A DNA stretch of 64,000 nt. Source: Strigamia acuminata (lineage: Eukaryota; Arthropoda; Chilopoda; Geophilomorpha; Linotaeniidae). Positions within the stretch are counted from its first letter, which is position 1, and each line of letters starts with the position of its first letter. The translations under genes and the position numbers were made by a program. The notes below the pieces were generated by a model. The model did not search any database, was not told the DNA's origin, and saw only the letters and a list, made by a program, of their open reading frames with translations. The stretch spans positions 15,854,517-15,918,516 of the forward strand of contig OX442318.1 in assembly GCA_949358305.1 (NCBI GenBank), given 5' to 3'. Positions 1-64,000 of the stretch are shown here, one piece after another.

Positions 1-1
1 A

Positions 2-1636
2 TGTGAGAGGTTCAAGAACTTCATCATTGGAATTCCCGTCTGTCTGGAAACTGACCACAAGCCGTTAGTACCCATCTTGATGACGAAGGAGCTTGACGAG
101 ATCACTCCGAAATTGCAACGGATGCGACTTCGACTTCAGCGATACTGCTACACGGTCAAGCACATTCCAGGCAAGGAGTTGGGCGCGGCTGATGTTTTGT
201 CAAGGCGTCCATTGCCGGACACTGAAGAAGATGGCGACATTGAGCAACGACTCGAGGGTTGTGTGACTGCATATGTGCAGCTGATCACCAAGCATCTTCA
301 AGCAACTGACCAACGCTTGGGTGAAATCATAGAGGTCCAGAATAGGGATCCGATTTGCATCAAGCTTCGGAAGTTCAGTCAACATGGATGGCCAGTCAAA
401 GATCAATTACCACAAGGGTTAGGGGATTTTTGGCAATACCGAGATGAGATAGCCATAGAAGAAGGCCTACTCATGAAAGGGTCAAGGATTGTGATCCCAG
501 CGGAATTACGTGAATTCATATTGGACAAGATCCACACGGGACACTTAGGAATCACAAAATGTCGAGCCAGGGCAAGGTCTGCGGTTTGGTGGCCAGGGAT
601 TTCGAGGGACGTTGAAAAACACATTTCCACGTGTACGGAATGCATCAAAGAGTCCACAAATCCTCACGAACCACTCATGCCAGCGGAATTCCCGAAACGG
701 CCATGGCAAAAAGTTGGCATGGATCTTTTCTATTTGGATCGTCAGTGGTATTTGCTCGTTGAAGATTACTACTCGCGGTATCCAGAAGTCAAGACGCTGA
801 CATCGCTCAAGGAAAGCGAAGTGATTCTATTCCTAAAATCTATATTTTCGCGACATGGTACACCACAAGAGGTGGTCAGCGATAATGGAACGCAATTTGG
901 AACTCTATTAAAATCGGAGTTTTCCATATTCGCGGCGGACTGGAAATTTATCCACACTACATCGAGTCCGAAATATCCTCAGAGTAACGGGTTCGCAGAA
1001 GCCGGGGTCAAAGTCATCAAGCGGATTTTGAAGAAATCTAGCGACAGCTTTAAAGCACTTCAAAGCTATCGTGCGACTCCACTGGCAAACGGATTCTCAC
1101 CCGCGGAGCTGCTGATGGGGCGGAAAATCAGGACCGAAGTTCCGATCGCCGCAACCCAATTGATGCCTAAGACTCCAGATGCGAAACTTCTTCGGGGGAA
1201 GGAGGAGAAGAGAATAGCAGACCAAAAGAGGAATTTCGATAAGCGACATCGAGCGAGGGATCTTCCAGATCTACAACCAGGCGAGAAGGTTTGGATCATC
1301 GATTTGAGGCGATCGGGCGTCATCGAGAAGAAGGCGGGACGACCGCGCTCATACATTGTTAACACCGATAAGCGAACGGTGCAACGCAATCGATTCCACC
1401 TCATCCCACTGAAGGACGATTCGGACAAGCCGGACGACATCGATCCAGGGGACAGCCAAGCAGATGAGTCCAGTGAGGTCGAGGAACCACCAATGGGACA
1501 ACAGGCTCCAGCGACAGCCGAGATTCCGGTTCCAGTTCGACAATCACCAGAGACGATGCGAACATCTCCAAGACCAATGGTTACGAGGAGCGGAAGAGCG
1601 GTCAACAAGCCAAGTCGGCTCATTGAAGAATGCTAA
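2..1636 (+). CDS. pol: Ty3/gypsy pol C-terminal part (RNase H end and integrase), 5' partial
   Basis: The frame is open from the left window edge, so this is the 3' part of a larger pol. Visible in order: the tail of RNase H (ETDHKPL near the edge, then HIPGKELGAADVLSR with the last catalytic Asp), the integrase zinc finger (HTGH ... CTEC), and the DDE core with all three acidic residues (GMDLF; VSDNGTQF; SNGFAEAG). A basic tail ends with TRSGRAVNKPSR, typical of gypsy pol C-termini. The product would finish reverse transcription and integrate the cDNA. No chromodomain and no env ORF follow; the LTR starts 53 bases after the stop. The first in-frame Met near 80 is not a real start. Family call is firm; activity cannot be judged because RT lies outside the window. 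Confidence 0.93.
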   Translation, partial: CERFKNFIIGIPVCLETDHKPLVPILMTKELDEITPKLQRMRLRLQRYCYTVKHIPGKELGAADVLSRRPLPDTEEDGDIEQRLEGCVTAYVQLITKHLQATDQRLGEIIEVQNRDPICIKLRKFSQHGWPVKDQLPQGLGDFWQYRDEIAIEEGLLMKGSRIVIPAELREFILDKIHTGHLGITKCRARARSAVWWPGISRDVEKHISTCTECIKESTNPHEPLMPAEFPKRPWQKVGMDLFYLDRQWYLLVEDYYSRYPEVKTLTSLKESEVILFLKSIFSRHGTPQEVVSDNGTQFGTLLKSEFSIFAADWKFIHTTSSPKYPQSNGFAEAGVKVIKRILKKSSDSFKALQSYRATPLANGFSPAELLMGRKIRTEVPIAATQLMPKTPDAKLLRGKEEKRIADQKRNFDKRHRARDLPDLQPGEKVWIIDLRRSGVIEKKAGRPRSYIVNTDKRTVQRNRFHLIPLKDDSDKPDDIDPGDSQADESSEVEEPPMGQQAPATAEIPVPVRQSPETMRTSPRPMVTRSGRAVNKPSRLIEEC

Positions 1637-1689
1637 GAAGTCTTTTCGTTTGTTTCGTTCCAATTATAACTTTGTAACTGGGAGGGGGA

Positions 1690-2815
1690 TGTGTGATATG
1701 TTGTGTATTAATCACGCCAGATGGCGTTAATGTATTATAGTTTATGTGTACCATTAAAAAGGGGCACTAGTTGTTGTTTTCTACACTGTAATGGCGTCCT
1801 CATGTTATTTCATCAGCCTCCAGATTTAAGCATCTAACAACACAGTTATTTGACCTCACAAACTATAAGAAGGACAAATCAACAACTTAAAACAGAACAA
1901 GTTCTTAATACAAAATGCTCATAAGAGCAGACGACAATTAGACAAATCATTATATAAAGGTAAATCAGTTGTGGTAACGAAACACGCATTAGATAAAAAG
2001 CAATAACAACTGATCGGCAATTCCGGGACATAATACAATGATAAACTAATCGCGTAACAATCGCGCTAATTCGGAAACGCACGAAGTAATCTCTCCATCG
2101 TAAATCGGAACTGACTGTGACAACACTTGTCCCTAAACTTTACATATCAATAATTGGCAATATCTTTTAAACCCGGTAAGTCCATAGAAATGTTTACCTG
2201 GTGGTTGGTACCACCGATAGCGAATTAAAGCGTACAAACAAATACTCGGCGCCTGATCACGAGATCTTGTTGTCGTAAGGCATGCTGGCGGATGGAGTCT
2301 CAACAACTCCCGCGACGTTCTCTCAATTGTCGTGACGGTCCCCGCCCAATTAATATTTATATAACAATTCATTTGTTATATTCCACTAATCACTTGACTT
2401 TTATTCATTTTAAAACATGGAATATTCTGCCGAATATTCCTATTCACGCGAAGGACTCTTCGCATTATTAGATACTCGAGCTGCGGACCAAATACGACTC
2501 CGTAGCGCTATTTGTGACGATGCCGCAAGTCAGCCGTATTCCTCTGGCTTCGCCCGGATCCTCAACCAGTTGATGCCACCCGTTTACACGCGTCAAGAAC
2601 CCATCTTTGTTATTGTTATTATTCAGTAATAAATATGTTATGTCACACCAAGAAACTGTAAGTTATTTCTGCTCAGTCATTGATTCATATTTGTACACAG
2701 ACTTCCGTAAGCTTATCTCGGTTAGGTTGTTGCTACTCCTAGCAACGTCTTGTTTAAACCGATTAATTATCTATCTTAAATGGCTATTAAATCAGCCAAA
2801 AGTAGAATCGTCACA
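1690..2815 (+). repeat. 3' LTR of left gypsy, interrupted by a solo copia LTR
   Basis: Begins TGTGTGATATG directly after the polypurine tract and ends ATCGTCACA, giving short TGTG/CACA inverted ends. After removing the solo LTR (1772-2125) it is about 767 bp. Its 3' two thirds (2153-2815) match, in inverted orientation, the 3' part of the LTR at 4619-6353, so the two gypsies belong to related families. An AT-rich TATA-like stretch follows the GC-rich block near 2340. Confidence 0.75.
1772..2125 (-). repeat. Solo copia-type LTR inside the gypsy LTR
   Basis: Reads TGTTGT...ACAACA at its two ends and is flanked by CTAGT on the left and CTTGT on the right, a probable 5 bp TSD with one change. 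On the minus strand it contains a segment resembling the B LTR (TCGTCTGCTC then an ATGAGCA motif). The orientation is inferred from that similarity. Confidence 0.6.
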
Positions 2816-4618
2816 AAGTGAACTGTGATGAGATCAAAAGTCTATTCTCCCAAATCATTGCTTGGATGTTGCTAAAACTTACATTGAAGGCTTCTACTAA
2901 AGTTTAAACACTATTTCTGAACATTCAGAAACATTGGTCTTGTGGTGTTTGTGCAAAGTCAACTGTGATGAGATCAAAAGTCTATTCTCCCAAATCATTG
3001 CTTGGATGTTGCTAAAACTTGCATTGAAAGCTTCTACTAAAGTTTAAACACTATTTCTGAACATTCAGAAACATTGATCTTGTGGTGTTTGTGCAAAGTC
3101 AACTGTGATGAGATCAAAAGTCTATTCTCCCAAATCATTGCTTGAATGTTGCTAAAACTTGCATTGAAGGCTTCTACTAAGGTTTAAACACTATTTCTGA
3201 ACATTTAGAGACATTGGTCTTGTGGTGTTTGTGCTAAGTCAACTGCGATGTGAAATGAGCTCAAAAATTTTTTTTTAAAATTTATTGCTTGGATGTTGCT
3301 AAAACTTGCATTGAAGGCTTCTACTAAGGTTTAAACACTATTTCTAAACATTCAGAGACATTGGTCTTGTGGTGTTTGTGCTAAGTCAACTGTGATGAGA
3401 TCAAAAATCTATTCTCCCAAATCATTGCTTGGATGTTGCTAAAACTTGCATTGAAGGCTTCTACTAAGGTTTAAACACTATTTCTGAACATTCAGAGACA
3501 TTGGTCTTGTGGTGTTTGTGCAAAGTCAACTGTGATGAGATCAAAAGTTTATTCTCCCAAATCATTGCTTGGATGTTGCTAAAACTTGCATTAAAGTCTT
3601 CTACTAAGGTTTAAACACTATTTCTAAACATTCAGAGACATTGGGCTTGTGGTGTTTGTGCTAAGTCAACTGTGATAAGATCAAAAGTCTATTCTCCCAA
3701 ATCATTGCTTGGATGTTGCTAAAACTTACATCGAAGGCTTCTACTAAGGTTTAAACACTATTTCTGAACTTTCAGAGAAATTTGTCTTGTGGTGTTTGTG
3801 CTAAGTGAACTGTGATGAGATCAAAAGTCTATTCTCCCAAATCATTGCTTGGATGTTGCTAAAACTTACATTGAAGGCTTCTACTAAAGTTTAAACACTA
3901 TTTCTGAACATTCAGAAACATTAGTCTTGTGGTGTTTGTGCAAAGTCAACTGTGATGAGATCAAAAGTCTATTCTCCCAAATCATTGCTTGGATGTTGCT
4001 AAAACTTGCATTGAAGGCTTTTACTAAGGTTTAAACACTATTTCTGAACATTCAGAAACATTGGTCTTGTGGTGTTTGTGCAAAGTCAACTGTGATGAGA
4101 TCAAAAGTCTATTCTCTCAAATCATTGCTTGAATGTTGCTAAAACTTGCATTGAAGGCTTCTACTAAGGTTTAAACACTATTTCTGAACATTTAGAGACA
4201 TTGGTCTTGTGGTGTTTGTGCTAAGTCAACTGCGATGTAAAATAAGCTCAAAAATTTGTTTTTCAAAATTTATTACTTGGATGTTGCTAAAACTTGCATT
4301 GAAGGCTTCTACTAAGGTTTAAACACTATTTCTGAACATTCAGAAACATTGGTCTTGTGGTGTTTGTGCAAAGTCAACTGTGATGAGATCAAAAGTCTAT
4401 TCTCCCAAATCATTGCTTGGATGTTGCTAAAACTTGCATTGAAGGCTTCTACTAAGATTTAAACACTATTTCTAAACATTCAGAGACATTGGTCTTGTGG
4501 TGTTTGTGCAAAGTCAACTGTGATAAGATCAAAAGTCTATTCTCCCAAATCATTGCTTGGATGTTGCTAAAACTTACATCGAAGGCTTCTACTAAGGTTT
4601 AAACACTATTTCTGAACT
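2816..4618. repeat. Satellite array, about 140 bp monomers, higher-order structure
   Basis: About 12.8 tandem monomers; the motif AACTGTGATGAG recurs at 2821, 2961, 3101, 3241 (variant), 3388, 3528, 3668, 3808, 3948, 4088, 4228 (variant), 4376 and 4516. Period is 140 except after the two variant copies (3241 and 4228), which carry an extra AT-rich stretch and measure 147-148. Variant copies are seven monomers (987 bp) apart, and copies 1 and 8 share private changes, so the array is a seven-monomer block duplicated, with one monomer missing from the second block. No ORF. Both neighbouring gypsy LTR ends abut it. Confidence 0.9.
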
Positions 4619-6353
4619 TGTGACGATTCTACTTTTGGGCTAATTTATTAGTCCTTTTGAGATAGATAATTCGGTTTATACAAGACGTTGCTAAGTTTAG
4701 CAACAACCTAACAGAGATAAGCTACGGAAGCCTTTACAAACATGAATACGTGATCGAATAGAAATAACTTACAGTTTTAGTGTGACATAACATATTTATT
4801 ACTAAATATTAACAACAAAAGATGGGTTCTTGACGCGTGTAAACGGGCGGCATCAACTGGTTGAGGATCCGGGCGAAGCCAGAGGGATACGGCCGACTTG
4901 CGGCATCGTCACAAATATCGCTACGGAGACGTATTTGGTCCGCAGCTCGAGTATCTAATAATGCGAAGAGTCCTTCGCATAAGTAGGAATATTCAGCAGA
5001 ATATTCCATGTTCCAAATGAATAAAAGTAAAGTAATTAGTGGAATACAACAAATGAATTGTTGTATAAATATTAATTGGGCGGGGACCGTCACGACAATT
5101 GAGAGAACGTCGCGGGAGTTGTTGAGACTCCATCCGCCAGCATGCCTTACGACGACAAGATCTCGTGATCAGGCGCCGAGTATTTAATTGTGTGCTTTAA
5201 CTCGCTATCGGTGGTACCAACCACCAGGTAAACATTTCTATGGACTTACCGGGTTTAAAAGATATTGCCAATACAGGATTACCAATGCCCGAGTAATTTG
5301 TTTAACACGATATATTTTATATATCGTTCACGGGTTACTAACCCGGAGGGTACGATGGGGCGGGGACCGTCACAACGGTTGAAAGAACCGTCGCGGGAGG
5401 ATTTGACTCCGCCAGCATGCCTTACGATGACGGGATCCATTGATCGAGCACCGGGTAAAATATTAATCGACCACTGCCGTTGGATTACCATTATCCAGGT
5501 AGTTATTTATCGCAACATCTTGAAGATATTACTCACGGGCTACCAACCCGGCGTGTTACCTGTGTATTAGGCCTTTACCGACTTTTAACGAGCGGAAGGA
5601 CCAATCGTAGAAAGACGGGAACCTGCGTGGGCTGTTTACAACAACCATCCTGCAGCGGACTGAGGCCAGTTAGCTGAGGGACCTACTTTCATTTAGCAAG
5701 GTCGTACTGTATACGACCGTTATATTAAGCCACCGTACGAAATCCTACTGTCCCGTAGAACAGCTGGCTAACGTTACGGGGCCATTTCATGCAAATGCAT
5801 GTCTATTACCGGAGTTAGCCTTCCCGAAAAGGCCCTACAACAACAATAACAATAGTAATGAATACCGATTGTGGAGAGCTGAGGTGGCCTGATGTGTCGA
5901 TAAGAAAGTGAAATCAAACGATAACAACAATTCAATTACAGACATTTACAGTTATCAAGCCAGGGGGGTAAGTGGTGAGAAAACTGAAGCTTATATAGTT
6001 CTGTAGCACTACTAGATTGGCGACAGCCAATCAGTGTACGAATCGATGGATTCGTGGGTCACTAGTCCGGACCTAATATATGACTATGTCCAGATGGGCC
6101 CAGTTGGGGTCCGAAAGGGTCCGATTGGTTCCCTTTGACAGGTAAGTAATGTGGATATTGTTTCGATAGAATCAACATCATCAAGTAATTAATACTTAAT
6201 TCATATTGAATAAAATAGTTATATTTTATTCACCGTGTCCAAGTAATAATTTATTACGTTTTTTAGTTTCATCGATTTTGAAATTACGCGCGTTTATTAA
6301 ACAGCGCCATCTATTGTGAACATTGATAAATACTGATTTGTAATCATCACACA
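4619..6353 (-). repeat. 3' LTR of right (minus-strand) gypsy, 1735 bp
   Basis: Read on the minus strand it starts TGTGTGATGATTAC at 6353, right after a CACCGGGGGA polypurine tract, and ends ATCGTCACA at 4619, the same end as the left gypsy LTR. A TATA box (ACTATATAAGC) lies near 5990-6000. It is about 1 kb longer than the left LTR: 5273-6353 has little counterpart there. Two diverged copies of a GC-rich module (GGCGGGGACCGTCAC ... GCATGCTGGCGGA, reversed) lie near 5080-5150 and 5355-5430. Confidence 0.75.
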
Positions 6354-7105
6354 TCCCCCGGTGACAAGCATAGAGTTTACTAACTCTTCAATTGTCATTC
6401 TTAATGTATAAGAAATGTTCACCTAATTCTATCGAATTAATCCACTGGGTAAGTATTTTTTTTATTAAACTTAATCACGTTATTTCTTTCAGAAACTTCG
6501 TCACCCGATTAGACTAATCGGCTTCCCTGTACAACGCAACTCCCGGTTGCTAAGCGACGGAAATGAACTCGTCCGAACATGGATACATGTTCGAGAAAAC
6601 TAATTTCGATAGAAATTTTATTTTCTCCGTCAAATAAACTTATTCGTAGCTTATTAATCAACAAGATAATCAATAAAAATAAATTTATGCAAAACTTTAT
6701 TTATCGAAAATCTAAACTACTAATTTTTTATTACGATTGTCATAAAAAATTAACGAATTTCAACTTGAAATTCTTCAACGCTTCAATCAAAGCAAAACAA
6801 ACACAATTTCCACAAATAATTATGAAATTCGTAAATAAATCAAACAAACATATATTAATATGATTAGTTCAAATAAACATCCAAATTGAATTCGAAAAAC
6901 AAAACAAATTAAATTGAATCCAATTTTAAATCAACTATATTCTTATGAATATTTAAATAATTAGTTCAAGATCTTGAAACCAAACAAACACAACACTCGT
7001 GAGAATATTTCTTAAGTAATTTCGAATAACACAACAAAACACTCGGAGTATTTTTAGTCGTAAAAATCTCCACTCGGAAAAATAACGAACGTTAATTTGT
7101 CCTTT
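6354..7105 (-). other. 3' untranslated region of right gypsy, with polypurine tract
   Basis: AT-rich sequence between the extra ORF and the LTR. The LTR-proximal end (6354-6363) is the polypurine tract CACCGGGGGA on the minus strand. I see no convincing gene here; the plus-strand frame at 6579-6863 looks like low-complexity AT-rich chance coding. Confidence 0.6.
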
Positions 7106-8614
7106 CTAATCTTTCTTTTCGACGTCAGTCGAATCTTTCTCTTCCTTCTTCTCGACTTCGGTAGAAGTCAGGAGATCGGACTCTTCAGTCGAAGCGGCAG
7201 AAAACACAGCTTCTACGGAAGCTTCAATTTCTTCCGGACTCGGAGGCGGAAACGGCATGTTGTCGAGAAGCTCGGCCACGAAATCGACGACTGAGAGCAA
7301 CTCTTCTGCATCCTCAAACTGAGCGTCGTCCGAAGTCTCGGACTTAGACGCTGGAGGGGCGCTGGACACGTCGGTTACGGCCGCTGGAGGATTCTCCACG
7401 GGTTTAGACGATGCTTCTACAGCCTGTCGAAGCTTACGGGCTCGCCCTCGTGCCAAGATATTGGTTCGTTGAACCTTGGCAATTTCCTTCGCTCGGTCGA
7501 GCGTAAGACAGCCTCGCCCTCGCGACATCGCTCTTGGTCGAACGAATTCCTCTTGCACCTCGCTCCCGACGCTTTCGACGGCCTGGACGGTTTCAGTAGA
7601 AACTTCCGAGTCCTCGGATGGCGGTGGCGATTGTCGAAGGAGTTCGACTCTTACGCCGGCGTTGGCTTCAGCGCGGGTCCAGGTGAGGAAACGCGGGTCG
7701 ATGTACACAGCCTCGCCGCGGCTGTTCAAAAACAATCGACACTTTGGGCAGTGAGCCCAACATCGCTTCTCGTTAGGCTTGATGCCTTTCACTACGTGGG
7801 GCTGAACCTCCTTCCTCCACGGCTCCAAACGCGGTCGCGTTTTCCTTCCACGACAATTTGGACAACGCATCAATGAAGACCCTGCGGATGCACCGCAGCA
7901 CCACCCGCAGCCGACGCAGAACGGGCAGATTGTCTCTGTTGCCTGGTCCGTTACGATGTTATCGTGCGGAATTCCTGCGGCCATGTCACGCTCGCACTGC
8001 TCCTTGCGCAGACGGGCCTTCTCGTCCTTCTTTTTCGCCTTGTTGGCGGCTCGGTACTCGCGGTTGCGAGATACGGGCTCCGAAAAACGCAAAGCGCCCG
8101 GTGGCGGCTTATTCCATCCGTACTCTGATGCCGAAGATTCAGCACCGGCAGGGAGATGCGCAACAGACGTTGGTTGTCCTGCCACAGTCGGTGCAGTCGC
8201 ATTCGACGTGTTGGCAACGGTCGGCGCCACGCTTGCAGTTGGCGGCCGGAATTCTGGTGAATGCGGGGCCAACGGGACGTTGATAACGTTTACAGGCGGA
8301 TATGCTACCTGGGCCAACGGGGCCAATTGCGCCGACTCATAAACAGTTGGCTGCGCAGAAGTGGACGGGGCCTGCATCATCGAATTCAAATCGAGCGGAA
8401 GTCCGTCCGGATGGACGCTCAGCCAATTTAGCGTTGCCAGTTGCAGCGGAGTCAGGGCATACATGGAGGCGGGTGCCGTCGGTATTGGTTGAGCCCTCAT
8501 ATAAGCGCGCTCGGCCGAACGGCGTTGCTCGTCACTAGACGAGGTGGACGAGCTGGAACTTTCATGACGGTGACGTCGATGACTCCGTTTTGAACGGTGT
8601 TTACTACCTCCCAT
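7106..8614 (-). CDS. Unknown 502-aa cysteine-cluster protein in the env position of a gypsy element
   Basis: I do not recognise a family. Start chosen at the ATG at 8614 because a splice-acceptor-like CTGCAG ends immediately before it; the frame extends only four codons further upstream. Visible: a basic, Arg/Ser/His-rich N-terminus (GSKHRSKRSHRRHRH, then a Ser tract), a Pro/Ala/Thr-rich stretch, then at about residues 225-295 a cysteine cluster: CPFCVGCG (exact CxxCxGxG pattern), CC, CPNCRGRK (partial match), and CWAHCPKC. The CxxCxGxG spacing resembles DnaJ-type zinc-binding repeats, but two repeats do not make a J-protein. The C-terminal third is strongly acidic. No signal peptide or membrane segment, so it is not an envelope protein. 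The frame is GC-rich against AT-rich flanks and has no stop over 500 codons, which argues for real coding. It sits between pol and the 3' LTR. Confidence 0.65.
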   Translation of the reverse strand: MGGSKHRSKRSHRRHRHESSSSSTSSSDEQRRSAERAYMRAQPIPTAPASMYALTPLQLATLNWLSVHPDGLPLDLNSMMQAPSTSAQPTVYESAQLAPLAQVAYPPVNVINVPLAPHSPEFRPPTASVAPTVANTSNATAPTVAGQPTSVAHLPAGAESSASEYGWNKPPPGALRFSEPVSRNREYRAANKAKKKDEKARLRKEQCERDMAAGIPHDNIVTDQATETICPFCVGCGWCCGASAGSSLMRCPNCRGRKTRPRLEPWRKEVQPHVVKGIKPNEKRCWAHCPKCRLFLNSRGEAVYIDPRFLTWTRAEANAGVRVELLRQSPPPSEDSEVSTETVQAVESVGSEVQEEFVRPRAMSRGRGCLTLDRAKEIAKVQRTNILARGRARKLRQAVEASSKPVENPPAAVTDVSSAPPASKSETSDDAQFEDAEELLSVVDFVAELLDNMPFPPPSPEEIEASVEAVFSAASTEESDLLTSTEVEKKEEKDSTDVEKKD

Positions 8615-9220
8615 CTGCAGACGCAAATAAATTATTTTATTAAAAATAATTCCACACTAAATAGTCATTCCTTGAGTCCAAAGAATTAAAACGTATTGTT
8701 CGCAACGAAAATACACAACTCGAGTTATTTATAACCCTTAACACGTGACACTAATGAGTCACATTCCCCTTGTGTTTATGACACGAGAATGGACTCGCCT
8801 GACAGCGATTTTCATCGAAAATCGCAACTTGTTGATTTTTCAAAAGAAAAAATCCCCTTAGTTTTGTAAACTATTTAATCCAACTTCCAAGTATCAAAAT
8901 ATCTATCGTATTAATTAATTAACACTTGGTCTAATAAATTTTTTACATCGAAAATTCACCGCTAAATAAATCATGCAAGCCTCGACCGCGACTTGATTTA
9001 AATAATTAGTGCCTACGTACTTAAACTTAATAATTAATTATTAAATTTAAAACTAAACTATTCGACCGAATAGTTAAACTTCCAGAGTGATTTAATGCCG
9101 ATTCATGCTTACAACAACACGTGAATTTTAAACTTTTATCGGGGCGCCGATATTTTTCAATTGTTGCGAACAATTTTTTTGTAATTCTTTGGTCAAAGAA
9201 CAATTTCGAAAACTACTTAC
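8615..9220 (-). other. Putative intron upstream of the extra ORF
   Basis: On the minus strand a strong donor, GTAAGTAG, starts at 9220 and a pyrimidine/T-rich stretch ending GTCTGCAG stops at 8615, one base before the ATG. Splicing would give a subgenomic message for the extra ORF, comparable in principle to spliced env messages of errantiviruses. No expression evidence is available. Confidence 0.4.
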
Positions 9221-9665
9221 TGTTGAAGCTAGTTTTCTTTGCTTGAAGTCAGCTAAATGAATTAGCGGAAATCTCGAGTTGAAAAGTGAAGACGGGTCGA
9301 AGGGACGAAGTCACTAGTATCCGTGTGTATTACGAAGTGTTTGTGTGCAATGAACCCTGGGAATTTTATTCCCTATTAATTGTCGGGTTCGAGGTTTAAT
9401 CACACCTCGTAAGTCTCGTATCTTCGTAAGAATGCGAGATTATCACTTTTCAAAGTAATTCTCTGTATTTTAATTAAAATACATATAAATCTGACCACAT
9501 AATAAAATATTCTATCGAATATTTTAACTTATCGCAACAAATTCATATTTTAATATAAATTTCGATAAATATCGTAATATCTTGTCCCCCGGTGTTGAGA
9601 TTATAAATCACTACACCTGTCAGACATGTAAATAATTACAGTCTCCGAGTTTTGAATAAAACTTA
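9221..9665 (-). other. Spacer between gypsy pol and extra ORF, with second polypurine-like tract
   Basis: AT-rich. CACCGGGGGA (minus strand) occurs at 9585-9594, the same ten bases as at 6354-6363 next to the LTR. No ORF seen. Confidence 0.45.
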
Positions 9666-9889
9666 TCAATTCCAACAGAACTTTGAGGCTTTTCCTCGTT
9701 GTTGATATGGTTTTTTAAATACTGCAGTGATGTTTCGCACGAAATTTTCATCTGCATATTTAGGATTTGGTTTTCGTTCTCGTCGTGGACGAGTGCTAGT
9801 TCGTGGAACTATCGGTTGAGGTTTGCGGGTTTTTCGAGGCGGTTTCTTTGGAACTTCGCCTCTTTGCTGTTGGTTTTGAGAAACCCAAA
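9666..9889 (-). pseudogene. pol: Gypsy pol C-terminal tail, truncated by copia A
   Basis: About 74 codons ending at TGA (9668-9666). Basic and proline-rich, with STRPRRERKPNPKYADENF, which resembles the post-integrase tails of gypsy pol (compare the tail ending at 1636). The frame runs open into the junction with the LTR of element A at 9890, so the gene was interrupted there. Identification rests on composition and position, not on a catalytic motif. Confidence 0.55.
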
Positions 9890-10392
9890 TGTTTAATATC
9901 GATGTGATATAGAATCACTTTTTGATCGTTTAGTTTAATTATCTCGATGTATTAACTCATACGTGTATTTACTTTGTTTTTATGTTTGCTTTGTGTATTT
10001 GAGCATGAAGCATCATGCATTCCCTAGCTATATTTTATATTTTCACTTTATGTAATGCTTGATTATGACACCAGGTGTCATACTTGTACCTTTTCACCAT
10101 CCAAGATGGCCACGCACAGCGATATGTGCTTTCACACTTTGTCAACTCTGAAAAGGAGTCATTTTGTAAGTTTTCTATTATTTAATAAACGTTTTATGGT
10201 TTTAGACAGTAGTCTTACTTATTAGAGCACCTTTTGTTTAGTCAAGCGCATATAAGCGGCCATAAGCCGCGCGCCTTCGTCAGTTGTCACGTCGCATTTG
10301 CGTTCGTTTTTTGTACGAATCGTACGACGCCGTCATTCGCTTCCACGTTCGGTATTCACCGAATTTGCGCCGCTCTCCTCTGCTGCCCTTCA
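9890..10392 (+). repeat. 5' LTR of copia A
   Basis: Starts TGTTTAATATCGATGTGATATAG and ends ...CCCTTCA, two bases before the PBS. TATA box TATAAGC at 10251-10257 in the conserved context GCGCATATAAGCGGC. A CAAGATGGC motif (YY1/Pho-like) lies at 10102-10110. Diverged in U3 from the D and E LTRs of the same family. Confidence 0.8.
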
Positions 10393-10394
10393 AT

Positions 10395-10412
10395 TGGTAG
10401 CAGAGGATGGTT
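10395..10412 (+). promoter_or_regulatory. Primer-binding site, initiator tRNA-Met
   Basis: TGGTAGCAGAGGATGGTT is complementary to the 3' end (including CCA) of metazoan initiator tRNA-Met. It lies two bases after the LTR end. Confidence 0.9.
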
Positions 10413-11303
10413 GCTTTCTCTGTATAACCATTTTTTTTTATCGCCGAAAAATTTCGCGAATTTCGCGAATTTTCGCGGCGATTTGTGTTTTTGCAGATTT
10501 TGACGATCTTCGGGCCTATTTTCGCTTCGACGACGTATCGCCGACGTTTGGATACGTTCACCACACGATTCCACGTTTAATTTCGTCCAGAATCTCGCGG
10601 TCTCGCGGTCTTTGCGACGAATTTTTCATTTATTTTCAGTTTTCGACGGATTTTCGTCTCGACGACGTTTATACGACGATTTTCAACGGAAACGAGACGT
10701 TTCTCGCTTTATACACCCCGGCGTGTATATAGTATCGACGAATTCACGACGATTTATTTATTTTCAACGCATTTTTGTGAAGAGCCTCATTTAATGAGAA
10801 GAATTTGGATTTTCGAATCCAAATTAGCGCTTTTAACGGGTTTTTCGAGAAAACCCGCTCGTGCCTTTATCACGAGCTCGCGTGACGTTACGCGAGAGAT
10901 TCATCACCTTTTCTCCTTCCCTGTCGTGAAACTTTGTTATTATAAGATATTATTTAAGGCTTTTGGTTGGTTCCCTATTAGAATTGGTGCAGCCCTTCGG
11001 ACAAATCTGTCCAAGCTGCATTTGTATTCTAGAGTGAGGCTGAGCCCTGCGCCACCTAGTATTCCCGCGATCCCAGGCGATCTCAAAGGACACTAGGGGG
11101 ACACTCACTCTAGGTTATCAGCTGATTGTAGCATCGGCTTCCAATTTGTGGTTTTCCGCCTCGAAAGTGCTTGTGCTTCGGTTAGTGTTTGTGATCGTGA
11201 CGTCGGATTGTGAAGTGCTACGAGTGTCTTCTACTACGCCCGTACCACTCTCTACGCCTTTGTGTTTTCGCGGTGTGCAAGGTCGAAGGATTTTCACGCC
11301 AGG
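10413..11303 (+). other. Leader of copia A
   Basis: Long 5' untranslated leader with CpG-rich TCGCGAATTTCGCGAA-like palindromes, followed by modules ending in TTTATTTTCAG and TTCGACGGATTTTCGTC. No gene is supported; short frames here are not conserved between families. The structured element at 10988-11113 lies near its 3' end. Confidence 0.6.
10988..11113 (+). promoter_or_regulatory. Structured leader RNA of copia A
   Basis: Hairpin P0: TGCAG (10988-10992) with CTGCA (11016-11020). Long stem P1: CTAGAGTGAG (11029-11038) with CTCACTCTAG (11104-11113). Stem P2 inside: CCTAGT with ACTAGG. Same fold as at 55142-55267 and, with compensatory changes, 34464-34578. Possible roles are RNA packaging, dimerisation or translation control; the role is not shown by sequence. 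Confidence 0.7.
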
Positions 11304-11695
11304 ATGCAGAAATCCGGATACGCGGAACCAACGGCTGGGAAATGTCCGATGTTAGGAATAAACAATTACGAACAATGGCGTCGTTCCATGTGCATGCTCT
11401 TAAAGTCAGAAGGCCTTTGGAGACATGTCACCGAAGAAAAAGAGGCCGAATATTTATTGACATTAACCCCGAAAGAGACTGAAAAATACAAACTGAAGAA
11501 AGACAAGGCGTTGGGACACATTTATTGTCACGTGAGCGAAGCAAAACGCTCCACACTGGACAACGCCAATACCCCGAAAGAAGCTTGGGACATTTTGTCG
11601 AAAATCTTCGCTCCCAGTTCTCTGGCTCGTCAAGCAGCCATGAGATGGCAATTTTTGGGCTTACACCTCGAGCCAAACGAGGATATGGTCGATTT
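11304..11695 (+). pseudogene. gag: Copia A gag, first fragment
   Basis: Starts ATG (MQKSGYAEP...), contains the copia-type Gag capsid region (NNYEQWRRSMCMLL; SSLARQAAMRWQFL) and is cut at codon 131 by the G1 insertion. The downstream part resumes at 25886 after the GATTT duplication. Confidence 0.9.
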
Positions 11696-12166
11696 TGTAG
11701 CAGAGGAGTGCGCTCACAGTATAAAATACTGTGTGTGGAAGCGAGTTTAAATGCCGAAACCCGGCTAATATGAGCGCAATGACGTGCGCACACCTCCAGC
11801 GCTTGAAAATGGTGGAAAATAAAGTCACTGCACTCTAAAGTGCTCATGAGTGACAAACACAATGTAAAAATAAACTAAATGTTTAATAAAAACGAAAATG
11901 CTTACATAATTTGGTCCATTTAGATGGAGAGAACACATGAGTGCTTGCTGGCATGCAAGCGGCCATTGTGATTGAGAAAAACATACATGCACACCATCTG
12001 GTGTTAATAATAAGTAATACAAAAGTAAACAGTATAGAGGCAGCATTATGCCCAATGTTAAATAATGAAATAAATCCTAATAAATACACTAGGCTGCATA
12101 ATGCAGTAATACATTAAGAAATGCGCAAAACAAGTACGGAGGACTGTTTGGCATCGATAAACAACA
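11696..12166 (-). repeat. 3' LTR of G1
   Basis: 471 bp, minus-strand TGTTGTTTATCGATG ... CTGCTACA. Preceded on the minus strand by the polypurine tract GAAGGGGGAAAT. Confidence 0.92.
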
Positions 12167-12374
12167 ATTTCCCCCTTCGATGGCAAATAGCCGCAAAAAT
12201 AAAGAATAAGTTAAGGGAAAAACTTTAAATGTAACTTTACATAGAATAATAATAATGGAAATAATAATTCGGAATATCGAGCCGGGTACTGTTATATTAA
12301 TCACTACGGAAGCCCGAAAATTTCCACTAGAACTCGATGATCCTCAAAATTCGGGTAAAACTAAATTAAGAATG
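12167..12374 (-). other. 3' untranslated region of G1 with polypurine tract
   Basis: Lies between the gag-pol stop and the 3' LTR. The polypurine tract is at the LTR side (about 12167-12180). Nothing else seen. Confidence 0.7.
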
Positions 12375-15300
12375 TCACGATAGGTTGAAATTGAAAATCC
12401 GGGAAATCAGGAGACGCAGTTGAGATGAGCCCAACCATTTGGTAAAAATGTCTGCCACGTTCATTGATCCGGGGACTTTGCGCAATTGGAATGCACCTGC
12501 TGTGTACCATTCCCGAATCCAATGAAATTTCACTCGGATATGTTTCGTTTTACTGTTCTCCACGTCATTTGATGTGAATTGGATGGAAGAAAGCGCATCG
12601 GAGAACACTAAAGGTGGTGAAGATCTATTCAACATCGGGACAGAACTGTAGACGTAATCGAGCCAATACAGCTCACGGACGCACTCAACGAGGGCGACAA
12701 ACTCCGCTTCCATCGTTGAGCACGCCACGCTGGTTTGTTTACGACAACTCCATCCGATGGGGACGTTTCCAATATAGGCTATATACCCGCCGAAACTCAA
12801 AGAAGTGCTGACTTCGGTGGCCCAGGACGCGTCAGTATATCCCCATAGTTGTCCATTGGAACAATTTGACAGTTCAATTGCATAATCCAAAGTATTGCCT
12901 ACGTAGCGCACAACCTGCATGAGTGCCTTGATGTGCGTGTGGTTATAGCAATTGTTAAATTGTGACAACATTATCACTGAGAATAATATATCAGGTCGTG
13001 TCCTCGATGCGAGGAAGAGAAGAGAGCCAATTAACGAACGATAAGGAAATTCTGGCAAGTCCTCTTTCGACCCTTTGACGAGCGTCGTTCCTGGTGTTAC
13101 TGGGACCTTGATGAGTTTATCGGCGATAATTTCAAATTTCTTGAGAATCTTCTGTATATATGCACGTTGGATGATGAAGATTCCCTTGGGAGTACGAATG
13201 AACTCTACACCTAAGAGTTTCGTAATTGGTCCTAAATTCACGACATCGAATTTGGTGCTGATGAGCGCAATTAATTGTGTAAGGACGTTATCCGTCGCGT
13301 AAAATAGAACTATATCATCGACGTATATTAACATCACGGCGGAAGTTCCGTATATGTATACACAGTTGCATCCTGGTAATCTGCGAAATCCTAAATTGCG
13401 CAATGTTTGATCTAATTTCTCAAACCATTGGCGCCCGGACTGGTGGAGACCATAGAGCGACTTTATCAGGAGCCATACATGATTTGGATTTGAACATGTT
13501 GCGCCAGCTGGAATGCGCATATATACTTTGTGCGCAAGATCGCCGTATGGGTACGCGCACTTCACATCTAAATGCGCGTCCTTCCACCCTTTGAGGACTA
13601 CTAATAGGCAGAAAAATAGGCGTATGAGAACAAAGTTGACAACAGGGCTAAAGACTTCATCGTAGTCTACACCTAAAGTTTGGCGAAAGCCCTGTGCCAC
13701 TAATCTGGCGCGATATCTGGCTGGTTTGCCTAGAGCATCTTCCTTCAGTTTGAAGAGCCACTTGCACCCTAATATGGTGGTATTTTCCGGTTTAGGGACC
13801 TCTTCATAGACGCCTCTTTCTGCAAAAGTGTCTAACTCTTCATTAATGGCTTCCTGCCATTTGGTCGCATCCGGAAATCTTACAGCCTCTGCATAACTAG
13901 TGGGATCACGACGACAAAAATGTACTCTAGGAAGGGGTAGCGGAAGATCCTCTAATTCATATTCCATATTGCCAAAATAAAATAATTCGGGATCATAAGG
14001 AATATTGTTCATGTGGCAGAATTCCTCAACGTCACCTCTAGATCGTAGTCGGAGTCCTGCTTCTGGGAAATAATAAACATCTGTTTTCAATTTGCCAGGT
14101 TCCTGCACTTTGCGCAAATGTTCCTCTCTTTTCCAGTGTCTACACACTGAATCGCCTCCAACATAACGCCACTTATATGCAGTTGCAGCTCCAGTTGGAG
14201 GTGGACCATGGTGCGCTACTGGATGGGTTTGTGGCGCATTGCCACGAGAACCTCGACGAGCGTTCACAAAACTTGGTGGCGAACCTGGTGGTGTTCCTGG
14301 CGGTGTGTGAGTTGGTGAAGTACCTGGTGTGATAAGTGGGCTTGGCGCTCGAGATATCACCGGAGAAATTATTGGAGATAGGACAGGTGTAGGAATCCTA
14401 ATTGGAGATCCTGGTGGTGTCCGGGCTTGAGCGCCTGGCGGAGCTGAATCGTCAGAGTCATAGTCTGTATCGCATTCATCTTCCGAATCCGGAAATTTGG
14501 GCCAATCGGTATATTCCAATTTGTCGTCAAATCTCACTTGCGGTTGTGAAATGCGCAATGGTTCATAAATTTGCGACGCTTGATGCGTTTGGTCCAAATC
14601 TGGTCCTGTCCACGGTTCCTGTGGACCTCGATAATGATTTGAGCGTTTATAGGATTGCCGCTCGTCTATTTTGACGTGAATGGACTCGATAACCTTGTTA
14701 TCTGTTGGATTCCAGACGCGATAACCTCGCGTTGTCGTGGCGTATCCGACTAAATAGCCCTCCCAAGCTCGTGGATCCAATTTGTCCCTGCCGGGCGCTG
14801 TATGATGAACCCAGCACTTGGAGCCTAACTTGCGCAGGTGTCTGAGCGAAAGGGCACGTCGTCGCCACAGGATATAGGGCACCTCATTTTTGAGACGAGA
14901 ATGAGGACACCGGTTCTTTATGTACGAGAAAGTCACTGCGAATTCCGCCCAAAGTTCGTTTGGAAGTCCAGTTTCATCTAGTATGGCACGCGTGTAATCC
15001 GCCATGGTGCGGTTTATTCGCTCCGCTGTGCCATTCATAGCGGGGCTATGTGGATTGGTCCTTTGGGCCTGAATTCCGGTCTCTTTTAAATAGCGGTCAA
15101 ATTCGTTTGATAAGAACTCCCCTCCTCGGTCTGTTCGGATGGCCTTGACTCGTTTGCCCGTCACTCGTTCAATTCGTGTGACATAGTCCTTAAAGAGTCC
15201 AAACACTTGGGATTTTTGGGCCATCGGAAATATCCAGGCATAGCGCGTGGCGTCGTCGATAATCGTTAGCACATAACGCGCGCCTCCGTAGGAAGTCGTT

Positions 15301-17195
15301 CTTGAAGCTCCCCACACGTCCATGTGTAGGAGATCTAAAGCCTTTGTTGAAATTGGATGTTCATCCGGTTTGTGAGAAATGCGCGTTGATTTCGCAATTC
15401 GACAATGATTACATGAAAGTTCTTTGTTTACTTCTGCCGGAGTCACTCCGTAAACTTGGTCATTTCCGGCCAAAAGTTTCATCGCATTGGTATGAAGGTG
15501 ACCCAATCTGCTGTGCCATATCCCAGTCGCATCCTTTTTAACCGTAGGCGCTGCAACTTTCTTTTGATTCGCCGACTTTAGCTTCGGTTTGGAAGTTGGA
15601 GGAATTGCCTTTAATGTGTCGGCAAAGGATGGGACTTGAGGTAATGGATTGGTAGGAACAGGTACAGGAGGTGTCTTGGACTGGGTTACTTTGATTGGTA
15701 CAGGTGGAGGAATTTCGTTTGGCAAAGGAGGGAATTCGAGCCGAAAATCAGTAAAAAGTTCAGGATTTTTCGACTTTTTCTTTGCTCTGGGATACTGGAT
15801 GAAATCCTCTTCTGTCGTGACTAATGTTCGGGTCGGAGCGGTCGACTGCGCAATAGGTACATCCACTGTTGACATCAGTGTTGAAGGTGGGCACAAGCCG
15901 TCGACATAATAAAGGCCGCCCTTTTCTTTGGCCCGAAGCATTGGATGTTTAATGTCGGATTTGTAGACATAGACGTCTCCATTCCAAATATGGATGTGAT
16001 GTTTAGTTTTGTCCATTTTTGACACTGAAATCAAATTTGCCTCAAATTTTGGCGCATACAACACATCTTGGAGATTTACGACACATTCTACGTTGTTGAT
16101 CATGGAGATAATCTGGACTTTGCCCTTTCCTAGAACTTCGGAATGTCCTTGACCCAATGCGATATTAAAGGGCGCAACTTTGACAAAGTCCTGAAACCAT
16201 GCTTGAACGTGGCACACATGATCTGTTGCCCCACAATCCACGATCCATTCATGTGATTGCATGAAGTGAATTGTGGGCAACTGTTGCGGAGCACTTGCGA
16301 AAAAGTTCGTTTCCCGCCTTGCGCTGGAATTCCCCCTTGGCCTCGAATCATCACGGTTTGAGTTCTTGTTGCGTTTGCGGCTAGAACTTCTTGGCTTCCT
16401 TTGAAGTGAAGCTGCCGGTTGATTCTTGTCATCTCGGCGCGATGGCAAAGGACATTTATTTGCGTAATGGCCAAATTCCTGGCAATTAAAACACTGCACC
16501 GAAGATAACGGTCGAGAGGGACGAGAACGATTTCTCCCACGTTGCTGTTTTTCACCAGCATATGCACGAGAATGTTTTGAATTGTCCACGTCGCGTGAAT
16601 CCATAGCTTTGAGTCGCATATGTTCCGCGAGTAACTGTTCGGACACTTTCTTTGGTGTGAATTCACCGTTGGGCAAGTGATATGTTGTGAATGAAATCTG
16701 TGAATATTCACGAGGCAATAAGTCCAAGTATTGGTAAGCGTGGTGATCAGGCGAAGTTATCTCTCCGATATCCTTCATTTGGCGGACATGATAGTCAACG
16801 CGTCCTAAGAAGTCAGCCATATCTTCGCCCTGCTCTAGGCGCAAATTCAAAAATTCGCGGCGCATGGCTGCCTGTCGTGCGCGAGATGATGGCGCATAAA
16901 TGTTGGTTAAAATGTCCCATGCTTCCTTCGGGGTTTCACAATCATCTAGCGCAGACTTCTTCGCCTCGCTTACAGAACAGTATATTAAGCCTAATGCCTT
17001 GGCTTTACGACGCTTGTATTTCTTCTTTTCCTTGTCACCCGCGGTTTTAAGGAAATCTGCCTCTTCTTCTTCCGTCACATGTTCCCACAATTCTTCACTT
17101 CTCAGCACCATGCGCATTGAGCGCTGCCATAGTTCGTAGTTTCCTACGCTGAGAATCGGAAGGCGTCCGGAATTGGCTTCGACGGATTTTGACAT
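12375..17195 (-). CDS. gag-pol: G1 gag-pol polyprotein, 1606 aa, Ty1/copia
   Basis: Single uninterrupted frame, as in Drosophila copia-type elements. Order (approximate residues): Gag capsid region (1-210), CCHC zinc knuckle CFNCQEFGHYANKC (235-248), aspartic protease IVDCGATDH (about 319, Cys where Ser or Thr is usual), integrase zinc finger WHSRLGH ... CNHC (557-600), integrase DDE: HMDVW (626), TDRGGEF (687), GTAERI (723); Pro/Ser-rich linker; MBD-like domain (1009-1074); RT with YVDD (about 1290); RNase H with TDASWA (1453) and MEAEF. One change stands out: CAYPYGDL in RT, where G2 and C read CAYLYGDL and D reads SAYLYGDL; this proline may disable the enzyme. The start is the first ATG after the leader. 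Otherwise intact. Confidence 0.95.
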   Translation of the reverse strand: MSKSVEANSGRLPILSVGNYELWQRSMRMVLRSEELWEHVTEEEEADFLKTAGDKEKKKYKRRKAKALGLIYCSVSEAKKSALDDCETPKEAWDILTNIYAPSSRARQAAMRREFLNLRLEQGEDMADFLGRVDYHVRQMKDIGEITSPDHHAYQYLDLLPREYSQISFTTYHLPNGEFTPKKVSEQLLAEHMRLKAMDSRDVDNSKHSRAYAGEKQQRGRNRSRPSRPLSSVQCFNCQEFGHYANKCPLPSRRDDKNQPAASLQRKPRSSSRKRNKNSNRDDSRPRGNSSARRETNFFASAPQQLPTIHFMQSHEWIVDCGATDHVCHVQAWFQDFVKVAPFNIALGQGHSEVLGKGKVQIISMINNVECVVNLQDVLYAPKFEANLISVSKMDKTKHHIHIWNGDVYVYKSDIKHPMLRAKEKGGLYYVDGLCPPSTLMSTVDVPIAQSTAPTRTLVTTEEDFIQYPRAKKKSKNPELFTDFRLEFPPLPNEIPPPVPIKVTQSKTPPVPVPTNPLPQVPSFADTLKAIPPTSKPKLKSANQKKVAAPTVKKDATGIWHSRLGHLHTNAMKLLAGNDQVYGVTPAEVNKELSCNHCRIAKSTRISHKPDEHPISTKALDLLHMDVWGASRTTSYGGARYVLTIIDDATRYAWIFPMAQKSQVFGLFKDYVTRIERVTGKRVKAIRTDRGGEFLSNEFDRYLKETGIQAQRTNPHSPAMNGTAERINRTMADYTRAILDETGLPNELWAEFAVTFSYIKNRCPHSRLKNEVPYILWRRRALSLRHLRKLGSKCWVHHTAPGRDKLDPRAWEGYLVGYATTTRGYRVWNPTDNKVIESIHVKIDERQSYKRSNHYRGPQEPWTGPDLDQTHQASQIYEPLRISQPQVRFDDKLEYTDWPKFPDSEDECDTDYDSDDSAPPGAQARTPPGSPIRIPTPVLSPIISPVISRAPSPLITPGTSPTHTPPGTPPGSPPSFVNARRGSRGNAPQTHPVAHHGPPPTGAATAYKWRYVGGDSVCRHWKREEHLRKVQEPGKLKTDVYYFPEAGLRLRSRGDVEEFCHMNNIPYDPELFYFGNMEYELEDLPLPLPRVHFCRRDPTSYAEAVRFPDATKWQEAINEELDTFAERGVYEEVPKPENTTILGCKWLFKLKEDALGKPARYRARLVAQGFRQTLGVDYDEVFSPVVNFVLIRLFFCLLVVLKGWKDAHLDVKCAYPYGDLAHKVYMRIPAGATCSNPNHVWLLIKSLYGLHQSGRQWFEKLDQTLRNLGFRRLPGCNCVYIYGTSAVMLIYVDDIVLFYATDNVLTQLIALISTKFDVVNLGPITKLLGVEFIRTPKGIFIIQRAYIQKILKKFEIIADKLIKVPVTPGTTLVKGSKEDLPEFPYRSLIGSLLFLASRTRPDILFSVIMLSQFNNCYNHTHIKALMQVVRYVGNTLDYAIELSNCSNGQLWGYTDASWATEVSTSLSFGGYIAYIGNVPIGWSCRKQTSVACSTMEAEFVALVECVRELYWLDYVYSSVPMLNRSSPPLVFSDALSSIQFTSNDVENSKTKHIRVKFHWIREWYTAGAFQLRKVPGSMNVADIFTKWLGSSQLRLLISRIFNFNLS

Positions 17196-17381
17196 AATGA
17201 CGTGGAGCTACGAAACAATCCGAAGCGAAGCACACAGGACGGAAAATGGTACAATTGGAGCACTTGACGGTCTCGTAGCACAATATCGCGTTGCACAACA
17301 CAAATACGGCGCACTGATCGAAGCACTGTCAAAGCGGATATCAATCGAATTGGGCGACCACTTCTGAAGTGGTCAGATAAC

Positions 17382-17463
17382 CCTAGCCAGCCAACACACA
17401 GGGGTCCGTTCGCCTGCCTGGAGGCGCGGGAGTACCTGTTGGCCACGGTAAGCACTGGCTAGG
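17382..17463 (-). promoter_or_regulatory. Structured leader RNA of G1
   Basis: CCTAGCCAG (17382-17390) pairs with CTGGCTAGG (17455-17463); inside, CCAAC...AGG (17391-17402) pairs with CCTGTTGG (17435-17442), and CGCCT with AGGCG (17411-17426). Architecture resembles the A/D/E and C leader fold, with different primary sequence. G2 has the same block at about 24142-24223. Confidence 0.55.
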
Positions 17464-17589
17464 AATGAGTTAATGCAGTAGTTCCGACTGGAACAGAAGA
17501 GCAAAAACTATTCTAAAGGACCCACAAAAACTTAATACGACCTTAAATACTAACAAGCTAATTACGACAACTGAAAGGCAAGTATTAAT

Positions 17590-18074
17590 TGACGATGATA
17601 AGTGAAGTTGTCAACGCCGGGAAATAAACTGGAGACGAAACGAAAGTCATTTTGTGCCTGAAAACCGCACAAACGCGTCGGCCATCTTTATTCAGGCAAG
17701 AACAGGTGAGCAAGTGAATATGTACAAGTGTCGAGGCTATTTGCCCTCGATCTAAAAGTAGAACAAATCATCCTGATGGAAAGGTTGATTTGTTCTTTAC
17801 ATAACCAAAGTAAAGATAACTCAAAGCCAGCATTAACACTGGATAATGCACTGGGGGAAATAATAGATAAACTCAATCATAGCAGACGACAACTCGAAAT
17901 CCATTGTGAAACATGAGCCAACTGGAATGCTAAGCATGTATTAAAACAATCCAAAGCAGTTGGCTCTCGATTTCGGGTACAGTAAACAATGCGACCCGAA
18001 TTTCGCCTTCAACGCACTTAGCCAGAAAAGGTGCGCCGTTAATACGTGAAATGAAAAACTGCTTTGACCCAACA
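17590..18074 (-). repeat. Solo LTR in the G1 leader
   Basis: 485 bp bounded by TGACGATG and CCCAACA and flanked by TTAAT duplications (17585-17589, 18075-18079). G2 has the uninterrupted target at the same point, so the insertion is certain. Minus orientation is inferred from TGTTGGG at its right end. Internal similarity to the F LTR (GCCATCTTT; CCCTCGATCT; TTGTTCTTTACA) suggests a related family. Confidence 0.88.
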
Positions 18075-18454
18075 TTAATTAGTGTGATGAGACGTTGCGC
18101 CAATCTAGAGATGAAAATGGCGTAGTTGCGCATTTAAATGCGAAAATCGTCGAAAATCGTCGTTTCTTCGAGAAAAATCGTCGATACAACGACCGTACAC
18201 GGTGTACTAAGTCGGGAATTAATCCAAATCGTCGTTCACGCTGTGTAAAGCGGGTTTCCAACGTTGATTGTCGTTGGAAAACGGCGAAAATCTGAAAATA
18301 AATTGAAATTCGTCTCGAAAATTGCGAAACTCGCAGAAATTCGGACGAAATTAAATGAAAAATCGTAAAGCTGGTCGTGCAGACTACGTGAGAACGTCGG
18401 CGTGTCGTCTCGAACGTTCTAGAGACGAAAATCGTCGCGGAAATCGGCGCAATC

Positions 18455-18925
18455 TGTAGCAGAGGAGTGCGCTCACAGTATAAAATACTGTGTGTGGAAG
18501 CGAGTTTAAATGCCGAAACCCGGCTAATATGAGCGCAATGACGTGCGCACACCTCCAGCGCTTGAAAATGGTGGAAAATAAAGTCACTGCACTCTAAAGT
18601 GCTCATGAGTGACAAACACAATGTAAAAATAAACTAAATGTTTAATAAAAACGAAAATGCTTACATAATGTGGTCCATTTAGATGGAGAAAATACATGAG
18701 TGCTTGCTGGCATGCAAGCGGCCATTGTGATTGTGAAAAACATACATGCACACCATCTGGTGTTGATAATAAGTAATACAAAAGTAAACAGTATAGAGGC
18801 AGCATTATGCCCAATGTTAAATAATGAAATAAATCCTAATAAACACACTAGGCTGCATAATGCAGTAATACATTAAGAAATGCGCAAAACAAGTACGGAG
18901 GACTGTTTGGCATCGATAAACAACA
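18455..18925 (-). repeat. 3' LTR of G2
   Basis: 471 bp. Carries the G2-specific variants TGTGGTCC, GAAAATACATG and GTGTTGATAAT. Polypurine tract follows at 18926-18940 (minus strand GAAGGGGGAAAT). Confidence 0.93.
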
Positions 18926-19124
18926 ATTTCCCCCTTCGATGGCAAATAGCCGCAAAAATAAAGAACAAGTTAAGGGAAAAACTTTAAATGTAACTTTACA
19001 TAGAATAATAATAATGGAAATAATAATTCGGAACATCGAGCCGGGTACTGTTATATTAATCACTACGGAAGCCCGAAAATTCCCACTGGAACTCGATGAT
19101 CCTCAAAATTCGGGTAAAACTAAA

Positions 19125-22100
19125 TTAAGAATGTCGCGATAGATTGAAATTGAAAATCCGGGAAATCAGGAGACGCAGTTGAGATGAGCCCAACCATTTG
19201 GTAAAAATGTCTGCCACGTTCATTGATCCGGGGACTTTGCGCAATTGGAATGCACCTGCTGTGTACCATTCCCGAATCCAATGAAATTTCACTCGGATAT
19301 GTTTCGTTTTACTGTTCTCCACGTCATTTGATGTGAATTGGATGGAAGAAAGCGCATCGGAGAACACTAAAGGTGGTGAAGATCTATTCAGCATCGGGAC
19401 GGAACTGTAGACGTAATCGAGCCAATACAGCTCACGGACGCACTCAACGAGGGCGACAAACTCCGCCTCCATCGTTGAGCACGCCACGCTGGTTTGTTTA
19501 CGACAACTCCATCCGATGGGGACGTTTCCAATAAAAGCTATATACCCGCCGAAACTCAAAGAAGTGCTGACTTCGGTGGCCCAGGATGCGTCAGTATATC
19601 CCCATAGTTGTCCATTGGAACAATTTGACAGTTCAATTGCATAATCCAAAGTATTGCCTACGTAGCGCACAACCTGCATGAGTGCCTTGATGTGCGTGTG
19701 GTTATAGCAATTGTTAAATTGTGACAACATTATCACTGAGAATAGTATATCAGGACGTGTCCTCGATGCGAGGAAGAGAAGAGAGCCAATTAACGAACGA
19801 TAAGGAAATTCTGGCAAGTCCTCTTTCGACCCTTTGACGAGCGTCGTTCCTGGTGTTACTGGGACCTTGATGAGTTTATCGGCGATAATTTCAAATTTCT
19901 TGAGAATCTTCTGTATATATGCACGTTGGATGATGAAGATTCCCTTGGGAGTACGAATGAACTCTACACCTAAGAGTTTCGTAATTGGTCCTAAATTCAC
20001 GACATCGAATTTGGTGCTGATGAGCGCAATTAATTGTGTAAGGACGTTATCCGTCGCGTAAAATAGAACTATATCATCGACGTATATTAGCATCACGGCG
20101 GAAGTTCCGTATATGTATACACAATTGCATCCTGGTAATCTGCGAAATCCTAAATCGCGCAATGTTTGATCTAATTTTTCAAACCATTGGCGCCCGGACT
20201 GGTGGAGACCATAGAGCGATTTTATTAGGAGCCATACGTGATTTGGATTTGAACATGTTGCACCAGCTGGAATGCGCATATATACTTTGTGCGCAAGATC
20301 GCCGTATAGGTACGCGCACTTCACATCTAAATGCGCGTCCTTCCACCCTTTGAGGACTACTAATAGGCAGAAAAATAGGCGTATGAGAACAAAGTTGACA
20401 ACAGGGCTAAAGACTTCATCGTAGTCTACACCTAAAGTTTGGCGAAAGCCCTGTGCCACTAATCTGGCGCGATATCTGGCTGGTTTGCCTAGAGCATCTT
20501 CCTTCAGTTTGAAGAGCCACTTGCACCCTAATATGGTTGTATTTTCCGGTTTAGGGACCTCTTCATAGACGCCTCTTTCTGCAAAAGTGTCTAACTCTTC
20601 ATTAATGGCTTCCTGCCATTTGGTCGCATCCGGAAATCTCACAGCCTCTGCATAACTAGTGGGATCACGACGACAAAGGTGTACTCTAGGAAGAGGTAAT
20701 GGAAGATCCTCTAATTCGTATTCCATATTGCCAAAATAAAATAGTTCAGGATCATAAGGAATATTATTCATATGACAGAATTCCTCAACGTCACCTCTGG
20801 AACGTAGTCGGAGTCCTGCTTCTGGGAAATAATAAACATCTGTTTTCAATTTGCCAGGTTCCTGTACTTTGCGCAAATGTTCCTCTCTTTTCCAGTGTCT
20901 ACACACTGAATCGCCTCCAACGTAACGCCACTTATATGCAGTTGCAGCTCCAGTTGGAGGTGGACCATGATGCGCTGCTGGATGGGCTTGTGGCGCATTG
21001 CCACGAGAACCTCGACGAGCGTTCACAAAACTTGGTGGCGAACCTGGTGGTGTTCCTGGCGGTGTGTGAGTTGGTGTAGTACCTGGTGTGATAAGTGGGC
21101 TTGGCGCTCGAGATGTCATTGGAGAAATTATTGGAGATAGGACAGGTGTTGGAATCCTAATTGGAGACCCTGGTGGTGTCCGGGCTTGAGCGCCTGGCGG
21201 AGCTGAATCGTCAGAGTCATAGTCTGTATCGCATTCATCTTCCGAATCCGGAAATTTGGGCCAATCGGTATATTCCAACTCGTCGTCAAATCTCACTTGC
21301 GGTTGTGAAATGCGCAATGGTTCATAAATTTGCGACGCTTGATGCGTTTGGTCCAAGTCTGGTCCTGTCCACGGTTCCTGTGGACCTCGATAATGATTTG
21401 AGCGTTTATAGGACTGCCGTTCATCTATTTTGACGTGAATGGACTCGATAACCTTGTTATCTGTTGGATTCCAGACGCGATAACCTCGCGTTGTCGTGGC
21501 GTATCCGACTAAATAACCCTCCCAAGCCCGTGGATCCAATTTGTCCCTGCCGGGCGCTGTATGATGAACCCAGCACTTGGAGCCTAACTTGCGCAGGTGT
21601 CTGAGCGAAAGGGCACGTCGTCGCCACAGGATATAGGGCACCTCATTTTTGAGACGAGAATGAGGACACCGGTTCTTTATGTACGAGAAAGTCACTGCGA
21701 ATTCCGCCCAAAGTTTGTTTGGAAGTCCAGTTTCATCTAGTATGGCACGCGTGTAATCCGCCATGGTACGGTTTATTCGCTCCGCTGTGCCATTCATAGC
21801 GGGGCTATGTGGATTGGTCCTTTGGGCCTGAATTCCGGTCTCTTTTAAATAGCGGTCAAATTCGTTTGATAAGAACTCCCCTCCTCGGTCAGTTCGGATG
21901 GCCTTGACTCGTTTGCCCGTCACTCGTTCAATTCGTGTGACATAGTCCTTAAAGAGTCCAAACACTTGGGATTTTTGGGCCATCGGAAATATCCAGGCAT
22001 AGCGCGTGGCGTCATCGATAATCGTTAACACATAACGCGCGCCTCCGTAGGAAGTCGTTCTTGAAGCTCCCCACACGTCCATGTGTAGGAGATCTAAAGC

Positions 22101-23954
22101 CTTTGTAGATATAGGATGTTCATCAGGTTTATGAGAAATGCGCGTTGATTTCGCAATTCGACAATGATTACATGAGAGTTCTTTGTTTACTTCTGCCGGA
22201 GTCACTCCATACACTTGGTCATTTCCGGCCAAAAGTTTCATCGCATTGGTGTGAAGATGGCCCAATCTGCTGTGCCATATCCCAGTCGCATCCTTTTTAA
22301 CCGTAGGCGCTGCAACTTTCTTTTGATTCGCCGACTTTAGATTCGGTTTGGAAGTTGGAGGAATTGCCTTTAATGTGTCGGCAAAGGATGGGACTTGAGG
22401 TAATGGATTGGTAGGAACAGGTACAGGAGGTGTCTTGGACTGGGTTACTTTGATTGGTACAGGTGGAGGAATTTCATTTGGCAAAGGAGGGAATTCGAGC
22501 CGAAAATCAGTAAAAAGTTCAGGATTTTTCGACTTTTTCTTTGCTCTTGGATACTGGATGAAATCCTCTTCTGTCGTGACTAATGTTCGGGTCGGAGCGA
22601 TTGACTGCGCAATAGGTACATCCACTGTTGACATCAGTGTTGAAGGTGGGCACAAGCCGTCGACATAATAAAGGCCGCCCTTTTCTTTGGCCCGAAGCAT
22701 TGGATGCTTAATGTCGGATTTGTAGACATAGACGTCTCCATTCCAAATATGGATGTGATGTTTAGTTTTGTCCATTTTTGACACTGAAATCAAATTCGCC
22801 TCGAATTTTGGCGCATACAACACATCTTGGAGATTTACGACACATTCTACGTTGTTGATCATGGAGATAATCTGGACTTTGCCCTTTCCTAGAACTTCGG
22901 AATGTCCTTGACCTAATGCTATGTTAAAGGGCACAACTTTAACAAAGTCCTGAAACCAAGCCTGGACGTGGCATACATGATCCGTTGCCCCACAATCCAC
23001 TATCCATTCATGTGATTGCATGAAGTGAATTGTGGGCAACTGTTGCGGAGCACTTGCGAAAAAGTTTGTTTCTCGTCTTGCGCTGGAATTCCCCCTTGGC
23101 CTAGAATCATCTCGATTTGAGTTCTTATTGCGTTTACGGCTTGAACTCCTCGGCTTCCTTTGAAGTGAAGCTGTCGATTGATTCTTGTCATCTCGGCGCG
23201 ATGGTAAAGGACATTTATTTGCGTAATGGCCAAATTCCTGGCAATTAAAACACTGCACCGAAGATAACGGTCGAGGGGGACGAGAACGATTTCTCCCACG
23301 TTGCTGTTTTTCACCAGCATATGCACGAGAATGTTTTGAATTGTCCACGTCGCGTGAATCCATAGCTTTGAGTCGCATATGTTCCGCGAGTAACTGTTCG
23401 GACACTTTCTTTGGTGTGAATTCACCGTTGGGCAAGTGATATGTTGTGAATGAAATCTGTGAATATTCACGAGGCAATAAGTCCAAGTATTGGTAAGCGT
23501 GGTGATCAGGCGAAGTTATCTCTCCGATATCCTTCATTTGGCGGACATGATAGTCAACGCGTCCTAAGAAGTCGGCCATATCTTCGCCCTGCTCCAGGCG
23601 CAAATTCAAAAATTCGCGGCGCATGGCTGCCTGTCGCGCACGAGATGATGGCGCATAAATGTTGGCTAAGATGTCCCATGCTTCCTTCGGGGTTTTACAA
23701 TCATCTAGCGCAGACTTCTTCGCCTCGCTCACTGAACAGTATATTAAGCCTAATGCTTTGGCTTTCCGACGCTTGTACTTCTTTTTCTCTTTGTCCCCAG
23801 CTGTTTTAAGGAAATCTTCCTCCTCTTCTTCCGTTACGTGTTCCCACAATTCCTCGCTTCGGAGTACCATGCGCATTGAGCGCTGCCAAAGTTCGTAGTT
23901 TCCTACGCTAAGGATGGGAAGACGTCCTGGATTTCCGTCTGCGGACTTCGACAT
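19125..23954 (-). CDS. gag-pol: G2 gag-pol polyprotein, 1609 aa, Ty1/copia
   Basis: Same domain order as G1: Gag, CCHC knuckle, DCGA protease, integrase with zinc finger and DDE, Pro-rich linker, MBD-like domain (WKREEHLRK ... DVYYFPEAG ... RLRSR ... FYFGN), RT with CAYLYGDL and YVDD, RNase H. All catalytic motifs I can check are present and no stop interrupts the frame. It is three residues longer than G1 because a G1 base change makes an earlier stop (NFNLS versus NFNLSRHS). Of the two G copies this is the better candidate for an active element. Confidence 0.95.
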   Translation of the reverse strand: MSKSADGNPGRLPILSVGNYELWQRSMRMVLRSEELWEHVTEEEEEDFLKTAGDKEKKKYKRRKAKALGLIYCSVSEAKKSALDDCKTPKEAWDILANIYAPSSRARQAAMRREFLNLRLEQGEDMADFLGRVDYHVRQMKDIGEITSPDHHAYQYLDLLPREYSQISFTTYHLPNGEFTPKKVSEQLLAEHMRLKAMDSRDVDNSKHSRAYAGEKQQRGRNRSRPPRPLSSVQCFNCQEFGHYANKCPLPSRRDDKNQSTASLQRKPRSSSRKRNKNSNRDDSRPRGNSSARRETNFFASAPQQLPTIHFMQSHEWIVDCGATDHVCHVQAWFQDFVKVVPFNIALGQGHSEVLGKGKVQIISMINNVECVVNLQDVLYAPKFEANLISVSKMDKTKHHIHIWNGDVYVYKSDIKHPMLRAKEKGGLYYVDGLCPPSTLMSTVDVPIAQSIAPTRTLVTTEEDFIQYPRAKKKSKNPELFTDFRLEFPPLPNEIPPPVPIKVTQSKTPPVPVPTNPLPQVPSFADTLKAIPPTSKPNLKSANQKKVAAPTVKKDATGIWHSRLGHLHTNAMKLLAGNDQVYGVTPAEVNKELSCNHCRIAKSTRISHKPDEHPISTKALDLLHMDVWGASRTTSYGGARYVLTIIDDATRYAWIFPMAQKSQVFGLFKDYVTRIERVTGKRVKAIRTDRGGEFLSNEFDRYLKETGIQAQRTNPHSPAMNGTAERINRTMADYTRAILDETGLPNKLWAEFAVTFSYIKNRCPHSRLKNEVPYILWRRRALSLRHLRKLGSKCWVHHTAPGRDKLDPRAWEGYLVGYATTTRGYRVWNPTDNKVIESIHVKIDERQSYKRSNHYRGPQEPWTGPDLDQTHQASQIYEPLRISQPQVRFDDELEYTDWPKFPDSEDECDTDYDSDDSAPPGAQARTPPGSPIRIPTPVLSPIISPMTSRAPSPLITPGTTPTHTPPGTPPGSPPSFVNARRGSRGNAPQAHPAAHHGPPPTGAATAYKWRYVGGDSVCRHWKREEHLRKVQEPGKLKTDVYYFPEAGLRLRSRGDVEEFCHMNNIPYDPELFYFGNMEYELEDLPLPLPRVHLCRRDPTSYAEAVRFPDATKWQEAINEELDTFAERGVYEEVPKPENTTILGCKWLFKLKEDALGKPARYRARLVAQGFRQTLGVDYDEVFSPVVNFVLIRLFFCLLVVLKGWKDAHLDVKCAYLYGDLAHKVYMRIPAGATCSNPNHVWLLIKSLYGLHQSGRQWFEKLDQTLRDLGFRRLPGCNCVYIYGTSAVMLIYVDDIVLFYATDNVLTQLIALISTKFDVVNLGPITKLLGVEFIRTPKGIFIIQRAYIQKILKKFEIIADKLIKVPVTPGTTLVKGSKEDLPEFPYRSLIGSLLFLASRTRPDILFSVIMLSQFNNCYNHTHIKALMQVVRYVGNTLDYAIELSNCSNGQLWGYTDASWATEVSTSLSFGGYIAFIGNVPIGWSCRKQTSVACSTMEAEFVALVECVRELYWLDYVYSSVPMLNRSSPPLVFSDALSSIQFTSNDVENSKTKHIRVKFHWIREWYTAGAFQLRKVPGSMNVADIFTKWLGSSQLRLLISRIFNFNLSRHS

Positions 23955-24808
23955 GACGTGGAGTTACGAAACAATCCGTAGCAAAACACACTGGATGGAG
24001 AATGGTACAATTGGAGCACTTGACGGTCTCGGTGCACAATATCGCGTAGCACTACACAAATACGGCGCACTAATCGGAGCACTGTCAAAGCGGATATCAA
24101 TCGAATTGGGCGACCACTTCTGAAGTGGCCAAATAACCCTAGCCAGCCAACACACAGGGGTCCGTTCGCCTACCTGGAGGCGCGGGAGTACCTGTTGGCC
24201 ACGGTAAGCACTGGCTAGGAATGAGTTAATGCGGTAGTTCCGACTGGAACAGAAGAGCAAAAACTATTCTAAAGGACCCACAAAAACTTAATACGACCTT
24301 AAGTACTAACAAGCTAATTACGACTACTGAAAGGCAAGTATTAATTAGTGTGATGAGACGTTGCGCCAATACTCGAGAATCGAAAATGGCGTTGTTGCGC
24401 ATTTAAAATGCGAAAATCGTCGAAAATCGTCGTTTCTTCGAGAAAAATCGTCGATATAACGACCGTACACGGTGTACTAAGTCGGGAATTAGTCCAACCG
24501 TCGTTCACGCTGTGTAAAGCGGGTTTCCAACGTTGATTGTCGTTGGAAAATAGCGAAAATCTGGAAATAAATTGAAATTCGTCTCGAAAATTGCGAAACC
24601 CGCAGAAATCCGGACGAAATTAAATGAAAAATCGTAGAGCTGGTCGTGCAGACTACGTGAGAACGTCGGCGTGTCGTCTCGAACGTTCTAGAGACGAAAA
24701 TCGTCGCGGAAATCGGCGCAATCTGCAAATAGAAAATTTATCGCAAATTCGCGAATTTCGCGAAAATGGCGATAAAAATTAGCGGTTTCGGCGTGCTGCA
24801 AGGATAGC
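23955..24808 (-). other. Leader of G2
   Basis: From the PBS to the gag ATG. Contains CpG-rich TCGCGAA palindromes next to the PBS and a stem-rich block near 24142-24223. No solo LTR, which makes it the empty-site reference for G1. Confidence 0.7.
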
Positions 24809-24826
24809 AACCATCCTCTGCTACCA
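24809..24826 (-). promoter_or_regulatory. Primer-binding site of G2, initiator tRNA-Met
   Basis: Minus strand TGGTAGCAGAGGATGGTT, two bases from the LTR end CTGCTACA. The LTR end itself resembles the tRNA 3' end, so LTR end and PBS form a hairpin. Confidence 0.9.
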
Positions 24827-24828
24827 CT

Positions 24829-25299
24829 TGTAGCAGAGGAGTGCGCTCACAGTATAAAATACTGTGTGTGGAAGCGAGTTTAAATGCCGAAACCCGGCTA
24901 ATATGAGCGCAATGACGTGCGCACACCTCCAGCGCTTGAAAATGGTGGAAAATAAAGTCACTGCACTCTAAAGTGCTCATGAGTGACAAACACAATGTAA
25001 AAATAAACTAAATGTTTAATAAAAACGAAAATGCTTACATAATGTGGTCCATTTAGATGGAGAAAATACATGAGTGCTTGCTGGCATGCAAGCGGCCATT
25101 GTGATTGTGAAAAACATACATGCACACCATCTGGTGTTGATAATAAGTAATACAAAAGTAAACAGTATAGAGGCAGCATTATGCCCAATGTTAAATAATG
25201 AAATAAATCCTAATAAATACACTAGGCTGCATAATGCAGTAATACATTAAGAAATGCGCAAAACAAGTACGGAGGACTGTTTGGCATCGATAAACAACA
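24829..25299 (-). repeat. 5' LTR of G2
   Basis: 471 bp; the 5' partner of the LTR at 18455-18925. A TATA-like TATTTTATA lies in the palindrome CACAGTATNNNATACTGTG near its 3' end. Confidence 0.93.
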
Positions 25300-25389
25300 C
25301 AATCTGCAAATAGAAAATTTATCGCAAATTCGCGAATTTCGCGAAAATGGCGATAAAAATTAGCGGTTTCGGCGTGCTGCAAGGATAGC

Positions 25390-25407
25390 AACCATCCTCT
25401 GCTACCA
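25390..25407 (-). promoter_or_regulatory. Primer-binding site of G1, initiator tRNA-Met
   Basis: Same 18 bases as in G2, two bases from the G1 5' LTR. The stretch 25305-25389 is the PBS-proximal leader of G1, separated from the rest by G2. Confidence 0.9.
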
Positions 25408-25409
25408 CT

Positions 25410-25880
25410 TGTAGCAGAGGAGTGCGCTCACAGTATAAAATACTGTGTGTGGAAGCGAGTTTAAATGCCGAAACCCGGCTAATATGAGCGCAATGACGTG
25501 CGCACACCTCCAGCGCTTGAAAATGGTGGAAAATAAAGTCACTGCACTCTAAAGTGCTCATGAGTGACAAACACAATGTAAAAATAAACTAAATGTTTAA
25601 TAAAAACGAAAATGCTTACATAATTTGGTCCATTTAGATGGAGAGAACACATGAGTGCTTGCTGGCATGCAAGCGGCCATTGTGATTGAGAAAAACATAC
25701 ATGCACACCATCTGGTGTTAATAATAAGTAATACAAAAGTAAACAGTATAGAGGCAGCATTATGCCCAATGTTAAATAATGAAATAAATCCTAATAAATA
25801 CACTAGGCTGCATAATGCAGTAATACATTAAGAAATGCGCAAAACAAGTACGGAGGACTGTTTGGCATCGATAAACAACA
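25410..25880 (-). repeat. 5' LTR of G1
   Basis: 471 bp, with the G1-specific variants found also in 11696-12166. Its right end TGTTGTTTATC (minus) meets the GATTT TSD and the resumed gag of A. Confidence 0.93.
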
Positions 25881-25885
25881 GATTT

Positions 25886-26701
25886 CGTGAGTCGCGTTAA
25901 TCTGCACGTACGCCAACTACGAGACATGGAAGAAGAAGTGTCAGATAAGCATCATGCTTACCAGTACTTACATCGTTTACCTCCGGAATATGCTCAGGCC
26001 ACGTTTGCGATATACAATTGGCCCGTGGCAAATTTTACACCGGACAAAGTATCCGAACAGCTCATATCCGAGTACCTTCGCCTCAAATCCGTAGGACTAC
26101 ATAACGTGTCAGCGTCAGCTCACGCGGCTAATCAAAATCCACAACAATCTCGTCAAGGTTCTCGTCCGCGTCGTCCATTATCGCAGGTCAAATGCTTTAA
26201 TTGTGACGAAATGGGTCACTATGCGAATAAGTGCCCATATCCAAAACGCGACAACCGAAGTCAACAACCGGCAGCTTCTTTTCAACGCTCTCGCAGCAAG
26301 AGCAAGAAGCGTGGCAAGAACTCGGCTCCCAAACCCGAGGACAATCGCCCGAGAGGAAGTTCGCATCCGGTTCGCAACGCAGTGTTTTTCGTGAACGCTC
26401 CGCTGATGATTGAACGTCCCATTGCCCATCTGATGCAGTCACATGAATGGATAGTCGACTGCGGCGCCACAGACCATGTTTCCCACGTACGGTCGTGGTT
26501 TTCCGATTTCTCAGACATCGTCCCTTTTGACATCGAGTTGGGACAAGGGAAATCACAAGTGACTGGCAGAGGAAATGTCCTATTGCAGACTCGTGTGGAC
26601 AATTCTCATTGCAATGTGACATTAACGAATGTGCTTTATGCACCCAATTTCGAGGCAAATTTAATCTCCGTCTCAAGGATCGATAAGACTAATCACCATA
26701 T
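25886..26701 (+). pseudogene. gag-pol: Copia A gag-protease, second fragment
   Basis: Resumes the A frame after G1: end of capsid, CCHC knuckle CFNCDEMGHYANKC, and protease IVDCGATDH. Open until 26701, where a gypsy LTR interrupts it (TSD ATAT at 26698-26701). Nearly identical to E over the same region. Confidence 0.9.
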
Positions 26702-27274
26702 TGTTACGTGGATTCCGGGCCTGATCAGGTTTCCACGCAACTGTGTTTAATTGGGGTTTTAATGAGTGTGAAAAGGAAGGAATGAGATTCATTTATGCTT
26801 TAAATTCAATTCAGATTTATTTGACCGGACAAACAGAGTTTGTTCGATCCCTTTTAAATTCAGTTACATTTATTCTCAAACAGGTCAGAATGTTATTTGG
26901 ATAAACTATCATTTTACATTTATCAAATGTACAACCTTTATTAATTGGGTTATAAAACAACTGTGTGATAATCTAAATGTAATGCAATCAAATTGGTTTT
27001 ATAGTCATCAGCCGCGCTCTTTATTGAGGCGACATCAGACTCTCTAGTTCCTGAAAAGCAAAAGTGATTAGAGAGCTGTCTTAGTGCGGGCTCCTTATTT
27101 ATAGCAAATCTGCCATAAACCCCATAATTGAATTGATCGGTCCATCACATGGCGATGACGGAGTCCAACCGTCAGCGCCATCTGTGGCCGAAATTTAGCA
27201 ACATTTAACCTAATAATGATTCGAATTACGTGCTACGAATCGCGCATCAATTGGCACGGTTCGTACACGTGACA
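26702..27274 (-). repeat. 3' LTR of deleted gypsy
   Basis: Minus-strand TGTCACGTGTACG ... CCACGTAACA. Polypurine tract AAAAAAGGGAGT lies at 27275-27286. Differs from the other LTR at about 27179 (CCATCTG versus CCACCTG). Confidence 0.92.
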
Positions 27275-28440
27275 ACTCCCTTTTTTGCTGTGTTTTGGAC
27301 CCCAAAATACAAATTTCGGTACCAGACAGGTGTCTTTTAAATCGGACATTCTTTAAGGAATGTTCGGCTACTTCTACCCTTCATAAGTTATCACTCAGTT
27401 GTTTCATTATTATCACACAAACTTAAATCATTCTGGAGTTAACTTTACTCCCTTTTATTCCAATGTTACTATTCCAATTAAATCATAAAATAATTCAACT
27501 TAAACTAACTTAATATCACTAATACAATTTCTGCTTTTCCATTTTTTCATTTTTACATGTTTGAAAAATCCAACAAAAACATAAATCAAAAGAAAAATTT
27601 TTGTCAAAGTTAAATTATCAAAATCAAAATTCATATTTTTGCACAATACTCAAAATCATTCACACTACAAACAAGCATTTTCATAATCAATTACAATTCT
27701 TAACAATTTTCAAAGTGGGAATAAACAAATTCAAAAAATATTTTTCCAATTTCTCTAATTTTCTTTAAAATTAACAATACCGTTAAAACATCAACACATT
27801 TCAATTATTTACAACAATTAACTCTTATTTACATTCAATCAAAATTATGCCGTGAAATATTTACATTAAATTTATCAAAAATTTCATCACAAAATATTTA
27901 CAGTTTGTCAAAATCAATTCAAATTTATTCATTTTCAACAAAATTCGCAATTATTTATTTTCATCGCATCCTTCGAACACTCGTGTCATTACTATTAATT
28001 TTTGATTATTTCTAATTTTTATCCTATTTAATAAACCCAATGAAATTCAGTGCAGATGGCGAAGGTTGCGATGGGTCCTTTCACATTCCCAGCCATTCGC
28101 ACCATTGTTTATCTTAATTCCTTTCATATTCTAAAATTATTTTATCTCACAACAATATTTTATTAAATTTAATCTTCAACTATTTAAAATTTAGTCTAGA
28201 ATGTCTTCACCTAATTAATATTTGACACAAGTGAGGAAAATGGCGGTGAATTTTATTTCACGAAATTCGTTCATAAGGACGTTAAAAACATCACACTTCA
28301 TTTCTAAAATCACCTAAAAACATTCACAACATGCACACAAACCTTTTAACACACAATTTAACACAATTTATCAACAAATAATCCGTAGAAGACTTTGTTT
28401 CGGGTCACGCTATTATCTGCGTTCACCGTTGCAAAGAACT
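27275..28440 (-). other. 3' untranslated region of deleted gypsy
   Basis: AT-rich, about 1.2 kb, between the integrase stop and the polypurine tract. No ORF or RNA gene seen. Confidence 0.6.
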
Positions 28441-29262
28441 TTAGTAGCCATGACGATAATCTTTTCGTTTCAACGGTCTGAGTCTGCGCGACCGGAAATC
28501 ATCATTTTTTGTGTTTGCGCCATCTGGTGGCGGATTTTTAAGTTGGTTTTTATCATTTTCGTTCGTGGGCTGTGATTCAAATAGCGATTTCAATGAAATT
28601 TGTTCCGTATCATCTATATAACGCTCCTTTGGCTTGATTCTTGTTGTTTTCACTGGTTTTTCTGTGTTTTCAACCACAATTTCACCATTTTTACTGATTT
28701 TTTTCACTTTTTCAGCAAATTTTACTTTCTTTTCTGGCATATCTTTCAGAACTTCATCTATTTCTTCTTCAATTCGTTCCTTATATGGCTTTAACCTTTC
28801 TACATTCACTATATCACTTTTCTTTCTTGTAGAATTGATGATTTCATAGTCATTAGGTGCAGTTCTTCGCACAATTTCATACGGGCCGGAAAATTGCGGT
28901 AAAAGCTTCTCTGACAAGCCAACTTTTCTGTTGATGGTTTTCAGATAAACCAATTCACCTGGTTCAAATTCTTTGTTGACTCTATCTTCATCAAATCTTT
29001 TCTTACTTTTTACAGATTGTTTTTCAAGTCTCTCATTTGCAATTTTCCTGGCTGCTCGAATGAATTTTGCTGTCCTTAAGGTAAATTCTTTCTGTGGCAG
29101 GTCCAAATTAACATCTACTGTCAAATCCACATCATATCCACGAAGTAAATAGTGTGGTGTATATCCTGTTGTTTCATGAACGGCCGTGTTATACGAAAAC
29201 AGGAGAAATGGAAGAAATTCGTCCCAGTCAGTGTGTTCTTCATTAACATAACTTTGCAACAT
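28441..29262 (-). pseudogene. pol: Gypsy integrase C-terminal part
   Basis: Begins just after the integrase core: MLQSYVNEEHTDWDEFLPF, AVHETTGYTPHYLLRG (post-core helix typical of gypsy integrases), FEPGELVYLK and LPQFSGPYEIV (C-terminal SH3-like fold), then a charged tail with KKSDIVNVERLKPY. The Met at 29262 is internal to the parental pol, not a true start. Upstream the frame meets the gag sequence in another frame near 29280, the site of the internal deletion. Confidence 0.85.
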
Positions 29263-30638
29263 TTTTGCGAATGTCGCAAATTTTCAATAAAATTTTTACC
29301 TTTATAATTCGGATTTTGTGGATGGCCTTGGTTATTCGGATTCCCCTGTGGTCTTTGTCCTTGTGGTGGATTCCATTGCTGTTGTGGTGGATTCCACTGC
29401 TGTTGTGGATTTTGCTGTTGGAATCCTTGACCTGAATCATTCCACTGATTATTCCAATTACCTCTGTTTTGACCTCTATTGTCACTCCATCCTCTTCCTT
29501 GGTTCCTATTATTGCCATTCCACCATCCACGTTGTTGTCCAGATCGTCCTCTAAAGTTACCTCTATTGTAGAACTGGGCCTGGTTTGGATGTGGTGTATA
29601 CCATTGATTTTGATAGAAGACTGGAGTAACCTCTGCATATTGAGCTTCCCCAAACTGCTGCTGTTGTCTTAGCACTTTGACCTCTGCTAACAACTCGTCT
29701 TTGGTTTTATTGACGTCGCTCGGTTCAACTAACAAGCTTGGTTTCACCTCGCCTGTTGTATCAACAGCTTTTTGCAGTAGGGTTAGTAAAACTTCTGCAG
29801 GGTCCTCACTGAATGCATGAGCTTCCAATAATCCAAGTTGAGATGTTAATTGATCCAATGTCTTTGGAAAATTGACTACCAATTTATCTCTAGTCACCTT
29901 TTTAAGTCCTTGAAACACATGAAATATCTTTTGTTCTTCAGTAAATGCTGGTCTCGCAAAAGAACATTCTTTTAATATTTTCTGCATATGTTCCAAAGCT
30001 GTCCCATCTTTGTGCTGCATTGCCTGTAATTTCGACAAAATTGTTGTTATTTGTCGTCTGAATTTTGCCTTCAACGCATCTTTCCATTGAATCCATGTTC
30101 TAGTCGGATGTTGTGGAAGTTGGTCTAGATACCACGATGATGCGGAGGATTTCAGCACAATTGATAGATGTTTAATTCTCTCGGTGTCATCGGCTATTGT
30201 ATCTTCATATCCGATCAGCCATGTGTCAATATTTCCTGTCGCCGGATCAAAGTCAACTGGATTTCTTCTATTAACCACTAAATTTTGTAATACCGTCTGT
30301 ATTGCTACAAGTTCTGGTGAAGCATTTGCCATTTTAATTGGTGATTGTTCTTTATTTATACACAAATATGAAAGTTCTAAATTTGGTTGCTCCTCAACGT
30401 CTTGGAAAACGTCCTTCTCGTCTGCGTCGTCCTGATCACCCTGTTCTCGTATCAATAATTCTCCTAATTGCTCCACCTCGTGTGGGAACAATTCAGCTTG
30501 AAGATCAGCACTAACAACTCGTATTCGGTGCTGTTGCGGGGTTTCACCTTCCCTTTTTTGAGTTTTAAGTCCCTCTTTGGGTTTTGGCCCCCTATTTCGC
30601 TCAGTCACCTTGTCACTCAATGCTGTCTCTTCTTCCAA
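29121..30638 (-). CDS. gag: Gypsy gag, 3' end altered by internal deletion
   Basis: Retrotransposon-type capsid region (FDPATGNIDTWLIGYE; SSASSWYLDQLP; WIQWKDALKAKF) followed by an Arg/Gly/Asn/Gln-rich tail with repeated QQWNPP. No CCHC knuckle is visible, perhaps removed. The first ATG in frame is at 30332 (MANASPEL...); the frame is open further upstream to about 30710 without an ATG, so the start is uncertain. The last 40 or so codons read through the deletion junction into integrase sequence in the wrong frame. Confidence 0.75.
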   Translation of the reverse strand: MEEETALSDKVTERNRGPKPKEGLKTQKREGETPQQHRIRVVSADLQAELFPHEVEQLGELLIREQGDQDDADEKDVFQDVEEQPNLELSYLCINKEQSPIKMANASPELVAIQTVLQNLVVNRRNPVDFDPATGNIDTWLIGYEDTIADDTERIKHLSIVLKSSASSWYLDQLPQHPTRTWIQWKDALKAKFRRQITTILSKLQAMQHKDGTALEHMQKILKECSFARPAFTEEQKIFHVFQGLKKVTRDKLVVNFPKTLDQLTSQLGLLEAHAFSEDPAEVLLTLLQKAVDTTGEVKPSLLVEPSDVNKTKDELLAEVKVLRQQQQFGEAQYAEVTPVFYQNQWYTPHPNQAQFYNRGNFRGRSGQQRGWWNGNNRNQGRGWSDNRGQNRGNWNNQWNDSGQGFQQQNPQQQWNPPQQQWNPPQGQRPQGNPNNQGHPQNPNYKGKNFIENLRHSQKCCKVMLMKNTLTGTNFFHFSCFRITRPFMKQQDIHHTIYFVDMMWI

Positions 30639-31576
30639 CTCTTCTTCTTTCTTACTACCTGAGAGCAGGTAATCCGTTACGTATTTTGAAAACGCGTAAC
30701 GTCTAGAGTCCGCAATGATTTATTAATTGTAGAGAAGACACAATCCTTTGACTCGAAGCACTTTTAATTCACTTTTCCAGTTATAAATAACACTATAACT
30801 TTTTAGCACACAAAACTCTTTTCACTTTCTGAAAAATAATTCAATAATTAAACACTTCAATTTTTACAGAAATGTTTCAAAACACTAGAACAATTCAATA
30901 ATTAAACAATTCAATTTTCACGGTCATAATTACAAAAATATCCAAAAAAAAAACGATTCATTTTCACGGTCATAATTACTAAATTTCATCAAAACTATTC
31001 AAGGAAAAATTTCTTATTAATAACACTTTACAAAAATGCTCTGGAAAAAAAACAAATTCATTAATAACTATAAACAATATATTCTCTATTATTATCCAAT
31101 TTTATCTCAACATCACAATTAAATTCCTTATTAACATACAATTTCATCAAATTTTATCAAAATTCAATCAATAATACTATATCAATTCAATTCAAAGTCA
31201 AATATCACAGTAAATAACACTCAAATGCAAATTTATCCAATTTAAACACTCAAAACTTCTATTCTATTCTATTTTATTTTTTTAGACTTTGCCAATTTTC
31301 AATCTAATTGACCTATTTATTCACTAGCAATGACTCATTCTCACTTTCCTATCAGTTTCACAAATGAATCACTCATATTTAAATTAGTTTGGGATTTCTC
31401 TAAATTTTATATGATTTTCAAGGCTATTTTTAAGCTAAATTTGCCAATTTTATGTTATTTTAATTCTAATTTCACTCATTTTGCTCTAAATTTTACGATT
31501 TTTGATGATTTAACTCTAATTTTCGGGGTTTTTATTCTAATTTTGGTCTCGGCGAAAGAACCGCACCTCCACCATT
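30639..31576 (-). other. Leader of deleted gypsy with primer-binding site
   Basis: AT-rich leader. The PBS candidate is at 31557-31574 (minus strand TGGTGGAGGTGCGGTTC), two bases from the LTR; I could not assign the tRNA. A poly-T/A rich stretch dominates the rest. Confidence 0.6.
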
Positions 31577-32149
31577 TGTTACGTGGATTCCGGGCCTGAT
31601 CAGGTTTCCACGCAACTGTGTTTAATTGGGGTTTTAATGAGTGTGAAAAGGAAGGAATGAGATTCATTTATGCTTTAAATTCAATTCAGATTTATTTGAC
31701 CGGACAAACAGAGTTTGTTCGATCCCTTTTAAATTCAGTTACATTTATTCTCAAACAGGTCAGAATGTTATTTGGATAAACTATCATTTTACATTTATCA
31801 AATGTACAACCTTTATTAATTGGGTTATAAAACAACTGTGTGATAATCTAAATGTAATGCAATCAAATTGGTTTTATAGTCATCAGCCGCGCTCTTTATT
31901 GAGGCGACATCAGACTCTCTAGTTCCTGAAAAGCAAAAGTGATTAGAGAGCTGTCTTAGTGCGGGCTCCTTATTTATAGCAAATCTGCCATAAACCCCAT
32001 AATTGAATTGATCGGTCCATCACATGGCGATGACGGAGTCCAACCGTCAGCGCCACCTGTGGCCGAAATTTAGCAACATTTAACCTAATAATGATTCGAA
32101 TTACGTGCTACGAATCGCGCATCAATTGGCACGGTTCGTACACGTGACA
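31577..32149 (-). repeat. 5' LTR of deleted gypsy
   Basis: 573 bp partner of 26702-27274; followed by ATAT and the resumed frame of A. Confidence 0.92.
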
Positions 32150-32153
32150 ATAT

Positions 32154-32712
32154 CCATACCTACAACGGGGAGATTAATATTTACAAATCGAACATTACTG
32201 AAACAATTCTAAGAGCCAAGGAAAAAGGAGGATTGTATTACCTGGATGGGTTGTGTACAAATCCAACTGTTGCAGCTACGTCTTCACCGATAATTCAACA
32301 ACCGCCGGTACAGACATTCGTCACGACGGAAGTTGATTTCGTGAATATTCCAAAGCCAAAGAAGCAGAAGGCTATGCAACCAAACATCACGGATTTTAGG
32401 ATTCAAATGCCGCCATTGCCTGCGACTGAGGTGCCAACGTCAATTTCGGTTGCCACTAATCCTTTACCCGTGCCACAATCCTTGCCCATCCACATCAACC
32501 CTCCAATCCAATCCTACGCCAACGCTCTCCAGCACATTCCGTCTAGTCCTCCACCTGTTACATCTCCTCTCCCTATCCAATCCGCTGGTAACCCTTCTCA
32601 ATCACAAAAGAAGGTTATTCCAAATCCTGTTCAAACGCCAAAGAAAACCCTTGCCAATCCTGCCTCCGTAAAAGACGCAACTGGTTTGTGGCATAGTCGC
32701 CTAGGACATTTA
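32154..32712 (+). pseudogene. gag-pol: Copia A pol, third fragment (protease to integrase start)
   Basis: Continues A: HTYNGEINIYKSN, GGLYYLDGLC, the Pro-rich spacer and the first half of the integrase zinc finger (LWHSRLGHL). Cut at 32712 by B (TSD ATTTA, 32708-32712). Confidence 0.88.
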
Positions 32713-32880
32713 TGTTGGTATTTGGAGCAGGCATATGGTGTCGGTCAGCTAAAGTCGCGTGATTTCGGTTAAATGCGACTGCGATACATCAAGTGTTTAA
32801 CCGTATTTTGTCTCGAGGTCGAGAGTCGCTTGATTCTGGTTTTTATCTCGTGTGTTTCTATATCGCAAGCGGCTCATATA
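32713..32880 (+). repeat. 5' LTR of B, first 168 bp
   Basis: Identical in reading to the start of 53268-53706 until GGCTCATATA, where C begins. Confidence 0.92.
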
Positions 32881-33417
32881 TGTAGGTCTAAAGACCGATA
32901 CTTAATCGATGTTAAATGTTTACATCATTTGTTTATCCTATTTATCTTATTACATTTAAGTTATGATCCGCATTTCATAATATTTCTTATATTATCAAGT
33001 GTTTATATACATTCTGCAATGTAACGTACGAGATACCGTACGATATATGTTTTCTACAACATGATTTGTTCTTTTGTTAACATGTAATGCTATTTTCCGG
33101 CACCAGGGTGCCATTACTGTATTCTTCCCAATCCAACATGGCGCCGCACGTAGACAAGTGCGACTTGGCTGTTTTCACTCCAAAATGTAACGTATTAGTG
33201 TCATATTAAATTCATTTTATTATTTTAAACATTGGTATTGTTCTTGTGCACATTTGGTGCAATTGTCAGCGCATATAAGCAGCCGTAAGCTGCGCGCAAT
33301 TACCGAATTTGGCGCACGTCGTATCACACTCGTTCGTACGTGCAGTACGACTCGTTTCCCTTCGTTTTCACGCTTCCCGGCGATATTTCGCCGATATTTG
33401 CGCACTCCTCTGCTACA
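32881..33417 (+). repeat. 5' LTR of C
   Basis: 537 bp, TGTAGGTCTAAAGACC ... CTGCTACA. TATA box TATAAGC at 33274-33280 in the shared context GCGCATATAAGC. CAACATGGCGCCGC near 33134 resembles the YY1/Pho motif. Confidence 0.92.
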
Positions 33418-33418
33418 T

Positions 33419-33436
33419 TGGTAGCAGAGGATGGTT
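33419..33436 (+). promoter_or_regulatory. Primer-binding site of C, initiator tRNA-Met
   Basis: TGGTAGCAGAGGATGGTT, one base after the LTR end CCTCTGCTACA; LTR end and PBS form a near-perfect hairpin. Confidence 0.9.
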
Positions 33437-34754
33437 GTTTGCTGAATTCATTCATTCTTTGTGTGATTTTTGACGAAAAATTCGCGAAATTCGCGATTTT
33501 TCGCCAAAAACATTTATTTTCAGTGCCCAACGATCTTCGAGTTGATTTTCGTCCGCAAGACGATTCGTACGACGTTCACAACGTACCATCGACGTTCTGA
33601 GGTCTTCACGCCGTCGATTTCACCATTTTTGTATTTAATTTTGCCTGGAATTGTGCGGGATTCGCAAATTTCACGGCAAAAATTATATTTTTCAGATTGT
33701 TCGTGTTATCAACGTTTCACCACAGCCAGGGCTGTCTTTCCAGCATTTCCTCATTTAATGTCGACCGAAATTGCACGGGATTCGCGAATTTTGGGCCGAT
33801 TTTCGTTTATTTTTAGGTATTTCGTCTGTTTTCTGCCCGAATTTCGTCGTACGAACGTCCGAAACGTATCGCCGACGTTCACAGACAGCTTGTATTATCG
33901 ATTCTACGATTCAACGTTTTATTTTGCCGAAAATTCTGCGAATTTCGCAAATTTTGCGGCAAAAATTGTCTATTTCTAGATTGCGACGATTTCTACATCA
34001 ATTTTCGTTTTACGACGTGCCAACGACGTTCCAGACAACCGGGGTTGTCTATCTCTTCATTATTTCGTTAATGTTCTCCGAGATCACGCGGGTTTCGCGA
34101 ATTTCGAGAGAAATTTCTTTATTTTACAGATTTCACGCCATTTTCGATTCACGACACTGCTTAGCGAAGAGCGGCAGTTACAACGAGAATCGAACACTCG
34201 ATTGTTCGCCGCTTAGTTCCCCGGTGAACGGCGGTTATCTGCGATCTCTCAAGTGGAAGAAGAGCCTCGATTTTTCGAGAAGAGTTTGGACATTAACGTC
34301 CGAACTGCGTTTTCTCCGGCTTTTCGAGAAAGCCGCACCGTGCCTTCATTTGCACGAGGATCGCAACCGCGATCGATTCATCTATTTCTCCTTTGTGTCG
34401 AAATTACCTTTGTTAATTTTAAGGGGGATTTTGGTGGGTCATTTAGTATCCTTGGCGCCCTCCGCTCGATTCCGAGCATCGCGTCATTGTATTCTGTGGT
34501 GAGGCTGAGCCCTGCGCCACCTGACATTCCCGTAACCCTAGGTGGTTGTAAAGGACGTCAGGGGGACACTCACCACAGGTTATCAGGCAATTGTAGCATT
34601 GCCTCCCAATTCTGGTTTTTCCGCCTCGAACATCAAGTGCAGTGCTTCGATTACGTGCTCCGAACAATTAAGTGTGCATCGTGTGGAAATTCTCGTTTGT
34701 GCCATTCTCTGAGCCCGTGTGTTTTTCACGCTGTGTTTTGTTCTTCGTTCAGCG
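33437..34754 (+). other. Leader of C with repeated CpG-rich modules
   Basis: About 1.3 kb before gag. Roughly five degenerate modules of 120-170 bp start near 33466, 33636, 33760, 33913 and 34070; each has a TTCGCGAATTTCGC-like palindrome followed by a T-rich stretch ending CAG, TAG or ACAG and then GACGTTC words. Overlapping open frames (33470-33979, 33771-34502, 34253-34849) exist but have no family match and I do not call them genes. Confidence 0.55.
34464..34578 (+). promoter_or_regulatory. Structured leader RNA of C
   Basis: P0: GCTCG (34464-34468) with CGAGC (34473-34477). P1: CTGTGGTGAG (34494-34503) with CTCACCACAG (34569-34578). P2: CCTGAC (34520-34525) with GTCAGG (34557-34562). 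Compared with E, three pairs in P1 and three in P2 are changed on both sides so that pairing is kept. GCGCCACC in P1 and GGTTATCAG after it are unchanged. Confidence 0.75.
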
Positions 34755-37700
34755 ATGCAGAAACCAGCCCATTCTTCGAGTGGTTTGATTCCCGACATGA
34801 AATCGATTGGACTATTCGGGACAACTCCATCGACGGCTCACGCTTCTGAAAAAGGGCAATTCCGTCGACGCAATAAATCTGGCCCTCGTGATCTGTCGAC
34901 TATCAAATGTTTTAATTGCGAACAATTTGGGCACTATGCCAATCGATGTCCGCTCCCACGCCGCCAAAATCAGGGTCAACCAACGGCTTCTCTCCAGCGC
35001 ACGTCCCGCAGTAAAAGTCGTCGACAGAACAAGAACGCGGCTACGAAATCAAATCCCAACCGGCCTCGCGAAAGTTCCCATCCGCATCGAGAGGGGACAT
35101 TTTTCGTCAATGCACCACAGGTCATTCATCCACCAGCTGTCCATTTCATGCAATCCAATGAATGGATAGTAGATTGCGGTGCAACGGACCATGTATCTCA
35201 CGTACGCGCATGGTTCACCGATTTTACTGACGTGATACCGTTTGACATCGAGTTGGGACAGGGCAAGTCCCAAGTTACGGGCAAAGGAACAGTTCGACTT
35301 CTCACCGCAATTGACAAGGCCCGATGTGTTGTTAATTTAACGAATGTTCTCTACGCACCGAATTTCGAAGCAAATTTGATTTCGGTTTCGAAGATTGATA
35401 AGACTCGTCATCACACGCACATCTTTAACGGCGAAATTCACGTGTATCAAACGGACATTCGTAGCCCTCTCATACGAGCAAAAGAGAGAGGTGGATTGTA
35501 TTATGTGGACGGTTTGTGTTCGACACCGACATTTGCGACGACGATTTCTACGCCGGCTCAACCGACAAATATTACGGCGAACGAACCGACCACCCCACCG
35601 GTCCAAACATTCGTAACGACCGAAGAGGATTTTATCAACATCCCGAAACAGAGGAAGGGGAAAAGGCCGATCACGGATTTTCGGATAGAGATGCCAATTG
35701 TTGAAAGAGTGCAACACCCTCCTACCCAACAAGCTCCTATCCCAGTCAATCCGATCCCTCCTCCTGTTCGTACTCCCATACACGCCCTCACCAACCCGCC
35801 TACTCTCCCGTCATATTCAAATGCATTGCAATCAATACCTACTGCAAATTCCTTTCCCTCGCTTGGCGATGCTTCTCAAGTCAAAAAGCAAGTCGTCGCC
35901 AATCCTGCTTCTGTCAAGGATGCCACTGGTTTGTGGCACAGTCGGTTAGGGCATTTGCATACGAATGCGATGAAATTATTGGCCGCTAATGACCAAGTCT
36001 ACGGGATGGAACCGGGAGAAGTACAGCGAGAGCTTGCTTGTAATGATTGCCGTATCGCGAAGTCAACTAGAGCATCGCATAAACCGGATCCGAACCCGAG
36101 TACTTCTAAGCCATTGGACCTCCTCCATATGGACGTTTGGGGACCGGCTCCTACTACATCTTTTGGAGGAGCACGTTTCGTTCTCACGATCATAGACGAC
36201 GCCACCCGTTACTGTTGGATTATTCCATTGGCTCAGAAATCGCAAGTTTTCGCATCTTTCAAAGACTTTGTTGCAAGGGTGGAGCGGATACAAGAAACGA
36301 GCGTCAAAGCCATACGTACTGATCGAGGCGGTGAATTTTTATCAAACGAATTTCTCCGCTACCTTCAGGACAAAGGGATTCAGGGTCAGCGAACGAACCC
36401 ATCATCGCCACAAATGAATGGCACGGCCGAGCGCATAAACAGAACGATGGCCGACAATTTTCGCGCAGTTCTATCCGAAACTAAATTGCCGGAAGCGCTC
36501 TGGGCCGAACTCGCAGTCTCGTTTTCTTATATCAAGAACCGGAGTCCTCATTCACGACTCAACAATCAAGTCCCTTACATCCTTTGGCGGCAGAGAGCAT
36601 TATCATTACGACATTTACGTAAACTGGGCTCCAAATGCTGGGTGCACTTCACGGCACCAGGCCGCAAGAAACTGGATCCCCGGGCCTGGGAGGGGTATTT
36701 AGTCGGCTACGCCACAGGGACCCGTGGATACAGAATTTGGAACCCGGCTGATAACAAAGTCTATGAATCTATCCATGTCAAGGTCGACGAACGACAGTCG
36801 TATCGTAAATCCATCAGAACTTCGACCCAACAACCTGAGGAATCATTTACTAGTCCCGGACAACAGTCAGTTTCATTCAGTGACGATGTCAGGTATCACG
36901 CTTGGCCGAGGGGATCTGACTCCGAAGGATCAAACCGTTCTGATAATGATTCCGATGACAGCAACGGCAACCAGACCTCCACATCTGTGACAATGCACAC
37001 GCCGCCAATTTTTCCGCATATTTTCTTGCCACCTCCGACGACACCGGAACAACTATTGTTGGATCTATGTGCAACCCAACCACCAGGTTCAGCAACGTTG
37101 CGATATTCTCAATCATATCCCAAACTGTACGAAGAGGAAGGAGGTGATACGGCAGATGATGTTGAACCCATTGAGAGTGCATCCATGTATCCGGGCACAT
37201 CTGAATTTACTGGCACATCACCCGACCAATCACCACGTCAAACACCTCCGTCTACGCCTCTTCCGTCGGCGCCACCGTCACCTCGACGCTCAACGCTTCA
37301 TTCTCCTCCACGTGATCCGTTAAGATTTGTTACGACGCGTCGCCAACAACGTGCTGACGATCCCACGTCGCACACGTTACAAGTCTTTGACCCGGCTCCC
37401 ATGTCACCAGCACCTGTATTAGGGACTGAAGTTGCTGCAGCAACTGCTCGCCATACAACTCACATGTGGCGATTCGTCGGTGGCGACGGGGAGTGCAGCG
37501 AGTGGGTCCGTGAAGAACATCTTAGGAAAGATCAAAAACCGGGATCCATTTTAATCGATGTTTATTATTTTCCAACTCCAAAGATTCGACTCAGATCTTA
37601 CAAGGACATTGAAGACTACTGCATGTTGAATAACATCGATTATGAACCCGAACTTTTCTTCTTCGGTAACCTCGAACACAAATTGCCGACTCTTCCGGGC

Positions 37701-38904
37701 GTTCGTCATGCGGCTCATTTATGCCGAACTGAACCAGCTTCATACGCTGAGATTCCGAAGTTCAACGACGCTCCGAAATGGCGCGAAGCCATACAAGAAG
37801 AATTAGACACTTTCAAAGAAAGGGAAATTTACACTGAAGTTCCAAGACCACCGGACACCACGATACTCGGCTGCAAGTGGATTTTCAAACTCAAAACCGA
37901 TGCAGCTGGAACCGTCACCCGATATCGAGCGCGCTTAGTAGCGCAAGGTTTTCGTCAAACCCTCGGTGTCGACTTTGATGAAGTGTTTAGTCCGGTAGTC
38001 AACTTCATTTTGATTCGTCTATTTTTCTGTCTTCTGGTCGTGTTACGTGGGTGGAAGGACGCTCATCTCGACGTGAAATGTGCGTACCTGTATGGGGAAT
38101 TGAAGCATAAAGTCTATATGAAGATCCCCGCAGGTGCCACATGTTCCGATCCCAATAATGTGTGGTTACTCATCAAATCACTCTACGGCCTCCACCAGTC
38201 CGGAAGACAGTGGTTCGAAAAACTCGACGAAACACTTCGGGCCCTCGGATTTCGAAAGATGCCGGCATGCAACTGCGTCTACGTATTCGGCAACACAGCT
38301 GTTATGCTGGTTTACGTGGACGATATCGTTCTATTTTATGCATCCGACAGTGCCTTCAAGCAACTGATTCAACTCATCAGTTCGAAATTCGACATCGTAA
38401 ATCTTGGCCCGATCACGAAGCTCCTGGGCGTCGAATTCATCCGCGACGCCGGACGCACGTTCATCACCCAACGTGCCTATATCGCAAAGATTGTTAAGAA
38501 GTTCGGGACGACGACTAACAACCTCGTTAAAGTGCCAGTGACCCCTGGAACCACACTCGTCAGAGGGTCAACCGAAAATTTGGAGGATTTTCCTTACCGA
38601 TCTCTAATCGGTTCATTACTGTTCCTGGCATCGAGAACTCGTCCCGATATTCTATATTCCGTCATCGCTCTGGCACAGTTCAACACGTGCTACAATCGAA
38701 CCCACATCCGTGCTTTGTTACAGGTTCTGCAGTACGTGGCAAATACTGCAGACCTTTGCATCGAACTATCCGGTTGTGCTTCCAGCCAACTATCAGCTTA
38801 CACCGATGCATCGTGGGCGAGCGACCCGGAAACGTCATTGAGCTTCGGAGGATACATTGTATATGTCGGAAACGTGCCTATCGGCTGGTCATGCCGCAAA
38901 CAAG
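34755..38904 (+). CDS. gag-pol: C gag-pol, capsid-less and 3' truncated
   Basis: Start ATG in the same context as E (MQK...). Only about 50 residues precede the CCHC knuckle CFNCEQFGHYANRC (52-65), against about 230 in E: an in-frame loss of most of the capsid. Then protease IVDCGATDH (about 139), integrase zinc finger (393), HMDVW (459), TDRGGEF (522), GTAERI (557), Pro-rich linker, MBD-like domain (904-972: WVREEHLRK ... DVYYFPTPK ... RLRSY ... FFFGN), RT with YVDD (1187), and RNase H up to TDASWA (1350) and GWSCRKQ, where the inverted element D joins. The final 90 or so codons are missing except for the last 40 (44900-45020). An element without capsid would depend on a relative for particles. 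Confidence 0.9.
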
Positions 38905-41900
38905 TTCGATACGATAGTCGATGGTATTGGCCACGTATTGTAGGACTTGGAGCAGGGCTCGGATGTGGGTTTCGTCGTAACACGTATTGAACTGACTCAG
39001 CGAAATGACCGAAAATAAGATGTCGGGGCGAGTTCTCGAAGCAAGAAACAGGAGCGAACCGATGAGAGATCGGTAAGGAAAGTCCGGTAGATTTTCGGTA
39101 GACCCCTTCACGAGCGTCGTCCCGGGTGTGACGGGAACCTTCACGAGGCGATTGATAGAGACCTCGAACTTCTTAACGAGCTTGGTAATGTAGGCGCGTT
39201 GCGTGATGAAGGTTCGCCCAGCGTCTCGGATGAACTCGACGCCCAATAGCCTCGTGATGGGACCAAGATTAACTATGTCGAACTTGGACGAGATAAGCCG
39301 GATGATTCGGGTTAACACGGTGTCGGAAGCGTAGAACAGTACGATGTCGTCCACGTAAACTAGCATGACGGCACAATTGCCGTAAATGTACACACAATTG
39401 CACGCGGGCATCTTCCGAAAACCGAGAGCTCGAAGCGTTCCATCCAACTTTTCGTACCATTCCCTCCCCGATTGGTGAAGTCCGTAGAGGGATTTAACAA
39501 GTAGCCAGACGTTTGCGGGGTTCGAACAAGTTGCACCTGCGGGGATGCGCATGTATACCTTGTGCTTCAGGTCCCCATACAGGTATGCACTTTTGACGTC
39601 GAGGTGAGCATCCTTCCATCCTCTGAGAACGACTAGAAGACAGAAGAATAGTCGGATTAAAACGAAGTTCACGACCGGACTAAAAACCTCGTCGTAATCA
39701 ACCCCGATGGTTTGGCGAAAGCCTTGTGCGACGAGTCGAGCACGATAACGAGTTATTTCGCCGCTTAGATCCGTCTTCAGTTTGAAGATCCATTTACAGC
39801 CTAAAACTGTAGTATTGGGTGGTCTCGGAACTTCCTGATAAATCTGCCTCTCCTTAAAAATCCCCAATTCTTCATTGATGGCTTCACGCCATTTCGGAGC
39901 GTCCTGAAATTTTGGAATTTCCGCATAAGAAGTCGGTTCGGTTCGGCAGAGGTGAACAGCATGTCGCACTGCTGGGATCGTAGGGATGGTATGTTCTATG
40001 CTCCCGAAGAAGAAAAGTTCCGAATCGTATGGAAGGTCGTTCATGGTACAAAACTCTTCGACCTCCTTTCTGGATCTAAGCCGTAGATTCGGTTCCGGAA
40101 AGTAGTAAACATCGGTATCGATACAACCGGGCCGCTGATCCTTCCGTAAATGTTCTTCGCGGACCCATCGACGGAAAATGGTGTCACCACCGATATAACG
40201 CCAGTAGAAAGATGTTCTGCCGACCGAGGGTGCTTCGACAAACGTTGCACCTTGGGGTAATGGAGACATTGCACCTTGGTCGAAGATAGGCATCGTGTGG
40301 TGCAAAATATCCTGGCCGATTCTCCTACGTGTAGTTACAAAACGTAGAGGTGAACCAGGTGGTGAAAGACCGGGAGAACTCGCTTGTGATTCTGCTGAGA
40401 CATGCTGAGATTGAGATTGCTCAAGCATATCCGGTTGGATTGCCTCTTCGCCGATCTGTTCAACATCTTCATCAGTGTCTTGGCCTTCTTCTTGATAAAG
40501 GATAGGATACGATATTGACCGTCCCATACTCGCTGAATCTGGTAATGCCAGCGCACACGCCTCTATTAATTGACGTTCAGGCGTTCTCAACGGGGAAAGG
40601 TGAACACAGGGAATCGATATCGATTTCGAAACGGATCCATTCCCGTTATCATCATCGTCATCATCGTCACTCGATGAATCATCATCAGATTCGACTTTCG
40701 GCCAATCCAAATAAACGGTGTCGTCAAACGACACTCTCTGTTGTTGTTGTTGACCAACTTCGGGTTCTGTGAATGTCTCTTGGCGATGACCATTCCGCGT
40801 TTTAAGCGACTTCCGATATGACTGATGTTCATCAATGCGTACATGGATTGATTCCGTTACGCTATTGTCTATAGGGTTCCACACTCGATAACCACGTGTG
40901 CCAGTGGCGTATCCCACAAGGAAACCTTCCCAAGCACGGGGATCAAGCTTTTTGCGTCCCGGTGCAGTAAAGTGCACCCAGCACTTGGATCCAACTTTCC
41001 TCAGATGACGTAACGAAAGAGCACGCTGGCGCCAAAGGATATATGGGACTTGATTGTTCAAACGAGAATGTGGACTGCGGTTCTTGATGTATGCGAAATT
41101 GACAGCGATTTCGGCCCATAAACCGGCAGGAAGTTTGGTTTCTTCAAGAACAGCCCGGAGATGGTCAGCCATCGTTCGGTTGATCCTTTCGGCTGTGCCG
41201 TTCATTTGAGGGCTCGAAGGGTTAGTCCGCTGACCCTGGATCCCTCTCTCCTTTAGATATTGCAGAAATTCGTTGGACATGAATTCGCCGCCCCTATCAG
41301 ATCGAATGGCTTTCACGCGTGTGTTTGCAACACACTCGACTCGGGCGACGAAGTCCTTAAAACATGAGAAGACCTGGGACTTCTGGGCTAAAGGAGTGAT
41401 CCATGTATATCGCGTCGCGTCATCAATAACCGTAAAAACGAATCGGGCGCCACCAAATGAAGGAACCGGATTTGGCCCCCAGACATCCATGTGCAGGAGA
41501 TCAAGTGGCTTTGAAGTTGAAGGATGCAGATCAGGCTTGTGAGAAGCCCTTATGGACTTTGCAAGTCGGCAATCATTGCACGCCAGTTCCTGTGATACTT
41601 CCGCGGGTTCGAGTCCATATACCTGGTCGTTGTTCGCCAACAATCGCATCGCATTGGTGTGCAAATGTCCTAGGCGACTATGCCACAAACCAGTTGCGTC
41701 TTTTACGGAGGCAGGATTGGCAAGGGTTTTCTTTGGCGTTTGAACAGGATTTGGAATAACCTTCTTTTGTGATTGAGAAGGGTTACCAGCGGATTGGATA
41801 GGAAGAGGAAATGTAACAGGTGGAGGACTAGATGGAATGTGCTGGATTGCGTTGGCGTAGGATTGGATTGGAGGGTTGATGTGGATGGGCAAGGATTGTG

Positions 41901-43428
41901 GCACGGGTAAAGGATTAGTGGCAACCGAAATTGACGTTGGCACCTCAGTCGCAGGCAATGGCGGCATTTGAATCCTAAAATCCGTGATGTTTCGTTGCAT
42001 AGCCTTCTGCTTCTTCGCCTTTGGAATATTCACGAAGTCAACTTCCGTCGTAACAAATGTCTGTACTGGCGGTTGTTGGATTATCTGTGAAGACGTAGTG
42101 GCAACCGTTGGATTTGTACACAACCCATCCAGGTAATACAATCCTCCCTTCTCCTTTGCTCTGAGAATTGTTTCAGCAATGTTCGATTTATAAATGTTGA
42201 TCTCCCCGTTATAGGTGTGGATATGGTGACTAGTCTTGTCGATCCTCGAGACGGAGATTAGATTTGCCTCGAAATTGGGTGCATAAAGCACATTCGTTAA
42301 TGTCACATTGCAGTGAGAATTGTCCACACGAGTCTGCAATAGGACATTTCCTCGGCCAGTCACTTGTGATTTCCCTTGTCCCAACTCGATGTCAAAAGGG
42401 ACGATGTCTGAGAAATCAGAAAACCACGACCGTACGTGGGAAACATGGTCAGTGGCGCCGCAGTCGACTATCCATTCATGTGACTGCATCAGATGGGCAA
42501 CGGGACGTTCAATCATCGGCGGAGCGTTCACGAAAAACACTGCGTTGCGAACCGGATGAGAACTTCCTCTCGGGCGATTGTCCTCGGGTTTGGGAGCCGA
42601 GTTCTTGCCACGCTTCTTGCTCTTGCTGCGAGAGCGTTGGAAAGAAGCTGTCGGTTGTTGATTCCGGTTGTCGCGTTTAGGATATGGGCACTTATTCGCA
42701 TAGTGACCCATTTCGTCACAGTTAAAGCATTTGACCTGCGATAATGGACGACGCGGACGAGAACCTTGGCGGGATTGTTGCGGATTTTGATTAGCCGCGT
42801 GAGCTGACGCCGACACGTTATGTAGTCCTACGGATTTGAGGCGAAGGTATTCGGATATGAGCTGTTCGGATACTTTGTCCGGTGTAAAATTTGCCACGGG
42901 CCAATTGTATATCGCAAACGTGGCTTGCGCATATTCCGGAGGTAGACGATGTAAGTATTGGTAAGCATGATGCTTCTCCGACACTTCTTCTTCCATGTCT
43001 CGTAGTTGGCGTACGTGCAGGTTAACGCGACTCACGAAATCGACCATATCCTCGTTTGGCTCGAGGTGTAATCCCAGAAATTGCCATCTCATGGCTGCTT
43101 GACGAGCCAGAGAACTGGGAGCGAAGATTTTCGACAAAATGTCCCAAGCTTCTTTCGGGGTATTGGCGTTGTCCAGTGTGGAGCGTTTTGCTTCGCTCAC
43201 GTGACAATAAATGTGTCCCAACGCCTTGTCTTTCTTCAGTTTATATTTCTCAGTCTCTTTCGGGGTTAATGTCAATAAATATTCGGCCTCCTTTTCTTCG
43301 GTGACATGTCTCCAAAGGCCTTCTGACTTTAAGAGCATGCACATGGAACGACGCCATTGTTCGTAATTGTTTATTCCTAGCATCGGACATTTCCCAGCCG
43401 TTGGTTCCGCGTAGCCGGATTTCTGCAT
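38905..43428 (-). CDS. gag-pol: D gag-pol, truncated in RNase H
   Basis: ATG at 43428 (MQKSGYAEP...), same start as E; the frame is open about 50 codons upstream but that part is leader. Contains full Gag with CCHC (about 232), DCGA protease (321), integrase (579-760) with HMDVW, SDRGGEF and GTAERI, an acidic linker, MBD-like domain (about 1074-1144: WVREEHLRK ... DVYYFPEPN ... RLRSR ... FFFGS), and RT with YVDD (about 1356). It ends after about 1507 residues at an inverted junction with C and stops a few codons later. It supplies the MBD and RT reference for the A/D/E family. Confidence 0.92.
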
Positions 43429-44335
43429 CCTGGCGTGAAAATCCTTCGACCTTGCACACCGCGAAAACACAAAGGCGTAGAGAGTGGTACGGGCGTAGTA
43501 GAAGACACTCGTAGCACTACACAATCCGACGTCACGATCACAAACACTAACCGAAGCACAAGCACTTTCGAGGCGGAAAACCACAAATTGGAAGCCGATG
43601 CTACAATCAGCTGATAACCTAGAGTGAGTGTCCCCCTAGTGTCCTTTGAGATCGCCTGGGATCGCGGGAATACTAGGTGGCGCAGGGCTCAGCCTCACTC
43701 TAGAATACAAATGCAGCTTGGACAGACTTGTCCGAAGGGCTGCACCGATTCTAATAGGGAACCAACCAAAAGCCTTAAATAATATCTTAAAATAACAAAG
43801 TTTCACGACAGGGAAGGAGAAAAGTTGATGAATCTCTCGCGTAACGTCACGCGAGCTCGTGATAAAGGCACGAGCGGGTTTTCTCGAAAAACCCGTTAAA
43901 AGCGCTAATTTGGATTCGAAAATCCAAATTCTTCTCATTAAATGAGGCTCTTCACGAAAATACGCCAAAAATTCGTCGTAATAAATCAGATCGTCGATAC
44001 TGTGCATACGCCGGGGTATGACACAGCGAGAATCGTCTCGTTTCTCGATGAAAAGACGCTATTTTAGCGTTGTCGTGTCGCAAATCGACAAAAACTGAAA
44101 ATAAATAAAAAATTCGACTCAAAATTCGCGAGACCGCGGAATTATGGTCGAAATTAAATGCAGGGTCGCGTGGAAAACAGCACAGACTGCTCTGGAACGT
44201 CGGTAACGTAGCGGCGACGTTCTTCTCACCGAAATCGGGCCGGAAATCGACGTAAACCTAAAACGAAAAATTCGCCGCGAAATTCGCGAAAATTCGCTGA
44301 ATTTTCGGCGAAAATTAGTGGCAAAAGAATAGCTA
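43429..44335 (-). other. Leader of D, with structured RNA
   Basis: Same arrangement as the E leader. The stem P1 is at 43619-43628 with 43694-43703 and P0 follows to about 43746. CpG-rich palindromes near 44265-44320. Confidence 0.65.
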
Positions 44336-44353
44336 AACCATCCTCTGCTACCA
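44336..44353 (-). promoter_or_regulatory. Primer-binding site of D, initiator tRNA-Met
   Basis: Minus strand TGGTAGCAGAGGATGGTT, two bases from the LTR end. Confidence 0.9.
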
Positions 44354-44355
44354 AT

Positions 44356-44899
44356 TGAAGGGCAGCAGAGGAGAGCAGCGCAAAATTCGGTGCAAACCGA
44401 AGCGTGGAAACGTGCGCGGGCGCCGTGTCACGGACACGGACGTAGCGACGATGCTACAAATTGCCGAGACGAGTGCGCGCGGCCTAATGCCACTCATATG
44501 CGCCTAAACTAATTGTCAACAGCACAGAAGGTGCTCTAAATGAAATGCAATGCACTAAAAACATAAAACTTTACTGAAATGAATTGAAATCTTACATAAA
44601 TGTCCATTTTCCAGGTGGAGAGAAACAGACAAGCACCAAACCGTGTGCGCGGCCATCTTGGATGGTGAAAAGTACAAGGATGACACCTGGTGTCGGAATT
44701 AGGCGTTACATAAACAAAAAAACTAGAGAATGCATGGTACTCCATGCTTAAGTACACAAAACGAGGTAAATATATAAATAATCATAAATAAAGTCGAGAA
44801 TTGAATTATCACAACAAATACACTTGGATAATTAATAAACAAAAGATCAAATGTGATCCTATATCACATCGACACACTTTGGGCTATTTTTGACCAACA
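44356..44899 (-). repeat. 5' LTR of D
   Basis: 544 bp, minus-strand TGTTGGTCAAAAATAGCCC ... CCCTTCA, closely matching the E LTR. GGCCATCTTGG (YY1/Pho-like on the minus strand) lies at 44651-44661. Confidence 0.9.
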
Positions 44900-45020
44900 T
44901 ACGGCGGGAGTCTTCGATCTTCGAAAAGTAGCCGGCGAAGTCAACATCGCGGACATTTTTACAAAATGGCTCGCATCAGAACGTTTGCGATCACTGACTT
45001 CGAAGATCTTCCGAGCATAA
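44900..45020 (+). pseudogene. gag-pol: C pol, last 40 codons of RNase H
   Basis: Reads TAGVFDLRKVAGEVNIADIF then TKWLASERLRSL to a TAA stop at 45018-45020, matching the ends of G1 and G2 (NVADIFTKWLGSSQLR). It is the tail of the C frame left on the far side of D. Confidence 0.9.
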
Positions 45021-45241
45021 ACTTATCGTGACATTCCTAATTTAGTTTTTACCCGATTTCGAGGATCATCGAGTTTCTGAGGGAATTTTCGGGCTTCTTT
45101 AGAGAAGAGTTCTTCAATGATAGTACCCGGCTCGGTGATTCGAAACTTTATTATTTTCCATTTTTCTCATTAACTACATACTGTAATTCCAGTACCCGAT
45201 TGCATTTATCCCCTGTAAATATTTCCATCGAAGAGGGGATT
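45021..45241 (+). other. 3' untranslated region of C with polypurine tract
   Basis: The polypurine tract GAAGAGGGGATT ends at 45241, directly before the LTR. Nothing else seen. Confidence 0.75.
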
Positions 45242-45778
45242 TGTAGGTCTAAAGACCGATACTTAATCGATGTTAAATGTTTACATCATTTGTTTATCCT
45301 ATTTATCTTATTACATTTAAGTTATGATCCGCATTTCATAATATTTCTTATATTATCAAGTGTTTATATACATTCTGCAATGTAACGTACGAGATACCGT
45401 ACGATATATGTTTTCTACAACATGATTTGTTCTTTTGTTAACATGTAATGCTATTTTCCGGCACCAGGGTGCCATTACTGTATTCTTCCCAATCCAACAT
45501 GGCGCCGCACGTAGACAAGTGCGACTTGGCTGTTTTCACTCCAAAATGTAACGTATTAGTGTCATATTAAATTCATTTTATTATTTTAAACATTGGTATT
45601 GTTCTTGTGCACATTTGGTGCAATTGTCAGCGCATATAAGCAGCCGTAAGCTGCGCGCAATTACCGAATTTGGCGCACGTCGTATCACACTCGTTCGTAC
45701 GTGCAGTACGACTCGTTTCCCTTCGTTTTCACGCTTCCCGGCGATATTTCGCCGATATTTGCGCACTCCTCTGCTACA
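45242..45778 (+). repeat. Middle LTR of tandem C, shared by both units
   Basis: 537 bp, reads the same as 32881-33417. It follows a polypurine tract, as a 3' LTR should, and is followed by a PBS (45780-45797) and leader, as a 5' LTR should. Confidence 0.93.
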
Positions 45779-45779
45779 T

Positions 45780-47115
45780 TGGTAGCAGAGGATGGTTGTT
45801 TGCTGAATTCATTCATTCTTTGTGTGATTTTTGACGAAAAATTCGCGAAATTCGCGATTTTTCGCCAAAAACATTTATTTTCAGTGCCCAACGATCTTCG
45901 AGTTGATTTTCGTCCGCAAGACGATTCGTACGACGTTCACAACGTACCATCGACGTTCTGAAGTCTTCACGCCGTCGATTTCACCATTTTTGTATTTAAT
46001 TTTGCCTGGAATTGTGCGGGATTCGCAAATTTCACGGCAAAAATTATATTTTTCAGATTGTTCGTGTTATCAACGTTTCACCACAGCCAGGGCTGTCTTT
46101 CCAGCATTTCCTCATTTAATGTCGACCGAAATTGCACGGGATTCGCGAATTTTGGGCCGATTTTCGTTTATTTTTAGGTATTTCGTCTGTTTTCTGCCCG
46201 AATTTCGTCGTACGAACGTCCGAAACGTATCGCCGACGTTCACAGACAGCTTGTATTATCGATTCTACGATTCAACGTTTTATTTTGCCGAAAATTCTGC
46301 GAATTTCGCAAATTTTGCGGCAAAAATTGTCTATTTCTAGATTGCGACGATTTCTACATCAATTTTCGTTTTACGACGTGCCAACGACGTTCCAGACAAC
46401 CGGGGTTGTCTATCTCTTCATTATTTCGTTAATGTTCTCCGAGATCACGCGGGTTTCGCGAATTTCGAGAGAAATTTCTTTATTTTACAGATTTCACGCC
46501 ATTTTCGATTCACGACACTGCTTAGCGAAGAGCGGCAGTTACAACGAGAATCGAACACTCGATTGTTCGCCGCTTAGTTCCCCGGTGAACGGCGGTTATC
46601 TGCGATCTCTCAAGTGGAAGAAGAGCCTCGATTTTTCGAGAAGAGTTTGGACATTAACGTCCGAACTGCGTTTTCTCCGGCTTTTCGAGAAAGCCGCACC
46701 GTGCCTTCATTTGCACGAGGATCGCAACCGCGATCGATTCATCTATTTCTCCTTTGTGTCGAAATTACCTTTGTTAATTTTAAGGGGGATTTTGGTGGGT
46801 CATTTAGTATCCTTGGCGCCCTCCGCTCGATTCCGAGCATCGCGTCATTGTATTCTGTGGTGAGGCTGAGCCCTGCGCCACCTGACATTCCCGTAACCCT
46901 AGGTGGTTGTAAAGGACGTCAGGGGGACACTCACCACAGGTTATCAGGCAATTGTAGCATTGCCTCCCAATTCTGGTTTTTCCGCCTCGAACATCAAGTG
47001 CAGTGCTTCGATTACGTGCTCCGAACAATTAAGTGTGCATCGTGTGGAAATTCTCGTTTGTGCCATTCTCTGAGCCCGTGTGTTTTTCACGCTGTGTTTT
47101 GTTCTTCGTTCAGCG
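45780..47115 (+). other. PBS and leader of C' (second unit)
   Basis: Initiator-tRNA PBS at 45780-45797 and a leader that duplicates 33437-34754 with one base change at 45962. Contains the structured block at 46825-46939. Confidence 0.8.
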
Positions 47116-49071
47116 ATGCAGAAACCAGCCCATTCTTCGAGTGGTTTGATTCCCGACATGAAATCGATTGGACTATTCGGGACAACTCCATCGACGGCTC
47201 ACGCTTCTGAAAAAGGGCAATTCCGTCGACGCAATAAATCTGGCCCTCGTGATCTGTCGACTATCAAATGTTTTAATTGCGAACAATTTGGGCACTATGC
47301 CAATCGATGTCCGCTCCCACGCCGCCAAAATCAGGGTCAACCAACGGCTTCTCTCCAGCGCACGTCCCGCAGTAAAAGTCGTCGACAGAACAAGAACGCG
47401 GCTACGAAATCAAATCCCAACCGGCCTCGCGAAAGTTCTCATCCGCATCGAGAGGGGACATTTTTCGTCAATGCACCACAGGTCATTCATCCACCAGCTG
47501 TCCATTTCATGCAATCCAATGAATGGATAGTAGATTGCGGTGCAACGGACCATGTATCTCACGTACGCGCATGGTTCACCGATTTTACTGACGTGATACC
47601 GTTTGACATCGAGTTGGGACAGGGCAAGTCCCAAGTTACGGGCAAAGGAACAGTTCGACTTCTCACCGCAATTGACAAGGCCCGATGTGTTGTTAATTTA
47701 ACGAATGTTCTCTACGCACCGAATTTCGAAGCAAATTTGATTTCGGTTTCGAAGATTGATAAGACTCGTCATCACACGCACATCTTTAACGGCGAAATTC
47801 ACGTGTATCAAACGGACATTCGTAGCCCTCTCATACGAGCAAAAGAGAGAGGTGGATTGTATTATGTGGACGGTTTGTGTTCGACACCGACATTTGCGAC
47901 GACGATTTCTACGCCGGCTCAACCGACAAATATTACGGCGAACGAACCGACCACCCCACCGGTCCAAACATTCGTAACGACCGAAGAGGATTTTATCAAC
48001 ATCCCGAAACAGAGGAAGGGGAAAAGGCCGATCACGGATTTTCGGATAGAGATGCCAATTGTTGAAAGAGTGCAACACCCTCCTACCCAACAAGCTCCTA
48101 TCCCAGTCAATCCGATCCCTCCTCCTGTTCGTACTCCCATACACGCCCTCACCAACCCGCCTACTCTCCCGTCATATTCAAATGCATTGCAATCAATACC
48201 TACTGCAAATTCCTTTCCCTCGCTTGGCGATGCTTCTCAAGTCAAAAAGCAAGTCGTCGCCAATCCTGCTTCTGTCAAGGATGCCACTGGTTTGTGGCAC
48301 AGTCGGTTAGGGCATTTGCATACGAATGCGATGAAATTATTGGCCGCTAATGACCAAGTCTACGGGATGGAACCGGGAGAAGTACAGCGAGAGCTTGCTT
48401 GTAATGATTGCCGTATCGCGAAGTCAACTAGAGCATCGCATAAACCGGATCCGAACCCGAGTACTTCTAAGCCATTGGACCTCCTCCATATGGACGTTTG
48501 GGGACCGGCTCCTACTACATCTTTTGGAGGAGCACGTTTCGTTCTCACGATCATAGACGACGCCACCCGTTACTGTTGGATTATTCCATTGGCTCAGAAA
48601 TCGCAAGTTTTCGCATCTTTCAAAGACTTTGTTGCAAGGGTGGAGCGGATACAAGAAACGAGCGTCAAAGCCATACGTACTGATCGAGGCGGTGAATTTT
48701 TATCAAACGAATTTCTCCGCTACCTTCAGGACAAAGGGATTCAGGGTCAGCGAACGAACCCATCATCGCCACAAATGAATGGCACGGCCGAGCGCATAAA
48801 CAGAACGATGGCCGACAATTTTCGCGCAGTTCTATCCGAAACTAAATTGCCGGAAGCGCTCTGGGCCGAACTCGCAGTCTCGTTTTCTTATATCAAGAAC
48901 CGGAGTCCTCATTCACGACTCAACAATCAAGTCCCTTACATCCTTTGGCGGCAGAGAGCATTATCATTACGACATTTACGTAAACTGGGCTCCAAATGCT
49001 GGGTGCACTTCACGGCACCAGGCCGCAAGAAACTGGATCCCCGGGCCTGGGAGGGGTATTTAGTCGGCTAC
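47116..49071 (+). pseudogene. gag-pol: C' gag-pol, truncated after integrase
   Basis: Same capsid-less start as C. Runs through CCHC, protease and the whole integrase catalytic core (HMDVW, TDRGGEF, GTAERI) to LDPRAWEGYLVGY, then meets unrelated sequence at 49072 and stops at 49152. RT, RNase H, MBD-like domain and 3' LTR are absent. Differs from C by one silent-looking base in this part (47440). Confidence 0.9.
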
Positions 49072-50112
49072 ATATTTCGCCAACACATTACGAGTGTTTT
49101 CGCCAGTTTTAACGTCTCTCAGCACTGGAAATTACAACGTGGGACCACATAAGGATCCCAGGAAGCGATAGGAAGCGGTTTGGAAATAAATCGAATTGTT
49201 TTTCGTCGGAAACGAGCATTTTTCGGCGGCGACGAGAACGACGTCGCATTCGACGATAAAGCGTCGAAATTCATCAAGAGACGAGTGGAATTCGGCTGTG
49301 GAATCGTGTAGGAACACGATTGGATTCCCTAGAGACAGTAGGACATTTGTATTAATCGATTTATTATTAATTTGCGTTGTATTTTTGCCGAGATGTGCTG
49401 GGCAGCCAAATTCAAGATGGCGCCACACGTGTGAACACGGAAAAGCTTGGAGAATCGTCTGCAACACGTCGTAGGATTATTTCCACGTGGGATTTCGTCG
49501 ATTGGACGATCTACGAGGTTGCAACAAACGTTTCAGCGACGTTTCGGGATTTTTGGCGAACATTACGAGATTTTTGGACGCGTTTCGTGCGACGGGCACA
49601 AACGCATCACGGATTAGCCCGGGACGGGTATCTGTGCAACGAAGGGACCAGATAAGTCTTGTGCCAGGTGCACAAGTGAATTACAACGATTCAAGCGACG
49701 TTACAACGGCGTCAACGAGGGATTTTGCGACGCAAAAGTCCTGCAAAGAAGACAACTTGCCAGCAAAGGGTTATTGTTTATTTTCTGGGTTGTCGTGAAA
49801 CTTTGTATAGTTTATAAGTTTTTGTTTGGGCCTATTAGTGTATTCTGCACCCTTTTGGGTAGTCACCCAAGTGCAGTCTTATTTCGGTTTGGGCTTGTCC
49901 GTGGTACAAGGTAGCCGTCCCGCGCCACCAGGTTGGCGGTCGGAAGCTATCAGGGCGACCAAACTCGAGTATTAATCCTTCTTATAAGGATTTCCCCGGG
50001 AGGATTGTTATTTTTCTCCTTCATTTTGGTTGGGGAAAATTGTGTTTTTGTGAATTTTCCAAAGTGGAAAAGTGTATTTATTTGTGCAAAGTGCTGCAAA
50101 TAATCAGTGAAA
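49072..50112 (+). other. Leader of B (and possibly other LTR remnant)
   Basis: Starts abruptly after the truncated C'. CpG-rich up to about 49780, with a CAAGATGGCGCC motif at about 49422. From 49790 it resembles other leaders (GTCGTGAAACTTTGT is shared with E). Stem-rich block at 49845-49964. No gene seen. Whether 49072-49780 is truly B leader or a remnant of another LTR is unresolved. Confidence 0.5.
49845..49964 (+). promoter_or_regulatory. Structured leader RNA of B
   Basis: P0: CTGCAC (49845-49850) with GTGCAG (49871-49876), with TTGGGT/ACCCAA inside. P1: GTTTGG (49887-49892) with CCAAAC (49959-49964). GGTAGC pairs with GCTATC inside. CGCGCCACC in the middle matches the conserved GCGCCACC of E and C. 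Confidence 0.55.
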
Positions 50113-53100
50113 ATGTGTTTTGTGCCATCACTAAATATATTAGTGAGTGTGGTGTTGTTGAGCGGTACACGTTTTGTGCATACAGTGTTTTATGCAATAA
50201 GAAGGTCTTTAACAGACAATGTGCATGCCTGCAACAAGCAGACAATGGATGACACACACAAGGCACAATTGAAGATGGAAACACATGGACAGAATGTCTT
50301 TAACGGACAGGCAGTGTATAACGCACTTAATGAACACTTGAAAAGGAAAATTAGTGTTCTTGGAAAAGAGAAATTTGATTTGTGTTTTGATTATGACAAA
50401 AGTGTATTGTTACTAACCCACTTAGTCTGTAAGAGCGCATTAACAGAAAACATTGATGTTATGGCAGGGGCCATTAGTGATCTAGTTTTGACACTTTGTA
50501 AAATGCATGTGCATAAAGGGGAAGCAAATGGGGTTAGCAGTAACAAAGTGCAGGGCACTAGTGATGGTAATCAGAACAGCAACGTGGTTGATTCAAATGT
50601 GATTTTGAATGCCATGGATGATGTGCAAAACATCAAATCCCAACATGAATACGGGGATTTAGAATATTTGAACAAGGTTCAAATTAGAAAAGGAAATAAA
50701 GAATTGAATTTCACCACAATTAAAGGTGGTAACCCCCTTAATTCTGTTAAAACAAAGGAAGAAATTAGGCCTAAATTCACAGAAATGGAACATTCAAACC
50801 GGGTTCGGAATGAAAAGAGAGAGGGGGACCCAGATAATATGAAAAAGGGTTTTGTTAGCAATAGGAAATTGCATGGTGCAACCTTAATTAAGGGAAGTGG
50901 TCTTCCAAAGGGGATTTCAGGGAAATCCAAAAGAGGTTTGAGTAACCAAAAGTCAAGTATGACAAGAATTAAACCAAATGATCCCTTGAATTCTGATGCT
51001 AGAAATCAGAAAAAGAGTTCTAAAAATGTTACAAAGCGGAAAGAAAAGTTTTACAAGGACAGGGCTCTTCCATTCTCATTGTGGCATACCCGGATGGGGT
51101 ATTTAAATGAGGAAAGTGTTTACGCCATGAATGGGTCACAAGATGTTTTTGGTGTTCAATTGGAGAACACAGGGACCTCTCCTATGACAGGAGATTTGGC
51201 AAAGAAGAATGTTCTTCCAACACGGATGAATAAAGCAAATGGGACATTGGATTTGGTACATCTGAGTGTCTGGGATGTCCCACATGCACAGGGAGACAGA
51301 TATGTCGTATTTGTTGATGACCATTCGGAATATGTTTGGTTAAGACCGCTAAAGAAGAGTGTACTGGGTGAATTTCAAGAATGGTTATTTGAAATTAGAC
51401 AAATAATGGAGAAAATAGTTAGGAAAATTAGATTAGGTCCCGAGATAACTTCTTCACAAGAGGAATGGAATGAATTCACCCAAGTTAGAGGAATTGAAAT
51501 TGATGAAGAGGTATTTGATGATTTAGATGTCAATTCCATCTCAAAAAGGACAAATGAGAATATCACAGAAAGAGTGGAAATTTTAATTTTGGAAAATGGA
51601 TTTCCAAGCAATTTGTGGTTGGAGATGGCCAACACAATGGTTTACTTGTGGAATAGGACCCCCAGGATTAGTTTGGATTGGAAATCCCCGTACAATATAT
51701 TGTATAACAGATGCATTTCTGTGCGACACCTGAGGTGTATTGGGTCAAAAGTTAAGGTGTTTTATGTTAAGGATGGACTGAAACACTCCTTGGTGGGTGC
51801 CTTAATTGGGTATTCAAAATTTGGTAGGAAATATCGGATATGGGATCCGGAAAGGAACAGAGTATTTCAGTCAAATAATGTTAAGATACATGAGTGGAGT
51901 TATTGGCACGAGGGGGAATTGAAACCCTCTCTGAAAGTTTCCAACAGTTGCAATAGTTGCATTGAGAGTTTGAAAGCTGAAATTTCATCGAAGGTTGGTG
52001 TGCCAATATCCCCTCACCAAGAAGCCCCATCAACATTAGACTTGTTGGAATTAGAAAATCCGCCATTGTCGTTAAGTAAAGAAGTCGACATTAATGAGTG
52101 TGAAATTATTGAAAACGAGGGGGAACTCTTAGAGAGAATTGAATGTGATCTCTTAAAGACACATGTTGATTCCAAAGTGGAAACGGATGCGTTTTCTAGA
52201 GTTGATAAAGTTGGTTTGTCGACACCTAGGGAAGTTGACAGAGAAGGAGTTTATGAGGAAAATCTGCCATTGTTACCGAGCGGAGAAATTTACGTTGATA
52301 AGTGCGAAAGCATTGAAAACGAGGGAAAACACTTAGGAACATTTGTCACAAGTGATGAAGAGGTTTATGAGGGACTTACTTGTGAACAGGAATCTTCCTC
52401 TTTAGTGAATACAGTGGAAGATAAAATTTCCCCATCATCAAGCGAGGATAAAATGATTAAGACAGAGGGGGAGTTTGAAAGGGATTTTAGCAATAAGGAG
52501 AATAATTTGCCAATAGAAATCCCTCCAGAGTTAACACATGAGGAGTCTGAGCCAATTGCAAACGAAAGGGAAAAATTGGAACAGTTTACATTGGAAATTG
52601 AGCCCAATTCTGATGAAGGGTTTGGGCAGTTTGATCCCTTGACAGTTTGTGAAATCTCTTCGACGTCACTGGAGGATGACATTTCCCCAACACCGATAGA
52701 GACTACGGGTGTGAGTGACTACAAATCCATTGGGATAGAGGGGGAATGCCTAAAGACTAAAAGACGTAAGAAAAGATGTAAGAAAGCTAAGAATATTGCT
52801 TTAATGAAAACAAATGACGATGAATATCAATTAACGGTTAATGAACCGATATTGGATGATGAAATAACTAAAATTGAACAGAACTTAAGTCTCACGGCTG
52901 AGAACGACATGGGCGTAAGACTTAAACAAGACTTAGATATGAGTAGGTGGTGGAGACAAGCCACAACACACCAAATAGATAGTTACACAGAATGGGTCAG
53001 TGTTATCTATATTTCACCGAGCAATGACCGGCTTAAGACTATGAGTGATGTGAAAAGGTGGTGTGTTGCGGAAGATTATGTATTTGATTTAAGTCTATTC

Positions 53101-53208
53101 GATTTTTGTAACAGGGATCCAGTACACCCAGCATATCCTGTTTGTAACATGAGGTTGATTGAACTCAAGAATTCAAAAATAATCAGAGACAAATCCATTG
53201 AATTCTGA
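50113..53208 (+). CDS. B ORF: copia-derived protein with inactivated integrase and no RT
   Basis: About 1,031 residues from ATG 50113 (or 988 from ATG 50245; choice open. The first start adds a hydrophobic stretch, SLNILVSVVLL). The N-terminal 300 residues show no CCHC knuckle and no protease motif. From about 322 a copia integrase is recognisable but its functional residues are replaced: zinc-finger second His is Tyr (WHTRMGYL), both Cys are gone, HMDVW is HLSVW (about 384), the second Asp is Gly (IRLGPE, about 440), the Glu is Lys (SISKRTN, about 477). The region after the core (VRHLRCIGS; LVGALIGYS; WDPERNRVF) is well kept. Then a long acidic segment (about 640-880) with repeated IENEG-like motifs, a basic KTKRRKKRCKKAK patch (about 880), and a degenerate MBD-like end (942-1000: SVIYISPSND ... 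DVKRWC ... LFDFCN). Stops before any RT. CpG-poor, unlike its leader. Confidence 0.85.
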   Translation: MCFVPSLNILVSVVLLSGTRFVHTVFYAIRRSLTDNVHACNKQTMDDTHKAQLKMETHGQNVFNGQAVYNALNEHLKRKISVLGKEKFDLCFDYDKSVLLLTHLVCKSALTENIDVMAGAISDLVLTLCKMHVHKGEANGVSSNKVQGTSDGNQNSNVVDSNVILNAMDDVQNIKSQHEYGDLEYLNKVQIRKGNKELNFTTIKGGNPLNSVKTKEEIRPKFTEMEHSNRVRNEKREGDPDNMKKGFVSNRKLHGATLIKGSGLPKGISGKSKRGLSNQKSSMTRIKPNDPLNSDARNQKKSSKNVTKRKEKFYKDRALPFSLWHTRMGYLNEESVYAMNGSQDVFGVQLENTGTSPMTGDLAKKNVLPTRMNKANGTLDLVHLSVWDVPHAQGDRYVVFVDDHSEYVWLRPLKKSVLGEFQEWLFEIRQIMEKIVRKIRLGPEITSSQEEWNEFTQVRGIEIDEEVFDDLDVNSISKRTNENITERVEILILENGFPSNLWLEMANTMVYLWNRTPRISLDWKSPYNILYNRCISVRHLRCIGSKVKVFYVKDGLKHSLVGALIGYSKFGRKYRIWDPERNRVFQSNNVKIHEWSYWHEGELKPSLKVSNSCNSCIESLKAEISSKVGVPISPHQEAPSTLDLLELENPPLSLSKEVDINECEIIENEGELLERIECDLLKTHVDSKVETDAFSRVDKVGLSTPREVDREGVYEENLPLLPSGEIYVDKCESIENEGKHLGTFVTSDEEVYEGLTCEQESSSLVNTVEDKISPSSSEDKMIKTEGEFERDFSNKENNLPIEIPPELTHEESEPIANEREKLEQFTLEIEPNSDEGFGQFDPLTVCEISSTSLEDDISPTPIETTGVSDYKSIGIEGECLKTKRRKKRCKKAKNIALMKTNDDEYQLTVNEPILDDEITKIEQNLSLTAENDMGVRLKQDLDMSRWWRQATTHQIDSYTEWVSVIYISPSNDRLKTMSDVKRWCVAEDYVFDLSLFDFCNRDPVHPAYPVCNMRLIELKNSKIIRDKSIEF

Positions 53209-53267
53209 TGGGCTCATAGTTTTTCTTTTTGTTCTAGTGGGACCCCATATGCTGCTCAGAGGGGGTA

Positions 53268-53706
53268 TGTTGGTATTTGGAGCAGGCATATGGTGTCGGT
53301 CAGCTAAAGTCGCGTGATTTCGGTTAAATGCGACTGCGATACATCAAGTGTTTAACCGTATTTTGTCTCGAGGTCGAGAGTCGCTTGATTCTGGTTTTTA
53401 TCTCGTGTGTTTCTATATCGCAAGCGGCTCATATACTGCGGTGTTCAATTGTTGTGTCGTCTGCTCAAATGAGCAATTTATGTTTGACAATTTGTTCTGT
53501 TCTTAGCATTTGTACAGGACAAATCAACTTATGTTTAACTTTGATTTGTCCTATTCTTAGATATAGAGTGCAAAATAGCCTCTATGCATGTAACTTTTAG
53601 TTCACTTGTGATGCCTGAAATAAAATGGCCACTTGCATGACTGTTCAAGTGCAAGTTTTGAAAACCTGCCTATTATTTGATACACTCACCTGCCTATTAG
53701 TCAACA
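53268..53706 (+). repeat. 3' LTR of B
   Basis: 439 bp, preceded by the polypurine tract CAGAGGGGGTA and followed by the ATTTA TSD (53707-53711). The only complete LTR of B. Confidence 0.92.
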
Positions 53707-53711
53707 ATTTA

Positions 53712-53968
53712 CACACCAACGCGATGCGATTGTTGGCGAACAACGATCAGGTATATGGACTCGAACCCGCGGAAGTATCACAGGAACTGGCGTGCAATGA
53801 TTGCCGACTTGCAAAGTCCATAAGGGCTTCTCACAAGCCTGATCTGCATCCTTCAACTTCAAAGCCACTTGATCTCCTGCACATGGATGTCTGGGGGCCA
53901 AATCCGGTTCCTTCATTTGGTGGCGCCCGATTCGTTTTTACGGTTATTGATGACGCGACGCGATATAC
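53712..53968 (+). pseudogene. gag-pol: Copia A integrase, fourth fragment
   Basis: Resumes after B with HTNAMRLLANNDQVYG, completes the zinc finger (CNDC), passes the first catalytic Asp (HMDVW) and is cut after DDATRY by the LTR of E. Nearly identical to E at 57226-57480. Confidence 0.9.
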
Positions 53969-54533
53969 TGTTGGTCTAAAATAGCCCAAAGTGTGTCGAT
54001 GTGATATAGGATCACATTTGATCTTTTATTTATTAATTATCCAAGTGTATCTGTTGTTATATTTCAATTCTCGGTCTTATTTATGATTATTTATACATTT
54101 ACCTCGTTTTATGTATTTAAGCATGGAGTACCATGCATTCTCTAATTTTTGTTTGTGTTTTCACACGCTTTAATTTTATGTAACGCCTAATTCCGACACA
54201 GGGTGTCGCTCTTGTACTTTTCACCATCCAAGATGGCCGCGCACACGGTTTTGTGCTTGTCTGTTTCTCTCCACCTGGAAAATGGACATTTATGTAAGAT
54301 TTCCTTATGTTTTAGTAAAGTTTTATTATTTTAGAGTGTTTGTTTACACTTTACAGCACCTTAAGTGCTATTGTCATTACATTCAGCGCATATAAGCGGC
54401 ATTAGGCCGCGCGCTTTGGTCCCGGTAATTTGCAGCATCGTCGCTACGTCCGTGTCAGCGACACGGCGCCCGTGCACGTTTCCACGCTTCGGTTTACACC
54501 GAATTTTGCGCTGCTCTCCTCTGCTGCCCTTCA
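53969..54533 (+). repeat. 5' LTR of E
   Basis: 565 bp, TGTTGGTCTAAAATAGCCC ... CCCTTCA. TATA box TATAAGC at 54391-54397. CAAGATGGCCGC at 54229-54240 matches the YY1/Pho consensus on this strand. Confidence 0.9.
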
Positions 54534-54535
54534 AT

Positions 54536-54553
54536 TGGTAGCAGAGGATGGTT
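54536..54553 (+). promoter_or_regulatory. Primer-binding site of E, initiator tRNA-Met
   Basis: TGGTAGCAGAGGATGGTT two bases after the LTR. CCTCTGCTGCC at the LTR end pairs with it. Confidence 0.9.
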
Positions 54554-55457
54554 TAGCTATTCTTTTGCAACTAATTTTCGCCGAAAATTCAGCGAATTTT
54601 CGCGAATTTCGCGGCGAATTTTTCGTTTTAGGTTTACGTCGATTTCCGGCCCGATTTCCGTGAGAAGAACGTCGCCGCCACGTTACCGACGTTCCAGAGC
54701 AGTCTGTGCTGTTTTCCACGCGATCCTGCATTTAATTTCGACCATAATTCCGCGGTCTCGCGAATTTTGAGTCGAATTTTTATTTATTTTCAGTTTTCGA
54801 CGGATTTTCGTCTCGACGACGTTTATACGACGATTTTCAACGGAAACGAGACGTTTCTCGCTTTATACACCCCGGCGTGTATATAGTATCGACGAATTCA
54901 CGACGATTTATTTATTTTCAACGCATTTTTGTGAAGAGCCTCATTTAATGAGAAGAATTTGGATTTTCGAATCCAAATTAGCGCTTTTAACGGGTTTTTC
55001 GAGAAAACCCGCTTGTGCCTTTATCACGAGCTCGCGTGACGTTACGCGAGAGATTCATCACCTTTTCTCCTTCCCTGTCGTGAAACTTTGTTATTATAAG
55101 ATATTATTTAAGGCTTTTGGTTGGTTCCCTATTAGAATCGGTGCAGCCCTTCGGACAAGTCTGTCCAAGCTGCATTTGTATTCTAGAGTGAGGCTGAGCC
55201 CTGCGCCACCTAGTATTCCCGCGATCCCAGGCGATCTCAAAGGACACTAGGGGGACACTCACTCTAGGTTATCAGCTGATTGTAGCATCGGCTTCCAATT
55301 TGTGGTTTTCCGCCTCGAAAGTGTTTGTGCTTCGGTTAGTGTTTGTGATCGTGACGTCGGATTGTGAAGTGCTACGAGTGTCTTCTACTACGCCCGTACC
55401 ACTCTCTACGCCTTTGTGTTTTCGCGGTGTGCAAGGTCGAAGGATTTTCACGCCAGG
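54554..55457 (+). other. Leader of E
   Basis: CpG-rich palindrome modules near 54580-54620 and 54750-54800, each followed by TTTTAGG or TTTTCAG and GACGTTC-like words. The last 700 bases are almost identical to the leader of A. No gene supported. Confidence 0.6.
55142..55267 (+). promoter_or_regulatory. Structured leader RNA of E
   Basis: P0: TGCAG (55142-55146) with CTGCA (55170-55174), with GGACA/TGTCC inside. P1: CTAGAGTGAG (55183-55192) with CTCACTCTAG (55258-55267). P2: CCTAGT (55209-55214) with ACTAGG (55246-55251). P3 candidate: GATC/GATC (55223-55236). Reference for the covariation comparison with C. Confidence 0.75.
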
Positions 55458-58400
55458 ATGCAGAAATCCGGATACGCGGAACCAACGGCTGGGAAATGCC
55501 CGATGTTAGGAATAAACAATTACGAACAATGGCGTCGTTCCATGTGCATGCTCTTAAAGTCAGAAGGCCTTTGGAGACATGTCACCGAAGAAAAAGAGGC
55601 CGAATATTTATTGACATTAACCCCGAAAGAGACTGAGAAATACAAACTGAAGAAAGACAAGGCGTTGGGACACATTTATTGTCACGTGAGCGAAGCAAAA
55701 CGCTCCACACTGGACAACGCCAATACCCCGAAAGAAGCTTGGGACATTTTGTCGAAAATCTTCGCTCCCAGTTCTCTGGCTCGTCAAGCAGCCATGAGAT
55801 GGCAATTTTTGGGCTTACACCTCGAGCCAAACGAGGATATGGTCGATTTCGTGAGTCGCGTTAATCTGCACGTACGCCAACTACGAGACATGGAAGAAGA
55901 AGTGTCGGATAAGCATCATGCTTACCAGTACTTACATCGTTTACCTCCGGAATATGCTCAGGCCACGTTTGCGATATACAATTGGCCCGTGGCAAATTTT
56001 ACACCGGACAAAGTATCCGAACAGCTCATATCCGAGTACCTTCGCCTCAAATCCGTAGGACTACATAATGTGTCAGCGTCGGCTCACGCGGCTAATCAAA
56101 ATCCACAACAATCTCGTCAAGGTTCTCGTCCGCGTCGTCCATTATCGCAGGTCAAATGCTTTAATTGTGACGAAATGGGTCACTATGCGAATAAGTGCCC
56201 ATATCCAAAACGCGACAACCGAAGTCAACAACCGGCAGCATCTTTTCAACGCTCTCGCAGCAAGAGCAAGAAGCGTGGCAAGAACTCGGCTCCCAAACCC
56301 GAGGACAATCGCCCGAGAGGAAGTTCGCATCCGGTTCGCAACGCAGTGTTTTTCGTGAACGCTCCGCTGATGATTGAACGTCCCATTGCCCATCTGATGC
56401 AGTCACATGAATGGATAGTCGACTGCGGTGCCACAGACCATGTTTCCCACGTACGGTCGTGGTTTTCCGATTTCTCAGACATCGTCCCTTTTGACATCGA
56501 GTTGGGACAAGGGAAATCACAAGTGACTGGCCGAGGAAATGTCCTATTGCAGACTCGTGTGGACAATTCTCATTGCAATGTGACGTTAACGAATGTGCTT
56601 TATGCACCCAATTTCGAGGCAAATTTAATCTCCGTCTCAAGGATCGATAAGACTAATCACCATATCCATACCTACAACGGGGAGATTAATATTTACAAAT
56701 CGAACATTACTGAAACAATTCTAAGAGCCAAGGAAAAAGGAGGATTGTATTACCTGGATGGGTTGTGTACAAATCCAACTGTTGCAGCTACGTCTTCACC
56801 GATAATTCAACAACCGCCGGTACAGACATTCGTTACGACGGAAGTTGATTTCGTGAATATTCCAAAGCCGAAGAAGCAGAAGTCTATGCAACCAAACATC
56901 ACGGATTTTAGGATTCAAATGCCGCCATTGCCTGCGACTGAGGTGCCAACGTCAATTTCGGTTGCCACTAATTCTTTACCCGTGCCACAATCCTTGCCCA
57001 TCCACATCAACCCTCCAATCCAATCCTACGCCAACGCTATCCAGCACATTCCGTCTAGTCCTCCACCTGTTACATCTCCTCTCCCTATCCAATCCGCTGG
57101 TAACCCTTCTCAATCACAAAAGAAGGTTATTCCAAATCCTGTTCAAACGCCAAAGAAAACCCTTGCCAATCCTGCCTCCGTAAAAGACGCAACTGGTTTG
57201 TGGCACAGTCGCCTAGGACATTTACACACCAACGCGATGCGATTGTTGGCGAACAATGATCAGGTATATGGACTCGAACCCGCGGAAGTATCACAGGAAC
57301 TGGCGTGCAATGATTGCCGACTTGCAAAGTCCATAAGGGCATCTCACAAGCCTGATCTGCATCCTTCAACTTCAAAGCCACTTGATCTCCTGCACATGGA
57401 TGTCTGGGGGCCAAATCCGGTTCCTTCATTTGGTGGCGCCCGATTCGTTTTTACGGTTATTGATGACGCGACGCGATATACATGGATCACTCCTTTAGCC
57501 CAGAAGTCCCAAGTCTTCTCATGTTTTAAGGACTTCGTCGCCCGAGTCGAGTGTGTTGCAAACACACGCGTGAAAGCCATTCGATCTGATAGGGGCGGCG
57601 AATTCATGTCCAACGAATTTCTGCAATATCTAAAGGAAAGAGGGATCCAGGGTCAGCGGACTAACCCTTCGAGCCCTCAGATGAACGGCACAGCCGAAAG
57701 AATCAATCGAACGATGGCTGACCATCTCCGGGCAGTTCTTGAAGAGACCAAACTTCCTGCCGGTTTATGGGCCGAAATCGCTGTCAATTTCGCATACATC
57801 AAGAACCGAAGTCCACATTCCCGTTTGAATAACCAAGTGCCATACATACTTTGGCGACAGCGTGCCCTTTCCCTGCGTCATCTGAGAAAAATCGGATCTA
57901 AGTGCTGGGTGCACTTCACCGCACCGAGACGCAGAAAGCTCGACCCCCGTGCTTGGGAAGGTTTCCTCGTGGGATACGCCACTGGCACACGTGGTTATCG
58001 AGTATGGAACCCTGTGGACAATAGCGTAACGGAATCAATCCATATACGCATTGATGAACATCAGTCATATCGGAAGTCGCTTAAAACGCGGAATGGTCAT
58101 CGTCAAGAGACATTCACAGAACCCGAGGTTGGTCAACAACAACAACGAGTGTCGTTTGACGACACCATTTATTTGGATTGGCCAAAAGCCGAATCTGATG
58201 GTGATTCATCGAGTGACGATGATGACGATGATGATAATGGGAATGGATCGGTTTCGAAGTCGATATCGATTCCCTGTGTTCACATTTCTCCGTTGAGAAC
58301 GCCTGAACGTCAATTAATAGAGGCGTGTGCACTGGCATTACCAGATTCAGCGAGTATGGGACGATCAATATCGTATCCTATCCTTTATCAAGAGGAAGGC

Positions 58401-58478
58401 CAAGACACTGATGAAGATGTTGAACAGATCGGCGAAGAGGCAATCCAACCGAATATGCTTGAGCAATCTCAATCTTGA
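55458..58478 (+). CDS. gag-pol: E gag-pol, first 1,006 codons, cut by F
   Basis: ATG at 55458 (MQKSGYAEP...). Full Gag, CCHC CFNCDEMGHYANKC (about 233), protease IVDCGATDH (321), integrase zinc finger WHSRLGH ... CNDC (581), HMDVW (647), SDRGGEF (709), GTAERI (744), then an acidic Asp-rich linker. F is inserted before the MBD-like and RT regions, and the frame stops at the first F codon. No stop earlier, so it was a complete-looking element before F arrived. Confidence 0.92.
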   Translation: MQKSGYAEPTAGKCPMLGINNYEQWRRSMCMLLKSEGLWRHVTEEKEAEYLLTLTPKETEKYKLKKDKALGHIYCHVSEAKRSTLDNANTPKEAWDILSKIFAPSSLARQAAMRWQFLGLHLEPNEDMVDFVSRVNLHVRQLRDMEEEVSDKHHAYQYLHRLPPEYAQATFAIYNWPVANFTPDKVSEQLISEYLRLKSVGLHNVSASAHAANQNPQQSRQGSRPRRPLSQVKCFNCDEMGHYANKCPYPKRDNRSQQPAASFQRSRSKSKKRGKNSAPKPEDNRPRGSSHPVRNAVFFVNAPLMIERPIAHLMQSHEWIVDCGATDHVSHVRSWFSDFSDIVPFDIELGQGKSQVTGRGNVLLQTRVDNSHCNVTLTNVLYAPNFEANLISVSRIDKTNHHIHTYNGEINIYKSNITETILRAKEKGGLYYLDGLCTNPTVAATSSPIIQQPPVQTFVTTEVDFVNIPKPKKQKSMQPNITDFRIQMPPLPATEVPTSISVATNSLPVPQSLPIHINPPIQSYANAIQHIPSSPPPVTSPLPIQSAGNPSQSQKKVIPNPVQTPKKTLANPASVKDATGLWHSRLGHLHTNAMRLLANNDQVYGLEPAEVSQELACNDCRLAKSIRASHKPDLHPSTSKPLDLLHMDVWGPNPVPSFGGARFVFTVIDDATRYTWITPLAQKSQVFSCFKDFVARVECVANTRVKAIRSDRGGEFMSNEFLQYLKERGIQGQRTNPSSPQMNGTAERINRTMADHLRAVLEETKLPAGLWAEIAVNFAYIKNRSPHSRLNNQVPYILWRQRALSLRHLRKIGSKCWVHFTAPRRRKLDPRAWEGFLVGYATGTRGYRVWNPVDNSVTESIHIRIDEHQSYRKSLKTRNGHRQETFTEPEVGQQQQRVSFDDTIYLDWPKAESDGDSSSDDDDDDDNGNGSVSKSISIPCVHISPLRTPERQLIEACALALPDSASMGRSISYPILYQEEGQDTDEDVEQIGEEAIQPNMLEQSQS

Positions 58479-58941
58479 AGAGTTGCAATGGCCTGTGCGC
58501 TGTCGAAATAACTCGGAAACATCATTTTGGCTGGGCGGATAAATCGGACACGCGTCCGCCATCTTTTATTACAAAAGTAAGTGTGTTACATAAAAACCCG
58601 GTTCGAGGCTAATCGCCCTCGATCTCAAACACAATGAAATTATAGAACAAATCATTGTTTCAATACACTGACTTGTTCTTTACAGAAAGACAAAACTAAT
58701 GGATAAAACAAACAGAACAACATAAACAGTAAGTGCTCATTTGAGCAGATGACAGGCTGTGTGTGTTGTCACGTAATAGGAGTCGGTTGCGGTACAAAAC
58801 CAGCATTGGGATTAAAAAACAGAATCAACCGACTGCAGTACGGGACATCAACATGGCAACACACTGATTGCATTTATCCACAATATGCAATCTGGTAATC
58901 CACGCGGATGCGAGGACAAACAGGAAAACGTCAACCTAACA
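58479..58941 (-). repeat. 3' LTR of F
   Basis: 463 bp, minus-strand TGTTAGGTTGACG ... CAACTCTTCA. GATGGCGG (minus) near 58555-58563 resembles the YY1/Pho motif. Internal similarity to the solo LTR at 17590-18074. Confidence 0.85.
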
Positions 58942-58958
58942 AATCCCCCTTCGTTTAG

Positions 58959-61900
58959 CTATTTGTCAATTACAAAGGTGTATTCGCATAGCGCGTTCAA
59001 TCTGGATTTAGCTAACCATTTCGTCAGAATATCCGCAACATTTAATTCGCCGGAAACATGCTCGATCAAAAACGTTCCTTTCTCAAACCAATCTCTAACG
59101 AAATGGAGCTTCACGTCTATATGTTTATTTGCCCTGTTCTCGATCCTATTCTTACAGTATTGGATAGCCGGCTGGCTATCCGCAAAAACACAGGGCGTAT
59201 TTCGCTCGAGACAAAACATTATTTTCGCGTCGTAAAGGCGCTCGAGCCAAATAACTTCTTTCACCCCATCGACCACGGCGAGAAATTCGCTCTCCATGAT
59301 CGACAGGGAGGTCATCGATTGTTTGTGGCAATTCCACGAAATGGGAATGCCACCCATATAGACAATATGTCCCCCAAAGCTTCGTCGTCTGTCTTGATCT
59401 AGGGCAAACGACGCGTCGGTGTAAACTGTCAAGTTCTCGTTTTTACAGTTCGATAAGTTAATCGAATAATTCGACGTGGTGGCCAAATATCGCAGGACCT
59501 GCAGTAACATATTGACATGGCGCGTCGAATGCGTCTCGTTATACTGGGAAAGCACTATTACTGAAAACAGTATGTCGGGTCTGGTTCGGCTGGCGATGAA
59601 CAACAGACTTCCGACCAGAGATCTGTACGGGAATGAGGTGTCGACTTTTTCTCCGGTTCTTACACTTTGAATCATCGTTCCCGGGTTTACTGGAACCTTT
59701 ACTCGATGGCACGAGTCAATCCCGTACGCTTTACAAAGCTTTTCAATATATTTCCGTTGGTGGATTTTAATCATGCCCCCGGACCTATCAAACTCGATTC
59801 CTAAAAGTAAAGTTACGGGCCCCAGACTCACTACTTCAAACGATTCCCGTAACCACTTCAAAACGCATTGTTCCACATAGTCATCCTTGGAAAACAACAC
59901 GATATCGTCCACGTAAAAGACGACTATCGCATCGTTGTCTAGGGCATAGACACAGTTTAAACCCAACAACGGTTGAAAGCCCAATTCAAGTAGTCGTATG
60001 TGGAGGACCTGGTACCACATACGACCGGACTGGTGTAATCCATAAAGTGCTTTTAAAAGCATCCAGCATTTATGCTTATTATGGGCGGTACGATATCCCT
60101 TGGGGATCTCCATGTACTGTACCGTATCGAGGTCCCCGTAAAGGTACGCGGCCTTGATATCCAGGTGTAAATCCCGCCATCCCTTGAGTATCACCAAAGT
60201 GCAAAAGAACACTATCACTAGCACAAAGTTGACGACGGGGGAGAACACCTCCGTAAAGTCAACTCCGGGCTTTTGCTTAAAGCCCTGTGCGACGAGTCGG
60301 GCTCGGTAGCGTTGGATAACACCCGTGTGGTCGCGCTTCATTTTGTATATCCATTTCGATCCCAAGAGAGTCGTACCCTCGTCTAAAGTTGTTTTGTCAA
60401 CTTCCTTGTAAACCGTTCTTTCATCGAACACATCAATTTCCTCTCTCATGGCTTTTATCCAATCAGGACGTTTGACGTGGTACATGGCTTCTTCGTAGGT
60501 TTCCGGCTCGACGGCACAGAAACCTGCAAACCCTAACGGTTCACCGTCCCCCTCTAATGTCTTAAAGTCAAATAAGGTCGCATCATATGCGTACCCTTCT
60601 TCATCGCACCACCGTGCGATATCAACTCGACTTCTTATCTTATCCTTTAAGGGCGTGATGTAAACAACATCTATTTGTCCCGCCGTCGCTCCGTCTTTGC
60701 GGACGGATGCGCGTCGTTCCCATTCCGCCATGTTTAACGGCAGTAGTTCCGGATGTAACATCACGTTCCCTTGCTTCTTCTTTGATCGTGATCCACGCCG
60801 TGTTTGAATCCCAGGAGGAATTTCAGGTTCCCCATCATTGTCAGGATAGATGTTGAAGTAATTCCCATCATCCCCCTTCGCCCCACCAATTTCTTCAACA
60901 GGCTCATCCCCTGTATCCCCGTCCCCAAGAATAGGGTTCCCCTCAACGGGCATGAGTGGGGGTTGCTGAGCTGCCTGTTTAGCGACTGGCCTCAATTCAG
61001 GTCTAAAAGTAGGCTTTGGGGTCGTGGGCAATGCGGGTTTCACTTTTTGCTGTGGAACAGGTTGTGGAACTTCCTGTATCGCAAGAGGGGGTTCCGGAAT
61101 CTCCGGAACTTCTAGGACCTCCGGGATCCCCGGAGCTTTCTGAATTATCGGGTCGCCAGCCACACTGTCGTCGTCAGAAAATGACCCATTGAACGAGTCC
61201 GAACTCGAAGTATCAAAGTCATTATCCAATTCAGGCGACGTGACTGTCCCTAATTCAAACCAGAAATTGTTTTCAAAAATTTTGACGTGTTTAGACAAAA
61301 ACACCTGATTTTTATTCGGATCCCAAATTCTATAGCCGCGTGTAGAAGCGGCGTATCCAATTAATGCCCCAGCCCATGCCCTGTCTTGTAATTTCCCACC
61401 CCGAGTCTGAGATGGGATATGGACATAAGTTAATGAGCCAATGCACTTGACATGGCGAAGGGACAATTTCTTATTATAAAACACAGAATAAGGTGTTTTC
61501 CCACCAATTCCCGTATGTGGAAAACGGTTTTTCAGATATACAACTGAAACGGCAAGCTCTGCCCATAGAGTGGCGGGAAATTTATTCTCAAAAAGAAGTG
61601 CCCGAGTACCATTAAGGATGGTACGGTTCGCCCGTTCGGCGACCGAATTCATTTCTGGGCTGTATGCATTAGTCCTCATACACTTAAGCCCAATTGTCGC
61701 CACATAATTGTCCCATTGTCTAGATACAAACTCCCCTCTATTATCAGTTTTTATAGCCTTTACCTTCTTAGAATTCGTTCGCTCAACTTCAAGTAGCCAC
61801 CGCTTGAAATGTCCTAAAACGTCACTTTTCCGTTTCATGATGATTATCCACATAAAGCGGGAAAAATCATCGATGAGAATGAGATAATAGTACGCCCCAC

Positions 61901-63842
61901 CCAATGTTTGAACTGGCGCGGGGCCCCACACGTCTAAGTGCACTATTTCCAAAATACTTTTTGTCGTAATTCCAATTATTGGGGGAAAACTAGCACGTGT
62001 ACTCTTCGCCCTGGCGCAAAAGTCACACGTCGACAACTCCTTATTCGAGAGTTTCAGCCCAAAAACATCAGTTGACTTTTCTAATCCCGCAATTCCCTTT
62101 GCATTTAAATGCCCTAGGCGGGAGTGCCAAATGTCCATCGTTTGAGCCTTATCTTTCTTGTCAAAAGTTTTAACCCCATTAGTAGAATTGTTCCCATTCT
62201 CTGCTTTGTCTGCATTGTTCTGCACAATTGAACTTGCCTCCTTAGAGGCATTGGCAGTCTTTGCCTTAATTTTATTCGAAACATTCGCTTGCGCATTAGT
62301 CGTAACATTCGCAGGCGCGTTGTTCGCAACACTCGCTTGCCCCTTTATCGCTGGTGCAGGTTTCCCTGACTCACTCGAATTTTGGGTTAATGCGTCCTTA
62401 AAACTAGGGTATGTTAGTATCGAATTTACAACTTCATCGCCTTTTATAAGCGGACTAGAAGACACTGTCGCAGCCTGTTGCGCAGGTAATGCGGCAGTGT
62501 TCACAGGGGAAATACGACAATTGACCTTATACATCCGATCACTCGTGCGTTCCGCAGTGATGGAAGGGTCATCAATTTTGTCGTTATAAATAACCATTTT
62601 GCCATTTTTAATCATGGTCGTTGCCCCAGCTTCATCCGTGCGACCCAACGAAATCAAATTCTTCCTAAAGTTGGGTGCATAAAATACATTATGCAATGTA
62701 ATTGCACGGGTGCGGGTTCCATAAATCGATGTCAACGTCACATTTCCTATTCCTTCGATTCTCGACTTTCCTTCTCCCTGTTGCACGTGGCCAGTTAATG
62801 GCTTGAAGTCGGAGAACCAGTCTTTGTTGAAGGAGAAATGGTCCGTCGCCCCTGTGTCGACGTACCATTGCGAATCATAATTCGCGTGAGACACGTGGGA
62901 AGCCGGCACAGGGGGTTGTTGTTGAAGCCAAATCGCCGCGGAGTAATAAGAGACTGGAGAGTCACTGAATATGTCAGCCTGTGTGACAGTGGCCTTTTGC
63001 TGGCCTCTTCCACGTCCCTTGCCCCGTGGATTGCATCTAAATTGTCCAGTTTGGTTTCCTTTTGCTTGGAATTGCTGTTTCGGTGGAGTAGGGCATTCAC
63101 GGGCGAAGTGGCCCGTCCCACCGCAAGTAAAACAGATGCGTGGGCCGCCGGGTGCATTTCCACCACGTCCGCGTTGTCTTCCGCCTTGGTTAAAGAAGGC
63201 ACCAGTGTTTTCCAATGGCGCCTTGGAAGGCACGCCAAACTCGTCGGTTGTTACATGTAGGCGGTTGTATTCGCCTACCAGGCGTTCCTTGACCGCTGCT
63301 GCCGTGAACTCTGTGTCACCCCAGTGATAAACCGTCTGCTTGACCGGTTCGTATTGGGGTGGCAGCAGGTCAAGATATTGAAAGGCGTGAAACTCATCAG
63401 AAATTTGAATCTTGACATCTGCAAGCTGTACTACTTTCCGATCAACACGTGCGGTGAAAACAAACATCTCTTCGTTTTCATGCAACCGCATGTCTAAAAA
63501 TTCCCTGCGAAGACGGGCTTTGCGTGCCCGGGTCGTGGGCTGGTAGGCAGCTTTCAGTGCCTCCCACACTTCTTTAGCAGTGGCCTGGGCAACCGCCACG
63601 ACCTGTTGGGCCTCGCCGCAAGCCAAACAAATGGTGGAGCGGGCCCTTTCTTCGCCTTTCTCAAAATCCCTTGTCTCTCGAAACGGTGATCCGGCCGGCG
63701 GCTCTTTTGTCTTGCCGGTCACGTGGCCCCAAACACCGTACGATTGGAGGAGGAGCTGTACCTGTACGCTCCAGGTCGGATAGTTGGTTCCGTCCAACTT
63801 TTTCACGTCCTTGTAATCATCATGGCGGTCGTAGGACGCCAT
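58959..63842 (-). CDS. gag-pol: F gag-pol polyprotein, about 1,627 aa, Ty1/copia with MBD
   Basis: ATG at 63842 (MASYDRHDD...); 14 upstream codons are open but lack a good start. Order (approximate residues): Gag (NYPTWSVQVQLLLQSYGVW; RKARLRREFLDMRL), CCHC CFTCGGTGHFAREC (237-250), protease YVDTGATDHF (327), integrase zinc finger WHSRLGH ... CDFC (570-610), HLDVWGP (636), KTDNRGEF (698, Arg where Gly is usual), VAERANRT (734), Pro-rich linker, MBD (1037-1097: WERRASVRKDG ... AGQIDVVYITP ... KIRSRVDIARW ... LFDFKT), RT with YVDD (about 1308), RNase H with TDASFA (1472) and MESEF. Uninterrupted with all catalytic residues seen; the best candidate for activity here. Confidence 0.96.
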   Translation of the reverse strand: MASYDRHDDYKDVKKLDGTNYPTWSVQVQLLLQSYGVWGHVTGKTKEPPAGSPFRETRDFEKGEERARSTICLACGEAQQVVAVAQATAKEVWEALKAAYQPTTRARKARLRREFLDMRLHENEEMFVFTARVDRKVVQLADVKIQISDEFHAFQYLDLLPPQYEPVKQTVYHWGDTEFTAAAVKERLVGEYNRLHVTTDEFGVPSKAPLENTGAFFNQGGRQRGRGGNAPGGPRICFTCGGTGHFARECPTPPKQQFQAKGNQTGQFRCNPRGKGRGRGQQKATVTQADIFSDSPVSYYSAAIWLQQQPPVPASHVSHANYDSQWYVDTGATDHFSFNKDWFSDFKPLTGHVQQGEGKSRIEGIGNVTLTSIYGTRTRAITLHNVFYAPNFRKNLISLGRTDEAGATTMIKNGKMVIYNDKIDDPSITAERTSDRMYKVNCRISPVNTAALPAQQAATVSSSPLIKGDEVVNSILTYPSFKDALTQNSSESGKPAPAIKGQASVANNAPANVTTNAQANVSNKIKAKTANASKEASSIVQNNADKAENGNNSTNGVKTFDKKDKAQTMDIWHSRLGHLNAKGIAGLEKSTDVFGLKLSNKELSTCDFCARAKSTRASFPPIIGITTKSILEIVHLDVWGPAPVQTLGGAYYYLILIDDFSRFMWIIIMKRKSDVLGHFKRWLLEVERTNSKKVKAIKTDNRGEFVSRQWDNYVATIGLKCMRTNAYSPEMNSVAERANRTILNGTRALLFENKFPATLWAELAVSVVYLKNRFPHTGIGGKTPYSVFYNKKLSLRHVKCIGSLTYVHIPSQTRGGKLQDRAWAGALIGYAASTRGYRIWDPNKNQVFLSKHVKIFENNFWFELGTVTSPELDNDFDTSSSDSFNGSFSDDDSVAGDPIIQKAPGIPEVLEVPEIPEPPLAIQEVPQPVPQQKVKPALPTTPKPTFRPELRPVAKQAAQQPPLMPVEGNPILGDGDTGDEPVEEIGGAKGDDGNYFNIYPDNDGEPEIPPGIQTRRGSRSKKKQGNVMLHPELLPLNMAEWERRASVRKDGATAGQIDVVYITPLKDKIRSRVDIARWCDEEGYAYDATLFDFKTLEGDGEPLGFAGFCAVEPETYEEAMYHVKRPDWIKAMREEIDVFDERTVYKEVDKTTLDEGTTLLGSKWIYKMKRDHTGVIQRYRARLVAQGFKQKPGVDFTEVFSPVVNFVLVIVFFCTLVILKGWRDLHLDIKAAYLYGDLDTVQYMEIPKGYRTAHNKHKCWMLLKALYGLHQSGRMWYQVLHIRLLELGFQPLLGLNCVYALDNDAIVVFYVDDIVLFSKDDYVEQCVLKWLRESFEVVSLGPVTLLLGIEFDRSGGMIKIHQRKYIEKLCKAYGIDSCHRVKVPVNPGTMIQSVRTGEKVDTSFPYRSLVGSLLFIASRTRPDILFSVIVLSQYNETHSTRHVNMLLQVLRYLATTSNYSINLSNCKNENLTVYTDASFALDQDRRRSFGGHIVYMGGIPISWNCHKQSMTSLSIMESEFLAVVDGVKEVIWLERLYDAKIMFCLERNTPCVFADSQPAIQYCKNRIENRANKHIDVKLHFVRDWFEKGTFLIEHVSGELNVADILTKWLAKSRLNALCEYTFVIDK

Positions 63843-64000
63843 TTCGGGAAATTTGCGACGAAATTTAGTGAAGAACCGAAGCACAAGTCACACAAACCAC
63901 GTAAATTCGTCGCACGGATGCAGAATTCCCCCAAAAGTGAAGGCGAATAATGCACACTACCCGGGGAATCTCAATAAGTGAGATTGAAAAACCTTGACTA
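63843..64000 (-). other. Leader of F, partial
   Basis: The gag-proximal leader continuing to the window edge. A short inverted repeat (TCAATCTC ... GAGATTCC) is visible near 63970. PBS and LTR are not in view. Confidence 0.6.

What the first reader, a model, noticed from the sequence alone, without database searches (positions are those of the whole stretch)
60550..60733. Methyl-CpG-binding domain inside the pol of copia element F
Seen: between integrase and RT, residues 1037-1097 read WERRASVRKDG, AGQIDVVYITP, KIRSRVDIARW and LFDFKT in that order. Known: the MBD family (MeCP2, MBD1-4) has a Trp-x-Arg start, R-K-x-G, a D-V-x-Y strand, R-S before the helix and a final F-x-F. The order and spacing agree. 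The Arg of the second arginine finger (R-S) and the Asp of D-V are kept; the first arginine finger appears to be Ala. Inference: the element carries a DNA-reader that could steer integration or bind its own CpG-rich DNA, as chromodomains do in Ty3 chromoviruses. I do not recall a described MBD in Ty1/copia pol, but could not search.
Basis: partly seen in the sequence, partly recalled or inferred. Interest (0 to 1): 0.88.

Follow-up and report, generated by a model that had tools for sequence, protein, structure and literature searches.

The report
Methyl-DNA reader inside centipede jumping gene
A copia jumping gene in a centipede genome carries, between its integrase and its reverse transcriptase, a stretch that matches the methyl-CpG-binding domain of animal proteins and likely steers new copies into CpG-rich repeats; an arthropod retrotransposon family with such a domain was already reported in 2019, so this is a known kind, here with a predicted change in how well it tells methylated from plain DNA.

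Summary
Residues 1039-1094 of element F match Pfam MBD (E 1.8e-8 in the whole protein, 4.4e-10 for a 93-aa piece), the closest solved sequence is human MBD1 (E 9.4e-10), and the 43 best fold matches are MBD/TAM domains. One point was misread: the first arginine finger is kept (R1048); what F lacks is the methyl-sensing tyrosine (V1060). F is not alone: five other copia ORFs in the window carry the domain (Pfam supports A and B; D, E and the altered C by alignment), and I listed 363 places in the genome. The genome matches Strigamia acuminata, a centipede. The kind is known: a 2019 paper reports capture of a functional MBD by an arthropod retrotransposon family (title seen in reference lists, text not held). 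New as far as I could check: one clade (F and kin) has Val, Ile or Trp for the tyrosine while keeping both arginines, Asp and Ser; F is a full-length insertion with identical LTRs nested in another MBD-copia. MBD-copias concentrate in certain chromosome regions, unlike copias taken as MBD-free, but MBD-free Gypsy does too, so targeting is inferred, not shown.

The parts
60561..60728 (-). MBD of element F (residues 1039-1094). R1048, D1058, R1070 and S1071 kept; tyrosine position is V1060 (60663-60665); MBD2 Lys174 position is Gln
   Evidence: Pfam PF01429 E 1.8e-8 / 4.4e-10; PDB MBD1 E 9.4e-10; alignment; fold
58962..63842 (-). Element F Gag-Pol ORF, 1627 aa: gag, CCHC zinc knuckle, Pol_BBD, GAG-pre-integrase, integrase, SH3, linker, MBD, RVT_2 (reverse transcriptase)
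58476..58941 (-). 3' LTR of F (466 bp), identical to the 5' LTR that lies beyond the window end on the same contig (in L057); target-site duplication AATCT at 58471-58475
   Evidence: 471-bp match at 100% (a few shared flanking bases included); the two E-type flanks overlap by 5 bp; LTR ends set by me from these
55416..58478 (+). First half of an E-type MBD-copia interrupted by F (E-type homology ends at 58475); its second half, with MBD, resumes in L057 on the far side of F
13968..14138 (-). MBD of copia element A (ORF 12378-17195); R, D, Y, R, S kept
   Evidence: Pfam MBD E 1.2e-4, 22.1 bits, cut-off 21
20727..20897 (-). MBD of copia element B (ORF 19128-23954); same 57-aa domain as A
   Evidence: Pfam MBD E 1.1e-4, 22.2 bits
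37500..37670 (+). MBD of copia element D (ORF 34719-38990); R, D, Y, R, S kept
   Evidence: by alignment only; no Pfam MBD hit at E 0.01; D was a seed of the local profile
40000..40170 (-). MBD of copia element E (ORF 38881-43584); R, D, Y, R, S kept
   Evidence: by alignment only; no Pfam MBD hit at E 0.01; E was a seed of the local profile
52945..53115 (+). MBD-like domain of element C (ORF 50107-53208); all five DNA-contact positions changed (H, S, I, K, T)
   Evidence: C's 91-aa piece matches K-type MBD places at E 9.8e-12; no Pfam MBD hit at E 0.01

Best explanation
Element F is a full-length Ty1/copia retrotransposon of the already reported MBD-carrying arthropod kind, and its MBD likely acts as a DNA-reading arm behind the integrase that would dock the incoming element on CpG-dense repeat DNA before integration. 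Shown: the MBD sequence match, its place between the integrase SH3 domain and RT, conservation of both arginine fingers, Asp and Ser across lineages, low dN/dS where it can be measured, identical LTRs, nesting inside another MBD-copia. Inferred: that the domain stays with integrase after processing, that it binds CpG DNA, and that binding guides integration. F's clade lacks the methyl-sensing tyrosine, so its preference for methylated over plain CpG is predicted to be weaker than in the tyrosine-bearing clade (elements A, B, D, E).
Confidence: 0.62

Rival explanations
1. In F's clade the domain has become a CpG reader that is nearly blind to methylation: with Val, Ile or Trp for the tyrosine it would bind CpG-dense DNA whether methylated or not.
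For: Tyr replaced in all 8 F-clade rows other than C in the residue table (V 5, I 1, W 2) while R, D, R, S stay. Tyr to Phe in MBD3 'dramatically reduces methylation selectivity', and the same change in chicken MBD2 cut affinity about 50-fold (PMC4176167, passages); MBD2 Tyr178 and Lys174 are named as critical for affinity and methylation selectivity (PMC4381075, passage) and F has V and Q there. MBD dN/dS in this clade is 0.05-0.28 in the 5 of 9 pairs with finite dS.
Against: In MBD4 the same tyrosine is turned away from DNA and Y109F changes little; F's domain is 3 residues longer than MBD1/2 in the helix region and its best VIA matches are MBD4, so the loss may matter less. Location of the two clades differs little.
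Confidence: 0.3
2. The regional concentration is caused by selection against insertions elsewhere, and the MBD serves another step, for example holding the element's own cDNA or a host chromatin partner.
For: Gypsy has the same distribution. The MBD of human MBD3 interacts with NuRD components rather than mCpG (title in a reference list).
Against: Copias taken as MBD-free, of the same superfamily, are spread along chromosomes (13 of 135 in zone). Both arginine fingers are conserved, which a protein-only role would not need.
Confidence: 0.2
3. The domain is a passive leftover.
For: Element C shows that the contact residues can be lost while copies persist.
Against: Low dN/dS in the MBD where measurable and R, D, R, S kept in 20 of 21 rows. 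C's ORF has only an SH3 Pfam hit at E 0.01, with no RT or integrase-core hit, so it may be a non-autonomous element under other constraints.
Confidence: 0.05

Closest known systems
MBD-carrying retrotransposon family of arthropods (de Mendoza, Pflueger and Lister 2019, Genome Res 29:1277)
   Same: Retrotransposon with a captured MBD in an arthropod (title). From recall: Copia superfamily, Strigamia maritima, MBD tested and found to bind methylated CpG-dense DNA, integration steering proposed.
   Different: The genome here matches S. acuminata. The Tyr-less clade (V, I, W) and the contact-less C lineage may or may not be in that paper; its text was not held.
Human MBD1, MBD2, MBD4 and MeCP2 MBDs
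   Same: Profile and fold; both arginine fingers, Asp and Ser kept.
   Different: Tyr to Val, and Gln at the MBD2 Lys174 position; helix region 3 residues longer than in MBD1/2.
Chromodomain-bearing Ty3/Gypsy chromoviruses
   Same: Chromatin-reading domain near the integrase C-terminus (recalled; a title on chromodomain-directed integration was seen in a reference list).
   Different: Different superfamily, and a DNA-methylation reader fold instead of a histone-methyl reader.
DNMT-carrying retrotransposons of dinoflagellates and charophytes (PMC5890265)
   Same: Retrotransposon that took in a DNA-methylation protein.
   Different: Writer instead of reader; a passage says Symbiodinium Copia elements lack DNMT.

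Membership tests
MBD (PF01429) | Score over the curated profile cut-off | tested here: met
   F 34.3 bits against cut-off 21. Other elements: A 22.1, L001 46.9, L003 47.7, L004 44.3, B 22.2; D, E and C gave no hit at E 0.01
MBD (PF01429) | MBD fold | tested here: met
MBD (PF01429) | Two arginine fingers, Asp and Ser of the CpG-binding face | tested here: met
   R1048, D1058, R1070, S1071; MeCP2 fingers are R111 and R133 (PMC4977486, passages); Asp and Ser roles recalled
Methyl-selective MBD (MBD1/MBD2 type) | Tyrosine that senses the methyl group | tested here: not met
   V1060 in F; Tyr kept in A, B, D, E
Methyl-selective MBD (MBD1/MBD2 type) | Binding of mCpG over CpG | not testable with these tools
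   no binding assay
Ty1/copia retrotransposon | gag, integrase before RT (RVT_2), LTRs, short target duplication | tested here: met
MBD-carrying arthropod retrotransposon family (2019) | MBD encoded inside a retrotransposon of an arthropod | tested here: met
   defining feature taken from the paper's title
MBD-carrying arthropod retrotransposon family (2019) | Sequence relatedness to the published elements | not testable with these tools
   paper not held; no S. maritima sequence was fetched

The most novel reading that the evidence does not exclude
A whole clade of MBD-copias has turned a captured methyl-CpG reader into a methylation-blind CpG reader by swapping one tyrosine for Val, Ile or Trp, giving two sister strategies in one genome: one set of elements that follows host methylation and one that follows CpG density alone.
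Probability: 0.27. Interest if true: 0.6.

Novelty: new member of a known kind. Interest (0 to 1): 0.36.

Why it matters
It shows MBD-copias at 363 listed places, in several lineages, in a chromosome-level genome that matches Strigamia acuminata. The idea that retrotransposons read host DNA methylation to choose sites could then be tested by comparing natural variants within one genome: tyrosine-bearing, tyrosine-less and contact-less domains, with MBD-free copias as controls.

Tried and rejected
Rejected: 'Ala instead of the first arginine finger'; 'F alone has the MBD'; 'MBD in a retrotransposon not described'.

Tried without result: protein search of F 1015-1150 in the large protein set, 159 candidates, none at E 0.001, so no relatives outside this genome were obtained. 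Paper searches: in the listings and passages that I saw nothing describes the Tyr-less clade; the word CopiaMBD is in 0 held papers. The 2019 paper itself is not held. The CpG-decay test gave no methylation signature (all 435 pairs of 30 F copies; for E 249 of 435 pairs, those under 15% divergence; the F copies are the top 30 hits, so the youngest are favoured). Origin of the captured MBD: the 24-row MBD tree has weak deep support and does not say which host MBD was taken, nor whether there was one capture. The RT tree has only two MBD-free rows from one family, so it cannot test a single origin.

Limits of the positional test: the MBD-free class is the 150 best RVT_2 hits. Only 4 loci (L095-L098) were read, and none has a Pfam MBD hit at E 1; the other 146 are taken as MBD-free from shorter open frames and from RVT_2 scores of 233 bits or more, while the six MBD-copias with a full RVT_2 match scored 177-203. 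Hit lists are capped at 150 and the copies are clustered, so the tests overstate independence. Classes K1623 (which pools K1618), K1627 and Q were made by score, identity and open-frame length, with only representatives read; the F class is the 68 hits above the drop from 84% to 74% identity. The 363 places are distinct. Rows left out of the classes: the divergent L001-L007 group, the W family (1626 and 1628 aa), a few singletons such as L082 and C8:449981, and a probable host exon (C3:20309085). Three of the 150 MBD-free hits lie within 5 kb of an MBD hit. Six contig lengths used for zones were exact from outputs, four (C6, C9, C10, C11) were rounded from the published table or hit range.

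My local MBD profile had A, C, D, E and F among its seeds, so their hits to it are by construction; independent links are Pfam for A, B and F and for C. L002 (a fragment) and near-duplicates were not carried into the 24-row table. The second allowed structure job was not used.

Full report
Host. The window lies in a 237,517,015-base assembly of 157 contigs. It matches Strigamia acuminata qcStrAcum1.1 (PMC10556566, passages): longest scaffold 66,985,994 bp (identical to C1), then 37.79 (C3), 16.99 (C5), X 9.63 (C12) and Y 10.34 Mb (C13) (lengths). Small differences: the paper gives 237,534,282 bp in 158 scaffolds, and an N50 scaffold of 19,347,077 bp where C4 has 19,343,292. The genome has 6 DNMT1-RFD matches and an MBD2/3-type gene (MBD_C). 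In the related S. maritima 0.758 of 719 TEs fall in the highly methylated group (PMC7343188, passages).

Residues. The tyrosine (Y34; MBD2 Tyr178) is kept in 12 of 21 rows; it is V in 5 (F, three K types and L005), I in 2 (Q type and C), W in 2. The host MBD2/3 row has F there (exon join mine). Papers seen in passages say that Tyr to Phe in MBD3 sharply lowers methyl selectivity and affinity, while in MBD4 the same tyrosine turns away and matters little (PMC4176167), and name Tyr178 and Lys174 as critical residues of MBD2 (PMC4381075). F has V and Q at those places. Its weaker methyl selectivity is therefore a prediction, not a result.

Extent. The first MBD search scored 150 of 1092 candidates, all 150 over cut-off, many in open frames of more than 1500 aa. 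Searching with F's 93-aa piece gave 35 rows of 100% identity (F included) among 150 scored of 1365 candidates; the E piece gave 150 scored of 1315. The classes drawn from these lists hold 363 distinct places. More divergent copias (L001, L003, L004) have stronger Pfam MBD matches (44-48 bits). In the window Pfam supports the domain in F, A and B; D, E and C rest on alignment. Copias without MBD exist: L095-L098 have the same domain order and no MBD hit.

Selection and age. Between lineages the MBD dN/dS is 0.03-0.28 in the 6 of 14 pairs with finite dS; in the other 8 dS is saturated. The 30 top F copies differ by a median 1.45% over 900 bp around the domain. F's LTR at 58476-58941 is identical to its partner beyond the window (L057), and the flanks show a 5-bp duplication inside an E-type MBD-copia. 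So F appears recent and is nested in a relative.

Location. On autosomes, with one zone per chromosome set from Gypsy hits alone, MBD-copias lie in the zone in 139 of 230 cases, copias taken as MBD-free in 13 of 135, Gypsy in 57 of 94 (the zone was fitted to Gypsy). By class: F 34 of 45, K1623 23 of 38, K1627 27 of 45, Q 13 of 21, E 42 of 81. Pooled, the tyrosine-less classes have 97 of 149 and E 42 of 81 (p 0.066). On the Y: MBD-copias 48 of 363, MBD-free 4 of 150, Gypsy 28 of 150. This fits MBD-linked accumulation but does not separate targeting from survival, since Gypsy behaves alike. CpG observed/expected in the window is 0.81-1.61 per 4 kb, and the F and E copies show no excess of CpG transitions (ratios 1.0 and 0.7): no decay trace of methylation in these copies.

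Trees. In RT, F groups with the K and Q types (91/95), and A, D, E form another group (86/91); the MBD tree shows the same two groups (99/97 and 100/99), so domain and RT appear to have travelled together. Deep branches are weak, and element C (placed with F's clade) is on a long branch.

Known status. [quoted passage not shown] The paper is not held. PMC7343188 says of it that a relatively recent TE family in S. maritima acquires high methylation (passage). From recall it describes Copia elements of S. maritima and of a spider and proposes integration steering. F is thus a new member of a known kind. Whether the tyrosine-less clade is new could not be checked.

Mechanism. The domain follows the integrase SH3 domain and a long linker; if it stays with integrase after processing (not tested) it would act like a chromodomain, docking the element on CpG-dense repeat DNA. 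The conserved arginines and low dN/dS argue for DNA binding; the loss of tyrosine in F's clade predicts less methyl dependence there.

Noticed in passing
window 50107-53208 (+): Element C: 1033-aa ORF with only an SH3 Pfam hit at E 0.01 (no gag, integrase-core or RT hit) and an MBD-like domain whose five contact residues are all changed; 5 places at 99-100% and 25 at 60% identity or more in the genome, C included. Possibly a non-autonomous lineage.
   Followed up: partly
window 38878-38990: The ORFs of copia elements D (+) and E (-) overlap tail to tail and both stop within the RNase H part, as if joined at a breakpoint.
   Followed up: no
window 34719 and 47080 (+); 25887 and 55416 (+): Repeated copia ORF starts with different truncations, hinting at local duplications or nested insertions.
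   Followed up: no
window 7106-8626 (-): 506-aa ORF with an S/H/R-rich start and a Cys-rich middle, not identified.
   Followed up: no
L073 (C5:5733000-5742999): Host MBD2/3-type gene has Phe at the methyl-sensing tyrosine position (DVFYY), as in vertebrate MBD3 (recalled).
   Followed up: partly
L074 (C3:20308000-20312000): A further MBD/TAM-like exon, probably a host gene (BAZ2-like by eye, recalled).
   Followed up: no
contig C13 (length matches the Y): This contig, 4.4% of the genome, holds 28 of 150 E-type and 28 of 150 Gypsy hits but 4 of 150 hits of copias taken as MBD-free.
   Followed up: partly
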